Position numbers and translations under genes: made by a program
Notes under the pieces: model-generated
Told to the model about the DNA's origin: nothing
The model's database searches: none
The model's input: the letters and a program-made list of their open reading frames with translations, nothing else
From: Pseudomonadota bacterium
Lineage (GTDB): Bacteria; Pseudomonadota; Gammaproteobacteria; Acidiferrobacterales; UBA6901
Assembly: GCA_027364845.1 (NCBI GenBank)
Contig: DAHXOO010000011.1
Coordinates: 1-60,775 of the forward strand
Length of the DNA stretch: 60,775 bases
Reading direction: 5' to 3'
Shown here: piece after piece, positions 1 through 60,775 of the stretch
Layout: each line of letters begins with the position of its first letter
Position numbering within the stretch: the stretch's first letter is position 1

Positions 1-1153
1 GGCCGATACGTTCGATCATCTCACCGGTACGCTCGTGTTCCAGGGCGTTCTCGGCGAAGAAGTCGATGGTGTTCTGGGCCAGTTCACGAATCTTCTCGTA
101 GTCTTCGTCGGTATCGAGCTTCATGAACGGGACGATGACAGTGCCCATCGTATCGCCGATCTTCAGCGTGCGTTTGCCGCCGATGAGGACGGTGACGCCT
201 TTGTCCTTGCCGGGCGAAAGTGCCTTGGTCATGACGTTGATGCAGTGCATGCAGCGCACGCAATTGCGGTTATCCACATCGAGCGAATTGTCATCGTTAA
301 GTGACAGCGCCTGGGTGGGGCAGCGGCTTACGACATTGTCGATGACGTACTTGCGACCCTTGGCGGCCACGAACGCTTTAACCTCACCCTGGTCCACCTG
401 CATGTCATCACGCCAGGTGCCGATCACCGCCATATCCGAGCGTTGGATCGAGTTCATGCAATCGTTCGGACAGCCGGAAACCTTGAACTTGAACTTGTAC
501 GGCAGTGCTGGGCGGTGCATGTCATCGATGAAGTTGTTGACCAGCAGGCGGTGGATCTTCTGCTCGTTGCAGTTCGACTGCTCGCAGCGTGCAGCACCCA
601 CGCAGGACATCGCCGTGCGTACGCACGGGCCGGCGCCCCCGAGATCGAATCCCATTTCGTTGACCTCGTCGAAAAAGTGCTGCGTGTTCTCGCTCGTGGT
701 TCCGATGAACATGATGTTGCCGGTCTGTCCATGGAATGCGATCAGACCTGAGCCCCACTTGTTCCAGGAATCGGAAAGCTGGCGCAGAATCTTGGTGGTG
801 TAATGGTTGCCGGCCGGCGGTTGAACCCGGAGTGTGTGAAACTCCTTGGATTCGGGAAACATTTTTGCGACTTCGGAGAAACGAGGAATGATGCCACCGC
901 CGTAACCGAATACGCTTACGGTTCCGCCCTTCCAGTAGCCGATCCGCGTCTGGTAGGAATGTTCCAGCTGCCCCAGCAGATCTACCATCATGTTGTTTTC
1001 ATAAGCTAGCCGCTTGAGACCGGTGACAAAGCTGGGCCACGGACCGCTTTCCAGCTGGTCAAGCATTGGTGTCTCATGGAACGGCTTGGTCGACTTCTTT
1101 TCCTTGGGGATAAAAGATGAGTGCTTTTCAGGGTTTTTTGGTGATTTTTGCAT
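1..1153 (-). CDS. dsrA: DsrA, dissimilatory sulfite reductase alpha subunit (C-terminus cut by window edge)
   Basis: About 384 N-terminal residues are present and the reading frame is open at position 1. The start at 1153 is preceded by AGGAGG nine bases upstream. Visible features are the siroheme-[4Fe-4S] ligands in CVGAARCEQSNC and CPNDC, followed by an inserted ferredoxin-type cluster (CVRCMHC). DsrAB interconverts sulfite and sulfide in the cytoplasm; in sulfur oxidisers the reverse-type enzyme oxidises persulfide delivered by DsrC. The oxidative direction is inferred from the sulfur-oxidation setting (TusA, DsrE-like proteins, rhodaneses, YeeE), not from a phylogeny. It is transcribed leftwards, so dsrB and the rest of the operon should lie outside the window. 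The preceding 570 bases hold no convincing gene and are the likely control region. Confidence 0.96.
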   Translation of the reverse strand, partial: MQKSPKNPEKHSSFIPKEKKSTKPFHETPMLDQLESGPWPSFVTGLKRLAYENNMMVDLLGQLEHSYQTRIGYWKGGTVSVFGYGGGIIPRFSEVAKMFPESKEFHTLRVQPPAGNHYTTKILRQLSDSWNKWGSGLIAFHGQTGNIMFIGTTSENTQHFFDEVNEMGFDLGGAGPCVRTAMSCVGAARCEQSNCNEQKIHRLLVNNFIDDMHRPALPYKFKFKVSGCPNDCMNSIQRSDMAVIGTWRDDMQVDQGEVKAFVAAKGRKYVIDNVVSRCPTQALSLNDDNSLDVDNRNCVRCMHCINVMTKALSPGKDKGVTVLIGGKRTLKIGDTMGTVIVPFMKLDTDEDYEKIRELAQNTIDFFAENALEHERTGEMIERIG

Positions 1154-1723
1154 CGTTGACTGCCTCCTGTGCGTACGGCAAGGTCTTGCATTGGGCTGGC
1201 CCGCTTTTTTGGCGGCGTGGGCGCAGCGTCATATCATTTCGTCTCGCGACAACTGTTGCCTCATGGGCAGGCACCGCATATCGTTGTCCGCGTTCTCGAA
1301 TCGGATATCGAGTGCGGCCCGATCCGCGACCTGAAATCAGTGCGGGTCGGTCCGTGGTTGCTCAAGTTGCCTGCCAAGTCCGGGAAGCGAGTCTAGTGGG
1401 CTGGCTGGTTTCAAATATATCCTTCATTAGGGGGGTATAAGTAATTGAATAAACGACCAACAGAGATAGACAACTTAGTTGTCTGATCTACGGCTGACGA
1501 CAGGAGTCATAGGTTTATGTTTAGAAACAAATGCTTATTTAATCTTATGAATTTTATATGCCTATCCAAAAGAGATATAGGTTCAGCGCCAACAATCCTC
1601 ATTCAATGGTTATGCAATGTTATGGATTGGCATCCGTAAGATCCGGAATTCTCGTAAAATGTTGTACCAGCTCTTTGCTGGCGGCCGTTTGGCAGTCATA
1701 TATCTCAGGTTCGGAACTCAGGG
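1154..1723. promoter_or_regulatory. Divergent intergenic region between dsrA and the TauD operon
   Basis: About 570 bases separate two divergent transcription units. The half nearest dsrA is G+C-rich; from about 1415 to 1690 it becomes clearly A+T-rich, as expected for promoters. A weak dsrA-directed promoter can be read on the minus strand (TTGGTC at 1460-1455, TATACC at 1439-1434, 15-base spacer), which would leave a leader of about 270 bases. A short plus-strand reading frame at 1169-1396 has no recognisable features and is not called as a gene. Confidence 0.5.
1468..1484. promoter_or_regulatory. 17-bp inverted repeat, candidate operator upstream of dsrA
   Basis: AGACAACTTAGTTGTCT has perfect 8-base arms around a single central base. 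It lies just upstream of the tentative dsrA promoter and in the A+T-rich half of the divergent region, so it could be bound by a dimeric regulator of dsr, of the TauD operon, or of both. No known consensus is matched with confidence. Confidence 0.45.
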
Positions 1724-2683
1724 GTGCTCTTGAATAAATCATTCCAGCCGGCGGGTGCCGGTCATGACAGGGATCTCGTATATTCGGGGGCGTTCTCGCT
1801 CGACGATGAGGCGGCCTACCAGCGCTGGCGGGCGTGGAAGCTTCAGGACTACCCGACCAGCGCCTCGGCGCTGGTCGTTGAAATCGGGGATCCGCGCGCG
1901 CTGACGCAGGCGGAGGAACTGGAACTGCGGCGGGTCTGCGCCAAGACCAACATGGTTATTTACGCCAGCCGTGTGGGTGAGGATGCGGACAAGGCTATCC
2001 CCAGGATGCTCGGTGAGCGCTTCGGCCTGCACCGCCTCGATGCCAACCCTCTGGCTGATGATGACAGCATCACTTCGCTGCAGGTGGTGCCGGGAAAATC
2101 GGGGCGCGGCTATATCCCGTACTCCAATCACCGGTTGCTGTGGCATACCGACGGCTATTACAATCCGCTCGCGCAGGCGATCGAGGGGATGCTTTTGCAC
2201 TGTGTCCGCCCCGCGGCCACGGGTGGCGAGAACGGCCTGCTGGATCATGAAATCGCCTATATCCTGATGCGTGACACGGCACCGCAGTACGTGCGTGCAC
2301 TCATGGCGGACGATGCCATGACCGTACCCGCGAATACTGAAGGTGGCGCGCAGCGCGCGGCCCAGAATGGACCCGTATTTATGATCAGCCGCCAAAACGC
2401 GAGTCTGCTCATGCGCTACACGGCGAGGACGCGCAGCATCGAATGGAAACAGGATGCCGTCACACTCGGTGCGGTGCAGTTCCTGGAGAAGCTGCTCCAA
2501 GATGGATCGCCCTATGTTTTCCGTCACCGGCTCGCGGCCGGCGAAGGACTGCTGTGCAACAACGTGCTGCACAATCGCAGCGGCTTTACAGATTGCGCGG
2601 ACCACAGTAAAAGTAGGCTGCTCTACCGGGCACGGTATTTTGACCGGGTTGCCGGTACCGAATTCGACACGATCTATGGTTAA
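1724..2683 (+). CDS. TauD/TfdA-family Fe(II)/2-oxoglutarate dioxygenase
   Basis: A 319-residue protein with the facial triad of the TauD family: HTD near residues 140-142 (LLWHTDGYY) and a distal His near 282 (NNVLHNRSG), followed by an Arg-containing segment (RLLYRARY) that would hold 2-oxoglutarate. Such enzymes hydroxylate small substrates, sometimes releasing sulfite from sulfonates, but the substrate here is unknown. The start may be GTG at 1724 or TTG at 1730; a CAGGGG sequence sits close upstream of the latter. It is the first gene of a six-gene plus-strand set reaching 5777 and divergent from dsrA, which points to a role linked to sulfur oxidation. Confidence 0.85.
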   Translation: MLLNKSFQPAGAGHDRDLVYSGAFSLDDEAAYQRWRAWKLQDYPTSASALVVEIGDPRALTQAEELELRRVCAKTNMVIYASRVGEDADKAIPRMLGERFGLHRLDANPLADDDSITSLQVVPGKSGRGYIPYSNHRLLWHTDGYYNPLAQAIEGMLLHCVRPAATGGENGLLDHEIAYILMRDTAPQYVRALMADDAMTVPANTEGGAQRAAQNGPVFMISRQNASLLMRYTARTRSIEWKQDAVTLGAVQFLEKLLQDGSPYVFRHRLAAGEGLLCNNVLHNRSGFTDCADHSKSRLLYRARYFDRVAGTEFDTIYG

Positions 2684-2692
2684 GGCGGCGCG

Positions 2693-2893
2693 ATGCTTTA
2701 TCTGAGCGAGATTCTGATCCAGAACCACGACATCGAGACCTTTGAGGACCTGCTGGGCGTGGTTACACAGCGTGCCCAGGGAGGGGAGATTTTCTTCAGG
2801 ATCGACGTAAAGCCCCAGTTTGCCGACACCCCGCCTAATTGGGAAGACCGGCTGGAAGGAGCATTCGTCGGTGTCAATTCTGTCACACGTTGA
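2693..2893 (+). CDS. Small conserved-looking hypothetical protein (66 aa)
   Basis: Nine bases downstream of the dioxygenase gene and in the same direction. The protein is soluble, acidic in its first half, without cysteines, transmembrane segments or a signal peptide. I do not recognise a family. Its position inside a tight operon and its normal codon usage support it as real. A function tied to the neighbouring dioxygenase or the Cas6-like protein is only a guess. Confidence 0.6.
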   Translation: MLYLSEILIQNHDIETFEDLLGVVTQRAQGGEIFFRIDVKPQFADTPPNWEDRLEGAFVGVNSVTR

Positions 2894-2955
2894 GCACCAG
2901 GCAGCCCCCAAATGCATCCATTGACTGTTGTCATTTTCTGTCCCCGCGGAGAACA

Positions 2956-3669
2956 ATGCGGATGAAATATCTCAAGGACCAACTAGGCGTCATGGATGCC
3001 GACAGCGCCGAAGACACATTGGGTTCGATGCTGCTCGTTGAGCAGCGACTGGGCGAGGTCATGGAACGACTGCGAATGCCGGCAGCGGGAGACGATGTGC
3101 TCGCCCGTGCCGATCTGCTGCTCGACGCCGGGCGGCTGCTGGTAGAACTCGGCCGGGGCGAGGAAGCCTGGGATAAGGGTCGTGCGGCATTCGACCTGTA
3201 TGCGTCCGGCGAATCCTGGGAAGGAGCGGTCCAGGCTTGCGATGTCATGTTCCAGGCTGATCGGCCCGAGTCACTGGCAGCCCTCGGGCAGGGGCTGTGG
3301 CTAACCATCACTTTTCCAATGGATCCTGAACTGTCAGTCGCGATGCTGCAGCACGTGATCGACGAGACACCGCCCGATTCCGATGGCGCCGCGGTGGCCG
3401 CCGTGGTCGCACATTACCTGGTCGAGATGCGTGCCCAGGACAGGCAGCGCGAGGACCTCGAGTTCTACACTAACCAGATGCTTGCCGCCGTGGCGCGGCG
3501 TCACGGTGGTGTCGACGACCAGAAGTCCTTCGATGCCTGGATCCGTCGTCTGGAGCTGCACGATCCGGCGCTGTTTCTGCCACGAATGCGCAATGTCGTC
3601 GACGTCCTGGTTCAAGACGATTGGTGGCTTGATCGTAACGAACTGCAGAAAAAACTTCCCGTTCACTAA
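2956..3669 (+). CDS. Uncharacterised 237-aa helical protein of the dsr-adjacent operon
   Basis: The frame is open further upstream, but ATG at 2956 follows GGAG and begins after the preceding gene ends, so I chose it. The protein is acidic and appears almost entirely alpha-helical with repeated helical pairs, reminiscent of TPR-like folds, though no canonical repeat can be shown by eye. It has no signal peptide and no membrane segment, and Cys is nearly absent. The stop is separated by only three bases from the next start, so it is probably translationally coupled to the Cas6-like protein. Function unknown. Confidence 0.75.
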   Translation: MRMKYLKDQLGVMDADSAEDTLGSMLLVEQRLGEVMERLRMPAAGDDVLARADLLLDAGRLLVELGRGEEAWDKGRAAFDLYASGESWEGAVQACDVMFQADRPESLAALGQGLWLTITFPMDPELSVAMLQHVIDETPPDSDGAAVAAVVAHYLVEMRAQDRQREDLEFYTNQMLAAVARRHGGVDDQKSFDAWIRRLELHDPALFLPRMRNVVDVLVQDDWWLDRNELQKKLPVH

Positions 3670-3672
3670 CCC

Positions 3673-4356
3673 ATGTACTGGTCTGAGCATAACCCGACCG
3701 ATAGCTTCCGGATCCCCGACGACATCGTGGACGTGGTGTACACGATTTCGTGCCGCTGCCTGCCGGTGGATCACGCCCACGCCCTGCGTCGGGCCGTGCA
3801 GGAGGCGTTGCCGTGGTTCGCGAACGAAGAAAGCGCGGGTATTCATCCGGTGCATGTCGCGGATTCGGGCAATGGCTGGATGCGTCCGGATAATCCCGAT
3901 GACCTGCTCTACCTGTCGCGCCGCACGAAATTGACGCTGCGTCTGCCCCGACATCGGCTTGACGACGCCGGCACTCTGAGTGGTATGGTGCTCGACATCA
4001 ACGGACATACCCTCGCTGTCGCCGGCAAATCGGTACGCCAACTCAGCCCGATCACTACCATCTTCGCGCGCTATGTCGTGATTGGAGCGGAAGCCGACGA
4101 GCAGGCATTTCTCGCTGTGGCGGTGAAGCAGCTTGGCGAAATGGGTATCCGCCCGAAAAAGGCTCTGTGCGGAATGGAAAAGACGATCGCGACGCCGGAA
4201 GGTGGCGTTCCCACGCGCAGTCTGCTGCTCGCCGACCTCATGGTTGATGAATCGGTGCGGCTCCAACAGCGCGGGCTGGGGCCGCTACGCCAGCTCGGTT
4301 GCGGCCTGTTCATCCCGCACAAGGATGTCGACGAGGTGAGGGGGTCCGAACATTGA
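3673..4356 (+). CDS. Cas6/Cmx6-like protein (type I-MYXAN family), orphan
   Basis: A 227-residue protein that I match from memory to the Cas6/Cmx6 family: an N-terminal segment with LPVDHAHAL, a middle LRLPRHR...LDINGH block, ARYVV, and a glycine-rich C-terminus RGLGPLRQLGCGLFIPHK typical of RAMP/Cas6 folds. Cas6 enzymes cleave CRISPR precursor RNA, often with an N-terminal His; His residues are present here near 37-39. No CRISPR repeats or other cas genes occur in the window, and the neighbours are sulfur-metabolism genes, so a role in CRISPR is doubtful. It may be a relative repurposed for another RNA. No ribosome-binding site is evident; translation probably depends on the preceding gene. 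Confidence 0.7.
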   Translation: MYWSEHNPTDSFRIPDDIVDVVYTISCRCLPVDHAHALRRAVQEALPWFANEESAGIHPVHVADSGNGWMRPDNPDDLLYLSRRTKLTLRLPRHRLDDAGTLSGMVLDINGHTLAVAGKSVRQLSPITTIFARYVVIGAEADEQAFLAVAVKQLGEMGIRPKKALCGMEKTIATPEGGVPTRSLLLADLMVDESVRLQQRGLGPLRQLGCGLFIPHKDVDEVRGSEH

Positions 4357-4473
4357 CGCAGCGGCCGCTACTGTTGGACAGCGGCGCCGCGTGCAGAATC
4401 TGGATTGGCAATGCCATCACTAGAAGACTGAATTTGCAGTGCAACTCTAGAAGATAAGAAGGGGGAAACCTGT

Positions 4474-4815
4474 ATGATCTATGAAGTGAATGGAAAGTCG
4501 CTGGAAGCGACCGCGACCGGCTTTCTCGTCAATCAGGATGACTGGGACAAGGCGGCGGCAGAAGTGATCGCGCAGGCGGACGGTCTGACGCTGACCCAGG
4601 ATCACTGGGATGTGATCGAATACTTGAGGGACCAGTATTTCAATCATAACGGCGAATTGCCCAACAACCGCCATATGGTCAAGGGGATGCAGGATGTCTG
4701 GTCGGGCCGCAAAGTTGATTCGAAGACGCTGTTCGACCTGTTTCCCGGAAACCCCTCAAAACAGGCCGGGAAGATCGCGGGCCTGCCAGAAAGCATGAGA
4801 AAGGGCGGATATTAA
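4474..4815 (+). CDS. DsrC/TusE-family protein lacking both C-terminal cysteines (RspA-like)
   Basis: A 113-residue protein with the DsrC fold signature: HWDVIEYLRDQY, ELPNNRHMVKGM and the C-terminal LFPGNPSKQAGKIAGLP. In true DsrC the last region reads roughly KQACKIAGLPKPTGC-x, with two redox cysteines that carry the trisulfide. Here the first is Gly and the tail ends in RKGGY, and the protein contains no Cys at all. It therefore cannot carry sulfur by the known mechanism. Cysteine-free members have been set apart as RspA and proposed to be regulatory. GGGGG stands upstream of the ATG. Confidence 0.88.
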   Translation: MIYEVNGKSLEATATGFLVNQDDWDKAAAEVIAQADGLTLTQDHWDVIEYLRDQYFNHNGELPNNRHMVKGMQDVWSGRKVDSKTLFDLFPGNPSKQAGKIAGLPESMRKGGY

Positions 4816-4895
4816 AGGGGACGTCCCGCCCGGCGTGCCCAATGGGTTCCGGTAGGGAATGTCGGTAAAAGCGCTGAGGCCCAGTTCCGGTACCG

Positions 4896-5777
4896 ATGTT
4901 CAAGACCCTCATAGATGCGGCGACGCTGTCCGGTTTTCTGGATGATCCGCAGTGGGTCGTCGTGGATTGCCGGTTTACGCTGACCGACACGGAGGCCGGC
5001 GCGCGGGCGTACGCCGCCGGCCATATTCCCGGCGCACGCTATGCCCACCTCGACCGCGATCTTTCGTCGCCGCCCACGCCAGGAAGCGGGCGTCATCCGC
5101 TTCCGCAGGCGGCCGTCCTGGCACAGACGCTGGGGCGCTGGGGTATCGACGCCGGCAAACAGGTCGTGGTCTACGACGATAGCTACGGGGCCATCGCGGC
5201 ACGCCTATGGTGGTTGCTGCGCTGGCTAGGGCACGATGCGGTGGCACTGCTCGATGGTGGTTTGCCAAAATGGCGGCGCGAGGTGCATCCTGTCAATGCC
5301 GCCATGCCTTCTCTACGCCCGGCTCTATTTTACGCGCATCCTGACAATACTCTGTGGGTCGCGAGTGAGTTTGTGCGCGATGCAGTACAGCGGCGCGAAT
5401 GCCTGTTGATGGATGCGCGCTCCGAGGAGCGGTTTCGCGGCGATGTCGAACCTCTCGACCGGGTCGCCGGCCATGTTCCCGGGGCGGTGAACCTACCGTT
5501 CGAGGACAACCTCGATGTGGGCGGGCAGTTTCTGTCACCGCCGGAGCTTCGCTCCCTGTACCTCGCGATTCTTAACGACCTGCCATCCGGGCGCGTCGTT
5601 CAGATGTGCGGCTCGGGCGTGACGGCCTGCCACAACCTGCTGGCCATGGAGCATGCCGGATTGTACGGGGCGAGGCTCTACGCCGGCTCCTGGAGCGAAT
5701 GGATCACTGACCCTCTGCGGCCAGTGGCCAGGTGTGAGGATGGGGCGTTCATGCCGAGTGACAATGCCGGCGGGTAG
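4896..5777 (+). CDS. Two-domain rhodanese / sulfurtransferase (SseA type)
   Basis: A 293-residue cytoplasmic protein with two rhodanese domains. The first (about 1-130) includes HIPGARYAHLDRDLSSP; the second (about 150-285) includes DARSEERF, GHVPGAVNLPF and the active loop CGSGVTAC. The CGSGVTA loop is the form usual in 3-mercaptopyruvate sulfurtransferases, whereas thiosulfate sulfurtransferases usually have CRKG. It would transfer sulfane sulfur to a thiol acceptor. It closes the operon divergent from dsrA, and its last 29 bases overlap the convergent ClC channel gene. Confidence 0.92.
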   Translation: MFKTLIDAATLSGFLDDPQWVVVDCRFTLTDTEAGARAYAAGHIPGARYAHLDRDLSSPPTPGSGRHPLPQAAVLAQTLGRWGIDAGKQVVVYDDSYGAIAARLWWLLRWLGHDAVALLDGGLPKWRREVHPVNAAMPSLRPALFYAHPDNTLWVASEFVRDAVQRRECLLMDARSEERFRGDVEPLDRVAGHVPGAVNLPFEDNLDVGGQFLSPPELRSLYLAILNDLPSGRVVQMCGSGVTACHNLLAMEHAGLYGARLYAGSWSEWITDPLRPVARCEDGAFMPSDNAGG

Positions 5778-7554
5778 GCCAGCCCGCTTCCCGCAGCTGC
5801 TCTTCATCGAGTTCCCGTAGCCTTGCCGCCAGTATGTTGGGGCGTCCCAGATAACCCACCAGTTCATGGCGGGCGTGCCGGTTAACAACCGGCAGTCGTC
5901 CGACTTTGCAGCGCAGCATCCGCGCGGTGGCACTGCGAAGCGTCTCATCGGGATATGCCACCACGAGCTCGTGACTTCCAGCATCCAGCACGGTGCGCTC
6001 TGCTGCAGTATCTATGGAGCGCAAAATGTCGCTGCGCGTGATTATGCCGGCAAGATGCCCGTCGTCATCCACCATCGGCAAGGCATGATGGCGCGTTAGC
6101 CGGGAGGCGCTCTGCGCGACTCTGTCGGCAAGGTCACGCACCCGCATGCCTGCCGGGATAGTCGCGGGATTCGCATCCATGACGTCGCGCACCCGCAGCA
6201 CCTCAAGTGCGTCCACACTGTATTCACATGCGATGTGATGACCACGCCGTGCGATTTTCTCCGTCAGGATCGAACGTCGCATGAGCAGAACTGTGATCGT
6301 GTAGGAAGCAATACAACCGGCCAGCAGCGCTGGCATGATATTGAGGTCATGCGTCAGCTCCAGCGCGAAGATAATGGCCGTGAAAGGGGCGCGCATGGTT
6401 CCCCCCATGATCGCGGCCATGCTGACCAACGCCCATAGACTGGGATCGCCGATCGATATCCAGTGTGCCTCGATCGCGCCGAGCGCGCCGCCGATAATGA
6501 GCAGCGGCGCCAGCACACCCCCGGATGTGCCGGAACCGAGCGCAACGCACCAGACTAGCGCCTTTCCGATCAGCAGGTCGCCAAGTGCCTGGCCGACAAG
6601 CTTTCCAGCTAGCAGAGCGCGAAGGGTGTCGTAACCGACCCCGAGCACACGCGGATCAAGCATGCCACCGATGCCTACGGCAAGGCCGCCAATCGCGGGC
6701 CACCACATCCAGTGGATCGGAAGACGATTGAACAAATCCTCCATGCCATATACCAGAAGCGTCAAAAGGATCGAAGCTAGACCGGCGCCAATGCCGACAG
6801 CGAATGCGACCAGCATTCCATGCGGACCGAGGGCCGGATGGGGATGCACCGGGAACATCGGCCCCTTGCCAAGAAGGTACGGGCGTAGCGTTGCAGCGAC
6901 TGTAGAGGCAATTGCCACAGGAATGAAGCTGCGCGGCTTCCACTCGAACAGCAGAAGTTCCACGGCAATGAGCACGGCCGCAACCGGAGTGGCGAAGATC
7001 GCCGCCATGCCCGCGGCGGCACCGGCGACAAGCAGAGCTTTGCGTTCCGCCGAGGAAAGGCGAAATAGTTGTGCAAACAGCGAGCCGAACGCCCCGCCGG
7101 TCATGATGATCGGTCCCTCGGCGCCAAACGGGCCGCCCGTACCGATCGATATCGCCGCGGACAGTGGCTTCAGCAATGCCACCTTAGGCCCCATGCGGCT
7201 GCCGCCGATCAATATCGCTTCGAGCGCCTCGGGAATACCATGTCCGCGAATCTTCTCCGAGCCGTAGCGTGCGATGACGCCGACGATCAGACCACCCGCC
7301 ACCGGGATCAGTATGATCCAAGGACCGACGATTCGAGCGGTCGGAGAAACGAAGGCAAAGGAAAAGCGCGCGTAAAACGCGAGATTGGTGATCGCTCCGA
7401 TGAGCTTGACTAGGACATAGGCGATTCCCGCGCCCACCACGCCGATCACCAGCGCCATCAGCGCGAGCAGCAGTACACGGTTGTCGCGTGTGAAGTCTGA
7501 CAGTTCGTCCTTGTCGACAAGAACTCTTTTGGCATTCCCGGTCATGTTAGGCAT
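5749..7554 (-). CDS. clcA: ClC-family chloride channel/transporter with CBS domains
   Basis: A roughly 600-residue membrane protein with about ten or more hydrophobic helices. ClC signatures are GHGIPEALEAI, the GAEGP segment carrying the gating glutamate, and GSGTSGGVLAPLL. Two CBS domains follow in the last ~130 residues (VRDVMDANPATI, GIITRSDILRS, VGYLGRPN), probably a cytoplasmic nucleotide-binding regulatory module. ATG at 7554 or 7545 is likelier than the longer frame to 7671, whose extra residues look non-coding. It may help balance charge or acid load. The 3' end overlaps the convergent rhodanese gene. Confidence 0.93.
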   Translation of the reverse strand: MPNMTGNAKRVLVDKDELSDFTRDNRVLLLALMALVIGVVGAGIAYVLVKLIGAITNLAFYARFSFAFVSPTARIVGPWIILIPVAGGLIVGVIARYGSEKIRGHGIPEALEAILIGGSRMGPKVALLKPLSAAISIGTGGPFGAEGPIIMTGGAFGSLFAQLFRLSSAERKALLVAGAAAGMAAIFATPVAAVLIAVELLLFEWKPRSFIPVAIASTVAATLRPYLLGKGPMFPVHPHPALGPHGMLVAFAVGIGAGLASILLTLLVYGMEDLFNRLPIHWMWWPAIGGLAVGIGGMLDPRVLGVGYDTLRALLAGKLVGQALGDLLIGKALVWCVALGSGTSGGVLAPLLIIGGALGAIEAHWISIGDPSLWALVSMAAIMGGTMRAPFTAIIFALELTHDLNIMPALLAGCIASYTITVLLMRRSILTEKIARRGHHIACEYSVDALEVLRVRDVMDANPATIPAGMRVRDLADRVAQSASRLTRHHALPMVDDDGHLAGIITRSDILRSIDTAAERTVLDAGSHELVVAYPDETLRSATARMLRCKVGRLPVVNRHARHELVGYLGRPNILAARLRELDEEQLREAGWPTRRHCHSA

Positions 7555-7766
7555 CGTCCCGAAATAGACATGCGGAGTGCGGCTGGACTTGGCGCGAATA
7601 TCGCGCTTCACCGTCGCGTGCGCGGGTATGGAATATACGCAGTCGGCGCGATTGTGCCGGCAACGCTGCAATGCTCACAGGATCCCGCGTCGGACGAACG
7701 GCGCGCACTGCAGTGGGGCTCATGGCAATGATTTGCTACCGGAGGATGTTCGAGTCCAAGTAATAG

Positions 7767-7781
7767 TATCGTACTACGATA
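7767..7781. promoter_or_regulatory. Perfect 7-bp-arm palindrome upstream of clcA
   Basis: TATCGTACTACGATA, a perfect inverted repeat with one central base, lies about 210 bases upstream of the clcA start in a short A+T-richer stretch between clcA and the VOC gene. It could be a regulator-binding site; it is too A+T-rich and lacks a T-run, so it is a poor terminator. Confidence 0.35.
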
Positions 7782-7878
7782 TACATGTACACGGGTACGC
7801 CGCCAGTGCGTACGACCGGACGTCATCGGGTTTCGAAGTCGGAGATTGGAGGAGAAAAACCCAGAAATAAAAGCGGAG

Positions 7879-8295
7879 CTACTTCGCGAACAGCCGATTC
7901 GGGTTAGCGAATGCCTTGAACTCCAGGGCATTGCCACTGGGGTCCAGCACGAACGCGGTGGCCTGTTCGCCGACCTGGCCCTGGAAACGGATCCTGGGTT
8001 CGATGACAAACTTCACATTCGCTGCGCGCAGCCGTTGAACGAGCGCCCGCCATTGCTCCATGGAGAGCACCACCCCGAAATGTGGCACGGGAACGTCGTG
8101 GCCGTCGACGGCATTGTGAACTTGTATCGGGCCGGTGCGCGGGTCGAGATGGGCGACAATCTGGTGCCCATAGAGGTTGAAGTCGACCCAGGACTGGGCG
8201 CTGCGTCCCTCGGGGCACCCGAGGACGGCACCGTAGAACGCGCGTGCGGCGTTGAGATCGTGCACTGGAAAAGCATAATGGAATGGATTTTCCAT
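7879..8295 (-). CDS. VOC-superfamily (glyoxalase/bleomycin-resistance-like) protein
   Basis: 138 residues, with the paired beta-alpha-beta-beta-beta modules of the VOC fold: [17 protein letters not shown] at the N-terminus and [15 protein letters not shown] at the C-terminus, with metal-ligand-like His and Glu residues. I start at ATG 8295, where the family homology begins, rather than 8385. Substrate unknown. It follows msrB by 20 bases in the same direction. Confidence 0.85.
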
Positions 8296-8314
8296 GTCGA
8301 CGTTGTCGTACCTG

Positions 8315-8713
8315 CTAGCGTTTCCTGTCCAGTTGCAGCGAGGCGGAGTTGATACAGTAGCGCAGACCGGTGGGTGCCGGCCCATCGTCGAAAACGTGAC
8401 CGAGGTGTGCCTGGCAGCGGCGGCAGTGGACCTCGACGCGCTTCATGAACAGGCCTCTATCCTCTTCGGTCCCGATGCTTTCCGGCACCAGCGGCTGCCA
8501 GAAGCTCGGCCAACCGGTACCGGAGTCGAACTTGGTGTGCGAATCGAACAGCTCGGCTCCGCAGCAGACGCAGCGGTATACGCCCTCGTCCTTGCAGGCA
8601 TTATATTGCCCGGTGAAGGCACGCTCCGTGTCTTTCTCGCGTGTGACTCGGTATTGTTCGGGCGTGAGCTGTTGCCGCCATTCGGCATCGCTCTTGACGA
8701 TTTTTGTGTCCAT
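8315..8713 (-). CDS. msrB: Peptide-methionine (R)-S-oxide reductase MsrB
   Basis: 132 residues. The structural zinc cysteines (CVCCGAELF and [12 protein letters not shown]), the GTGWPSFW substrate motif and the catalytic Cys in RYCINSASL are all present. It reduces methionine-R-sulfoxide in proteins using thioredoxin. ATG 8713 is preceded by AAGGAG at good spacing, so the longer frame is rejected. It lies between a VOC protein and a PKHD dioxygenase in a minus-strand run with an oxidative-stress flavour. Confidence 0.96.
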
Positions 8714-8757
8714 GGCAATCTCCTTCGTGCAAAGCGTAGCGGCCCCCGCGTCCGGGA

Positions 8758-9432
8758 TCAGAATTCTCCCCACATGCGAACCAAATTTACATAAGCCGCG
8801 TTGACGCGTGCGGTCTCCGGTGTGTCCGGGGATTTCTCCAGCAAGGTCTCGCGTGCCTGATTGAGCTCATACAGAAGTTCGCGCCTCGCCGGATCACGCA
8901 CCAGGCTCTGTACCCAGGTCACGGCTACCAGCCGTTCGCCACGCGTCACCGGCGCGACGTGATGCAGGCTGGAGGCGGGGTACATCACGGCATCACCCGC
9001 CGGCAGTTTGACGCTGTTGCTGCCGAACGGCATGCGCATCTCAAGTTCGCCGCCGTCGTAGCACGCAGGGTCATTTAGAAAAATCGTGATAGCGATGTCC
9101 GAGCGGTATAGCGTTCCATCAGCGCCCATCACCGGGTCGTCCACATGGTCCCCGTAGGCCTGTCCAGGAAGGTAACGGGCGTAATAAGGCGCGGCGACTT
9201 TCAGGGGCAATGCGCCGCTGCGGTATATGGGATGCTGGACGAGCTTTCCCATAACCAGGTTGTTGAGTTGCGACAGTTCGCGCGAACTCCTGTCGACTTC
9301 TTCGTTGTTCTTGACCCGGCGCGCGGCCGAGCCCGCCGACAGACGGCCATCGACGAAGCGTGCCGCAGCAAGGATTGCGGTCGTGGCCGCAAGTTCGTCC
9401 GGGGCGAGAACCGACGGAATGCGAAGCATCAT
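8758..9432 (-). CDS. PKHD-type Fe(II)/2OG hydroxylase (PiuC/YbiX family)
   Basis: 224 residues, the usual length of the YbiX/PiuC family. HVDD (metal His and Asp), a distal His in SSLHHVAPV and the 2-oxoglutarate Arg in GERLVAVTWVQS are in the expected order. Family members are often linked to iron uptake, but no siderophore receptor is nearby. The gene sits 13 bases after the TrpD2-like gene, so the two are probably cotranscribed, an arrangement also seen for ybiX and ybiB relatives in some bacteria. Confidence 0.9.
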   Translation of the reverse strand: MMLRIPSVLAPDELAATTAILAAARFVDGRLSAGSAARRVKNNEEVDRSSRELSQLNNLVMGKLVQHPIYRSGALPLKVAAPYYARYLPGQAYGDHVDDPVMGADGTLYRSDIAITIFLNDPACYDGGELEMRMPFGSNSVKLPAGDAVMYPASSLHHVAPVTRGERLVAVTWVQSLVRDPARRELLYELNQARETLLEKSPDTPETARVNAAYVNLVRMWGEF

Positions 9433-9444
9433 GGGCCGTCAGCC

Positions 9445-10563
9445 TCAGGATTTCAGACGCGCACGCGCAGTGCCCGAGTCAAGGACGCGCCGCACCTGCT
9501 GTGCGGCGGCGGCAAGCGAGTCATGGCGCCGCAAGTGCCACAGGCAGATCGACGCAGCGTAGACCAGGCTGTCACGCACCGGCCCGTGCGCACCGGCGAG
9601 CGCCTCGGCGCCAGCTTGCGCCGCCGCCATTGCCACCGCGGCGTTGTCGAGCTTTGAGTTTTCGTTACCTTCCGGCGGGACGAGTTCGGGTGGCAGGGGT
9701 GCGGCGCGCAGCGGCTGATCGATGCCGAGCGTGAGTGGATCGAGGTCCAGGGATTGTTCTTCGCCGCGGTCATGGTAGAAAAAGAGCTTGCCGGCCTGAC
9801 GCAATGAAGGTATCACGCCGCCCTCGACGCCGCGGACCAGCAGTGCGGTATCGAAGCCCGAATGGCGCGCGAGCATAGCGTAGATGCGCGGGTAGGGCTT
9901 GTGCACGTAGCCAGTCATGAGGTGCGTGCGCCGGCTACCACGAATTGGCCCAAGAAGGTTTTCCACAGTTGTGAGTACCGGGCGTTTGACGATGAGGCGG
10001 CGCAGCCCGGCGAGATCATGAAGCGACGGACAGAAAGCGCTCTGGTCCACGTACGACCAGCCGATCGTGGAATCGGCGATGCGCGCCGCCGCCTGCTGCG
10101 GCGTAAGGTCGACCGGGACACCCGCGGCGCGCAGCACCTGACGATGAGTAACGCCGTACTTGGGACCGATGCTCTCCACGCCGTGCGAGACCGCCGGCAC
10201 GCCGCAGGCGGCAAGCAGTGCCGGCAGAAACGGCGAGGCCGGCAGCGAGCGCGTGTAACCATCGTAGGGATCGGCGATGTCCATGACTTCATCGACCGCG
10301 GCGGTGATGGTCGCGGTCTTCTCGCGCAGCGCATCGAGGATACCCAGGTTTTCCTCATCGGTCTCGCGCTTCATGCGTAGCGCGATGAGGAACACCCCAG
10401 CCTGCACCGGATCCGCGCGCTGTTCCAGGATCTGGCGCATGGCGCTATGCGCATCCTCCTGCGAAATGTCCTTGCTGAGTTCCGGTCCTGTAGCGATGCG
10501 TTGGATGACGGAACTGAGGGACGTTTCGCGGCTCGGCGCGACAACGTTGGCGGGCTTGGTCAT
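9445..10563 (-). CDS. Anthranilate phosphoribosyltransferase-like protein (TrpD2/YbiB type)
   Basis: 372 residues aligning in outline with the TrpD fold: an N-terminal helical domain (EDAHSAMRQIL, DPVQAGVFLIALRMK) and a larger catalytic-like domain. The GTGGD diphosphate loop of true TrpD is absent; the corresponding place reads DPYDGYTRSLPASPF. There are no other trp genes nearby. This favours the TrpD2/YbiB class, for which the E. coli member has been reported to bind nucleic acids rather than make tryptophan. Confidence 0.85.
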   Translation of the reverse strand: MTKPANVVAPSRETSLSSVIQRIATGPELSKDISQEDAHSAMRQILEQRADPVQAGVFLIALRMKRETDEENLGILDALREKTATITAAVDEVMDIADPYDGYTRSLPASPFLPALLAACGVPAVSHGVESIGPKYGVTHRQVLRAAGVPVDLTPQQAAARIADSTIGWSYVDQSAFCPSLHDLAGLRRLIVKRPVLTTVENLLGPIRGSRRTHLMTGYVHKPYPRIYAMLARHSGFDTALLVRGVEGGVIPSLRQAGKLFFYHDRGEEQSLDLDPLTLGIDQPLRAAPLPPELVPPEGNENSKLDNAAVAMAAAQAGAEALAGAHGPVRDSLVYAASICLWHLRRHDSLAAAAQQVRRVLDSGTARARLKS

Positions 10564-10668
10564 TACAAATACTCCTGGCTGTGGTCGCGATCAGGAATGA
10601 TCAATTATACAGGGGTGGGGTGATGCCATACAGGCCGGCGCCGCGACCGCGCCGGCAATGGCTTGTGA

Positions 10669-10983
10669 TCAGCCGAGCCCGACCAGAATATCGTCGCCCT
10701 CGACTCGGACGGCATAGGTGCGCAGACTCTCGTGCGCCGGCTCTTCCATCGCCTCTCCGGTACGCACGTTGAACCGGCTGCCATGCAACGGGCATTTCAC
10801 GAACTCGCCCTTGAGCGATCCGGTGGAAAGGGAAGCGTCTTCGTGCGAACAGGTGTCATCCACCGCATAGTAGCGGCCGTCGACGTTGGCGATGAGGATT
10901 CTGCTACCATCCAGTTCCACCCGCTGCATCGTTCCTGGTCGGATGGCACGTGCCGAAGCCGCCTTGATGAACTTGTTTTTCAT
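10669..10983 (-). CDS. Rieske [2Fe-2S] ferredoxin-like protein
   Basis: 104 residues. The cluster-binding motifs CSHEDASL and CPLHGSRF are intact. It resembles the small Rieske subunits of nitrite reductase and dioxygenase ferredoxins, and is soluble and cytoplasmic. The start at 10983 places the first residues (MKNKFIKAA) where the domain begins; the longer frame to 11151 runs into the TauE-like gene. It may donate electrons to an oxygenase, but Fe(II)/2OG enzymes next to it do not need one, so the partner is unknown. Confidence 0.92.
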   Translation of the reverse strand: MKNKFIKAASARAIRPGTMQRVELDGSRILIANVDGRYYAVDDTCSHEDASLSTGSLKGEFVKCPLHGSRFNVRTGEAMEEPAHESLRTYAVRVEGDDILVGLG

Positions 10984-11048
10984 GGGCACCCGCAGATATT
11001 GAAGCGTCCGGATTATACATCGACAGCCGGCACAACCAAGCCGCCGTT

Positions 11049-11771
11049 TCAGTGGAAAAACATTGACAGCCCGCTGGCAAAGATGATCCATGCCACCACT
11101 CGGCGAAACATCGTCTCGTTGACCCGGAAGTGCAGGTGGTTGCTGAACCACAGCGCCACCGCCACGAACGGACCGGAATCGAGCATGAGATGGCCAATCT
11201 GGGGGGTGATCGTGTGGGCGAGCAGATAGCCGGCCGCACGCAGAACGTTGAGTGCCAGGAAGAACGCAAGCGCATAATTGCGTACCGTGGTCTTGTCGCT
11301 GAAGGTGCCGAGCAGTCTGGTCATGGCGATCGGGCCGCTGATGCCGAACAGCGCCTGTGACATCCCAGCCAGCGCATCCAGTGCCCGGCCGCCGGCCGCA
11401 TGCAGGCGCAGGTGGCGAGGACCGGTAACGAGATGAAGGCCGGCTAGGGTGATTAATGTCGCCAGGAGGCTGTGAAAAATATGCGCTGGGACGTGGTAGA
11501 AGAGAAAAAAGCCGATACCGCCCCCAAGCGCCGCGAACGCAAGCATGCCACCGAGGAAGCCAATTCGCACGGTGCGCGGTGAGCGCGCAAGGCCGATGGT
11601 ACCGACCAGAATCTGCGGCAAGACCGAGTAGACCACCAGGGTTTTGGCACTGTAGAGCAGCGTAAGGATGGCGAACATCATGATCGTCCCAGCGAGCCCG
11701 AATACGATCTCGAAGGAATAGGTGAGCATGCAGACGACCGTGAGGATGATCGCGGCGGAGGCGGTAGTCAT
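11049..11771 (-). CDS. TauE/SafE (TSUP) family membrane transporter
   Basis: 240 residues with about seven or eight hydrophobic helices and the internal duplication of the TSUP family (VLPQILVGTIGLAR near the first half, GISGPIAMTRLLG in the second). Members export sulfite, sulfoacetate or other sulfur-containing anions. It is 25 bases downstream of a 2OG oxygenase and upstream of the Rieske gene, all on the minus strand. A second, unrelated TSUP gene occurs at 43674-44516. Confidence 0.87.
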   Translation of the reverse strand: MTTASAAIILTVVCMLTYSFEIVFGLAGTIMMFAILTLLYSAKTLVVYSVLPQILVGTIGLARSPRTVRIGFLGGMLAFAALGGGIGFFLFYHVPAHIFHSLLATLITLAGLHLVTGPRHLRLHAAGGRALDALAGMSQALFGISGPIAMTRLLGTFSDKTTVRNYALAFFLALNVLRAAGYLLAHTITPQIGHLMLDSGPFVAVALWFSNHLHFRVNETMFRRVVAWIIFASGLSMFFH

Positions 11772-11795
11772 GGGGTTGCAGCGCTGTGCTTCGGT

Positions 11796-12368
11796 TCAGG
11801 CGAAGCAGACCCAGGTCGTCGCGATGTACTTCACTCCGTGCTGCAGGGTGACGCCGCGGTGATCATGGGTCCAGAAGGGCGGGAACAGCAGCAGTTTTCC
11901 TTCCGCCGGCCTTATCCGAACATCCTGAAAAAGAAACTCGGTCTCACCGCCGGGACCGGGCACGTCATTGAGGTACCAGATCGCGACCAGCTGTCGCTGG
12001 CTGAACTCGCCTGGTCCGCCGTCTACGTGCCAGTGGTAGTACTCTCCAGGCAGGGTACGCTGCAAGTTGTACCCCATGTCCTTGAAGGAATTGGCCGCGA
12101 AAAAGGGAAACTGGGTCGCCAAAATGCGGAAGTTCCGCATCAGGGAATTCACCAGTATGCGGTCGACATCTTTCCATTCCGGGCGGCCGCTGATGCGTAG
12201 ATCGGTGGATTTTTTTATCGATTGTTCCAGGCCGGCACCCTGGCCGATGCGTCCGGGGTACTGTTGTTCAGGATTTTCCTCGAAGCGCCGGATCATCTCC
12301 CGGCATACATCGCCGGCAAGTGCGCCCGGGATCTCGTAGATGAAACTGTGCGGTTTGACTTCGTTCAT
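11796..12368 (-). CDS. 2OG-Fe(II) oxygenase, prolyl-4-hydroxylase-like
   Basis: 190 residues. The metal triad HVD (WHVDGGPGEFSQRQ) and a distal His in THDHRGVTL, followed by a basic residue that can bind 2-oxoglutarate (GVKYIATTW), match the P4Hc fold. Substrate unknown. This is the third Fe(II)/2OG enzyme in the first 13 kb. Confidence 0.88.
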   Translation of the reverse strand: MNEVKPHSFIYEIPGALAGDVCREMIRRFEENPEQQYPGRIGQGAGLEQSIKKSTDLRISGRPEWKDVDRILVNSLMRNFRILATQFPFFAANSFKDMGYNLQRTLPGEYYHWHVDGGPGEFSQRQLVAIWYLNDVPGPGGETEFLFQDVRIRPAEGKLLLFPPFWTHDHRGVTLQHGVKYIATTWVCFA

Positions 12369-12416
12369 GCCAAACGGTCGCCGTGTCTACGGATCATATC
12401 GAAGCGGGTGCCGCCT

Positions 12417-13010
12417 TCAGCGCGCGGAACCAATCAGCTGCTCGAAGCGCTCATCGAAGGCTTCCGTTCTCTGCTGCTGCGCTTCTTCGGCGCTGGATAC
12501 GGGGGATGACTCGACCCAGCTACCGGTCGCGCGGTCGCGCGTCGCGAAGCGGTATGCTTTTCCGACGCGGTATACCTGGGTCACTTCCTTCTCGGCCCGG
12601 GCAATGGCATCCTCACGTGTCATGCTGGCGGAGACGGCCCTTTCGCCCTGGGGCGCCTGGGTGTGTCGCAGTTCATCATGACCATCGGATCCGAAAATGA
12701 GCTCAGTGTTGAGCAGCTCGCCACCGGTATCGATGCGCACGCCGGTGATGCCAGGCTGGCGCTTGAGAATGTATCCCGCCATCAGCATCGCCAGATTGTT
12801 GTTGCCGCTGCTGAAAGAGGCGAGCAGCTTGTCGGCGGCGATCTGACAGCGGTTGGTCGGATCAGGGTCATCGATGAATTCAGGACCCATGCGCCAGCCG
12901 TGATCCATGTCGCGGTCCATCTTCTGAAAAAATTCCTCCGCGTCCGCCAGTAGTTCCTGCGGCACATCAATATACCGCGCGGTGTCGTCGACGATGATCT
13001 TCAGCTTCAT
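12417..13010 (-). CDS. Conserved-looking hypothetical protein (197 aa)
   Basis: ATG 13010 is preceded by GAGGATCGGT and begins a plausible beta-strand (MKLKIIVDD). The longer frame to 13412 would overlap the next gene by 300 bases and is rejected. The protein is acidic, soluble, with a helix-rich middle and a charged C-terminal segment rich in Glu, Gln and Arg. I do not recognise a domain. It is part of the minus-strand run that starts at 14145. Confidence 0.75.
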   Translation of the reverse strand: MKLKIIVDDTARYIDVPQELLADAEEFFQKMDRDMDHGWRMGPEFIDDPDPTNRCQIAADKLLASFSSGNNNLAMLMAGYILKRQPGITGVRIDTGGELLNTELIFGSDGHDELRHTQAPQGERAVSASMTREDAIARAEKEVTQVYRVGKAYRFATRDRATGSWVESSPVSSAEEAQQQRTEAFDERFEQLIGSAR

Positions 13011-13104
13011 ACCGATCCTCGAATTGATGCCGGTCGTGCGTGTATCGCCTGGGCGCCGGCCGCCGGCCACGTTATCAGGAGTCTCTGGCGGCGGGAAGCC
13101 CGGA

Positions 13105-14145
13105 TCATGCTCGAGCCGTGTCCAGAAGACTTTCGATGGCGTCGTCGCCCAGCGACCCGGTGCGGCGATAGAGTTCCAGTATCGCCCGGGCCACTGCCAA
13201 CCAGCGATCCCTGCCTTCGTCGATGGCGCGCCGCAGTGGTTGCGGATCGCGCCCAGGCGCCCACAAGCGGTAGGCATCAAGCATCTCGGGGTACAGATGC
13301 CTGCGCATGCCGGAGAAGGTTGCGAAATAGAAGTGCAAGGCGGCAACATTGTCGTTGCGCAGCAGGACAGGCAAGGTCGAAAGGCAGTCAGCGAGCAGGT
13401 CACGCACGGCACGCGCTATGATCTCGGCCTTGGAGCGTGAAAGCGCGAGCAGCATCGTGTTCCATTCTTCGCCGAGCAGGTCGCCAGCCATGCCCTCGCC
13501 GAGTTCATGCAGGACCATCGACTCAGTTTCATCGTCCGTCATGTGCTCGAGCGCGCCATGCGGATCGGCATCGAAACAGAGTTCCGCGAGTGCTCGTCCC
13601 ATGGCCTCGTTCTTTCGGTTCCAGCGCCATTCCTCGATTTTCTCCCATAGGAAGCGCCGAACCGATTCTCGGCATACGAAGATGTTTTGGCCCTGAAGCA
13701 TGGCCGGCTGCGCCACCAGATCGCGTGCGTATTCGCAGGATGAGGTGTAAACGGTAAATCCCGCCCGGGATTCAGTGCTGGCGAGCGCGCCGAGAAAGAA
13801 ATGGGGTTTGTTGAAGCGACCGTAACCGGCGCTGTAGATGTAGCCGCGCGGCGCAAGTTCGCGGTTGACCGCGGCCGAATCGAAGGGGTCCACCAGAGCG
13901 GCGCCGATGGGAAGCGGTTCAAAGGAGCTGGATGTCAGCTGATCCCACATACGCTCCCGTTCTTCGAGCCAGGCGCCGACCTCATCGTTGGGGAGCGGCC
14001 CCATAAGCGGAATTTCATGTTCCCAGCGATAGAACTCGCGCATCCTCAGCAGATATATGCACAGCGTGTAGTCGTCGGCGTGCTGCGCGTCGGAAATATG
14101 GCAGTTGTGCTGGACGATGCTTGTGAGCTTGCCGAGGTTCCACAT
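13105..14145 (-). CDS. Sfum_1244-family protein, function unknown
   Basis: 346 residues from ATG 14145 (MWNLGKLTS); upstream codons of the open frame look non-coding. The N-terminal block NCHISDAQHADDYTLCIYLL with MREFYRWE resembles what I remember of the Sfum_1244 family, found in sulfur-metabolising and deltaproteobacterial lineages. It is soluble, without a signal peptide. A TATACT-like hexamer lies about 50 bases upstream on the same strand. It is the first gene of the minus-strand run that ends with clcA. Confidence 0.75.
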   Translation of the reverse strand: MWNLGKLTSIVQHNCHISDAQHADDYTLCIYLLRMREFYRWEHEIPLMGPLPNDEVGAWLEERERMWDQLTSSSFEPLPIGAALVDPFDSAAVNRELAPRGYIYSAGYGRFNKPHFFLGALASTESRAGFTVYTSSCEYARDLVAQPAMLQGQNIFVCRESVRRFLWEKIEEWRWNRKNEAMGRALAELCFDADPHGALEHMTDDETESMVLHELGEGMAGDLLGEEWNTMLLALSRSKAEIIARAVRDLLADCLSTLPVLLRNDNVAALHFYFATFSGMRRHLYPEMLDAYRLWAPGRDPQPLRRAIDEGRDRWLAVARAILELYRRTGSLGDDAIESLLDTARA

Positions 14146-14578
14146 TAAAGGATTCAGCCTGGGTCGTGGATCGGGGTTAGTCGCTACGCTTAGTATAGGC
14201 TCGACTGTCCAACGGGAACCAGATCCGCGACGCATTGTACCCGTAGTATTAGTGATGTCTGTGGAGCAGGGTGGTGCTCCTGCGACGATGAAGTGCCGAT
14301 GCCAGTATCTGTTCGGACACGTTTCATCCGATGTGCTGCTGCAGCATCCGCTCCTCGGCGGCGATTATCGTGTATGAGGGCAGTACCGCGGATCTCGCGA
14401 CGTCCATGCCCGAGGCATGTGCTTGAAGACCGAACCTGGCATCGAGCCATTAATGATCGTTGCGACTGTGGCATGATCCCCCGGAAGACAATCCACATGA
14501 TCCGGACACAAATGGCATCGACTGGATCGCTGCCCTTAAAGAGAAAGGAGTCCATGTACATCCTGACGGCAGAGATTG
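14146..14578. other. Intergenic stretch without a supported gene
   Basis: 433 bases between the GT9 gene and the Sfum_1244-family gene. It contains a small hairpin (GGAGCA / TGCTCC, 14263-14280) without a T-run and a short plus-strand frame (14460-14693) that overlaps the GT9 3' end and has no recognisable motif. Confidence 0.4.
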
Positions 14579-15691
14579 TCATGAAACGCGAATTCTGTTG
14601 TTCTCGTCCGAGGTAGTCAACATGCATTTGGCAGCGTCAATGACAACGTTGGCTTGCAGGTTCTGCAGGCAATCGCTGAGGCTGCGGACGTGACGATCAC
14701 AGCCTTCCTCTCGGCAGGGCACACATTCGCCTAGCCCTTGCAGCAGGAACACATTGCCGACTCGCTGGCTGCCATGCATAGAGTAAGGGTTATGCTGATC
14801 GCGGTAATGTGCTGGCCACGGCCCCCATTTGACCGGATTGGATGGGCCATATAAGGCGACGGTTGGGATGCCGAGCGCTGCAGCAATGTGGGTAAGCGCA
14901 GTGTCCGGGCCGACATAGAGTCTAGCCCTTTTGGCCAGACAGGCCACTTGGCTGAGGCTCCACTTCCCCGCAAGATTCACCGTGTCCGGAGGCAGGTGAA
15001 CAGCAAGTGCCTGAACGTAGGCGAGTTCCTCGGCGTCGTTGCTGCATGAGAGGACGATCCGCAGACCTTGTGCGTGCAGCCAGTCCGCAAGTTCGATCCA
15101 GCCGTGCTGGGTCCACATCTTGTAGGAAAACTTGGGGTAGACATGGAGCAAGGCAAAGGCCTGCGCGCGGCTGTCGAAGGGCAGTCCGGAGTCAATCGAC
15201 GTCTCGTCCGCGGTGCTCCAGGAGACCACCACCTCATGATGGCGCGGTATCGCCAGCAGTTCAGCGATTGCCAGATTCATCAACACTGTATGGGTGTTCA
15301 GATTGTCGAGAGGGGTTGAGTACGTCAGCAACCGTGCCTTCCATTGTTCTTTCTTGCGTGGTGCGCGCAGGCCGGCCCGCTGTCTTCCGGCGAGCCAGGT
15401 GTACAGAACTGGCCGGTCACCAGTCTGGGTGGTTACTGCCAGATCGTACTTACGGAACAGGCTGATGAGCATGCGCAAGTGGCTCCAGAACTTGCGCCGC
15501 ACCGGTACGGTGATCACGCGGTGGATGTCGAGGTTGCCACTCAATATGCTCTCAGTGTTCTCGAAGACCAGCACATCGATGCGTGCTTCCGGCCAGGCAC
15601 GGTGCAGAGAACGGATCAGTGGCGTTGCGAGCAGCACATCGCCGATACGTTGGGTCGCGACCACCAGCACTTTTTTTGGGGGCTGTGTCAT
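14579..15691 (-). CDS. Glycosyltransferase family 9 (lipopolysaccharide heptosyltransferase-like)
   Basis: 370 residues with the GT9 layout: an N-terminal QRIGDVLLATPLIRSL segment and the C-terminal ADP-heptose-binding motif GPDTALTHIAAALGIPTVALYGPSNP-type region (near residues 255-282). GT9 enzymes add heptose to the inner core of LPS at the cytoplasmic face of the inner membrane. It is six bases downstream of a GT2 gene. Confidence 0.93.
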   Translation of the reverse strand: MTQPPKKVLVVATQRIGDVLLATPLIRSLHRAWPEARIDVLVFENTESILSGNLDIHRVITVPVRRKFWSHLRMLISLFRKYDLAVTTQTGDRPVLYTWLAGRQRAGLRAPRKKEQWKARLLTYSTPLDNLNTHTVLMNLAIAELLAIPRHHEVVVSWSTADETSIDSGLPFDSRAQAFALLHVYPKFSYKMWTQHGWIELADWLHAQGLRIVLSCSNDAEELAYVQALAVHLPPDTVNLAGKWSLSQVACLAKRARLYVGPDTALTHIAAALGIPTVALYGPSNPVKWGPWPAHYRDQHNPYSMHGSQRVGNVFLLQGLGECVPCREEGCDRHVRSLSDCLQNLQANVVIDAAKCMLTTSDENNRIRVS

Positions 15692-15696
15692 GCGAG

Positions 15697-16488
15697 CTAT
15701 AGTTTTCGCTCGGAAGGCACAATGGGTGTTTCCGACGGTGACGCCTGCCGTAATTCCAGCGCCTTGGCGTATTTCATGAATGAGCCCAAGGCAGTGGTGA
15801 GAGCGATGCCGGCGCCATCGCTGCCGTCCAGGAATCCGAGGCGTAATACATACCCTTTAAGAAAGGCCGCAAGCGCGTGCAGCATGGGTTCATGACGGCC
15901 GACGGCGCGGCCGCGTGCCAGCAGACTGCGCGCATTCAGGTCAGAGTAGCGATCAAGCTTGACCAGCATGGCTTTGTAATTTTCGTAGGAATAGTGGCCG
16001 ATCGGAGCGTTAAGCCGGCGGACCGGTCCGTCAGTAATCCAGTGCTCATGGACTGCATCATTCGAAAACCGACCGTGCCGCGGGTCGACAAGGCGCAATA
16101 CCCTGTCTTTGCCCCAGTCACCGAAGCGGATGCGCTTCCCGTGAAAGAAGTTGTACCGCGGCAGCAGAAAGCCGGCGGGCAGATCGTCGGAGATCAGTGC
16201 CTGCTTGATCGTGGCGACGGCTGGGGGCAGCAATACTTCATCGGCGTCCAGGACTAATACCCAGCCATGGCGTGCCTGCTCGACTGCAAATTGTTTCTGC
16301 GACCCGAAGCCCGGCCAGTCGCGCACCTGAGCGCGCGCGCCGAAATGGGCGGCGATGGCAAGTGTGTCGTCGGTGCTGCCAGAATCCACGACCACGATGT
16401 CGTCGGTCAGGCCGGCGATGCTCGCCAGGCTGTCGGCAAAACAACGTGCGGCGTTAAAGGTGATATAGGCGACGCTCAGGCCTGCCAT
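15697..16488 (-). CDS. Glycosyltransferase family 2 (LPS core, WaaE/KdtX-like)
   Basis: 263 residues. The GT-A signatures VVDSGSTDDT and LDADEVLL and the later FGDWGKDRVLRL/DAVHEHW segment resemble the LPS core beta-glucosyltransferases. Predicted cytoplasmic, peripheral to the inner membrane. Upstream of it lies a transposase relic that separates it from the other GT2 gene. Confidence 0.92.
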   Translation of the reverse strand: MAGLSVAYITFNAARCFADSLASIAGLTDDIVVVDSGSTDDTLAIAAHFGARAQVRDWPGFGSQKQFAVEQARHGWVLVLDADEVLLPPAVATIKQALISDDLPAGFLLPRYNFFHGKRIRFGDWGKDRVLRLVDPRHGRFSNDAVHEHWITDGPVRRLNAPIGHYSYENYKAMLVKLDRYSDLNARSLLARGRAVGRHEPMLHALAAFLKGYVLRLGFLDGSDGAGIALTTALGSFMKYAKALELRQASPSETPIVPSERKL

Positions 16489-16537
16489 GGCAGCGGTTCC
16501 GCTTTGCTATCAGAGAGAATGGTCAAGTTTAAACCAA

Positions 16538-16705
16538 AAGAAGGCCCGCGGCCTGGCGGTGAAGCCCTGTTACCTCGGGTATCCCCTGATGAAGAACCAC
16601 GACGGTTTTATTGTGGACATAATGGTCACACCCCTGCCCAGTAATGCCGAACGCGAAGCCGCGGTTTACCTGGCCGGGGAACTGCCGAGCGCGAATCCGG
16701 CATAG
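16538..16705 (+). pseudogene. Relic of an IS4/IS5-type DDE transposase
   Basis: About 55 codons on the plus strand read GYPLMKNHDGFIVD followed by NAEREAA, which closely resembles the conserved GH-LMENR-GLVVD ... TAEREAA stretch of IS5-related transposases. Nothing before or after continues the transposase, so it is a decayed fragment. It lies in the 362-base gap between two minus-strand glycosyltransferases; the rest of that gap holds nothing I can identify. Confidence 0.55.
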
Positions 16706-16850
16706 GCTACTGGCACGAGAGAGGTACGTCTCAAGTATGGAAAATGACCGCTTCGAAACGCCATGAGCATGGGTGCGCGGATCGAAAATCTGGCCAATGC
16801 CCCGATCGGATGACATAAAGGTCATGGATTCAATCAATTCTGGGTGTTTT

Positions 16851-17843
16851 TCAGCGATCTGTCAGGCGCGGGCACTTATCCGGCAGCCCCCAATCTTTTG
16901 GCCGGCCGAGACTATGCCAAAGCACAACGCGCCAGTAGCCAAGCGCCTGGGCGCGTTGCCGACGCCGCAGGCATAAGGTGACAATGCAGCCCAGGCTGTT
17001 GGAGACCGCGTTCACCAGTGCCTTGATCGGTAGGATCACTGAAACGATGAGATAGGCCAGCTGGCCTTGGGTTTTTCGGAAAAAAGTCAGTTTTGAGCGC
17101 TGGAACTCGATCCGGGCCGCGCTGCGAAAGCGATTGGCAGTTTGCCCCTGTGCGTGTGCCGCGTGTGCCGCCGGCACGTGATAGACCTGGTAACCGAGTC
17201 GCCTCGCGCGTTGGCACCACTCGGTTTCTTCCAGAAAAAAGAAATAATCCTCGTCCAATTTCCCCAAGTGCACGAGTCCGGCGCAGCGCACTGCCAAGCA
17301 GGCGCCGATAACACTCTCTACCGCCGTCGGGCCGATCGCTTGCGATTTGCCGCATAGCTGTCGTGGCTTGAGCCATTTCAGCAGGAATTTCGGGAGCAGC
17401 TCACCAGCAAGGCTCGGTATCGCCGCGATCGCGTTTTGTGGGCGCCCGTCCGGGTAATACAGCTGGCCTCCGGCGATGAGCAGCGCGGGAATCTGGTCGA
17501 AGACCTCAGCAAAGGCGCATAGACTGTTCGCCTCCAGTTGCGCATCGTTGTTGAGCAGCAGCACAAAATCGCCGCTGGCCAAGTCCAGTCCCTGATTGAC
17601 GGCGCGGGCAAATCCTGCGTTACAGGTGTTGCCGATTAAACGTATGCCGGGCGCTTCCTGTTCTGCAAGAATCAGGGAATCATCATGGCTGCCGTTGTCG
17701 ACGACCACGATTTTTCCTGCAGGTACGCCTTCTTTCAGAACCGAGCGCAGACATGCTGCCAACATGTTGCCGCCGTTGTAATTGACGATGATGACTGAAA
17801 AGCGGCTGGCGCAGTCAGCGCCAGTCATGGTTCGTGGTGACAT
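16851..17843 (-). CDS. Glycosyltransferase family 2 (rhamnosyltransferase-like)
   Basis: 330 residues: GT-A core with SVIIVNYNGG, VVDNGSHDDS, LLLNNDAQL and a later FFFLEETEWCQRARRLG catalytic-base region, then a C-terminal hydrophobic helix (ILPIKALVNAVSNSLG) that may anchor it to the inner membrane. The layout is that of WbbL-type rhamnosyltransferases in O-antigen or exopolysaccharide synthesis. Start at 17843, or at the internal ATG five codons later. Confidence 0.92.
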   Translation of the reverse strand: MSPRTMTGADCASRFSVIIVNYNGGNMLAACLRSVLKEGVPAGKIVVVDNGSHDDSLILAEQEAPGIRLIGNTCNAGFARAVNQGLDLASGDFVLLLNNDAQLEANSLCAFAEVFDQIPALLIAGGQLYYPDGRPQNAIAAIPSLAGELLPKFLLKWLKPRQLCGKSQAIGPTAVESVIGACLAVRCAGLVHLGKLDEDYFFFLEETEWCQRARRLGYQVYHVPAAHAAHAQGQTANRFRSAARIEFQRSKLTFFRKTQGQLAYLIVSVILPIKALVNAVSNSLGCIVTLCLRRRQRAQALGYWRVVLWHSLGRPKDWGLPDKCPRLTDR

Positions 17844-17963
17844 GGGGGTTCAGGGCGCATGGCTGTTCTTCGAGGTGGTTACCAGGACTTTCACCAGGGC
17901 GACGTTCCGGATTCTAGGTGACACAGTCTCTGGACGTTCGACGATCAAATAAAGCGAATAACG

Positions 17964-19229
17964 CTACCAGCGTAAGTTGCGTTTTTCCAGCTGACTGCCA
18001 TCTTCCGTGCGGTGCGGCAGTGAGGTGGCCGCAGACACAAGCCCCCCGTACAATAGTGCGCTGAGCAGTTCGAAGAACAAGCGCTCGGTCTGGTCGATGA
18101 GCAGCGAGTTCACCAGGCTGCCGGACGCAATCGTCAGGATCAGGGCGCGGGCGAGCACGCGGTCCCGGGAGGTCAGCATCCGTGCGGTACGCCATTGCGT
18201 ATAGAACAGGTACAACAACAGTGCGAGGCCTGTTACCCCAAGCTCGACGGTGGTGAGCAGGTACTGGTTGTGGGGGTTCGTCGTCATTGGCCAGCTGGTT
18301 CCCTTGACCTGTTTTGCGTAGGCGTGCACGAAACCGCCGGTGCCTACCCCGAAGGCTGGGTGCTCGCGGATGATGGCGAGGCTGTTCTGATAGAAGCCCA
18401 TGCGCAGGCCGATGGGTGTCCCCTTGTCGTGGCCGTGACGCCAGCCGATGTATTCATTCACCGCCTCGTTCACGCGGACGTGCATCGTGGTGGAGGCGAG
18501 ATAGCCGACACCCCCGAGCAGAACCGTGACCACAGCAGCGATGGCGAGTCCCTGCCAGCGCCGCCATTCATAAAGAAAGTAAGGGATCAGTAGTGCGAGG
18601 ACGAGATACCCGCTGCGTCCCTGGACTAGGAACAGCACGTCGAAGATCGCCAAGGCCACGAGCGTCCACCAGATGACGCGCGTGCGCAGCGTCGGCGCCG
18701 TACTCGCTTTCATGGCACACACGAACGCCAGGTAGGCCATGAGGATGTTTTGCGTGATGTGGTCCTTGAATATCGCAGCATCGGTCGGTCCGCCCCAGAT
18801 CCAGTTACCGGCAGGCAGCAGCCGCAACGCCAGCAGGTAAGACAGAGCCAGCGTCAGCAGCATCGCCGCGATGAAGGCCGCCATCCCATAGCGGCGGGTC
18901 CAGGGGTCGCGAAACAGCGGGATCAACAGAACCAGGTACAGTAGGCCGGCGTATTTGCCGCCGTAATTTAGCGTGTCCGAAAGCGAACCGCTGCCATAGA
19001 AAGTGCCGATAGCGACCATGGCAAGCAACACCAGGGCTGCGAGTGCCACCGGATTGTGGCGGATGCTGCGCAGCTTCTCGCGGTATCCGGCGCCCGCCAG
19101 CCATAGCACCGGGATCAGCGCCAGCAGGACTCCGTCCAAGGCTGTGGAGATGGGAATGGTGAACGCCAGGGCCACGGCCAGCCATCGTGCTGTCCGGTCG
19201 GCCTGATCGCTGATGATGCGGTAGCGCAC
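17964..19229 (-). CDS. O-antigen ligase family protein (Wzy_C domain)
   Basis: 421 residues, GTG start, with about ten to twelve hydrophobic helices. The large periplasmic loop ends in a NPHNQYL motif (near residue 325), characteristic of O-antigen ligases and polymerases. It would join O-chains to lipid A-core in the periplasm (WaaL) or polymerise sugars (Wzy); the linked core-sugar transferases favour a ligase. A further small frame lies 22 bases upstream. Confidence 0.88.
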   Translation of the reverse strand: MRYRIISDQADRTARWLAVALAFTIPISTALDGVLLALIPVLWLAGAGYREKLRSIRHNPVALAALVLLAMVAIGTFYGSGSLSDTLNYGGKYAGLLYLVLLIPLFRDPWTRRYGMAAFIAAMLLTLALSYLLALRLLPAGNWIWGGPTDAAIFKDHITQNILMAYLAFVCAMKASTAPTLRTRVIWWTLVALAIFDVLFLVQGRSGYLVLALLIPYFLYEWRRWQGLAIAAVVTVLLGGVGYLASTTMHVRVNEAVNEYIGWRHGHDKGTPIGLRMGFYQNSLAIIREHPAFGVGTGGFVHAYAKQVKGTSWPMTTNPHNQYLLTTVELGVTGLALLLYLFYTQWRTARMLTSRDRVLARALILTIASGSLVNSLLIDQTERLFFELLSALLYGGLVSAATSLPHRTEDGSQLEKRNLRW

Positions 19230-19250
19230 GCTATCGGCGGGTTCCCGTGA

Positions 19251-19478
19251 TCAGGCCAGGAACGGGTGGGTCTGCTGCAGCAGATTCATTTCGTCCTCAA
19301 TGGATTTTCGATCCGGTCCCGAGACCAGGACGGTTTGCAGCGCAGCGGTCCCCCATTCCGCGAGGGCGGATCCATTGCGCCTTGGTCTCGCGTGGCTGCG
19401 GAACGAAGCCGCCGGCATGCGGCGGAAATTAAACAAGCCGTCCAAAACATGGCGTTTTTGATCCCTGAACTCGCTCAT
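19251..19478 (-). CDS. Possible small hypothetical protein (75 aa)
   Basis: An ATG-initiated frame ending 22 bases before the O-antigen ligase start, in the same direction. The sequence is basic in the middle and has no recognisable domain or clear ribosome-binding site. It could be a short gene or chance coding; I include it because of position only. Confidence 0.25.
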   Translation of the reverse strand: MSEFRDQKRHVLDGLFNFRRMPAASFRSHARPRRNGSALAEWGTAALQTVLVSGPDRKSIEDEMNLLQQTHPFLA

Positions 19479-19816
19479 TCGTAATTTCGAAACTCGGGTG
19501 GAACGGCGGTTCTCGCCGTTTTGCATGGTGCTAAATCAGGCTGTCGGGTTGCCGGCTCCGTACATCGGTGCCGGAGTGGTAGCATTCAGCGGCGGCATTG
19601 TATGCAAAAAATCGAAGATGTGCATCTGGGTAGTCACCGCCGCCGGACCGCGCCTATTGCATGCCTGTAGGATTCCCTCACCGGTGGCGATGACATGAAC
19701 AGCGCCCATGCTTCCTCATGACGACAGGCGGCTATCATCGCTATGATACATTCCTGGCGTTACCATACTGATTTCCGGTTCTGGAAAAACGTGTCGACCT
19801 GAAGAGGACAGCAACG
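19479..19816. other. Intergenic stretch upstream of the phosphoesterase gene
   Basis: 338 bases between minus-strand LPS genes and the plus-strand phosphoesterase. I see no gene, repeat or clear promoter beyond a GAGGA ribosome-binding site at 19803-19807. Confidence 0.4.
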
Positions 19817-21712
19817 ATGGGTATCTGTCGCTGCAAGCGGGGGTCATTGATGCCGGTGCTGTGTGTGCTGTCGTTGGCGTTCAGCCCGCCGGCGATGTAG
19901 GTTGCGCATGCTCGCGGGCATGGCCACAGCGGCCCGGACACGGCCACGCCGATCAGGCACGTGATCCTGATTATCGGCGAGAATCGCACGTTCGATGAGG
20001 TATTTGGCACATTCAAGCCAGGCAAAGGTCAGACTGTGCGGAATCTGCTCAGCGAGGGGATCGTTCATGCGGATGGCACACCTGGCCCGAATTTCAGCCT
20101 CGCTGCGCAGTGGCAGGCGCGCGATGTTGGGCGCTACTCCATCCATCCACCCAAGACCGCGCGGTTCCGTACACTTCCCAGGATCAATGTTGACAGCATG
20201 CGGACACGCGCGCTGTTCGCTACGGTGCGCGCCGCGCAGACCGCTGAGCCGGCCCTGCCTACCGGGACCTACAGCCTGCTGACGGTCGGTGGCAGCGGGC
20301 TGCGGCCCGGGACGCTGGTCGACCCCCGGTTTCCCGGCAACCTGCCGGACGGGCCCTTCAATATCACCCGCTATATCTCCTACCACGATTATGCCGAAGA
20401 CCCGACGCACCGGTTCTTTCAGATGTGGCAGGAGGCCGACTGCGACATCACTCGGGCGACACCGCGTAACCCTAGCGGCTGCCAGAATGATCTGTGGCCA
20501 TGGGTGGAAAGCACGGTGGGTTCGGGCAGCAACGGCAACCCGCAACCTGCAGACTATAACGAGGATGGACATCATGAAGGCGCCATCTCCATGGGTTTCT
20601 ACAACATGCAGGCGGGTGACGTCAGCTATTTCGATAAACTCGCCCATGAATACGCGCTGAGTGACAATTATCATCAGGCAGTCATGGGCGGCACCGGCGC
20701 CAACCACATCGCCATCGGCTACGGCACGGCGATGTACTATGCCGGCGCGAGTGGCCGGCCCACCGTGCCCCCCTCCAATCAGATCGAGAATCCCGATCCG
20801 CAAGCCGGCACGAATAATTTCTACACCCAGGATGGATACCACGGCGGTTCCTACACTGAATGTGCCGACAAGTCTCAGCCCGGGGTTGCGGCGATCAGAA
20901 GCTATCTCCGGTCTTTGCCTTATCCAGCCTTCCGCAATGGGGACTGCCGGCGCGGTGCCTATTACCTCGTCAACAATTACAATCCGGGCTATCTCGGAAC
21001 CGGCGCCCCGGCGCCGCTCGGTGCCTACCCGTTCACGGTACCTCCGAGCCGCCAGCCGAACCTGGCGCTATTGCTGGCGCGACATCATGTTTCATGGAAG
21101 TACTACGGTGAAGGCTGGAACCATGGCAGGGAAGCGGCCAATTACTGCAACATCTGTAACCCATTTCTGTATTCCACGCAGGTTATGACCCATGCCGCGC
21201 TGCGGCGGAATCTCCGGGGCATCCGGGATCTGTACCGCGACATCGACAACGGCAGGCTACCGGCGGTATCGATCGTCAAGCCCGATGGCTACCTCGATGG
21301 TCATCCGGCCTCGTACAAGTTCGAGTTGTTCGAGGACTTCAGCCGCAAGATCATCGAGAGGGTCAAGGCCAATCCCGCACTGTGGAAGGATACCGCGATC
21401 ATGATCACGGTAGACGAGGGCGGCGGGTACTACGATTCCGGCTACATCCAGCCGATCGACTTTTTCGGCGACGGTACGCGGATCCCGCTGCTGGTGGTGT
21501 CCCGCTACTCGCGCGGCGTCGGTATGGTCCACACCTATGCCGATCATGTGTCGTTCGACAAGTTCGTCGAGGCCAACTGGGAGCTGCCGCCGATCTCCGC
21601 ACGCAGCCGCGACAATTTGCCGGACCCGGTCACGACCCGGCGCAATCCGTACGTGCCGATCAACAGCCCGGCGATCGGGGATCTGATGGACCTATTCGAT
21701 TTCGATCGTTGA
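19817..21712 (+). CDS. Secreted phosphoesterase (phospholipase C / acid phosphatase family) with an in-frame amber codon
   Basis: The frame from ATG 19817 (after GAGGA) encodes a basic then hydrophobic leader (MGICRCKRG, LMPVLCVLSLAFS) that looks like a signal peptide, then meets TAG at codon 28, and continues in the same frame as a 583-plus-residue phosphoesterase. The catalytic domain is intact: IIGENRTFDEVFG near the start, GTGANH, and TVDEGGGYYD. Family members hydrolyse phospholipids or phosphomonoesters outside the cytoplasm. Without read-through, only a leaderless product from GTG 19961 could be made. It is either a recent pseudogene, a sequencing error, or a suppressed stop. Confidence 0.85.
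19898..19900 (+). other. In-frame amber (TAG) codon in the signal-peptide region
   Basis: TAG is the only stop between ATG 19817 and the natural end at 21712. It falls between the hydrophobic core and a likely cleavage site (VAHA). One base change (for example from CAG or TCG) would explain it. Confidence 0.85.
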
Positions 21713-22035
21713 TGCCGCGTCGCTTGCCGCAGACCGAACGGCGTCCGAATTCGCACGGGTGCGATGTCCGTGCGCACCCTGCGAAAGCCGGTGCGGATCC
21801 GGTCGATATAGGTACGCTGCCGTTGCCGGGGCAAGGACCACGAGGGAGCCTTATCGTCCCGGAGTGTGCGGATGGATCGCCAAGAATTCCGGGCTGCCGC
21901 AAGCGATTGTCCAGGCCAGGGATCGAACCCCGTTCGCCAGCGGTTGAAAACCCCGTCCGCCTGAGTAATATATCGGCCCGTACTTGCTGCGGTGGCAGCA
22001 ATTAACCACAATTTTTACATGAGGATCACAGATTC
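21713..22035. other. Intergenic stretch with no supported gene
   Basis: 323 bases. A minus-strand segment at about 21905-21970 contains a T-arm-like GGGGTTCGATCCC but cannot be folded into a tRNA. The last 20 bases carry the GAGGAT ribosome-binding site of the next gene. Confidence 0.4.
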
Positions 22036-22233
22036 ATGGCTAACGTCTACTACGACACGATCAGCAAGATGGAGAAGACCGGCGTGGATGGGGAATATGT
22101 CAATGGCTGGGCATGCGGCTATCTGCATAACCCCAAGCGCGAGGAACAGCGCATCAGCGAAGCCTATGATGCCGGTTACAATGATGGACTTGCGCAGAAG
22201 ACCGACGGCTTCAAATCCTGGGCCAAGAAGTAA
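22036..22233 (+). CDS. Small hypothetical protein (65 aa)
   Basis: Good start (GAGGAT upstream). The sequence is hydrophilic with aromatic-glycine motifs (NGWACGYLHNP, YDAGYNDG) that faintly recall ribosome modulation factor-type small proteins, but this is not enough for an assignment. One Cys, no membrane segment. No operon partner. Confidence 0.7.
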   Translation: MANVYYDTISKMEKTGVDGEYVNGWACGYLHNPKREEQRISEAYDAGYNDGLAQKTDGFKSWAKK

Positions 22234-22293
22234 CGGTAGCTGCGGCGGACGCCCAGGGATGGGCTGAATCGGGACGTCGCTCGAGCAGGCTGG

Positions 22294-22725
22294 TCAGTGC
22301 GCGGTTCCTTCCGCCAGCCGATACCACTTGTGCGCCTGTGTCTCGTCCTTCTCGACGCCGAGCCCCTGTTCATAGATCATCCCCAGCGTCATCTGTGATC
22401 CCGTCATTCCCTGTTCGGCCGCGCGCTGCAGCCATTCAATGGCTTTAAGCGGGTTTTTCTCGACGCATTCGCCGTAAAGATACATGAAGCCGAGGCCGTG
22501 CTGCGCCAGCGCGTAGCCCTGATCGGCCGCAGCTTGCATCCATTTGAACGCCATCATGTCGTTCTTGACCATTCCGAGACCGTTTTGACACATGATAGCG
22601 AGGCGGTGCTGCGCCTGCGCATCGCCGCTTTCGGCGATCGGTTTGAGCAGCTGCCAGGCACGTGCAAATTCCTTGGCCTCGAAAGCTGCCATACCGCTTG
22701 CCAGTTCCATATCCAGTCCCGACAT
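22294..22725 (-). CDS. Sel1-like repeat protein (143 aa)
   Basis: Three to four Sel1/SLR repeats are visible in a row (AQHRLAIMCQNGLGM, AQHGLGFMYLYGE, MTLGMIYEQGLGV), each a helix pair with the A-x2-x-LG-x2-Y pattern. SLR proteins are scaffolds for protein-protein contacts. There is no signal peptide, so it is probably cytoplasmic. GGAG precedes the ATG. Convergent with the 65-residue gene; partners unknown. Confidence 0.85.
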   Translation of the reverse strand: MSGLDMELASGMAAFEAKEFARAWQLLKPIAESGDAQAQHRLAIMCQNGLGMVKNDMMAFKWMQAAADQGYALAQHGLGFMYLYGECVEKNPLKAIEWLQRAAEQGMTGSQMTLGMIYEQGLGVEKDETQAHKWYRLAEGTAH

Positions 22726-22898
22726 TGATCAACTCCATCCGCCATAGTTTGCCGAACAGCCGCTAATGTAGCAGAGCGGCCGGGCGGCGGCGAATCGGAA
22801 ACAAAGCGTCTCCGGCCGTTTCGTTGCCCCATCGAGAATGATTCAGCTGAAGCCGCTATCACTCTATAATGGGAATTTCTGGAGTTCGTGGAGGTTCA

Positions 22899-23465
22899 AT
22901 GGCAATACGGATCAATTCGAGGTGGCGATCGAAAGGGCCGAAGTCCTTGGGAGATCGTGCCAGCGTCGTAGGCGTCACCATCTGGCGCGTGGCGCACGAA
23001 GTGGGCCGGCACATGGAGAAGGAGGAATTCCGGATCAGCTCAGATGCGCAGTATACGGCACTGCTCACGGAGCTCATCGCCTTTTTCGTCCAGATCACGG
23101 ACCGCATCATTTATGGCCAGTTGAGCGAAGAGGACCGTACGACGTTCATAAATGCGCTGGGCCAGCATCTGGCCAAGACCATGGAGTCGAACCTGGTCGA
23201 CTTTCTGGGGTCTGGCGACCATATCGCAACGTTCATCGCCACGCTCAATATGCGCGCCCAGGATTATGCCGAGTTCGAATTCGGGGATCAGGGACCGGGC
23301 TACGGTTTTCTGCGTTATCTTGGCGACAAGGCGGCGGAAGTCATGGCGGCTACTGACAACCGTTGGGTCATCGAACACATGATGGAGATCGAGGCGCCGG
23401 CGGCAATCAAGACGGTCAAGCGTGTGGTTGGCGAGGTCTTGGGTATACAGGTATCAGCCGGTTGA
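22899..23465 (+). CDS. Hypothetical protein (188 aa), helical
   Basis: GGAGG at proper spacing selects ATG 22899 over the upstream start. The protein is soluble and helical, with a basic N-terminus (MAIRINSRWRSKG), and no recognised domain. It is divergent from the Sel1 gene. A 12-base palindrome (GTTTTATAAAAC, 23498-23509) in the A+T-rich spacer after it might end its transcript or belong to the prfB promoter region. Confidence 0.7.
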   Translation: MAIRINSRWRSKGPKSLGDRASVVGVTIWRVAHEVGRHMEKEEFRISSDAQYTALLTELIAFFVQITDRIIYGQLSEEDRTTFINALGQHLAKTMESNLVDFLGSGDHIATFIATLNMRAQDYAEFEFGDQGPGYGFLRYLGDKAAEVMAATDNRWVIEHMMEIEAPAAIKTVKRVVGEVLGIQVSAG

Positions 23466-23566
23466 AGTAAAATATAAATAATTATATATAATATTCTGTT
23501 TTATAAAACAATTAGATGGATCCAGTCCCGTTTGCAGCATGACCAGGGCTGAAGTCCAGAGCGCCT

Positions 23567-24665
23567 ATGGAAGATATCAACCCGCTGTTGCATAAACTTG
23601 ACGGTCTCCGCGAGCGTGCCAATACGCTCAGGGGGTATCTTTGACTTCGCTGCCAAGCAGGAACGTCTGACTGAGGTGGTGCGGGAGCTGGAGCAGCCGA
23701 ACGTCTGGTCCAGCCCGGAGCGCGCACAGGAACTCGGACGCGAACGTGCGCGCCTGGAGAACGTCGTCGCCACCCTGTTGCGGCTCGATGCCGGGCTGCA
23801 CGACGCCGGTGAGCTGCTCGCGCTCGCGCGCGCGGAGAGCGACGAGGGAGTGCTGGTATCGGTCGCCTCCGATATCGATGGACTGGAGCGGCGGCTGGCC
23901 GAGCTCGAGTTCGAGCGTATGTTCGCCGGTGAAATGGATCATGCCAACGCATATCTCGATATCCAGTCCGGCTCGGGCGGAACCGAGGCGCAGGACTGGG
24001 CGGCAATGCTGCTGCGCATGTACCTGCGCTGGGGCGAGCGGCGCGGCTTTCGCACCGAGCTGATCGAGCAGTCCGACGGCGAAGTGGCCGGAATCAAGAG
24101 TGCCACCGTTAAATTCACCGCCGACCACGCCTACGGCTGGCTGCGTACCGAGACCGGTGTCCACCGATTGGTGCGCAAGTCCCCGTTCGATTCTGGAAAT
24201 CGGCGGCACACGTCATTTGCCTCGGTGTTCGTATATCCGGAGGTGGACGAGGATATCGACATCGACATCAACCCAGCGGATCTGCGTGTCGATACCTACC
24301 GCGCCAGTGGCGCCGGCGGTCAGCATGTGAACCGTACCGAGTCGGCAATACGCATCACCCACGTTCCCACCGGCATCGTGGTTCAGTGCCAGAGCGATCG
24401 CTCCCAGCACAAGAACCGATCGGCCGCGATGGCGATGCTCAAGGCGCGCCTGTACGAGGCCGAGCTGCGCAGGAAGCGTGAGACCCAGCAGAAGCTGGAA
24501 GAGTCCAAATCCGATATCAGCTGGGGCAACCAGATTCGCTCGTACGTGCTCGACCAGTCGCGTATCAAGGACTTGCGTACTGGCGTGGAGATCGCGAATA
24601 CTCAGGCAGTGCTTGACGGCGATCTCGACCGGTTCATCGAAGCCAGCCTGAAGAGCGGACTCTAG
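23567..24665 (+). CDS. prfB: Peptide chain release factor 2 (programmed +1 frameshift)
   Basis: The gene starts at ATG 23567, reads 25 codons, then meets TGA at 23642 and continues in the +1 frame from 23643 to 24665, giving a 365-residue protein. RF2 signatures are SPF (codon recognition of UGA/UAA, in VRKSPFDSG) and GGQ (peptidyl hydrolysis, in [10 protein letters not shown]). Frameshifting lets RF2 levels control their own synthesis. It is followed by lysS, the usual gammaproteobacterial pair. Confidence 0.98.
23630..23645 (+). promoter_or_regulatory. prfB programmed frameshift site
   Basis: AGGGGGT (internal Shine-Dalgarno) followed after TAT by the slippery CTT and TGA-C: AGGGGGTATCTTTGAC. 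This is the canonical arrangement. The slip occurs on CTT at 23639-23641. Confidence 0.97.
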
Positions 24666-24750
24666 AGGATGTATCCCAAACTGCTTCCGATGCGTGCCGC
24701 ACGCGGCCGCTGCCGGTCTGCCGCATAACATCAGCTGCCAACTAACGACC

Positions 24751-26274
24751 ATGACCATACCCTCGGACGATACGCTCTCGCCTCAGTCAGACGAAAACAC
24801 GCAGATTGCTCAGCGCCGTGCCAAGCTTTCGGAGCTGCGCGATCGCGGCCTGGCATTCCCCAACGACTTCCGCCGCAACGTCGTTTCGGGCGAGCTGCAT
24901 GCCGAGTACGGCGAACGCGACGCTGCGGTGCTCGACGCGCAGCCGGTGCGCGTTCGGGTGGCGGGCCGCCTCATGACGCGTCGCATCATGGGCAAGGCGA
25001 GCTTTGCGCATATCCAGGACATGTCCGGGCGCATCCAGCTTTATGCGCAGCGCGACGCGCTTGGAGAGGCGGTGTACGAGGAGTTCAGGCGATGGGATAT
25101 CGGCGATATCCTCGGGGTCGAGGGGGTGCTGTTCAAGACCAAGACCGGAGAGCTGTCTGTCAGGGTCGACGGAATGCGACTTTTGACCAAGGCGCTGCGG
25201 CCGCTGCCGGAGAAGTTCCACGGCCTGGCCGATCAGGAGACGCGCTACCGTCAGCGCTATCTCGATTTGATCATGAACGAGGTGACGCGCAAAACCTTCC
25301 GGGTGCGCTCAGATATCGTGAGTTTTTTGCGCCGCTTTCTGATCGAGCGCGCTTTCATGGAGGTCGAGACACCGATGATGCAGGCGATTCCGGGAGGCGC
25401 CACGGCGCGACCATTTGTCACCCATCATCACGCCCTCGATATGCAGCTGTTCCTGCGTATCGCACCGGAGCTCTATCTCAAGCGCCTGGTCGTCGGCGGA
25501 TTTGAAAAGGTTTTCGAAATCAACCGCAACTTCCGCAATGAGGGCCTGTCTACAAGGCACAATCCGGAGTTCACGATGCTGGAGTTCTACCAGGCCTATG
25601 CCGATTACCATGACCTGATGAACCTGACCGAAGAAATGCTGCGCGCTCTGGCGCTGGAGATCGTCGGCGCCAGCGTGCTGCGCTACCAGGGCGAGGAGTA
25701 CGATTTCTCCAGGCCGTTCGTGCGCATGACCGTCAAGGAGTCGATTCTGCACTTCAATCCCGGTATTGCGCCTGCGGACCTCGAGACACTGGAGGCCGTA
25801 CGGCGTGTCGCTGCAGGCCTGCACATCGCGCTCAAGGACAGTTACGGGACGGGCAAGGTCCAGATCGAGATCTTCGAAAAGACGGTTGAGCCCAAGCTTA
25901 AGGACCCGACGTTCATCACCGCCTACCCGACCGAAGTTTCACCGTTGGCGCGGCGCAACGACCGTGACCCATTCGTGACCGACCGTTTTGAATTCTTCGT
26001 AGGCGGACGCGAGATCGCTAACGGATTTTCCGAGTTGAACGATGCTGAAGACCAGGCGGAGCGCTTCCGCAGGCAGGTCCAGGAAAAGGAAACGGGTGAC
26101 GAGGAAGCCATGCATTTCGATGCCGACTACCTGCGTGCGCTCGAGCACGGAATGCCGCCGACTGCTGGAGAGGGAATAGGGGTGGACAGACTGGTGATGC
26201 TGTTCACGGATTCAGCCAGCATACGCGACGTGATCCTGTTCCCCCACATGCGCCCGGAATCCGGGGGGACCTGA
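24751..26274 (+). CDS. lysS: Lysyl-tRNA synthetase, class II
   Basis: 507 residues from ATG 24751, the family's usual length. An N-terminal OB-fold anticodon-binding domain (about 60-170; [16 protein letters not shown]) is followed by the class II core, with motif 2 in [21 protein letters not shown]-type sequence and motif 3 in [14 protein letters not shown]. No strong ribosome-binding site is visible, so it may be coupled to prfB, 85 bases upstream. Confidence 0.98.
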
Positions 26275-26302
26275 GATCCGCCGCGTCCAGCGCGGCGACA
26301 GT

Positions 26303-27142
26303 TCACGCTGCCAGCAGGTTCTTCATTTCACTGACATCGGCCCGCGCCTCCTCAAGGGCGGCGATGCTCTGATCCGGAGTGAGGCCGAGGACGGTGAAAG
26401 CCGGGATCGTTCTCCAGTCGATGCGGGTAAGACGGTGGTCGGTGCCGAGGTAGCTGTGCAGATTGGCTACAAGTACTACGTCGACATACTCGATCTTATC
26501 GGGGATGCGCAGCAGGTCCTCGTGATGGGCCGCCACGGCCACGAGCTCAGGCGGGAACTTCCACGCCTCGAGTATGACCCTGCCCACTGATGCGTGCAGT
26601 TTCTCGATGACCTCGTCCAGAGCGCGCGGATTGTCGGCGAGCTCGGGAACATCCTCGGCGCGTGCCAGGATGGGGAGGGCGCCGATGTCGTGGACCAGTC
26701 CGGCAAGCAGGGCTTCGTCGGGTTTGAGCGTGGTAAATTTGCGCGCCAGCGCGTGACTGATCGCCGCCACATCTGTGCTGTGTTCCCACAGCTGCTTCAT
26801 TCTCTGTTTCAGCGCCGGCTGCCGGGTACTGTACATCTGCTGCATGATAAGACTGGTGACGAGGCTGCGTACCTGTGGCACACCCAGACGCGCTATTGCA
26901 GACTGTACGCTCTCGATACGGTTGGTACCGCGGAACAGCGGGCTGTTCGCCACCTGAATCAGGCGTGCGCTCAGAGCGGTGTCGGCGCTGACTATCTTGG
27001 CGATGCGGGCGGCTGGGGCATTTGCATCGGACACCGCATCGCGGACCTTGAGGGCGACTTCCGGAAGGATCGGAAGCTTGAGCCGGTTGTGCCTGATGTC
27101 GTCCAGCAGCGTCGAAATGAAGCGATCGATGGATGTTTGCAC
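26303..27142 (-). CDS. HDOD-domain signalling protein
   Basis: 279 residues, mostly one HDOD domain (about 20-215) with LPILPEVALKVRD, ARLIQVANSPLF and a partially conserved HD-like LLAGLVHDIGALP. HDOD proteins take part in c-di-GMP-linked and stress signalling and usually lack phosphodiesterase activity. It is single-standing, convergent with lysS and divergent from miaA. Confidence 0.92.
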   Translation of the reverse strand: MQTSIDRFISTLLDDIRHNRLKLPILPEVALKVRDAVSDANAPAARIAKIVSADTALSARLIQVANSPLFRGTNRIESVQSAIARLGVPQVRSLVTSLIMQQMYSTRQPALKQRMKQLWEHSTDVAAISHALARKFTTLKPDEALLAGLVHDIGALPILARAEDVPELADNPRALDEVIEKLHASVGRVILEAWKFPPELVAVAAHHEDLLRIPDKIEYVDVVLVANLHSYLGTDHRLTRIDWRTIPAFTVLGLTPDQSIAALEEARADVSEMKNLLAA

Positions 27143-27308
27143 GGTGTCCGTTGCCTCTTGTCTATGTGCCAGTCTGGCTGCCCGCCCGATGGCGCGGACT
27201 GGTCACGCGAAACCGCCGGGAGCCTCTCATGTAGCATAGACGATCAACGGCAGGTAGGCGGGCGTAGCGTGGTTGTGAATCCGACCCCCCATGGCATAAT
27301 TTTCCCCC

Positions 27309-28250
27309 ATGAGTCATGAGATTTTGCCGCCGGCGATCTTTCTGATGGGTCCGACCGCAGCCGGCAAGACCGGACTGGCGCTGGCCGTGCACGACAGGCT
27401 GCCAGTGGAAATCATCAGCGTCGATTCCTCCCAGGTATACCGCGGCATGGATATCGGCACGGCCAAGCCGAGTCTTGAGGAACAGGTACGCGCCACTCAT
27501 CGGCTGATCGATATACGTGATCCGGCCCGGCCTTATTCGGCAGCGGAGTTTCGCACCGACGCATTGCGTGAAATGGCCGCTATCACCGCTGCTGGCCGCA
27601 TACCGCTACTTGCCGGTGGCACGATGTTTTACTTCCGGGCGCTGGAGGCGGGATTGTCGCCGCTGCCGTCGGCCGATCCGGCAGTGCGCCGGCGGCTTGC
27701 CGAGGAGGCTGCGCATGCAGGCTGGCCGGCCCTGCATGAGCGATTGCGCCAGCGGGACCCAGACACCGCCCGGCGCATCAACCCGCATGATTCGCAACGC
27801 GTTCAGCGAGCACTGGAAGTGCTGGAACTCAGTGGCAGACCCTTGAGTGAACTGGCTGCGGGCATACGCCCGGCCTTCCCTTATCGCGCGGTCAGGCTGG
27901 TTGCATGCCCGGAGGAACGTTCTGAGCTGCACCGGCGCATTGCCGCGCGCTTCCATCATATGCTGCAGCAGGGCCTCATCGGCGAGGTCGAAGCACTGTG
28001 GCGGCGGGGAGATTTGTCGCCGGAGCTGCCATCGGTGCGCACTGTGGGTTATCGCCAAGTGTGGGAATACCTGAGTGGAAACGTCAACTACCAGGAAATG
28101 GTCGAAAGGGGTATTATCTCCACACGTCAGCTCGCAAAGCGCCAGCTGACGTGGTTGCGTGCTACCCGGGGTATACCTTGGTTCGACAGCAGCCAAAAGG
28201 AATTCGAACACGTGGTCGTGGACTACTTGTCCGGACGTTTGTGGCCATAA
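27309..28250 (+). CDS. miaA: tRNA dimethylallyltransferase
   Basis: 313 residues. P-loop GPTAAGKTG, the [16 protein letters not shown] substrate segment and [12 protein letters not shown] are intact. MiaA prenylates A37 of tRNAs that read codons beginning with U. It heads the conserved miaA-hfq-hflX-hflK-hflC series. A possible promoter (TTGTGA/CATAAT, 27273-27300) would leave almost no leader. Confidence 0.98.
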
Positions 28251-28254
28251 AGGG

Positions 28255-28260
28255 TATAAT
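28255..28260 (+). promoter_or_regulatory. Likely -10 element of the hfq promoter
   Basis: A perfect TATAAT lies immediately after the miaA stop and about 85 bases before hfq. No -35 at good spacing is clear, so dependence on an activator or an extended contact is possible. Confidence 0.45.
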
Positions 28261-28344
28261 TCTATTGGGCCCGGAGCGGATTCCCGGGAAATTCCGAGTT
28301 GGAGTGCCGAGATTGGCACCCATGATAAGAACAGGAGAACTGTC

Positions 28345-28608
28345 ATGAGTCAGCAAAGAGGGCAGGCGCTACAAGACCCTTACTTGAACGTTTTGCGGAA
28401 GGAACGGGTCCCGGTGTCGATTTTTCTGGTCAACGGGATCAAGCTGCAGGGACAAATTGAATCCTTTGATCAGTTCGTAGTGTTGCTGAAGAATTCCGTC
28501 AGCCAGATGATCTACAAACATGCCATTTCCACCGTTGTGCCTAGCCGGCCGGTGAAGTTTTCCTTTGAGCATTCCGACGACAACGAAAAGGCCCCAGGAA
28601 ACGAATAG
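28345..28608 (+). CDS. hfq: RNA chaperone Hfq
   Basis: 87 residues with the Sm1 ([19 protein letters not shown]) and Sm2 ([12 protein letters not shown]) motifs and a short acidic tail. The hexamer mediates sRNA-mRNA pairing. AGGAGA precedes ATG 28345. Its end overlaps the hflX reading frame. Confidence 0.98.
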
Positions 28609-29932
28609 CCCGGCGCGGCAGAAAACGGGACCGCGTGCCGTAGAGCGCGCGGTGCTGGTGCACCTGCGTTTTCCTGGCAGCGATTCGGAAAACGAGATCC
28701 AAGAGCTGCAACTGCTTGCCCAGTCCGCGGGGGCAATGGTGTGCGAGGTGGTGGTGGGAAACCGCCAGCGGCCGGACGCTGCGACCTATGTCGGCAAGGG
28801 TAAGGCGGAAGAGGTCCGCGCGGCAGTGGTGCGACAGGAGGCGGATCTGGTGCTAATGAACCATGATCTTTCACCCGCCCAGGAGCGCAATCTCGAGAAG
28901 ATCACGGAATGTCGGGTTCTCGACCGCACCGGCCTGATTCTCGATATTTTCGCGCAACGCGCCCGCAGCCACGAGGGCAAGTTGCAGGTCGAACTGGCGC
29001 AGCTCGACCATCTGGCAAGTCGCTTGGTGCGCGGTTGGACTCACCTGGAACGGCAAAAGGGTGGCATCGGTCTGCGCGGCCCAGGCGAGACCCAGCTCGA
29101 AACTGACCGGCGGCTGATCCGTGAGCGCGTAAAGCATCTCAACCGGCGCCTGGAGAAGGTCCGCGGCCAGCGGCAGGGCCGGCGCAGAGCTCGCAGCAAG
29201 ATCCCGATACCGACTGTGTCGCTGGTGGGCTACACCAACGCCGGCAAGTCTTCGCTGTTCAACCGGCTGACTGGAGCCCAGGTGAACGCCGCCGACCAAC
29301 TGTTTTCAACGCTCGATCCGACCATGCGCCGGGTTGAGCTGCCCGGCCGCGCCAGTATCATTCTCGCGGATACGGTGGGATTCATCCGGCACCTTCCGCA
29401 CAAGCTGGTGGAAGCCTTCAAATCGACGCTGGAGGAAGTGACGGAAGCCGACCTGCTGCTGCACGTGGTCGACACCGCCAATCCCGAGCGGCGCGAGCAG
29501 GCGCAGCAGGTCGACCAAGTTCTTGCCGAAATCCACGCCGAGCACGTCGATCGAATCACGGTTTTCAACAAGATCGACCTGGTGAACGAGTCGCCGCGTG
29601 TGGAGCGGGATGCGACTGGTGCCGTCAGAAAAGTATGGCTCTCGGCGGCCACCGGTGTCGGTGTACCGCTGCTTCTGGAAGCACTCGCCGAGCACTACCG
29701 CCGTCACCGGATCACGCGTCGCCTGCTGCTACCAATGGCCGCGGGTCGTCTTCATGCCCTCATTCATGCCCGACTGCATGTCGCCGACGAGGCGGTGCTG
29801 GTCGGCGGTCAGTGGCAGATGGAGGTGGAACTCGGTCAGTCGGACTTAGACTGGCTCACGCAGCAGGACGATTTTCGTTCGGAGTATCTCGTGCCGGCGC
29901 AGGCCGAAGAGCGGGCACGGACCGGGTTCTGA
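28565..29932 (+). CDS. hflX: Ribosome-associated GTPase HflX
   Basis: The N-terminal HflX domain ([12 protein letters not shown]-like [31 protein letters not shown]) is followed by a GTPase domain with G1 GYTNAGKS, G3 DTVGF and G4 NKID. HflX splits or rescues stalled ribosomes. No ATG fits: the frame opens at TTG 28565 inside hfq, and the nearest GTG (28652) would cut into the conserved AVLVHLRF strand. I use TTG 28565, a 44-base overlap with hfq. Confidence 0.95.
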
Positions 29933-30065
29933 ATCCCGGTTTACCGCCTCCCGGGGGCGGAGCATCAGCGCTACCCCGTGTCTAGAGTGAAGTTTTCGCG
30001 GGTCCTGTTAAAATGCCGCAGTCGCGCGCATCTGGCGCACGGCGCAAAACAATGAGGGGTAGATT

Positions 30066-31268
30066 GTGGCTTGGAACGAACCCGGCGGCTCGGGGGGGAA
30101 AGATCCCTGGGGGCAGCGCAAAAAGGACCAGGGACCGCCTGACCTGGATCAGATCATCAGGAATATCCAGCGCAGACTCGGCGGAATTTTCGGAGGCGGC
30201 GGCCCTGGCCGCGGCGGTGCCGGCACAAGTCGCATGGGTCGTATCAGCTTCGGCGCCATACTGATTGCCGTGCTTACCCTGTGGATGGCCAGTGGTTTCT
30301 ACGTGATTCAGCAGGGTGAGCGTGGCGTAGTGCTGCAATTCGGACGAAATGTTGCAGTGACAGAGGCGGGACTCCACTGGCATTTCCCTTTTCCCATTGA
30401 AAAAGTGAACGAGGTCAATGTCCGGCGGGTGAATGTCGTGCAGATCGGTTATCGCAGCAGCGATCGCGATGGGGCATCGAGCAAGATTCCGGACGAGTCG
30501 CAGATGCTCACCCAGGACGAGGATATCGTAGACATAGAGCTGGCGATTCAGTACCAGATCAAGGATCCTGCGGATTACTTGTTCAAGTTACGCGATCCGA
30601 CACAAACCATCATTCAGGCGGCACAGTCTGCGGTGCGCGAGGTGGTCGGCCAGAACAAGATGGATTTCGTCCTGACTGACGGGCGCAATGTTGTTGCGCA
30701 GGACACGCAGGTGCTGCTGCAGAAGATTTTGGACAAGTATCGTTCCGGCATTCACATCGTTACCGTGCAGATGCAGGACGCGAGGCCACCGCAGCAGGTG
30801 ACCGCCGCGTTCGAAGATGCAGTCAAGGCGCGCGAGGACGAGCAGCGCCTGAAAAATGAGGCGCAGGCTTACGCAAATGACGTTATTCCGCGTGCCAAGG
30901 GCGCCGCTGCTCGCCTGGTGCTTGAGGCTCAAGGGTACCGGGCAAGCATCATCGCGCGGGCCGAAGGCAATGCCAGCCGCTTTGGTCAGATTGTGACCCA
31001 GTACGATAAGGCACCGGAGGTCACGCGCGAGCGCCTATATCTGCAGACCATGCAGAAAGTCCTGAGCAGCACCACCAAAGTGTTCGTCGATCTGCCGCAT
31101 GGGAACAACGTGATCTATCTGCCGCTCGACAAGATCGTGCGCAAATCGAACGCGACCGGTGAGCCCACTGGAACGCTGCAGCCTCTGCCGGAGCCGGGTA
31201 CCGTGCCGCCGCCGGGAGGCGCCGGCCCGAGCGGCATTACCGGTTCGCTGCGCGGTAGGGGGAGGTAG
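30066..31268 (+). CDS. hflK: HflK, SPFH/band 7 membrane protein
   Basis: 400 residues, GTG start after GAGGGG. A Gly-rich cytoplasmic N-terminus (about 1-60) precedes one transmembrane helix (ILIAVLTLWMASGFYV), then the SPFH domain and a coiled-coil C-terminus ending in a Pro/Gly-rich tail. With HflC it forms the complex that surrounds the FtsH protease in the inner membrane. Confidence 0.97.
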   Translation: MAWNEPGGSGGKDPWGQRKKDQGPPDLDQIIRNIQRRLGGIFGGGGPGRGGAGTSRMGRISFGAILIAVLTLWMASGFYVIQQGERGVVLQFGRNVAVTEAGLHWHFPFPIEKVNEVNVRRVNVVQIGYRSSDRDGASSKIPDESQMLTQDEDIVDIELAIQYQIKDPADYLFKLRDPTQTIIQAAQSAVREVVGQNKMDFVLTDGRNVVAQDTQVLLQKILDKYRSGIHIVTVQMQDARPPQQVTAAFEDAVKAREDEQRLKNEAQAYANDVIPRAKGAAARLVLEAQGYRASIIARAEGNASRFGQIVTQYDKAPEVTRERLYLQTMQKVLSSTTKVFVDLPHGNNVIYLPLDKIVRKSNATGEPTGTLQPLPEPGTVPPPGGAGPSGITGSLRGRGR

Positions 31269-31270
31269 AC

Positions 31271-32140
31271 ATGACCCACAATAAGGTGCTCACGCTGGTC
31301 GGCATCATCGTACTGCTGTTCATCGTCTTTAATGGAGCAGTCTACACCGTCGGTGAGGGCCAGAAGGCAATTGTAACGCGCTTCGGCCAGGTGATCCGAT
31401 ACAGCGATCAGCCGGGCCTGCACTTTAAAACACCGTTCGTGGAGACCGTGCATTACTACGACGGTCGGATACAGACGCTCGACACCAAACCGCAGACATT
31501 CCTGACTGTGGAAAAGAAAAGCGTGGTCGTCGATTCCTACGTCAAGTGGCGCATTGCCGATCTGTTGAAGTTCTACGTCTCGGTCGGCGGTGACGAGTTG
31601 CAGGCGCGTGAGCGTTTAACTCAGGTGATCAACAGCGGACTGCGTGACCAGTTCGGCAAGCGTACGGTGCAGGAGGTCGTCTCTGGCGACCGCAGCAAGA
31701 TAATGCGCATCCTCACCACCACTGCTGACAAGGAGGCGAGTGCGTACGGAATCCAGGTGATCGACGTCCGTATCGACCGAGTCGATTTGCCGAAGCAGGT
31801 GAGTCAGTCGGTATACCAGCGGATGCGCGCCGAGCGCACGCGCGTAGCCGCGCAGCTGCGGGCAAAGGGTGCAGAAGCCGCCGAGAAGATTCGTGCCACA
31901 GCCGACCGCGAGCGCGAGATCATTCTGGCCGATTCCTACCGGCAGGCGCAGCGCATACGTGGGGAGGGCGATGCCAAGGCCTCAGAAATCTATGCGCACG
32001 CATACCGCGTGAACCCACGGTTCTATTCGTTCTATGGGAGCATGAATGCGTACCGCAAGAGCTTCAAGAACAAGCATGACGTGATGGTCGTCGACCCGAG
32101 CGCGGCCTTCTTCAAATACCTGAAAAATCCGCGACAGTGA
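31271..32140 (+). CDS. hflC: HflC, SPFH/band 7 membrane protein
   Basis: 289 residues, two bases downstream of hflK. One N-terminal transmembrane segment (VLTLVGIIVLLFIVF), SPFH domain, then an Ala/Arg/Glu-rich coiled coil (RAKGAEAAEKIRATADRE). Partner of HflK in the FtsH modulator complex. Confidence 0.97.
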   Translation: MTHNKVLTLVGIIVLLFIVFNGAVYTVGEGQKAIVTRFGQVIRYSDQPGLHFKTPFVETVHYYDGRIQTLDTKPQTFLTVEKKSVVVDSYVKWRIADLLKFYVSVGGDELQARERLTQVINSGLRDQFGKRTVQEVVSGDRSKIMRILTTTADKEASAYGIQVIDVRIDRVDLPKQVSQSVYQRMRAERTRVAAQLRAKGAEAAEKIRATADREREIILADSYRQAQRIRGEGDAKASEIYAHAYRVNPRFYSFYGSMNAYRKSFKNKHDVMVVDPSAAFFKYLKNPRQ

Positions 32141-32186
32141 ATCGGGCGGTGCATTCAATCAGCCGTGGACGGAGCCTGCGGCGGAC

Positions 32187-32384
32187 ATGATGATAAGATG
32201 GCACGACCTGGGGGCAGCGCTCGCCCTGTTGCTGGTGCTGGAGGGGATCCTGCCGTTTCTCAGCCCCGAGCGTCTGCGCAGGGTCCTGCGGGCCGTTGAC
32301 AACTTGGGAGATCAGCAATTGCGATTTATCGGAATAACCAGCATGTTGCTCGGGCTGGTGCTGCTGTATATCGTAAACCGCTGA
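32187..32384 (+). CDS. DUF2065 (YjeT-like) small membrane protein
   Basis: 65 residues with two hydrophobic helices separated by a short basic loop (PFLSPERLRRVLR) and a LRFIGITSMLLGLVLLY C-terminal helix. The gene is found between hflC and hisZ/purA in many gammaproteobacteria. Function unknown. Confidence 0.92.
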   Translation: MMIRWHDLGAALALLLVLEGILPFLSPERLRRVLRAVDNLGDQQLRFIGITSMLLGLVLLYIVNR

Positions 32385-32420
32385 CCATCAAACGCAATCC
32401 GGATCCCGGGCGAATCGACC

Positions 32421-34918
<2,498 letters not shown>

Positions 34919-35016
34919 TTTCGTGCTGGCCAGGAAGGAGACCGATGGCGGTTTGTCGGACCATCCGGACTCCCTGGGACCCTGTGATGGCCGGTATCAA
35001 TGGGCTTTCCGCAAGA

Positions 35017-35037
35017 ACCGCCCGGCTTCGGGGCGGT
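35017..35037 (+). terminator. Stem-loop after purA
   Basis: Arms ACCGCCC and GGGCGGT with a 7-base loop (CGGCTTC-like), G+C-rich but without a clear T-run. It separates purA from the zur promoter and may act as a weak terminator. Confidence 0.5.
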
Positions 35038-35045
35038 CGCCAGTC

Positions 35046-35068
35046 GATATGATATAATATTACATTAT
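35046..35068. promoter_or_regulatory. Zur-box-like operator over the zur promoter
   Basis: A 23-bp A+T-rich imperfect palindrome (GATATGATATAATATTACAT...) matches about 17 of 22 defined positions of the gammaproteobacterial Zur consensus as I remember it. A TATAAT (35053-35058) lies inside it, so binding would block transcription of zur itself. Confidence 0.6.
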
Positions 35069-35093
35069 GGGTTTGAGTCTTGGAGGTTCCAGG

Positions 35094-35552
35094 ATGAGCG
35101 CGAAAGCCCGCCGCCGCACGACCGCTCAGCTGGACAGAGCGGCGCAGGTGTGCGCTCAGCAAGGTGCGCAGCTCACCGATTTACGCCGGCATGTCTTCAG
35201 TCTGATTCTCGAGGCCGGTGCCCCCCTGACGGCCTACCAGCTTCTGGACCGGCTCAAGCTGACCCACAAGGGCGCTGCACCGCCAACGATCTATCGCGCA
35301 CTCGATTTCCTGCTGGAGCAACACCTGATCCACAAGATCGAGCGCCTAAATGCCTTCATTCCGTGCGTGGAGGCCGGCCACCGGCATCCGGCTCAATTCC
35401 TGATTTGCTGCCAATGTGGTGTGGTGTCCGAAATAGAGAACCGTGCAGCTACCAACGCGCTGGAGCATGCTGCCGAAAAGGAAGGGTTCCGCCCGCGCAA
35501 TACCGTCGTTGAGATCGAGGGAGTCTGCGCTGCCTGCTTCCGCCCGTCCTAG
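35094..35552 (+). CDS. zur: Fur-family regulator, zinc type (Zur)
   Basis: 152 residues from ATG 35094, chosen over 35067 because GGAGG lies seven bases upstream and the earlier ATG is inside the operator. A winged-helix N-terminus (TDLRRHVFSLILEAG, PPTIYRALDFLL) is followed by a dimer domain with two CxxC pairs (CCQC, CAAC) for structural zinc. It is convergent with znuACB on the opposite strand; both ends of the locus carry Zur-type palindromes. It would repress zinc uptake when zinc is plentiful. Confidence 0.92.
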   Translation: MSAKARRRTTAQLDRAAQVCAQQGAQLTDLRRHVFSLILEAGAPLTAYQLLDRLKLTHKGAAPPTIYRALDFLLEQHLIHKIERLNAFIPCVEAGHRHPAQFLICCQCGVVSEIENRAATNALEHAAEKEGFRPRNTVVEIEGVCAACFRPS

Positions 35553-35687
35553 ATATTCGGGTCTGACGGATACCCGTAGTCAGCCGATATTGTTCAGCGA
35601 TGCGCAGGACTTGAATTAACCGGGACTGCCGTTCTTGAATCCCGGGACATATAGCGGAATGTGGGCGCCAATCTACGATTGAGGTCT

Positions 35688-36509
35688 CTAGCGCGTTGAC
35701 ACACGAGCCAGTCCTCTCATCGGCCAGGGACGGGACGCGATGAGATAGACGCCGGTGCTCAACATGGTGATCCAGAAGCTGCTCGGCCAATCAGTGTAGT
35801 AGGCGAGAGCGATGCCGAACCATGCTTCGAGCAGCGCCAGCACGGCGGACAGCAGCACGCCCGCCGTCACGACGCTCGTAAGACGCTGGGCCGCTGCGGC
35901 TGGCCCAACCATGAGCGCAAAAACCAGCAATACGCCGACGATCTGCGCGCATTCCGCCGTTGTCAGCGCTACGATGGCCAGAAACAGTACCGAGTAAAGG
36001 CGCAGCGAGACGCCTTTTGCCTCGGCCAGCTCGGGATGCAGGCTGGCGAACAGCAGCGGGCGGGAGATGACCGCCAAGATTGCGAGACTTAACGAGCCCA
36101 GAGCCAGGAGCACCCAGACGGTGTGCATGTCGACCGCGAGCACATTGCCGAACAGCAATGTCGTCGCTTGGGTCGCGAATGACGTAAAAAAATGCAGAAA
36201 CAGCAGGCCAAGGCCGAGTGCCAGCGCGAGCACAAGTCCGATCGCGACATCCCGCTGTGCTAGCCGCTCGCCCATAAAGCCCATGCCGATTCCGGCAGCC
36301 ACCGTGGCCAGCACCATGCCCCAGATGGGCGCGATGCCGACAAGCACGGCGCCCGTGGCGCCGGTGAAACCGACATGCGCCAGGGCGTGGCCGGCAAATG
36401 TCTGGCCCCGCAGCACCAAAAAGTAGCCGACGATACCGGCCACGATTGCAACCACTGCAGCCGCGGCAAAAGCGTTGCGCATGAAGTCATACTGGAACAT
36501 TTCAAGCAT
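35688..36509 (-). CDS. znuB: Zinc ABC transporter permease ZnuB
   Basis: 273 residues, about eight hydrophobic helices, of the ABC-3 permease family (VLRGQTFAGHALAHVGFTGA; AECAQIVGVLLVFALMVGPAAAA). ATG 36509 overlaps the znuC stop by eight bases, typical for coupling, so the longer frame to 36584 is rejected. Confidence 0.93.
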   Translation of the reverse strand: MLEMFQYDFMRNAFAAAAVVAIVAGIVGYFLVLRGQTFAGHALAHVGFTGATGAVLVGIAPIWGMVLATVAAGIGMGFMGERLAQRDVAIGLVLALALGLGLLFLHFFTSFATQATTLLFGNVLAVDMHTVWVLLALGSLSLAILAVISRPLLFASLHPELAEAKGVSLRLYSVLFLAIVALTTAECAQIVGVLLVFALMVGPAAAAQRLTSVVTAGVLLSAVLALLEAWFGIALAYYTDWPSSFWITMLSTGVYLIASRPWPMRGLARVSTR

Positions 36510-37344
36510 CGCCTGAATGCGTCCGCTGCGGGTCGTGCATCGACATTGATGCGGGTTCATGCCGGTGTTCGTCGATTTCTGCACAGCAACTTCCGGACAT
36601 CACAAAAATACGGCCCTCCAGCCGCACAACGTCGATGTGCGATCCATACAGGCGCGAAAGGACCGGCCCGGTGATTACTTCGTCAATCGTTCCGAGCGCC
36701 GCCTGGCCGCTTCCAAGGTAGAGCACCTGGTCGATGGTGCCGAGCAGCGAGTTCACGTCATGGGCGCTGAACAAAATGGTGATCCCAAGATCAACCTGTA
36801 GAGATTTCACCAGTTCAACCACCTCCTGCTGACGGTGGGGGTCGAGGCTGATCAGCGGTTCATCCAGCAGCAGCAGCAGCGGCTTGCCGATCAATGCCTG
36901 TGCCAGCAGCAGACGCTGGCGTTCGCCGCCCGAGAGCTCGACAAGCGGGCGGCTTGCAAGCTCCTGTGCCCCGACCAGGTGGAGTGCGCGCTCCATTTCC
37001 GCACGGGCAGCCCGGTCTCGAATCGGCAGGCCAAGGCGATGGCCGTTGGTCACGCTCGCCACAAAATCGCGTCCGCTCAGGTGCAAGTCCAGCGTCGAAT
37101 GACGAGCCTGAGGCATGTAGCCGATGGCGGGATTGCCGCGCGTAGCCGGTCGCCCCAGGACATGAATGGTGCCGCGGCTTAGTGGCACCAGGCCAAGGAT
37201 GGCGCGCATCAACGTGGTCTTGCCGGAGCCGTTCGGCCCCAGCACGCCGACGAATCGGCCCATCGCGATATCGAGGCTGATGCCGGTCAGGATGGTCCGG
37301 CCGCCCAGAGTCAAGGAGACGTCTCGCAGCTCGATCGCATTCAC
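36502..37344 (-). CDS. znuC: Zinc ABC transporter ATP-binding protein ZnuC
   Basis: 280 residues: Walker A GPNGSGKT, signature LSGGE, Walker B LLLLLDEP and switch His (SAHD). The C-terminus is unusual in having a Cys-Cys pair and several His residues (CCAEIDEHRHEP, then HDPQRTH), a possible zinc-binding tail. It overlaps znuA by four bases (ATGA). Confidence 0.94.
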   Translation of the reverse strand: MNAIELRDVSLTLGGRTILTGISLDIAMGRFVGVLGPNGSGKTTLMRAILGLVPLSRGTIHVLGRPATRGNPAIGYMPQARHSTLDLHLSGRDFVASVTNGHRLGLPIRDRAARAEMERALHLVGAQELASRPLVELSGGERQRLLLAQALIGKPLLLLLDEPLISLDPHRQQEVVELVKSLQVDLGITILFSAHDVNSLLGTIDQVLYLGSGQAALGTIDEVITGPVLSRLYGSHIDVVRLEGRIFVMSGSCCAEIDEHRHEPASMSMHDPQRTHSGDA

Positions 37345-38213
37345 GGGTGACTGCCTCTCAGGGCCTGGTTGACCGCATCAAGTTCACTCATCATCCAGGC
37401 CTGGTATGTCCTACCGGGCGGTTCGGTTTCGGTCACTGCCAATACCGGGATTCTAGATTCCATCGCCAGTCTGCGCATGCGATCAGTCAGCGGGTCTGAT
37501 GTCTGGCCATTGTAAACCAGCAACCGCACCCGGTGTGTTTTGAGATCGTTCTCGAAGGCGGCGACTTCGGCTGCACCCGGCTCCGTGCCATTCATGACGG
37601 CGAGCTGAAATGATCGATTGCGGACCTGCATTCCGAGGGCATCGAACATGTAGCCGAAAACCGGCTCGGTCGCGGTGACCGGCGTCCCGTCCAGACGTCC
37701 ACGCAGTGTGGATATTTTCGTCTCGATGGGCTGCATCGAGCGCTCGAATCGCGCCAGACGCTGCTGGTAATCAGCCTGATGTGCGGGATCAGCGCTCGCG
37801 AGGGTCTGCGCCAGTGCCTTGGCGAAGGCAATCATCGTATTTGTATCGTACCAGATGTGTGGATTGTCACCGCGACGCTTGCCTGCCAGCCCGGCAACAT
37901 CAATGGTCCTGCGGTGGGTGTTGCGTGCAGCGGCCAGCAGTTTGGGCATCCAGGGATCATAGTCAATCCCGTTGTAGATCACGATCTGTGCACCGGAGAC
38001 GGCCCGTGCCACGGACGGGCTCACTTCGAAAAGGTGTGGATCCATGGCGGGGTTGTTAAGAATGCTTGCTACCTCGACCTGTGGCCCGCCGATCTGCCGG
38101 GCGACATCGCCATAGAAGTTCTCGGCAGCGACGATGTTAAGACGGCCTTCGGTGGCAGCCAGTACCGGGCTGGTGAGGATACAGACGATAGCAAGTATCA
38201 GGAGGCGTTTCAT
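37341..38213 (-). CDS. znuA: Zinc/metal ABC transporter substrate-binding protein ZnuA
   Basis: 290 residues with a signal peptide (MKRLLILAIVCILTSPVLA) and metal ligands of the cluster 9 family: DPHLFE, NPHIWYD and a third ligand segment TEPVFGYMF, with Asp near the end (SDPLTD). The His-rich loop of many ZnuA proteins is missing and the third ligand appears to be Glu rather than His, as in some manganese binders. The Zur-type box upstream and the neighbouring zur gene still favour zinc. First gene of znuA-znuC-znuB. Confidence 0.9.
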   Translation of the reverse strand: MKRLLILAIVCILTSPVLAATEGRLNIVAAENFYGDVARQIGGPQVEVASILNNPAMDPHLFEVSPSVARAVSGAQIVIYNGIDYDPWMPKLLAAARNTHRRTIDVAGLAGKRRGDNPHIWYDTNTMIAFAKALAQTLASADPAHQADYQQRLARFERSMQPIETKISTLRGRLDGTPVTATEPVFGYMFDALGMQVRNRSFQLAVMNGTEPGAAEVAAFENDLKTHRVRLLVYNGQTSDPLTDRMRRLAMESRIPVLAVTETEPPGRTYQAWMMSELDAVNQALRGSHP

Positions 38214-38341
38214 GCAGCCTTTTTGCCACGTTTTCGTTGTCAGTCGAAGTGTCGTGTGCCGGGTCTGGATACCTAAAGTAGAGCACTGTCTGCTGCTCCC
38301 AGTGATGCGCGCGTGATGGTACATTCTTGTCCGGTGGAATG

Positions 38342-38357
38342 CAATGTTATAACATTG
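38342..38357. promoter_or_regulatory. Perfect 16-bp palindrome, Zur-type operator
   Basis: CAATGTTATAACATTG is a perfect palindrome containing ATGTTATAACAT, the core of Zur sites. It is 128 bases from znuA and 92 bases from the divergent outer-membrane gene at 38450, so one site could control both. Confidence 0.7.
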
Positions 38358-38449
38358 TGGAAAATCAATGACGTCAACTGCTGAACCGCAACTGGCACCT
38401 CACCGATAATACTCCGTAATCAACCACTTCGACTGCTAGGATCGCAATC

Positions 38450-39283
38450 ATGCGTTGGCACTGGAATAAACGATGGATGGCATTCGCATTGCACGGCACG
38501 TTCCTTCTCAGTCTGCCCGCCGTCCTGGCACAGAGCCTTCCGCCGGTCCAGGATCCTTGCGCCGGGCGCTCAGCCCTGCTGGCTTTGCTGGACCGTCCGA
38601 CAGTTTCCGACAGTGCCTGTGCGGTGCCAGAGGAGCGGGTGGTTGCGGAAGCGGGCTACCAGCATGCCGTGCTCTCGGGAGCGGGCGGTTCAGCCGACGA
38701 TCTTCCCGAACTCGAATTACGGTTCGGTCTGCCCGCACACAATGAATTGGTGCTGCTGCCACCGAATTACAATCGCCAGTATGGCGCGAGTGGCGCTCTC
38801 AGTGGTTGGTCGGCTACGACCATCGGCATCAAGCATGAGCTCGGTTATACCCGACGCTGGCTGGGGGCTGTGGAGGGTCTGGCCACTCCATCCTCGGGCA
38901 GTGCCGCATACGGCAGTGCGCGCGCTGGTGCTGCCATGAACGCCATCATCGCTTATGCTCCCAGCGATACCACCGGGATCTCCCTCCAAGTCGGGGTCAG
39001 CACCCAGGCCAATCCTTCCCTCGCGGGCGGGGCCCGCTTTACGAGTTTCAATCCTCTGCTCACTTTCACCTGGGATCCATACTGGAACCTGCAGTATTAC
39101 CTCGAGGTGTACGGGCAAAGCCATATAGGACCCGGTCAGGGAGCCGGCTTCGATGCTGACGGGGGACTGCAATATCTGGTCACCTCCTCGTTGGAAGTGG
39201 ACGTGGAGGAAGGAGTTCGCCTGCATGGGGAACTCGGTGGCTTTACCCACTACACCGGGGTTGGACTAGGTCTGCTCTTTTGA
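38450..39283 (+). CDS. Putative outer-membrane beta-barrel protein
   Basis: 277 residues. A signal peptide (basic start, HGTFLLSLPAVLAQS) precedes a Cys-containing segment and then alternating polar/hydrophobic strands rich in Gly, Tyr and Trp, ending in GLGLLF with a C-terminal Phe typical of outer-membrane barrels. I cannot name the family; it resembles small transporter-like barrels. The shared intergenic Zur-type box suggests zinc control and perhaps a role in zinc entry. Confidence 0.75.
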   Translation: MRWHWNKRWMAFALHGTFLLSLPAVLAQSLPPVQDPCAGRSALLALLDRPTVSDSACAVPEERVVAEAGYQHAVLSGAGGSADDLPELELRFGLPAHNELVLLPPNYNRQYGASGALSGWSATTIGIKHELGYTRRWLGAVEGLATPSSGSAAYGSARAGAAMNAIIAYAPSDTTGISLQVGVSTQANPSLAGGARFTSFNPLLTFTWDPYWNLQYYLEVYGQSHIGPGQGAGFDADGGLQYLVTSSLEVDVEEGVRLHGELGGFTHYTGVGLGLLF

Positions 39284-39512
39284 AGCAAGAAGTGATCCCC
39301 ATAAATAGAGAGCAGCTGCCTCGACCCGGCACAATCGATCCGGTGCCGCGCATGCGGCGGATGAAAAACGCACGGGGAGAATCGCCGCGCCTGGACCGAT
39401 GACCGGTCGGGAGTGCATTCGGCAGCGGCGACCGTCGAGTGGGGTAAGGTCGGCGCAACCCGCGGACCATGCAGATATGGATCAAGCAGGGTGAATAGCC
39501 CGGGAGGCCATC

Positions 39513-41162
39513 GTGGCATCGTATCTCAGTGACGCCGTAAAAAAGGAGGTACGCACGCATCTCGCCCGCTTGGACCGGCCGGTGCGGCTTGCTTACTTCA
39601 CGCAGAAGAACGCCTGCGGTGCGTGCCGGGAGCAGCAGCTGCTGCTGGAAGAGCTCACCGCGCTTTCGCCCAAGCTGACCCTGGAGGTTCGGGAACTCGT
39701 TGCCGATGCACCCGAGGCAAAACGCTATGGCGTTGACAAGGTGCCGGCGACCCTTGTTCTCGGGGACAAGGACTATGGCATCCGTTTCTACGGGCTGACC
39801 GGTGGCTACGAATTTGGTTCTCTGCTTGAAGCTATCGTAATGGTTTCGACCGGCAAGTCCGGGCTCGATCCCCAGGTCGAAGCGCTCGCGCGGCGCATAG
39901 CCGTGTCGGTGCATCTCGAGGTCATGGTGACTCTGACCTGTCCGTATTGCCCGAACATGGTGCGGCTGGCGCATCAGCTCGCATTCGTCAATGACAGGAT
40001 TCGCGCCGATATGGTCGATGCCGCTGAATTTCCGGCATTGACGCAGCGCTACGGTGTGCAAGGCGTTCCGCGCACCGTGGTAAACGAACGGCCCGCGTTC
40101 GAAGGGGCGCTGCCCGCACCCGAGGCGGTCATGGAAATCCTCAAGCTGGCTGATCCGCCAGTGTACGAGGTGCTCGATACGGCGATGCGTACGGCGCAGG
40201 GGCAGCGGAAGGCGACCGAGGCACGGCCTGAGGGCGAGTACGACCTGGTGGTCGTAGGTGCCGGGCCGGCAGCCATGGCCGCTGCACTCTATGCAGTGCG
40301 CAAGGGCCGGCGTGTCGCAGTGCTCGGGGCGCATCCTGGTGGGCAGATCACCGATACGGCTATCGTCGAGAATTATCTTGGCATGATGGAAATCGGTGGC
40401 AGCGAGCTTGCCGAGACATTCCGCCACCATTTGGAGCGTTACCCGGTTGCCGAACGCATGCATGCGCGTGTGACCGAGGTGCGCAGGTCGGCCGCGGCAT
40501 TCGAGGTGCAGGCCGAAGATGGCGTCGTCTATCGCGGACGCAGCGTAGTTTACGCGGCCGGCAAGCAATACCGGCGGTTGAATATTCCGGGGGAATCGCG
40601 GTTCATCGGGCACGGCATCGCGTTCTGCGCAACCTGCGACGCGCCGCTGTTCCAGGACAAGCCGGTGGCGGTGGTCGGCGGCGGGAATTCCGCCCTGACT
40701 GCCGTGCGTGACCTGCGCAGATACGCGCGCGAAATCCATCTGATCCATGTCCTGGATAAATTCCAGGCCGACAAGGTCCTGATCGACGAGGTGCACGCGG
40801 CGCCGAACGTGACCGTGCACATGCAGATGGAAGTGCGGGAATTTCTGGGCAACGATGTGCTTTCCGGAGTGCGCCTGACATCGGTAGACGGAAAGACGCG
40901 GTATGACTTGCGGGTAGACGGCGTGTTCCTCGAAGTTGGGCTGGTTCCGAACACCGAACCCGTGAGCCGGCTGCTCGCCCTGAACGCTGCCGGAGAGATT
41001 CCGGTAGGTCGGGACCAGTCGACAGTCGTACCAGGGCTGTTTGCGGCCGGGGACGCCACCGACCAGCGCGACAAGCAGATCATCATCGCCGCCGGAGACG
41101 GGGCTCAGGCGGCGCTGTCCGCGGACCGATTTCTCGCCCAGCTGCAACCGGGCGGGAAGTGA
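39513..41162 (+). CDS. Protein disulfide oxidoreductase-thioredoxin reductase fusion (AhpF/TrxR-like)
   Basis: 549 residues; GTG start after GGGAGG. The first ~220 residues are two glutaredoxin-like domains, each with CxxC (NACGAC near 32-37, TCPYC near 147-151). The rest is a thioredoxin reductase: FAD motif GAGPAAMAAAL, redox centre CATC, NADPH motif GGGNSA and GLFAAGDATD. AhpF has a similar plan but only one active CxxC in its N-terminal domain. It would pass NADPH electrons to protein disulfides or peroxiredoxin; no ahpC is adjacent. Confidence 0.9.
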   Translation: MASYLSDAVKKEVRTHLARLDRPVRLAYFTQKNACGACREQQLLLEELTALSPKLTLEVRELVADAPEAKRYGVDKVPATLVLGDKDYGIRFYGLTGGYEFGSLLEAIVMVSTGKSGLDPQVEALARRIAVSVHLEVMVTLTCPYCPNMVRLAHQLAFVNDRIRADMVDAAEFPALTQRYGVQGVPRTVVNERPAFEGALPAPEAVMEILKLADPPVYEVLDTAMRTAQGQRKATEARPEGEYDLVVVGAGPAAMAAALYAVRKGRRVAVLGAHPGGQITDTAIVENYLGMMEIGGSELAETFRHHLERYPVAERMHARVTEVRRSAAAFEVQAEDGVVYRGRSVVYAAGKQYRRLNIPGESRFIGHGIAFCATCDAPLFQDKPVAVVGGGNSALTAVRDLRRYAREIHLIHVLDKFQADKVLIDEVHAAPNVTVHMQMEVREFLGNDVLSGVRLTSVDGKTRYDLRVDGVFLEVGLVPNTEPVSRLLALNAAGEIPVGRDQSTVVPGLFAAGDATDQRDKQIIIAAGDGAQAALSADRFLAQLQPGGK

Positions 41163-41406
41163 GTGCCACGGCAGCGGGCTTGCTGCAGGTTAATGCGGTT
41201 TCGTCGGGACTGGCTCTGGGCACGGATGCTTGTTGTGCGCCTGCACGAAGTGTCCGGAAAATGTCACACAACGCTGTGTATGAAAAACCGGCTCGGCAGG
41301 TGTGCCCGCAGGGGGCCACCTTTTGATGCCCGTCAATGTTTCCTGTGGTGTTGGCATGCTATGAAGTATGCGTGGCTGAAGGTTGTGTCGGCAGCGGGTT
41401 AATGTA

Positions 41407-41420
41407 GCAGTTGCAACTGC
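41407..41420. promoter_or_regulatory. Perfect 14-bp palindrome upstream of pdhA
   Basis: GCAGTTGCAACTGC lies 91 bases before the E1 alpha start, in a 348-base intergenic region otherwise without recognisable genes. It is a candidate operator; the regulator is unknown. Confidence 0.45.
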
Positions 41421-41510
41421 CGGATGTCACGGCCGTCGCAACCCGTTGGCACCGCAGGAAGCGTTGAATTTGTGCGGTCGCGGTATTCATCCAGCGTTGG
41501 GGAATTGTCG

Positions 41511-42488
41511 ATGCAACATAAACTCGCGCGGCAGTTTTTTTACGACATGACACTTGCGCGGCAGTTCGAACAGGCCGCGGCGGAGCAGTACACGCAGGGG
41601 AAAATCGGCGGGTTCCTGCATTTGTATCCGGGCGAGGAAGCGGTTGCGGTCGGAAGCCTGCATGCTGCCGAGGCGGGTGATTACGTGGTCAGCACCTATC
41701 GCGAGCACGTGCATGCGATGGTGTGGGGTGTGAGCCCATCTGCGGTGATGGCGGAACTGTTCGGCCGCGCCACCGGTTGTTCCGGCGGTTACGGCGGTTC
41801 CATGCATCTCTATGATGTCAGCCGCAGGTTTCTCGGCGGCTATGCGATTGTCGGAGAGACGTTTGCGATTGCCGCCGGGGTCGGGTACTGGCTGCGTCTT
41901 AACGACTCCACGCACATCGTAATCTGCTATTTCGGCGACGGCGCGGCTAACCAGGGAACGTTCCATGAAACGCTGAATATGGCTTCGCTGTGGAAGCTGC
42001 CGGTGTTGTTCGTGTGCGAAAACAACCGCTATCAGATCGGAACTGAGATCCATCGGCATTCGGCGGTGCCGGACATCTATCGGCACGCATCCGCCTATGG
42101 CATCGACGGCCGGCAAGTTGATGGCATGGATGTCGTGGCGGTTTACGAAGCGACCCGATCCGCCGTGCAGCATGTGCGTTCCGGCAATGGGCCGTATCTA
42201 ATCGAGTGTGAGACCTATCGTTATCGCGGTCACTCCATGGCGGATTCCGGGGCCTACCGCTCGGCGCTTGAGCTCGCCGAACTTCGGGCGCGCGACCCGT
42301 TGGCGCTCTTTCGCGAGCGAGCCCTGACGCAGGAGTGGCTGAACGAGTCTGATTGCCAGGAGGTTGAAAAGGCAGTGGAGGGAGTGGTCGTGGACGCCGT
42401 GCGCTTCGCGGATGAGAGCCCGCCACCGACTGATCTCAGCAAGGATGTTTACGCCGTTCCGCTGGATTTGTACGGTGGGCGGCCATGA
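41511..42488 (+). CDS. pdhA: Pyruvate dehydrogenase E1 component, alpha subunit
   Basis: 325 residues from ATG 41511, the family's usual length; the longer frame to 41424 adds unrelated sequence. Thiamine diphosphate-binding residues are in GDGAANQGTFHE and ENNRYQIGT, and the phosphorylation-loop-like RYRGHSMAD is present. It oxidatively decarboxylates pyruvate with PdhB. It might also serve another 2-oxo acid or acetoin. Confidence 0.9.
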   Translation: MQHKLARQFFYDMTLARQFEQAAAEQYTQGKIGGFLHLYPGEEAVAVGSLHAAEAGDYVVSTYREHVHAMVWGVSPSAVMAELFGRATGCSGGYGGSMHLYDVSRRFLGGYAIVGETFAIAAGVGYWLRLNDSTHIVICYFGDGAANQGTFHETLNMASLWKLPVLFVCENNRYQIGTEIHRHSAVPDIYRHASAYGIDGRQVDGMDVVAVYEATRSAVQHVRSGNGPYLIECETYRYRGHSMADSGAYRSALELAELRARDPLALFRERALTQEWLNESDCQEVEKAVEGVVVDAVRFADESPPPTDLSKDVYAVPLDLYGGRP

Positions 42489-43495
42489 CGCGGCAGCGTA
42501 ATGACGATGTCGGCAGCATCGGGACGGCACGTTCAGCACCGGAACTGGAGGTCTGGCAGGCCCTGAATATAGCTCTGGACCGCGCCATGGAGCGAGACAG
42601 TGCGGTGTTCATTCTCGGCGAGGATGTCGGCCTGTTCGGCGGCAGCTATCGTGTGACCCAGGGTCTGTTCGCAAAGTACGGCGAATGGCGCGTGCGCGAC
42701 ACGCCGATCTCCGAAAACAGCTTCGTTGGCATCGGCGTGGGCGCGGCATTGGCCGGCGGGCGACCCGTGGTCGAGATCATGACCGTCAACTTCGCGCTGC
42801 TTGCGTTGGATTCCATTATCAACATGGCGGCAAAGATGCGCTATATGTCCGGTGGGCAGATGCAAGTACCGCTAGTGGTGCGCATGCCAGGTGGTGTGGC
42901 CAAGCAGCTTGGCGCCCAGCATTCGCAGCGTCTCGAGCACACACTGCTCAATGTGCCAGGGCTGCGCATCGTGACCCCCGCAACGCCGCAGGATTCCTAC
43001 TGGCAGCTGTCCCAGGCAATTGTCGCGGACGACCCGATCATTGTGCTGGAGCACGAACTGTTGTACTTCACCAAAGGACCGTTTGACGCCGACGCCCTGC
43101 CGCCACCGATGCATGCCGCAGCTATACGCCGGGAAGGGAGCGACGTGACGCTGATTGCCTGGCACCGGATGGTGTCCTTTTCGATGGACGCTGCAGCAAA
43201 GCTTTCGGATAGCGGTATCGAGGCGGAAGTTATTGATCTTCGAAGCCTGCGCCCTGTTGATCTGCCGCTGCTGCGCGAATCGGTGAGCAAGACACACCGG
43301 GCGATCGTGGTCGAAGAAGACTGTCGTTTCGGCGGTGTCGGTGCTGAAATTGCTGCCTCGCTCAACGAAGCCGCTTACAGAGATCTTGTATCGCCGGTTC
43401 TGCGATTGGCTGCCAGCGACGTGCCAACGCCGTACAACGCAGAGCTGGAGCGCGCTTCCATCCCTGGGATCAAGGACATAATCCGGGTAGTCTAG
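42485..43495 (+). CDS. pdhB: Pyruvate dehydrogenase E1 component, beta subunit
   Basis: 336 residues, overlapping pdhA by four bases. Typical E1 beta blocks: GEDVGLFGGSYRVTQGL, DTPISENSFVGIGVGAA and EEDCRFGGVGAEI. No E2 or lipoamide dehydrogenase gene follows; the next gene is convergent. The E1 pair must work with subunits encoded elsewhere. Confidence 0.93.
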   Translation: MTRQRNDDVGSIGTARSAPELEVWQALNIALDRAMERDSAVFILGEDVGLFGGSYRVTQGLFAKYGEWRVRDTPISENSFVGIGVGAALAGGRPVVEIMTVNFALLALDSIINMAAKMRYMSGGQMQVPLVVRMPGGVAKQLGAQHSQRLEHTLLNVPGLRIVTPATPQDSYWQLSQAIVADDPIIVLEHELLYFTKGPFDADALPPPMHAAAIRREGSDVTLIAWHRMVSFSMDAAAKLSDSGIEAEVIDLRSLRPVDLPLLRESVSKTHRAIVVEEDCRFGGVGAEIAASLNEAAYRDLVSPVLRLAASDVPTPYNAELERASIPGIKDIIRVV

Positions 43496-43673
43496 GAGAT
43501 GGCCGGTCCGCGTGACAACTGAGCTTGCCGCACGGGCTGTTCAATCCATGATGTGTCAGGGCTCAGGACATTTCAGCGTGTGCCTTCGATTGTCGACCAT
43601 CTTGCTTGAGGCCATCACTGATATCCCTTCTTCCCCGGGCCCGCGCCGGTTCCGGCGCACCGGGAGCAAGGCC

Positions 43674-44516
43674 TTACTGTGCCGGAGCAAATGCCGCGAG
43701 GTTTCGATACAGGATATATAAAGCCACCAGCGCCACTACCACGGAAAAGATCACGTTGAGTGTGCCCTTGCCGCTGTGACCCAGGCGAGTGGCGATGCGC
43801 GAACCGATCCAGCCACCGAAGATGCCACCACTGAGGTACAGTCCCGCCACCCGCCAATCCAGCAGACCGGAACGGGCGTAGTTCAGGGCGGTGACCAGCC
43901 CGAAAGTGCCCACCGACACCAGCGAGGAACCGATCGCGGAGATCATCGGCATTCCGGTCGGAAACACCAGCCCCGGGACGATCAGGAATCCGCCGCCTAT
44001 GCCGAAGAAGCCTGACAGCAGACCCACGGCACCAGCGGCGCCAATAAGCTTGACCATTTTATGTTGGTTCGCCGGGGCGTCGCTTTCGGCCAGATTCTGG
44101 CGGCCGCCGGACTTGCCCCTGCGCAGCATCAGAGCCGCGATAACGAGCATCAGAATGGCGAACAGAAAAAGCAATTTTTCGGATCCCACCGCCTTGCCGG
44201 CGCTGGAGCCGGCGAATGCCGCAATGGCACCGACGATCGCGAACAGAATCGCTTCCTTCCAACGCACGTTACCTGCGTATGCGTGCGGCACCAGGTTGAA
44301 GAATGCATTGGCTGATACCGCCAGCGCGGTCGTGCCGATAACCACGTGCGGCTTCGGGTAGCCGACCAGGTACAGAAGCAGCGGCACGGCTAGGATTGAT
44401 CCACCGCCGCCGATTAGGCTCAGGGAAAAGCCGACAGCGAAGCCGGAAATCACAGACAGAACGTGCTGGCCTGTGGTCAGTACGACCTGCGATGCGGCGG
44501 TCATCTCAACTGACAT
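43674..44516 (-). CDS. TauE/SafE (TSUP) family permease
   Basis: 280 residues from ATG 44516. Two homologous halves each carry the Gly-rich TSUP motif (SLIGGGGSILAVPLL and GFFGIGGGFLIVPGLV), with about eight transmembrane helices. Probably exports or imports a sulfur oxyanion or sulfonate. Convergent with pdhB and alone on its strand. Confidence 0.92.
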   Translation of the reverse strand: MSVEMTAASQVVLTTGQHVLSVISGFAVGFSLSLIGGGGSILAVPLLLYLVGYPKPHVVIGTTALAVSANAFFNLVPHAYAGNVRWKEAILFAIVGAIAAFAGSSAGKAVGSEKLLFLFAILMLVIAALMLRRGKSGGRQNLAESDAPANQHKMVKLIGAAGAVGLLSGFFGIGGGFLIVPGLVFPTGMPMISAIGSSLVSVGTFGLVTALNYARSGLLDWRVAGLYLSGGIFGGWIGSRIATRLGHSGKGTLNVIFSVVVALVALYILYRNLAAFAPAQ

Positions 44517-45172
44517 GGAAAATCTCACTGTGCGTCGAAGGCGGTCTGGGTAGGCGCAATGTGCTGACCGCAGCAATGAGCAGAGGCCGACCTGCTGTGC
44601 TGCCGGCGCCCCGGGTGGTGCCCGGCCGAAGGCGCAACCGCAAGACCAGCTCTGTCCTACACGGCAGGCCGCCCAACCAATACTCCAGTTCACTGATCAT
44701 AGCAATTCCATTCATTTTAGCGCCGAGTTATCGGTGGTCACGGCCGCAAGGCTGGCATCAGAGCAAGCGGCCGCGGAGGAGGGAGTCGGTATTATTGATG
44801 TCCTTGGGAGCGGATATGGACCATAAATATTATTTATTTATTACATATACTTGTAGCATATAATTCAGGTATTTTCGATGTTGTGGTGACGTTTGTTCGC
44901 GCTCGGCAAACCTGCTGCGATAGGCTTGACCTCGACACACCGATTCGCTGAGTTCTTTGGCCGCAGTCAGGTATTTTGATTTGAATCAAAGCTCGATATC
45001 GCGGGTTATGGTGCGCTGTCTCAAACGGGGTCCGGGTCATGGCCCATGACTCGCCAGGCGGAGTGCGGAGAGCCAAATCGCAACGGTCCAAGACATTGAA
45101 GGAAGGTTACGGATCCGCGTTTCCGTCGATTCAGACAGGGTGGTGGCCGCCAGAGTCGAGTCAAACCGGAAG
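44517..45172. other. Control region between TSUP and hupK
   Basis: 656 bases with no supported gene. A strongly A+T-rich block at 44820-44880 and a perfect FNR-type site at 44976 suggest promoters facing the hup/hyp genes. Confidence 0.5.
44976..44989. promoter_or_regulatory. FNR/Anr-type binding site upstream of hupK
   Basis: TTGATTTGAATCAA is a perfect match to TTGAT-N4-ATCAA. A -10-like TATGGT at 45007-45012 would put the transcription start about 37-41 bases from the site centre, near the class II activation geometry. It is 184 bases before the hupK start. Confidence 0.7.
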
Positions 45173-46303
45173 ATGAATGCCAGCCGCATTCTGGAAGGCA
45201 GGCCAGTGGCGGAGGCGCTGCAGGCGTTGCCGCGCCTGTTCAGTATCTGCGGTGTCGCCCAGGCAAGTGCCGGCGTGGCCGCGTGCGAGGACGCACACGG
45301 TATTGCAGCGATTGCGGCGGAACGTGCACGACGCCGCATTCTGGTCACGGCCGAAACCGTCCAGGAGCATGCCAGGCGACTGTTGCTCGACTGGCCGAAA
45401 CTGTTCCTGGACGCTCCGCCTAAGCTTGACGAACTCGCTGCTATCCACCGCTGCCTGACCGTCGTAGTGCGCGCACTCGGCGGACGGATCTGGCAAGGCG
45501 AGGCAGGCACGACGCCGCCGGTTTTAGACCTGTCAGTTGCCGGGGAACAGCTGCAGCAGCTCGATGCCGCACTGGCACACGCCTTCTTCGGCATGGCAGG
45601 TGCCGACTGGTTGCAGATTCGCGACGGCGAGGCGCTGAGACAATGGTATCGTAGGACAATGACGGTTGCTGCCCGTACCTTGAGAGCGGTTGAGGACGGT
45701 TTCCTGGCGACCCTTGGCCGTAGCAGTATCGGGACTCTGCCGCCGATCGCGGCTGGCGCTTTTTCCGCAATCCTGGATGCGGACGCTACCGACCGGTTCA
45801 GCGTCCGTCCCGAGTGGAACAGGAATGCTTGCGAGACCGGTTCGCTTGCGCGTCAGGGCGGGCACCGTCTGATCGTTGATCTGCAGCGGTGGCATGGGAA
45901 CGGATTGATGACGCGGCTTACCGCGCGGCTGACAGAGCTTGCCTCTTTACCGCGCAGGATGCGGCGCTATCTGCGGGTGCTGCAGGGTGCCAGTAGCGCG
46001 CTTCCGTTCCGCAGCCGTGGTGGGGTGCCCGAAGCGCAATCCGGCATCGGGATCGTCGAAACGGCGCGTGGACGGCTGGTGCACAGGGTAAGGCTGTGCA
46101 ATGGCATGGTTGAACGTTACCGAATTGTAGCGCCGACCGAGTGGAATTTTCATCCTGACGGGCCGCTGGTTCGCGGGATCCTTGGTTTGCCAGTCAGCAG
46201 CGTGCAGGATTTGCAGCGCTACGTGGCGATGCTGGTCGTCGCCCTCGATCCCTGTGTGGCGCACGAAGTGATCGTCGAACCGGCCCGTGCGGAGGAGCTA
46301 TAG
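45173..46303 (+). CDS. hupK: HupK-like protein, degenerate [NiFe]-hydrogenase large subunit relative
   Basis: 376 residues from ATG 45173. Remnants of both nickel-site motifs are visible: an N-terminal SICGVAQASAG (RICGVC in active enzymes) and a C-terminal DPCVAHEV (DPCxxCxxH in active enzymes). In each one cysteine is kept and one lost, as in HupK, so it cannot be a catalytic subunit and is thought to assist cofactor assembly. It is followed after two bases by hypC. Confidence 0.85.
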   Translation: MNASRILEGRPVAEALQALPRLFSICGVAQASAGVAACEDAHGIAAIAAERARRRILVTAETVQEHARRLLLDWPKLFLDAPPKLDELAAIHRCLTVVVRALGGRIWQGEAGTTPPVLDLSVAGEQLQQLDAALAHAFFGMAGADWLQIRDGEALRQWYRRTMTVAARTLRAVEDGFLATLGRSSIGTLPPIAAGAFSAILDADATDRFSVRPEWNRNACETGSLARQGGHRLIVDLQRWHGNGLMTRLTARLTELASLPRRMRRYLRVLQGASSALPFRSRGGVPEAQSGIGIVETARGRLVHRVRLCNGMVERYRIVAPTEWNFHPDGPLVRGILGLPVSSVQDLQRYVAMLVVALDPCVAHEVIVEPARAEEL

Positions 46304-46305
46304 AC

Positions 46306-46551
46306 ATGTGCCTGGCCATACCTGCCCGAATAGTTCAGATTCTGGATGACGACAAGGCGCTGGTTGACGTAGGCGGCGTGCACAACGAAATCTCACTGGG
46401 GCTGGTGGATGACGTCGGCGTGGGAGATTACGTCATCGTCCACGTGGGCTATGCGATCGCGCGTCTTGACGCGGATGATGCGGATCGAACACTCGCGCTG
46501 TTCGCGCAGATGGTAAGCCAGCACGAGGAGCAATCCGGTGAAATACATTAG
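46306..46551 (+). CDS. hypC: Hydrogenase maturation chaperone HypC
   Basis: 81 residues; the essential N-terminal Met-Cys (MCLAIPARI) and the VGDYVIVHVGYAI strand are intact. HypC with HypD carries the Fe(CN)2CO precursor of the [NiFe] site. Overlaps hypD by 14 bases. Confidence 0.96.
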   Translation: MCLAIPARIVQILDDDKALVDVGGVHNEISLGLVDDVGVGDYVIVHVGYAIARLDADDADRTLALFAQMVSQHEEQSGEIH

Positions 46552-47689
46552 CGAGTTTCGTGATGGCCGTACCGCTGCAGCCATTGCCGCTGCCATCGTA
46601 CGCGAAGCTCACTGCGGGCGTGACTACCATGTCATGGAGTTCTGCGGCGGCCACACCCACGCGATCTTCCGTTACGGTATCCAGGATCTGCTGCCTGCCA
46701 ATATCCGGCTGGTGCATGGCCCCGGCTGCCCAGTGTGCGTGCTGCCGATAGGGCGGCTGGACAGCGCAATCGAGCTGGCGGATATCCCGAACGTCATGCT
46801 GTGCAGCTACGGCGACATGCTGCGGGTGCCGGGCTCACGCAAGCGCAGCCTGCTCAAGTCCAGGGCCCAGGGGCGAGACGTCCGCATGGTCTATTCCTGT
46901 GCCGAGGCGGTCCGGCTCGCGGTGGAGAATCCGGAAAAGCAGGTAGTGTTCTTCGCAATCGGTTTCGAGACCACTACGCCCCCCACTGCGGTAGTGATCA
47001 GGGAGGCGCAGCGTCTGGGGCTGAGCAATTTCAGCGTGTTTTGCAACCATGTGCTGACGCCCTCGGCGATCCAGAGCATCCTGAATTCGCCCGACGTGCG
47101 CGAACTCGGCGCTGTGCGCGTGGATGGCTTCATCGGCCCATCGCATGTGAGCACGATCATAGGCAGCCGCGCCTACGAATACTTTGCGCGCGAGTACCAG
47201 CGGCCGGTGGTGATATCGGGGTTCGAGCCACTGGACGTGCTGCAAGGGATACTCATGATCGTGCGTCAGCTGAACGAGCAACGCGCAGAGGTGGAAAACC
47301 AGTTCAGCCGCGGGGTGACGCGTACCGGCAATGTCAAGGCCCAGGCGCTGGTGGCAGAAGTATTCGAGTTGCGCCGCACGTTCGAGTGGCGTGGGCTCGG
47401 CGTGGTCCCGTATAGCGGGCTGCGGATCAAAAAGCAGTATGCGCAGTTCGATGCCGAGACGCGTTTTGCGGTCCAGCCGCGTCCGGTTGCCGAAAACAAG
47501 GCATGTGAATGCGGCGCCATACTGCGTGGTGTCAAGAAGCCGCATGATTGCAAGATTTTTGGTACTGTCTGCACCCCACGCAATCCGATTGGGTCGTGCA
47601 TGGTTTCATCGGAAGGCGCCTGTGCGGCCTATTACAAGTTCCGGCGGCGCAATGATGCACCCGTGCTGCCGACGGACGCCAATGGATAG
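46538..47689 (+). CDS. hypD: Hydrogenase maturation protein HypD
   Basis: 383 residues, GTG start after GGAG. Conserved blocks: FCGGHTHAI, GPGCPVCVLP, GFETTTPPTA, and the C-terminal cluster cysteines (CECG, GTVCTPRNP, CMVSSEGACAAYY). HypD holds the iron on which the cyanide and CO ligands are assembled. Confidence 0.97.
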   Translation: MKYISEFRDGRTAAAIAAAIVREAHCGRDYHVMEFCGGHTHAIFRYGIQDLLPANIRLVHGPGCPVCVLPIGRLDSAIELADIPNVMLCSYGDMLRVPGSRKRSLLKSRAQGRDVRMVYSCAEAVRLAVENPEKQVVFFAIGFETTTPPTAVVIREAQRLGLSNFSVFCNHVLTPSAIQSILNSPDVRELGAVRVDGFIGPSHVSTIIGSRAYEYFAREYQRPVVISGFEPLDVLQGILMIVRQLNEQRAEVENQFSRGVTRTGNVKAQALVAEVFELRRTFEWRGLGVVPYSGLRIKKQYAQFDAETRFAVQPRPVAENKACECGAILRGVKKPHDCKIFGTVCTPRNPIGSCMVSSEGACAAYYKFRRRNDAPVLPTDANG

Positions 47690-49421
47690 ACCACTGCGTA
47701 TTTTATTCCTGAGCCATAGCTTCAACAGTCTGAGTCAGCGGCTGTACGTCGAGTTGTCAGAGCGCGGCCACGAGGTTTCTGTCGAGTTCGACATCAACGA
47801 CGCGGTCACGGCACAGGCGGCAAGCCTGTACCAACCCGATCTAGTCATCGCACCTTACCTGCGACGCGCCATTCCCGAGCAGGTATGGCGGCGCTATGTG
47901 TGCCTGGTGCTGCATCCGGGCATCAGGGGCGACCGCGGCCCGTCGGCCCTCGACTGGGCAATCATTAATGGCGAAGCCGAATGGGGCGTCACGGTACTCC
48001 AGGCGAACGCGCAGCTCGATGCTGGCGACATCTGGGCATCGGCGGACTTTCCGATGCGCGCGGCGCGCAAGAGCAGCCTGTATCGCAACGAAGTGACCGA
48101 AGCTGCCGTAACCGCGCTGCTCACAGCCGTGGACCGCTTTGCTTCCGGATCGTTCGGATCCGAGCCGCTGGACTACTGCGACCCGGCCGTGCGCGGCCGT
48201 GCGCGGCCACTCATGCGCCAGGCGCAGCGTTGCATAGACTGGCTGAATGACGACAGCGCAGCGATCCTGACGAAAATCAGGTCAGCCGATGGTGCGCCGG
48301 GTGTCGAGGACGAGATTTTCGGTCAACGGTATCTGCTGTTTGATGCCTGTGAAGAACAGACCCTGACTGGCCGCCCGGGTGAGATCATCGCACGGCGAGA
48401 CGACGCAATCTGCCGGGCTACCAGCGACGGCGCGGTGTGGATCGGGCACTTGAAAAAGATCGATTCGGAGGAGAAGACGTTCAAGCTTCCGGCAGTCTGC
48501 GCTCTGGGTTCGAGGGCGCAAAATCTGCCGGAATCGCCGCTGCCGCTCGATGCGCCCGCAGATCTGCCGACGTATCGGGAGGTTTCCTATGTGGAGGAGG
48601 GGTGCGTCGGTTATCTGTATTTCGAATTCTACAACGGTGCGATGAGCAGCGAACAGTGTACGCGACTGCTGCACGCCTACCGCCATGCCTGTGCGCGACC
48701 GACGCGCGTCATCGTGCTCATGGGTGGACGGGATTTCTGGTCAAACGGCATCCATCTTAACCGCATCGAATCGGCGGAAAGCCCGGCCGACGAGTCCTGG
48801 CGAAACATCAACGCAATGAACGACCTGGCGCATGCGATCATCACCACCGGCACACACCTCACGATTTCCGCTGTACGTGGCAACACCGGTGCCGGCGGTG
48901 TGTTTCTGGCGTTGGCCGCGGATCGTGTGTACGTACGCACCGGCGTCATCCTGAACCCACACTACAAAGGCATGGGAAACCTTTATGGCTCAGAATACTG
49001 GACTTACCTGCTGCCGAAGCGCGTGGGCGGGCAGCGCGCCGTGACGATAACGGAAAACCGTCTGCCACTGGGGGCACGTGCGGCTAAGCGTCTCGGCCTC
49101 ATCGACGATCATTTCGGGGCGACTGTGGCGCAGTTCCAGCAGCGCGTGCAATTGCTCGCGCACGAGCTTGCAGGCGATTCAGCGTTCGCGTCTGCGCTGG
49201 CGGAGAAGAACCGATGCCGTTTGCAGGATGAGACAAAGCGGCCACTCCAATTGTATAGAGAGGAAGAGCTCGAGCGCATGCGGATGAATTTTTACGGTTT
49301 CGATCCGAGCTATCATTTCGCCCGCTTCAACTTTGTGTATCGTGTGCCGCATTCCTGGACGCCGCTGCATCTCGCACGCCACCGCCGATTGGATTGGAAG
49401 TGGGAGTCGGCGAGACACTGA
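47682..49421 (+). CDS. hypX: HypX, CO-forming hydrogenase maturation enzyme
   Basis: 579 residues from ATG 47682, which overlaps the hypD stop by eight bases; the longer frame from 47331 lies inside hypD. The N-terminal half is formyltransferase-like (HPGIRGDRGPSALDWAI), the C-terminal half enoyl-CoA hydratase-like (GNTGAGGVFLALAADRV). HypX makes the active-site CO from a formyl group so that [NiFe] hydrogenase can mature in air. hypA, hypB, hypE, hypF and the hydrogenase itself are not in this window. Confidence 0.95.
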   Translation: MDRPLRILFLSHSFNSLSQRLYVELSERGHEVSVEFDINDAVTAQAASLYQPDLVIAPYLRRAIPEQVWRRYVCLVLHPGIRGDRGPSALDWAIINGEAEWGVTVLQANAQLDAGDIWASADFPMRAARKSSLYRNEVTEAAVTALLTAVDRFASGSFGSEPLDYCDPAVRGRARPLMRQAQRCIDWLNDDSAAILTKIRSADGAPGVEDEIFGQRYLLFDACEEQTLTGRPGEIIARRDDAICRATSDGAVWIGHLKKIDSEEKTFKLPAVCALGSRAQNLPESPLPLDAPADLPTYREVSYVEEGCVGYLYFEFYNGAMSSEQCTRLLHAYRHACARPTRVIVLMGGRDFWSNGIHLNRIESAESPADESWRNINAMNDLAHAIITTGTHLTISAVRGNTGAGGVFLALAADRVYVRTGVILNPHYKGMGNLYGSEYWTYLLPKRVGGQRAVTITENRLPLGARAAKRLGLIDDHFGATVAQFQQRVQLLAHELAGDSAFASALAEKNRCRLQDETKRPLQLYREEELERMRMNFYGFDPSYHFARFNFVYRVPHSWTPLHLARHRRLDWKWESARH

Positions 49422-49993
49422 TTTTTCACAGGGCGGAGGATTTCGCTTTGGCGCAGCCCGATCGTCCCGGTCGATACGGATCAACATCACGGGTTTGAGC
49501 CCGGATCCGGTTCGAACGAACATTGCCATCCTCGGTGTGCGACGACAGACCACTTGGGCTGGCCGGAGATGGCCTAGGAGCCGCTGCTTAAACGGGACTT
49601 TTAATTTTTAAATTTCCAATGAGCTGTGCGATTTTGCCTCCGCGAATGTCCGCAGTTGGGGTGCACTGAACTAGCGCCCTGGACTCCCCTTGTTACATCA
49701 GAGAATGATGTTCACACGACTGGAACTACTTCCTTTTCGCGCGCGGGCGGCGATAATCAGGCAGGTGTAGGGCGCCGTTGGTGCAAATCGCACCGCGGCC
49801 CGTCTCGCCGGGAGTCGTGCGCGTGGGCTACACTGTCGGCGATCAGCGCGGAAGCGCTTGCCCGGCGTCAGGTGAACAATGATCGGCTGCGGTGCGATCG
49901 GCCCGGTTGTTGCGAGTGACGACCGGCGTTATAAATTGCGAGTGGCAAGTTTCGGGGTCGTCCGGCACGGATCGGCCCGTCTGGGTGCAAGGC
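49422..49993. other. Intergenic region before the sensory operon
   Basis: 572 bases without a supported gene. An A+T-rich patch at about 49590-49615 is the only obvious compositional feature. No sigma54-type site is seen here, unlike downstream of the response regulator. Confidence 0.4.
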
Positions 49994-50833
49994 ATGTATC
50001 AGAAGGTCAGGCTGCCGCGGTCGGTTTTGCGTTGGCTGGCGGCAGCCGCGCTGATCGCCATCAGCAGCGCGGCTGCCGCTCGTCAGCCACATTACTATCG
50101 CTTCGGTGTGCTGCCGCTGCAGAGTCCGACCATGCTGGCGGGGATGTTTCTGCCGCTGACTGATGCCCTGCAGCAGGCGCTGCACCGGCCGGTGCAGTTC
50201 GTGACCGCGCCCAATTTCGCGGCTTTCATGCGCCGCGTTCGGCGCCGTGAGTACGATATTATCTACCTGAATCCGCTCTTGTATACCCGTGCCCGTCGCT
50301 GGGGCTACCACGTCATCGTCAAGGTCGCGGGCGAGCCATTCGCCGGAATCCTGGTCGTGCGTCGCGACAGCCCGATCCGCGCGCTGGGCGGAGAAACCCT
50401 GCCGCCGGGTCTCCGTATCGGTTTCCCGGATCCCAATGCCTACGCTGCCACCATCATGACGCGCCAGTACATGGAGGCGCGTGGCATTCACGTGAACCGC
50501 GACCTGAAAGTGAAATATTTCGGGTCGCAGGACTCGGCGCTGATGGCGGTGTATTACGGAATGGTCAACATGGCCGGTACCTGGATGCCGTCGCTGCGCT
50601 CCATGCCGCAACGTGTACAGCAGGCGCTGCGGGTGATCGCACAAACGCCCCCTCAGCCGCAGATGCCGATCGCGGTCCGCGACGACATGCCAGCACGTGA
50701 AGCCGGCAGGATCAGGAACCTGTTGACCCATTTGACGATGACCAGCAGCGGGCGTGCAGTGCTCAGGCATCTTGGATTCAAACGCGGCTTCGTAGTTGCG
50801 CACAACAATGAGTATGATGGTGTGAAGCCATGA
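49994..50833 (+). CDS. PhnD-like periplasmic binding protein
   Basis: 279 residues from ATG 49994, with a signal peptide (VLRWLAAAALIAISSAAAA). The body follows the PhnD/phosphate-phosphonate binding layout (RFGVLPLQSP, EYDIIYLNPLLYTRA, GRIGFPDPNAYAAT-like). No permease or ATPase is adjacent; instead a sensor kinase overlaps its stop by four bases. This favours a sensory role. The tetrathionate sensor TtrS uses a similar domain, so a sulfur oxyanion is a reasonable ligand guess. Confidence 0.87.
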   Translation: MYQKVRLPRSVLRWLAAAALIAISSAAAARQPHYYRFGVLPLQSPTMLAGMFLPLTDALQQALHRPVQFVTAPNFAAFMRRVRRREYDIIYLNPLLYTRARRWGYHVIVKVAGEPFAGILVVRRDSPIRALGGETLPPGLRIGFPDPNAYAATIMTRQYMEARGIHVNRDLKVKYFGSQDSALMAVYYGMVNMAGTWMPSLRSMPQRVQQALRVIAQTPPQPQMPIAVRDDMPAREAGRIRNLLTHLTMTSSGRAVLRHLGFKRGFVVAHNNEYDGVKP

Positions 50834-52269
50834 GTGTCATCGAAATCGTGCACAAGCACGCCTCCGCCGAGCCGCGGGCCCCGAGGCTGTCTTTTTTCCG
50901 CACGCTGCGCTTTCGGCTGGTGCTGTCGGTTGCGCTCGTGCACGCGGTGCTGATGGGGACGTTCGTCTGGTCGGCTGTGGACAAGCAGTCCGAGGCAATC
51001 CGTGCCGATCTCTACAGCCGGGCGCACTCCCTCATTACGCTTATGGCGGTGGCCAGCACTAACGCATTGCTGGCCGAGGACCTAGGTTCTCTGGCGGAAG
51101 TCACCGCGCGTGTGAAGCGCCAGCCCGATGTTACTGAAGGGGAGATAGTGGATGTGCGCGGCGACGTGCTGGCGAGTACCAACCTGCACCAGGTCGGCCA
51201 TCGTCTGCTCGAACCGTTGGTTGGTGCGACAGCACAAGGCCGCAACAGGCTGCGTCTGCACGAACAGATCCGGGTGGCCGGACAGCGCATCGGCACAGTG
51301 CTGCTCGACATGTCGACGCGCCATCTTCAGGCCGAGCTGACCGCCACCCGTGACGAAGGCCTGTTGTTCATCCTGCTGGCTCTGGTGGTGGGCAGCATTG
51401 CTGCGTGGGTGCTTTCGCTTCTGATCACGCGCAACCTGTATACGCTTATGGCGGCGGTGCACAAGATCGGCGGCGGCAATTTGGGGGTGCGGGTTGACCT
51501 CCATGCGCGCGACGAGGTGGGGCTACTCGGTGGGGCGTTCAACGCCATGGTGGAGTCGCTGCAGCGGATTTCCGAGCAGGTGCGCAGTGAACACGAGAAG
51601 CGCACCGACGCCGAGCGTCTGGCCTGCGTAGGCGAGCTGTCAGCCAGCATAGCCCATGAGATCCGCAACCCGCTGTCTGCCGTGATCAACTCGGTGAAGC
51701 TGCTCGACCGTTCCAACCTCCCGGTCACCGATCGTGCCCAGGCGATTGCGATCCTTAATACCGAGTCGCTGCGCCTGCAACGCATTCTGAACGACTTCCT
51801 CGACTTCGCGCGAATACGCGAGTCACGCCTCGTGGAGGACGATGTATGTGCCCTGATCGAGGAGGTCGCGGGTCTGATCCGCCAGCATCCGCAGGCAGCC
51901 TCAGTGCGGGTCGAAGTCCAGTGCGATGCGAGCCGTTGCCGGACGCGCCACGACCCCGACCAATTGCGTCAGGTGATCTGGAATCTGATGCTGAATTCGG
52001 TGCAGGCCATGCCCGAGGGCGGTGAGTTGCACGTCAGGGCCACACCCGCAGGACGCGTAGTGAAGTTCAGTTTCACCGACAATGGCTGCGGTATACCGGA
52101 CAGTCTGCTTGACAAAATTGTGCGACCATTCGTGACTGGGCGCAAGCACGGCACCGGTTTGGGGCTTTCTATCGCGCAGCGGATTCTGATGCAACACGGG
52201 ACCTCGCTCTCGATCGTCAGTCACGTGAACGTGGGCACCGAAGTGAGTTTTGAGCTGGGGGCTGCCTAA
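50830..52269 (+). CDS. Membrane sensor histidine kinase (NtrB-like)
   Basis: 479 residues: two transmembrane helices (about 29-50 and 175-200) flanking a periplasmic domain, then HAMP, the H-box SIAHEIRNPL (phosphorylated His near 278) and the ATPase domain with NLMLNSVQAM, DNGCGIPD and GTGLGLSIA. Likely phosphorylates the regulator encoded five bases downstream and is informed by the upstream binding protein. Confidence 0.95.
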   Translation: MSVIEIVHKHASAEPRAPRLSFFRTLRFRLVLSVALVHAVLMGTFVWSAVDKQSEAIRADLYSRAHSLITLMAVASTNALLAEDLGSLAEVTARVKRQPDVTEGEIVDVRGDVLASTNLHQVGHRLLEPLVGATAQGRNRLRLHEQIRVAGQRIGTVLLDMSTRHLQAELTATRDEGLLFILLALVVGSIAAWVLSLLITRNLYTLMAAVHKIGGGNLGVRVDLHARDEVGLLGGAFNAMVESLQRISEQVRSEHEKRTDAERLACVGELSASIAHEIRNPLSAVINSVKLLDRSNLPVTDRAQAIAILNTESLRLQRILNDFLDFARIRESRLVEDDVCALIEEVAGLIRQHPQAASVRVEVQCDASRCRTRHDPDQLRQVIWNLMLNSVQAMPEGGELHVRATPAGRVVKFSFTDNGCGIPDSLLDKIVRPFVTGRKHGTGLGLSIAQRILMQHGTSLSIVSHVNVGTEVSFELGAA

Positions 52270-52274
52270 ACCCA

Positions 52275-53609
<1,335 letters not shown>

Positions 53610-53730
53610 ATCAGTACGCTACAGTCGTGTTGCAAAATCGGCCAGCAGCCTGTCGATTTATTTGTCGTGCGCTTTCATAACAAACTGTTTTTACGGGAAA
53701 AATATATTCCTACTAATCCGGATCCATTAC

Positions 53731-53746
53731 TGGCATCAAAGTTGCT
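53731..53746 (+). promoter_or_regulatory. Sigma54 (-24/-12) promoter of the YeeE-TusA-DsrE-rhodanese operon
   Basis: TGGCATCAAAGTTGCT matches TGGCAC-N5-TTGCW with GG and GC at the exact spacing; only the sixth base differs. It is 71 bases upstream of the first gene. Two GTCGTG repeats at 53624 and 53664, 40 bases apart, are possible activator sites. Confidence 0.85.
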
Positions 53747-53816
53747 CTATGGCAACCTAGCGAGCGGGGCAAGCCCGTGACCCGCAAAGTTGGCCACTGC
53801 ACCGGAGAGAGACTGC

Positions 53817-54311
53817 ATGGATCTGTTCAAGAAGACCCTCGATCCGATTATCGCGCTTGCCATCATTGCGTTGCTTGACGTGTTCCTGTTTGTGATCGTC
53901 GGTGCCTGGACTGTGGGCGGCGGCGAGACCATGCTCGCTGGCTTGGCCGCAAAATACGTGCTCGGTGCGAAGACCCTGGAACGCATTCCGTTCTGGACTC
54001 TTGTGTTCACGCCGACATGGGCCTACTGGAAGATCTACATCAGCCTGGGCATGGGTTTTGGTTCATTCGTGGCAGCGGTACTCAGCAAAGAATTCTATTG
54101 GCGTGTTCCGCGCCATCTCTCGGAGTGGGTAATGATCACCATCGGCGGCCTGCTGATGGGCATAGGCATTCGACTTTCCTTCGTATGCAACGTAAGCACG
54201 TTTTTCGGTCTGACCCCCGAAATGAACCTCGGCGGGTATCTCGCTGTGAGCGGTATCGTGGCGGGGGCCTGGGTTGGCAGCTGGATCTACAAGAGGGTTC
54301 TGGAGGCGTGA
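53817..54311 (+). CDS. YeeE/YedE-family membrane protein, first half
   Basis: 164 residues from ATG 53817 (GGAGAGAG upstream). About four hydrophobic helices, with the conserved family Cys in RLSFVCNVSTFFG. YeeE/YedE proteins such as TsuA import thiosulfate using conserved cysteines. Here the usual single polypeptide is split over two genes, four bases apart. Confidence 0.9.
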   Translation: MDLFKKTLDPIIALAIIALLDVFLFVIVGAWTVGGGETMLAGLAAKYVLGAKTLERIPFWTLVFTPTWAYWKIYISLGMGFGSFVAAVLSKEFYWRVPRHLSEWVMITIGGLLMGIGIRLSFVCNVSTFFGLTPEMNLGGYLAVSGIVAGAWVGSWIYKRVLEA

Positions 54312-54315
54312 GCAC

Positions 54316-55032
54316 ATGATTACGGTGACAGGCCAATGCGTCGCGGCGTTCATTTTCGGCTCTACGGTGGGCTTGCTGGTGCAACGCTCGCGCTGGTGCA
54401 ACACGGCGGCGCTGCGTGACGCGATGCTGTTCAAGAGCTACCGCAACACCAAGGCGCTGCTGGTGGCGATGATGATACTCACGCTCGGTTTCACCGGCTT
54501 CATCAGTGTCGGCAACGGCAACCCCATGCGCTTCGATGTCGGACTCAATCAGTTCGTCGGCTTGTTTCTGTTTGGCATCGGCATGGTGCTGGCGGGTGCC
54601 TGCACAGTGTCTTCCTGGGTCAAGACCGGAGAGGGCAACATCGGGGCGCTATGGGCACTGTTGTTTTTGATCATAGGGTTGTTTGTATCCTCGTTGCTGT
54701 GGTCGTTCACATACTGGCCTCCGGCCGCGGCGACCATGACTGGGCAGCCTAACCTAGCTGGACTGCAATTCGGTTTTGCCGACGCCCTGACACTGCAACA
54801 GAAGACTGGAATCCCGGCGATCGTGTTCGGTCTGATCCAGTTCGCTGCGCTGCTTGCCCTGTACCGCCTGATCCTGCGCAAGGAACTGGTGATGCAGACC
54901 GCGCGCGGACAGCTTAATCCGCAGGTGGCCAGATCGGCGCCGGAAGTGAGCCCGGCCATGCCGGAACCGGCGATTGGCGTTGCAATGGCCGGCAGCGCAG
55001 GCGCAAGTGGCTCTTACCAAGAGGAGGTATGA
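54316..55032 (+). CDS. YeeE/YedE-family membrane protein, second half
   Basis: 238 residues from ATG 54316 after GGAGG. About six hydrophobic helices, with Cys in QRSRWCNTAALRD and LAGACTVSSWV, equivalent to the transport-path cysteines of TsuA. A C-terminal tail of about 45 residues is Ala/Pro-rich. Presumably pairs with the first half to form the transporter. Confidence 0.9.
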   Translation: MITVTGQCVAAFIFGSTVGLLVQRSRWCNTAALRDAMLFKSYRNTKALLVAMMILTLGFTGFISVGNGNPMRFDVGLNQFVGLFLFGIGMVLAGACTVSSWVKTGEGNIGALWALLFLIIGLFVSSLLWSFTYWPPAAATMTGQPNLAGLQFGFADALTLQQKTGIPAIVFGLIQFAALLALYRLILRKELVMQTARGQLNPQVARSAPEVSPAMPEPAIGVAMAGSAGASGSYQEEV

Positions 55033-55035
55033 AAC

Positions 55036-55341
55036 ATGGGTCTGTTCGGCAGTAGGAAGACCGAGGAACCGAGCGCGCAGGCGACTGGCAAAATCACGCT
55101 TGGTGGTGAGCTTTATACCGTGAGTCAGGTGGTGGATGTCTTGGGCGACTCCTGCCCGCGGCCGCAGCTCTTGACAAAAAAGGCGCTCAGCAAGGCGGCG
55201 TCGGGGGCGGTGATCGAGATCATGGTCGACAATCCGACTTCGATGGAAGCGATCCCGACCATGATGCTGGAACTCAACGGTTCGCATCTCGGCACGCTCA
55301 AGGTGGAGCGCTACTGGCGCGTGTTCGTGCGCAAGAACTAG
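55036..55341 (+). CDS. tusA: TusA-family sulfur carrier
   Basis: 101 residues. The CPRP motif (GDSCPRPQLLTKKAL) carries the sulfur-binding Cys. A ~20-residue hydrophilic N-terminal extension precedes the fold. Cytoplasmic; directly follows the YeeE/YedE halves, so it is well placed to accept imported sulfane sulfur. Confidence 0.93.
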   Translation: MGLFGSRKTEEPSAQATGKITLGGELYTVSQVVDVLGDSCPRPQLLTKKALSKAASGAVIEIMVDNPTSMEAIPTMMLELNGSHLGTLKVERYWRVFVRKN

Positions 55342-55350
55342 GAGGCTACG

Positions 55351-55590
55351 ATGCCCAGGGGTCAGATACAGATGATGATCATCGCGCTCGTGGCCATTAC
55401 CGCCACCGTGGGTGCGTTCGTCTATCTGCTCGCGCGACCACCCGCGTACCTGCGTGCCACACGCGACTGGGTCCCGTACTTTACGCCGCCGGTGATCAAC
55501 CCGGTGGATGGAAAGCCGCTCAACGTGAACACACTGGTGCGCGATTACAAGGGCGCCGCCGGCCCCGGTGCGGCCGCCGGGGTCGATTGA
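55351..55590 (+). CDS. Small single-pass membrane protein (79 aa)
   Basis: One transmembrane helix (MMIIALVAITATVGAFVYLL, about 8-27) followed by a Pro-rich polar tail that is probably periplasmic. No Cys. Good spacing inside the operon (nine bases after tusA, GGAGG upstream). No family recognised. Confidence 0.75.
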   Translation: MPRGQIQMMIIALVAITATVGAFVYLLARPPAYLRATRDWVPYFTPPVINPVDGKPLNVNTLVRDYKGAAGPGAAAGVD

Positions 55591-55616
55591 CCTAGCCACA
55601 ACATCAGGAGGCAATT

Positions 55617-55709
55617 ATGGATCTGGACCTGCAAACCTGGCTGCAGATCATCATGTTCGTGGTCATGTTCTACATCCTGTACGTCGCGTTGACGAAGGAT
55701 GTCTTCTGA
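55617..55709 (+). CDS. 30-residue membrane micropeptide
   Basis: MDLDLQTWLQII... encodes 30 residues, nearly all a single hydrophobic helix ending in TKDVF. AGGAGG lies at ideal spacing before ATG 55617, and the next gene's ribosome-binding site follows its stop directly. The size recalls CydX- or CcoQ-like accessory subunits. It is too short to be found by usual gene callers. Confidence 0.75.
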   Translation: MDLDLQTWLQIIMFVVMFYILYVALTKDVF

Positions 55710-55720
55710 CGGAGGTAGCG

Positions 55721-55996
55721 ATGAACGCAAGACAGATTTTGCTGTACTGCGTCGTCTGTCTGGTGGTGACGTTCGCCGTGCTGGCAGTGCTTTTCCGGTA
55801 TGCCGCGGTGTCGCCGCAGATGCTGGCGCACGCCCAGACGGCGCAGCCCATGGCGACGTTTCCGGCAATCGATCTGGGCAGTACTTATGGCACGGTATCG
55901 ATGACCGACCTGGTCGGCTACTATTTGCAGCACCCGCCCAAGGCGGCGCCGGCTGGCAGTGCTATCTCAGCGCCAACCCATATCGGAGGCTGCTGA
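55721..55996 (+). CDS. Small membrane-anchored protein with C-terminal Gly-Gly-Cys (91 aa)
   Basis: GGAGG precedes ATG 55721. A basic start and one transmembrane helix (about 7-27) are followed by a ~60-residue Pro/Ala-rich, probably periplasmic tail ending THIGGC. A terminal Cys on a flexible Gly-rich arm is reminiscent of SoxY (GGCGG), which carries thiosulfate-derived sulfur. That likeness is inference; the GGAGGC bases also serve as ribosome-binding site for the next gene. Confidence 0.75.
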   Translation: MNARQILLYCVVCLVVTFAVLAVLFRYAAVSPQMLAHAQTAQPMATFPAIDLGSTYGTVSMTDLVGYYLQHPPKAAPAGSAISAPTHIGGC

Positions 55997-56001
55997 CCGC
56001 C

Positions 56002-56982
56002 ATGTTGCGATGGCTCGCGTTTGCTCTGGCGATGTTGCTGGCCGGAAGCACCGCAGTAGCGGCGCCGCGCGCGCGCGACTTTTTCTATCTGGCCCGTCCC
56101 GGCGATCCGCGTGTTCGCAGTGCCGTAGTGGTCGATACTCGGCCGCTCGCAGCGTGCACCGCTCGCTCGCTGCCGGAAGCCCGCTGTCTGTCGCCGCGGG
56201 AGTTCCTGGGACCACACTGGCGGCTGGCAAGCTTCCGCGACATTGTCTGGGTGTTGGGTGCGGCCGGTCTTTCCGGCCGGGAGACTGTCCTGGTCGCGGG
56301 TGATGACGCGATGCGGCGCGATTTTGTGGCGGGTCTGCTGTACCTCGCGGGACAGGCCCGAGTGGCGGTGCTCACGGCGCCGCTCACTCCGCTGCTGGCT
56401 ACCCGGCCTGGGGCGCCGGGCATACCGCGCGGGATGTTCCGCAATCCTGTGTACCAGGGTCAGCCGCGTGCACGACTGATCGTCCTGCGCGAGGAGCTGG
56501 AGCAGGCGCTGCGTGGGCCGCGTCCGCCTTACCTGCTCGACGGGCGCAGCCTGTCGGCTTATTGGGGCCGGCGCATCCGTGCTTTGCGCGGCGGGCACTT
56601 GCCCGGCGCACAACCGCTGCCGATGGCGGCGCTGCGGCTTGCCGTGACGCGGCACTACGCCGACCTGTCCGGCGTGCCCTCGGCCGTGGCCTACTCAAAC
56701 AACGCCTACGATTCAATTGCCTATTTCACGCTGCTGCGTGCCGGCGCGGGCTTCGATGCCAGAGTCTATCCAGGCGGCTGGGAGGACTGGGCGAATCACA
56801 CCGCTTTGCCGGTCGATGCCGAAACTTATTACGAGCGGCGACGCATGGTACCGCAGATACCCGCATCAACGAGGCCGGCGGTCGGCGCGATTTCGCCCGA
56901 CAGCGGCAAAGCCATCATGCCGGTGCTTGCGGGTTTGGTACTCGCCATCGCCGGCTATTACCTTGGGAGGCGACGCGCATGA
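56002..56982 (+). CDS. Degenerate rhodanese-like protein, membrane-anchored
   Basis: 326 residues from ATG 56002. A signal peptide (WLAFALAMLLAGSTAVAA), two rhodanese-like domains (DTRPLAACT; LLDGRSLSAYWGRR, GHLPGAQPLP, YPGGWEDW) and a C-terminal helix (IMPVLAGLVLAIAGYYLGRRRA) for anchoring. At the active loop, where Cys is expected, it reads YSNNAYDS, so Ser replaces the sulfur-carrying Cys. It may bind but not transfer sulfur. Confidence 0.88.
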   Translation: MLRWLAFALAMLLAGSTAVAAPRARDFFYLARPGDPRVRSAVVVDTRPLAACTARSLPEARCLSPREFLGPHWRLASFRDIVWVLGAAGLSGRETVLVAGDDAMRRDFVAGLLYLAGQARVAVLTAPLTPLLATRPGAPGIPRGMFRNPVYQGQPRARLIVLREELEQALRGPRPPYLLDGRSLSAYWGRRIRALRGGHLPGAQPLPMAALRLAVTRHYADLSGVPSAVAYSNNAYDSIAYFTLLRAGAGFDARVYPGGWEDWANHTALPVDAETYYERRRMVPQIPASTRPAVGAISPDSGKAIMPVLAGLVLAIAGYYLGRRRA

Positions 56983-57272
56983 CCGATCTGATGTTTCTCG
57001 TCTCACGGCCGGACGCAGGCGCGACGTTGGCTGCGCTGATGCGGGCCTGCCGGCGGCGAGGTACTAGCTGGGCATGTTTTTTCACCAACGAAGGTGTGCG
57101 AACCTTGACTGACCGCGAGGTGCTCGAGCTGCTGGCATGCGCGTCGAAGTCCGTGGCCTGCGAGCATTCATGGACACGCTATATGGGTAATGAAAGGTGC
57201 CCGGTGGACCTCGGCAGTCAGACGGGCAACAGTGCTCTGGCGGCGGAAGCGGTTAAGATCATCAGTCTGTAG
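56979..57272 (+). CDS. DsrE-like small protein 1 (97 aa)
   Basis: Overlaps the preceding stop by four bases. An N-terminal strand MTDLMFLVSRP, then a helix and a WACFFTNEGV strand, as in the DsrE/TusD fold, with several Cys (near 33, 53, 60, 73) and the C-terminal VKIISL. The DsrE/F/H family moves sulfur between carriers in the cytoplasm. The assignment rests on pattern and context rather than a strong motif. Confidence 0.6.
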   Translation: MTDLMFLVSRPDAGATLAALMRACRRRGTSWACFFTNEGVRTLTDREVLELLACASKSVACEHSWTRYMGNERCPVDLGSQTGNSALAAEAVKIISL

Positions 57273-57281
57273 GAGCTGGGA

Positions 57282-57557
57282 ATGCAAAAGCGCAAATCCA
57301 TTTTATTGTTGGCGCGCGCGGACCACGCGGAGGCCATGCGTGTCGCGGCCGGCCTGACCATCTTCGGGCACCAGGTGCGGCTGGTGTTTATGACCGCACC
57401 AGTGGCGGAGACACCGGAAAATGTGCGTCATGCGGAGTTGCTGGAGCTGTCGGATATCCAACCGGAGACGACGGTCTCTGGACAGGAGTTGCCGCACGTC
57501 GGTGCGGCGGCATTGTCCCTGGCCATGATCAAGTCCGATGCAGTCATCAGTCTGTAG
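57282..57557 (+). CDS. DsrE/DsrF-like small protein 2 (91 aa)
   Basis: KSILLLARADHAEAMRVAAGLTIFGHQVRLVFM is a clear strand-helix-strand of the DsrE fold (shown here as two pieces: KSILLLARADHAEA and GLTIFGHQVRLVFM). No cysteine is present. The end SDAVISL matches its two neighbours. It could be the DsrF-like, non-sulfur-binding partner. Confidence 0.7.
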   Translation: MQKRKSILLLARADHAEAMRVAAGLTIFGHQVRLVFMTAPVAETPENVRHAELLELSDIQPETTVSGQELPHVGAAALSLAMIKSDAVISL

Positions 57558-57565
57558 GAGGAGGC

Positions 57566-57751
57566 ATGAATATCACGGTGCTGAATACAGGTTTGTTTCC
57601 GGACAGGGAAACGATGGAAGGAGCGCTGTCCGAGCTTGAGGCATTTCACAGCGTTTGCCGTTGCGATGCGACGCGGACGCTGATGTCCGATGAACAGTGG
57701 AATCAGGTGCTGGACGCAATGTTGACGTCCGATGTGGTAGTTACTCTTTAA
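57566..57751 (+). CDS. DsrH/TusB-like small protein 3 (61 aa)
   Basis: Short, beginning MNITVLNTGLFP, with HSVCRC in the middle and ending in SDVVVTL. The order after two DsrE-like genes, the small size and the shared end suggest a DsrH/TusB-like third subunit. GGAGG precedes the ATG. Confidence is limited by length. Confidence 0.6.
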   Translation: MNITVLNTGLFPDRETMEGALSELEAFHSVCRCDATRTLMSDEQWNQVLDAMLTSDVVVTL

Positions 57752-57769
57752 ACGAGGAAAGGAGAAGTT

Positions 57770-58696
57770 ATGATGAAAAGTCCATTATTGTGTGGAATCG
57801 CACTGTTGGCCACCGGGGCTGCCTATGCCTCGCCCTCGGTCCCGCCGTTGGTGGATGCCGGCTGGGTGGCGACGCACGCGTGCAAGTCAGGCGTGGTACT
57901 GCTCGACATCCGAAACCCGATAGGCGGGGGCGGAGATCTGACCTCATATCTGCGTGGCCATATCCCGTGTGCAGTGTACAGCAACTATGCGAGCGGCGGT
58001 TGGCGCATCGCCGTTAACGGCGCGCCTGGACTGGTACCGGCCGTGCCAGCACTGGAGAAGCTGATTGGTGGCCTGGGAATCGGCAATAAGGCACGCGTGG
58101 TCATCTATTCCGCCGGCACCAACGCGACCGACATGGGTGGTGCGGCGCGCGTGTTCTGGACCTTCAAGTACCTGGGCGACAACAACGTATCGATCCTGAA
58201 TGGTGGCTACTCCGCCTATGTGGCCGGGAAGCATCCGGTCCAGGCGGGCTTCAACAAGCCCAATCCGGCGAATTTCGATGCGCATCCGCGTCCGGAGCTC
58301 CTCGCCAATGAACAGGACGTTCAACGTGCCGTTAAAAGTGGCATTGCGCTGGTGGATAACCGGCCGTCGGCCCAATACCTGGGGATCAACCGTACGAACG
58401 TGGTCGTGCGTGATGGCACCATTCCGGGTGCCCACAACTTGCCCGAGAACTGGATTACCAGCAACGACGGTGGCACATTCCGTTCGACCCAGAAGCTGCG
58501 GGCCCTGTATAAAGTTGCTGGTGTACCTACAAAAGGCAAGCAAATTACGTTCTGCAACACGGGTCACTGGGCCGCACTTGGCTGGTTCACGAGCTATGAG
58601 TTGCTCGGCAACAAACAGTCCCGGATGTACGCCGGCTCCATGTCGCAGTGGTCGCGCAATTCCGCGCTACCGGTCGTGCAGAAGGTACGCGACTGA
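57770..58696 (+). CDS. Periplasmic two-domain rhodanese
   Basis: 308 residues; AAAGGAGAAG precedes ATG 57770 (57773 also possible). A signal peptide (LLCGIALLATGAAYA) is followed by two rhodanese domains, the second with DNRPSAQYL, GTIPGAHNLPENW and the active loop FCNTGHWAALGWF, where the catalytic Cys is retained. It would handle thiosulfate or polysulfide in the periplasm and is the likely active partner of the Ser-containing paralogue at 56002. Confidence 0.93.
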   Translation: MMKSPLLCGIALLATGAAYASPSVPPLVDAGWVATHACKSGVVLLDIRNPIGGGGDLTSYLRGHIPCAVYSNYASGGWRIAVNGAPGLVPAVPALEKLIGGLGIGNKARVVIYSAGTNATDMGGAARVFWTFKYLGDNNVSILNGGYSAYVAGKHPVQAGFNKPNPANFDAHPRPELLANEQDVQRAVKSGIALVDNRPSAQYLGINRTNVVVRDGTIPGAHNLPENWITSNDGGTFRSTQKLRALYKVAGVPTKGKQITFCNTGHWAALGWFTSYELLGNKQSRMYAGSMSQWSRNSALPVVQKVRD

Positions 58697-58701
58697 CGCC
58701 G

Positions 58702-59355
58702 TTGCTGAGTCGTTGCGGCTGTGCGGCCGCGGTGATCATGTTGTTCGCCGCGGCCGCTTTCTCTAATGCAGTCGCCGGAGAGCGAACCCAGCGTTTTGCA
58801 GTGGAACTCGCCGTCCTGGCCAACCAAAGTCACCGGCTTTTGGGTGCCGGGCTCGCGCCTGCGCAGCGCGAGCGGCTGCGAGCCAAGGTGGACAGCGCGC
58901 TCGCTGTGCTTCCGCTGTTGGCGCGTGACTGTTTCGAGGAGCAGCGGCGCCGGGATGACCCGCGGCTGCTGGCGCGGTTGCGTCGGCTGCAGGTCGTGTA
59001 CAAGCACGGGCAGTTCGTGACGCTTGCGACCGATCTCGACCATCTCTCCCGCCGCTACCCCGTGGACATGCGCGGTCTGCTGCCTCTGCCGTCTGCCCCG
59101 CTCGCCGTGCGCGCCGGACGCGCACTGTACGAAAATCTGTGCATGGCCTGCCATGCCTTTTCTGACCCGAAATCGCCTGCTCCCGCGCCTGACCTGTTCG
59201 CTATGGCACGAATGCTCTCTCCGACGCAGCTTGTTGTGAGCCTGCTCAGCGGCGTGCGTGGTACGCCTTCGACAACGCTGGTGAACCCGCTTAGCAACCA
59301 GAACGTCATTGACCTGGCGGCCTATCTCAAGGACGGTATTCCTCCCAAGCCTTAA
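58702..59355 (+). CDS. Periplasmic monohaem cytochrome c
   Basis: About 217 residues. An N-terminal hydrophobic leader (AAAVIMLFAAAAFSNAVAG), a helical middle region and one haem-binding CMACH near the C-terminal third, followed by YLKDGIPP typical of class I cytochromes. The start is unclear: TTG 58702 gives a well-formed leader just after the rhodanese stop, while ATG 58648 would overlap that gene by 49 bases. Probably takes electrons from a sulfur-oxidising step of this operon. Confidence 0.85.
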   Translation: MLSRCGCAAAVIMLFAAAAFSNAVAGERTQRFAVELAVLANQSHRLLGAGLAPAQRERLRAKVDSALAVLPLLARDCFEEQRRRDDPRLLARLRRLQVVYKHGQFVTLATDLDHLSRRYPVDMRGLLPLPSAPLAVRAGRALYENLCMACHAFSDPKSPAPAPDLFAMARMLSPTQLVVSLLSGVRGTPSTTLVNPLSNQNVIDLAAYLKDGIPPKP

Positions 59356-59357
59356 GC

Positions 59358-59387
59358 TGCAGGCCGACGTGCTGGTGTCGGCCTGCA
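59358..59387 (+). terminator. Strong stem-loop ending the sulfur operon
   Basis: Perfect 11-base arms TGCAGGCCGAC and GTCGGCCTGCA with an 8-base loop, three bases after the cytochrome stop. No T-run follows, so it may be a weak terminator or an mRNA-stabilising end. Confidence 0.7.
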
Positions 59388-59906
59388 ACGTCCGACTCCT
59401 TTCGTACTCCTGTGATGTGTTCCTGCGCAAAACGAGGCAGGCGAGAAAGTGCGAGGACGGCGCGCAGACGGAGGGAAAATGCAACAGGAGGATTGAACCG
59501 GCGTCGATTCATTGCCGGAAAGATGGGACAGCCGTACCGTTATGCATGCCGGGGATGGCGGACACCCTTCCGGCCAGTGGTGAAAGACGCGCTATGCTGT
59601 CGGAACGGTATCTGTCACCCGAGAGACGGCAATCGAACCCTCATCTTTGTCGATTCGGATGTCAGCGCATCCAGGGGCCCCGCATGGGCTGGCACGACCA
59701 CCTTCGCAAGTTGCCCCGAGTCGCCGAAATTCGACGACTGATTTTTCAGGGTGACAAGGTTCCCATGCCGTTCCCTTCAGGAAGAGGCGGAGCTTGCCTC
59801 CGGACGATCAACTGTTCATCGAGCACTTCCGACCGTGTGCGCCGAAAACGGCATGACTGCTCGTCATGATTGCGCGGCATTCGACAGCGCGATATTCACG
59901 GGTATA
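59388..59906. other. Spacer between the sulfur operon and the insertion sequence
   Basis: About 520 bases. Several short overlapping frames occur but none has a recognisable motif or start. I see no repeat or RNA gene. Confidence 0.4.
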
Positions 59907-59914
59907 TATTTAAA
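59907..59914. repeat. Presumed 8-bp target-site duplication of the ISL3 element
   Basis: TATTTAAA, eight A+T bases immediately outside the element's terminal sequence. ISL3-family elements duplicate 8 bp of A+T-rich target. The second copy would be beyond the right edge. Confidence 0.4.
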
Positions 59915-60775
59915 GGCTCTTCCGACATTCGTGTGGGTAGGCACCTGAACGATCAGGGGGCACAGCCCACGGGATAGAGATCCAGGGCTCCGCAGTGAAA
60001 GAGAATGGCAATGCGGTACTGGGAAGCTTCGGTAGCCCCGGGCATTCGCCTTGATGAGCTGGATCCGGCCATTGGTGCCTTCGGCCACGGCATTGGTGAT
60101 GCGGTGTTTCGTGTAGGCCAGGAGTCCGGGAAGATGGCGCTTCAGGGTCTTGGCAGCAGTGATGATCGGAGCCAAACGCGAATGGGTTGCCCAGAAGTAC
60201 CAGCGGTCGAAGAACTTTCTGGCCGAGCCGGTGTAATGGTAGTTCCAGAATTCGGAGAACGCCTCCTTGATGGTCCAGGCGTGCCCGACCTTGAGAGTGT
60301 CGACCTGCAGTGCAGCGAAGTGCTCACGCTGGCGCTCGGTGAAGTGCTTCGGGTTTTTGAGCCAGAGATACTTCGTTCTTGTGAGCGTCTCTTGCCCCTG
60401 AGCCCTGAGGTCGCGGTGTTCCTTGCGGCGCACGAGATCGACGGCTTTGTTGAGCTCCTTCGCACAATGGAACTTGTCGTGCACGATGGCCGCCTTCGGT
60501 GCGGCAGCGCGGGTAGCCTCCATGTAGTTTTCCCACATGTCCATCGTGACTGCCCGGATGCCTTCCCGCTGCGCCTCAGGGATCGTGGCCAAGAGCGTAT
60601 CGGCAGCCTCGCGCGTGCGGTCGGGGACGACGTCGAGGACCCGTTTGCCGGCGATGTCGTGGAGCACCGAGACGTAGTCATGCCCCTTCCCGAAGCTCTT
60701 CTCATCGAGTCCGACATAGGTCAGGTGACCGAGCGAGCGGCGAGTGAGCCCGCGGGAGACGGCGCGCTCCATGAT
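59915..60775 (-). mobile_element. ISL3-family insertion sequence (one end visible)
   Basis: The terminus GGCTCTTCCGACATTCGTGT at 59915 resembles ISL3 inverted-repeat ends and lies just past the transposase stop. The element continues past the window edge, so its other end cannot be seen. Confidence 0.7.
59953..60775 (-). pseudogene. ISL3-family transposase, frameshifted and partial
   Basis: The DDE core is readable: VGLDEKSFGKGHDY (first Asp), VHDKFHCAKELNKAVD (second) and AEGTNGRIQLIKANARGYRSF (Glu). At about 60022 the expected end (QYRIAILFHCGALDLYP) lies in another frame, ending at a stop at 59953-59955; the unshifted frame instead runs on to 59864 with unrelated residues. A one-base indel therefore disrupts the last ~20 residues. 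The N-terminus lies beyond the window. Confidence 0.8.

Follow-up and report, generated by a model that had tools for sequence, protein, structure and literature searches.

A conserved twelve-gene operon proposed to relay sulfur from the periplasm to the cytoplasm

A tightly packed set of twelve genes, kept in the same order in dozens of unrelated sulfur-oxidizing bacteria, most likely carries sulfur atoms from the periplasm through the membrane to the cytoplasmic enzymes that oxidize them, a step missing from the current picture of how these bacteria live on sulfur. The set lies in a stretch of 60,775 nucleotides (hereafter the window; contig DAHXOO010000011.1, assembly GCA_027364845.1) from a gammaproteobacterium of the Acidiferrobacterales. 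A first-pass annotation, made from the sequence alone, had described it as a sigma54-controlled operon encoding a YeeE/YedE transporter split in two, TusA, three tiny membrane proteins, a rhodanese without its Cys, three DsrE-like proteins, an active-type periplasmic rhodanese and a cytochrome c, with one strong promoter and one terminal stem-loop. It had inferred a periplasm-to-cytoplasm sulfur pathway feeding the Dsr enzymes. The observation itself is confirmed, with the corrections given below.

Results

Organization and conservation of the operon

All twelve frames exist on the forward strand (+), as do the other features described here, and extend from 53817 to 59355 with gaps of -49 to +26 bases and a Shine-Dalgarno-like stretch before nearly every start. 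Conservation of the gene order had been set beforehand as a test, and the cluster passes it: in 67 of the 68 loci long enough to judge (Alpha-, Beta- and Gammaproteobacteria, SAR324) the genes are colinear, down to a 30-residue membrane protein, and these loci span deep branches. Plasmid records hold no match to E2, one of the small proteins described below.

A sigma54-type (-24/-12) site, TGGCATCAAAGTTGCT, lies at 53731–53746, 70 bases before the first ATG, and scores 14/16. Sites scoring at least 14 occur in 31 of 67 homologous upstream regions, against 2.2% of random stretches. The unit starts earlier than the first-pass annotation had placed it, since three genes at 49.9–53.6 kb often travel with it. 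The first (49892–50830, start uncertain) encodes a periplasmic phosphonate-type binding protein (SBP; PF12974, 1.1e-48), a likely ligand sensor whose homologues lie beside the homologous kinase in 21 loci. The second (50830–52269) encodes a membrane histidine kinase (HAMP, HisKA, HATPase; sub-threshold CHASE8) that is conserved upstream in the genus and in many Beta- and Gammaproteobacteria. The third (52275–53609) encodes an NtrC-type sigma54-activating response regulator (Response_reg; Sigma54_activat, 2.2e-70; HTH_8). The operon thus combines a -24/-12 site with an NtrC-type activator, although sigma54 control is inferred from sequence alone. Sigma70-like and terminator-like scans in the operon gave no more than shuffled sequences. 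The stem-loop at the end (59357–59386) is a 12-bp hairpin (-25 kcal/mol for the stretch folded) without a T-run, and the terminator scan did not list it.

The split transporter and TusA

The first two genes encode the halves of a YeeE/YedE transporter in reverse order. A1 (53817–54311) is the carboxy-terminal half, matching positions 172–310 of PF04143, and A2 (54316–55032) is the amino-terminal half, matching positions 1–161. The halves score 73.6 and 80.1 bits, above the curated cut-off of 27. Cys124 of A1 is invariant (67/67), while Cys28 and Cys96 of A2 are found in 99% and 100% of 70 sequences. A1 Cys124 and A2 Cys96 appear to correspond to the essential Cys293 and Cys91 of TsuA (PMC11582611), an equivalence inferred from position in the family rather than from an alignment with TsuA itself. 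The next gene (55036–55341) encodes a TusA-type sulfurtransferase (PF01206, 1.4e-15) with an extra N-terminal stretch and Cys40 in a CPRPQ motif (Cys in 72/72).

Two other roles can be considered, neither of which I favour. One is thiosulfate uptake for assimilation, as with E. coli YeeE (TsuA) and YeeD (TsuB). Both YeeE halves do match TsuA models, but at 28 to 58 bits against cut-offs of 400 and 645, and the TsuB model gives only 16 bits; moreover, the cluster occurs in lithotrophs with Dsr and Sox, and a periplasmic rhodanese, a cytochrome and DsrE-type partners are not needed for assimilation. The other is transport of selenium or another anion, as with YedE/YedF. The TusA-like protein scores best with YedF models (31 bits, cut-off 79) and A1/A2 match YedE/FdhT, all far below cut-off, and no selenium genes were seen in the operon. 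Since all these curated scores lie far below cut-off and the distribution of the cluster follows Dsr and Sox (see below), the assimilatory reading is considered very unlikely and the selenium reading remote.

Three small membrane proteins

Three small membrane proteins follow. The first, m79 (55351–55590), is a single-pass protein with a short soluble tail, found in 72 loci, in which P51 and L62 are conserved in 100% and 99%, respectively. The second, m30 (55617–55709), is a 30-residue single-span peptide found at the same place in 55 loci. The third, m91 (55721–55996), is a 91-residue single-pass protein with a flexible tail ending in Gly-Gly-Cys, the last residue being Cys91; the terminal Gly-Cys is present in 74 of 74 genomes and recalls the carrier arm of SoxY. 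Resemblance to SoxY is however limited to this arm; searches with m91 gave no Pfam or solved-structure match. The proteins m91 and m79 look alike by eye, but hhalign gave only P 7e-4 and a probability of 27%. The charge rule did not settle the topology of either protein.

Rhodaneses, DsrE-like proteins and cytochrome

The gene at 56002–56982 (rhdX) encodes an exported, C-terminally anchored protein with a predicted double-rhodanese fold (AlphaFold pLDDT 91.8; Foldseek matches to 1e0c and 3hwi, E about 1e-11); Pfam agrees for both rhodaneses of the operon. As the first-pass annotation had claimed, the catalytic Cys is missing from the C-terminal domain loop, which in the window reads YSNNAYDS. 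The protein nevertheless has a Cys pair of its own, Cys52/Cys62 in the N-domain, which is invariant in 51 sequences and comprises its only conserved cysteines.

Of the three proteins annotated as DsrE-like, only the first is shown to have the DsrE fold. Sequence profiles of the three against solved structures gave no relative, and only the fold model settled E1 (56979–57272): its AlphaFold model (pLDDT 97.1) superimposes on 2hy5_A (DsrE) with Z 12.2 and rmsd 1.9 over 96 of its 97 residues, and on 2d1p_A (TusD) with Z about 12. Cys61 of E1 is invariant (80/80) and lies at the end of strand 57–61, just before helix 62–69; by my comparison, this is where Cys78 sits in the DsrE sequence of a sister genome (the functional Cys is Cys78 in type I DsrE and Cys67 in type II). 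E2 (57282–57557), which has no Cys, is a probable DsrF-like subunit. Single-sequence profile comparison with DsrE, DsrF and DsrH was uninformative, and profiles of 20 type I sequences helped only E2, for which hhalign against DsrF gave P 4.6e-4, colinear over 86 columns, with a probability of only 33%; PF02635 was weakly matched in 5 of 54 members. E1 and E2 are not detectably similar to each other. For E3 (57566–57751), a 61-residue protein conserved in position and length in 80 loci, a DsrE-like identity is unsupported, no family or profile match having been found.

The last two genes encode rhd2 (57770–58696), an exported active-type double rhodanese (PF00581, 2.1e-17) whose Cys262, in CNTGHW, is present in 69/69, and an exported c-type cytochrome (58648–59355; PF13442, 3.5e-8) with one conserved CxxCH haem site and no Met above 38%. 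The start of the cytochrome is uncertain, since GTG 58648 overlaps the rhodanese gene by 49 bases and TTG 58702 is an alternative.

Co-occurrence with Dsr and Sox

Genomes with the cluster are overwhelmingly those of sulfur oxidizers with reverse Dsr and a Sox system lacking SoxCD, bacteria that must bring periplasmic sulfane sulfur into the cytoplasm. dsrA was found in 49 of 51 cluster genomes across classes, against 53 of 398 in a phylum sample; SoxB in 45 of 51 against 58 of 398; and both over cut-off in 41 of 51 against 13 of 398 (Fisher P below 1e-25 for each, uncorrected for kinship). SoxC was found in only 6 of 51. The window's own genome gave only a sub-threshold SoxB hit. Conversely, only about 1 of 13 Sox-plus-Dsr genomes in the phylum sample has the cluster, so it is not the general import route.

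The link to Dsr, although strong by co-occurrence, is not exclusive. Within the window's own order, dsrA is no more common with the cluster (12/17) than without it (32/43), and four of the five cluster genomes lacking dsrA have an HdrB pair of the sHdr type. By my reading, a sister genome has a full sHdr-type gene row beside its Dsr genes; a sister genome also carries canonical DsrEFH next to dsrAB, so that E1–E3 may not be the Dsr donor. The same machine might therefore serve mainly the sHdr-LbpA pathway or another cytoplasmic sulfur user. I consider this unlikely, given the frequency of dsrA across classes and the use of the same TusA/DsrE types in the canonical Dsr sulfur relay (PMC3397948).

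Discussion

A model for sulfane-sulfur import

The reading that I favour, with moderate confidence, is that the unit is a sulfane-sulfur import and relay machine of bacteria that oxidize sulfur in two compartments. In this view, sulfane sulfur left in the periplasm by the SoxCD-less Sox system, sulfide oxidation or polythionates would be taken up by rhd2 and loaded onto the C-terminal Gly-Cys arm of m91. The cytochrome would remove electrons in this loading step or keep the thiols in the right redox state, while rhdX, m79 and m30 would build the platform around the channel. The arm would then offer the sulfur to the split channel A1–A2, whose conserved cysteines would hand it across the membrane. 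TusA Cys40 would take it in the cytoplasm and pass it to E1 Cys61 of the E1-E2-E3 unit for delivery to DsrC/DsrAB or, where Dsr is lacking, to sHdr, possibly so in some Acidiferrobacteraceae. The binding protein, kinase and sigma54 activator would switch the operon on.

What the sequences establish is the gene set, its conserved order, the sigma54 site, the near-invariant cysteines, the E1 and rhdX folds (as models), and the co-occurrence with Dsr and truncated Sox. Every transfer step, its direction, thiosulfate as substrate, the role of the cytochrome, the side of the membrane on which the m91 tail lies, transcription from the promoter, the signal and any response to sulfur are inferred, none of these proteins having been the subject of an experiment. 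The pathway proposed by the first-pass annotation is only partly supported, although it remains the best reading. It is consistent with the TusA to DsrEFH to DsrC relay of A. vinosum, for which the import step is unknown (PMC3397948, PMC13293266), and with sulfur import for oxidation by the YeeE-type SoxT (PMC11582611).

Since nothing in the sequence fixes the direction of flow, the system could also run outward or serve storage, exporting cytoplasmic sulfane sulfur for sulfur deposition or for tetrathionate or polysulfide formation, with the cytochrome taking the electrons. The related YTD cluster has indeed been tied to disproportionation (PMC9751629, PMC12998232). However, TusA and DsrE types act as acceptors of imported sulfur in studied systems, and the YeeE-family members studied import (PMC11073785, PMC11582611), which makes this possibility unlikely.

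A more speculative and doubtful possibility, which the data do not rule out, is that m91 is a new kind of sulfur carrier unrelated to SoxY and DsrC: a membrane-anchored swinging arm that collects sulfane sulfur in the periplasm and feeds it directly into a two-piece YeeE channel, with the cytochrome c and a pseudo-rhodanese bearing a Cys pair as the oxidative loading station. It would then be the missing physical link between truncated Sox and reverse Dsr in those bacteria that carry it.

How periplasmic sulfur reaches the cytoplasm in bacteria that combine SoxCD-less Sox with reverse Dsr is unresolved: low-molecular-weight persulfide carriers and an unknown sulfurtransferase have been proposed (PMC3397948), and import is called poorly understood (PMC11582611). 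The operon gives a fixed parts list for that step, with specific cysteines to mutate, in named isolates (Sulfuriferula multivorans, Sedimenticola, Magnetovibrio blakemorei, Maritimibacter, Thiorhodococcus mannitoliphagus). It also adds three conserved, unnamed membrane proteins to sulfur biology.

Comparison with known systems

Literature searches for the combination found work on YTD and SoxT but no description of this gene set in the open-access library searched, which excluded subscription-only papers and figure content. Parts of the unit do have counterparts. Like PmpA/PmpB, the short two-gene YeeE proteins (PMC11582611), the transporter is split in two, one part aligning with each half of YeeE, with cysteines at the positions of TsuA Cys91 and Cys293 (by the positional inference above); however, A1 and A2 have 164 and 238 residues instead of about 130 each, and A2 keeps an additional conserved cysteine, Cys28. 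SoxT1A/SoxT1B (PMC11582611) share YeeE-family import of sulfur for oxidation, but each is a single full-length protein, for which no DsrE trio, cytochrome or m91-like protein was found described in the text consulted. As to DsrEFH type I/TusBCD, the E1 fold matches DsrE and TusD, but the subunits are shorter (97, 91 and 61 residues against 121, 135 and 99 in a sister genome), E2 is only weakly and E3 not detectably related, and E3, unlike DsrH, has no conserved Cys. The arm of m91 shares with that of SoxY (GGCGG; PMC6067878) a cysteine flanked by glycine on a C-terminal arm, but m91 is membrane-anchored and ends at the Cys.

The combination is not wholly without precedent, since its core is a variant of the YTD, or yeeE-tusA-dsrEFH type II, cluster (PMC13293266, PMC12998232, PMC9751629), of which subtype 1 is reported in Pseudomonadota (PMC13293266). 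Both have a YeeE/YedE transporter gene next to tusA and a trio whose first member has the DsrE fold with one conserved cysteine. At the sequence level, only a minimal, YTD-like yeeE-tusA-E1-E2-E3 set of the window's own genome, found by search, was compared, and its E1 and E2 are homologues of those described here. The best reading is that the operon is an expanded relative of the YTD cluster, with a split transporter whose halves are in reverse order, six extra genes (m79, m30, m91, rhdX, rhd2 and cyt) that include a proposed periplasmic loading section, and a sigma54 sensor module. Type II mostly accompanies reductive dsrAB, and the hosts of the present operon carry Dsr with Sox; the YTD idea, so far linked mainly to sulfate reducers and disproportionators, is in this way extended to sulfur oxidizers.

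Gene content and organization

Twelve frames lie on the + strand between 53817 and 59355, spaced -49 to +26 bases apart and nearly all preceded by a Shine-Dalgarno-like stretch. In order, they encode A1 and A2 (two halves of a PF04143 YeeE/YedE transporter, the carboxy-terminal half coming first), TusA, three small membrane proteins of 79, 30 and 91 residues (m79, m30 and m91), the rhodanese-like protein rhdX, the small proteins E1, E2 and E3 (97, 91 and 61 residues), the rhodanese rhd2 and a c-type cytochrome. A sigma54 site, TGGCATCAAAGTTGCT, lies at 53731, and the gene of an NtrC-type sigma54 activator ends at 53609. A 12-bp hairpin without a T-run follows the cytochrome gene, and an ISL3-family transposase gene (59867-60772, - strand) is found about 0.5 kb after the operon, at the contig end. 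The unit reaches further upstream than the first-pass annotation had claimed: a phosphonate-type periplasmic binding protein (49892-50830), a histidine kinase and the activator form a contiguous trio, and homologues of the binding protein lie beside the homologous kinase in 21 other loci. The 45140-49418 stretch (+ strand) is hydrogenase-related, with a NiFe large-subunit-like protein, a HypC-like small protein and a formyltransferase/enoyl-CoA hydratase fusion that resembles HypX.

Conservation of gene order

To determine whether this arrangement is more than fortuitous, a test set in advance by the annotation, I looked for the same gene order in other genomes. Orthologues of all twelve genes, in the same order, were found in the genus of the source genome, and a second family of its order keeps the order, with rhd2 missing or placed elsewhere. 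A profile of E2 then found 127 relatives in a collection of 84,980 species, of which 80 loci were kept. In 67 of the 68 loci that span A1 to E3 the genes are colinear: 36 have all twelve, 14 lack only a detectable 30-residue peptide, and 10 have rhd2 missing or elsewhere, while the one exception has rhd2 after the cytochrome. In three loci of an Acidiferrobacter-like family (L092, L122 and L133), rhd2 and the binding protein-kinase-regulator genes lie apart from the operon, beyond it or on the other strand. A third layout was seen in uncultured gammaproteobacteria: two loci (L093 and L127) carry a rhodanese, a large membrane protein, a fused YeeE, TusA, two small membrane proteins, two further enzymes and then E1-E2-E3, whereas a further locus (L120) shows only the TusA and E1-E2 part.

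Hosts include Thiobacillus, Sulfuriferula multivorans, Sulfuritalea, Sedimenticola, Thiorhodococcus mannitoliphagus, Magnetovibrio blakemorei, Maritimibacter, Acidiferrobacter and SAR324. By contrast, only 2 of 398 genomes matched in an even sample of the phylum, and one of the two rows is the source genome itself. A tree of A1+A2 shows deep branches with betaproteobacteria in more than one place, so that some transfer is possible. The sigma54 site recurs upstream in 31 of 67 loci, against 2.2% of random stretches, although most alphaproteobacterial loci lack it.

Conserved cysteines and predicted folds

The cysteines expected of a sulfur relay are near-invariant: A1 Cys124 (67/67), A2 Cys28 and Cys96 (99% and 100% of 70), TusA Cys40 (72/72), E1 Cys61 (80/80), rhd2 Cys262 (69/69) and the haem CxxCH. 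The m91 protein ends in Gly-Cys in 74 of 74 genomes, mostly as Phe-Gly-Gly-Cys, after a Pro/Ala/Gly-rich stretch. A carrier cysteine flanked by glycines on a C-terminal arm is how SoxY holds its sulfur (PMC6067878), but m91 matched no family and no solved structure in the searches made. rhdX has a predicted double rhodanese fold, with a leading hydrophobic helix and a C-terminal membrane helix. Its catalytic cysteine is lost, but Cys52 and Cys62, in the first domain, are invariant in 51 sequences.

E1 was modelled at pLDDT 97, and the best matches to the model are DsrE-family structures, including the DsrE chain of DsrEFH (2hy5_A, Z 12.2) and TusD (2d1p_A, Z 11.9). E2 aligns colinearly with DsrF but weakly (P 4.6e-4, probability 33%), and PF02635 is its most frequent Pfam hit. 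Searches with E3 revealed no resemblance to anything. The three DsrE-like proteins of the first-pass annotation are therefore shown, on a predicted fold, for one and likely for two.

Co-occurrence with Dsr and Sox

Of 51 cluster genomes, 49 have dsrA (46 over cut-off), against 53 of 398 in the phylum sample. SoxB is over cut-off in 45 of 51 against 58 of 398, and both are over cut-off in 41 of 51 against 13 of 398, while SoxC is present in only 6 of 51. Fisher tests, uncorrected for kinship, give P below 1e-25. These are the bacteria whose periplasmic Sox leaves sulfane sulfur that reverse Dsr must oxidize in the cytoplasm. The association has two limits, however: only about 1 of the 13 Sox-plus-Dsr genomes in the phylum sample has the cluster, and in the order of the source genome dsrA is no more frequent with the cluster (12/17) than without it (32/43). 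Four of the five dsrA-less cluster genomes of this order have a pair of HdrB-type genes, as in the sHdr-type gene row that I read from the translations of a sister genome (locus L169). The fifth, G027, a 99% complete genome, has neither, and its sulfur-oxidizing enzyme is unclear or missing from the assembly.

The source genome carries two dsrA copies, the second of which runs off the left edge of the window (2-1153, - strand), and many cluster genomes have two or three. In a sister genome the same copy heads a full second set, dsrA-B-E-F-H-C-M-K (locus L146), with canonical DsrEFH about 50 kb from the operon. A DsrC-family gene directly followed by a two-domain rhodanese gene lies at 4474-5774 (+ strand), and the same pair is near dsrA in a sister genome (L146:9865-11155).

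Proposed pathway

I propose that sulfur is loaded in the periplasm by rhd2, with electron removal by the cytochrome, onto the m91 arm beside rhdX, m79 and m30, passes through the A1-A2 channel, is accepted by TusA and transferred to E1 Cys61, and is then delivered to DsrC/DsrAB or, in some hosts, possibly to sHdr. While the parts, their conservation and their co-occurrence with Dsr and Sox are established by the analysis, each transfer, the direction of flow, the side of the membrane on which the m91 tail lies, the substrate and the regulation are inferred. I hold with moderate confidence that the operon serves import feeding cytoplasmic oxidation, with Dsr as the main client. The gene set noted in the first-pass annotation is confirmed, with the corrections described here. 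Its interpretation as a sulfur pathway feeding the Dsr enzymes is supported only in part, being right in outline but too narrow on Dsr.

Comparison with known systems

Subtype 1 of the yeeE-tusA-dsrEFH type II family, also called the YTD cluster, is reported in Pseudomonadota (PMC13293266), so E1-E3 of some of these genomes may already be counted there. The source genome also has, on another contig (G000 contig C106, locus L139:6470-9230), a paralogous minimal set that looks like a plain YTD cluster and comprises a fused 498-residue YeeE, TusA, a 42-residue membrane protein, E1, E2 and a 61-residue E3-like frame, the E1 and E2 of which are clear homologues of those of the operon. What I did not find described, in the open-access library searched, is the conserved addition of m79, m30, m91, rhdX, rhd2 and the cytochrome, or the sensor trio; of these, m91 is possibly a new element. 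A two-piece YeeE, on the other hand, is known as PmpAB, and YeeE-type import of sulfur for oxidation is known as SoxT (PMC11582611). Likewise, sigma54 two-component control of sulfur oxidation is known in Acidithiobacillus (TspS-TspR; PMC6335251).
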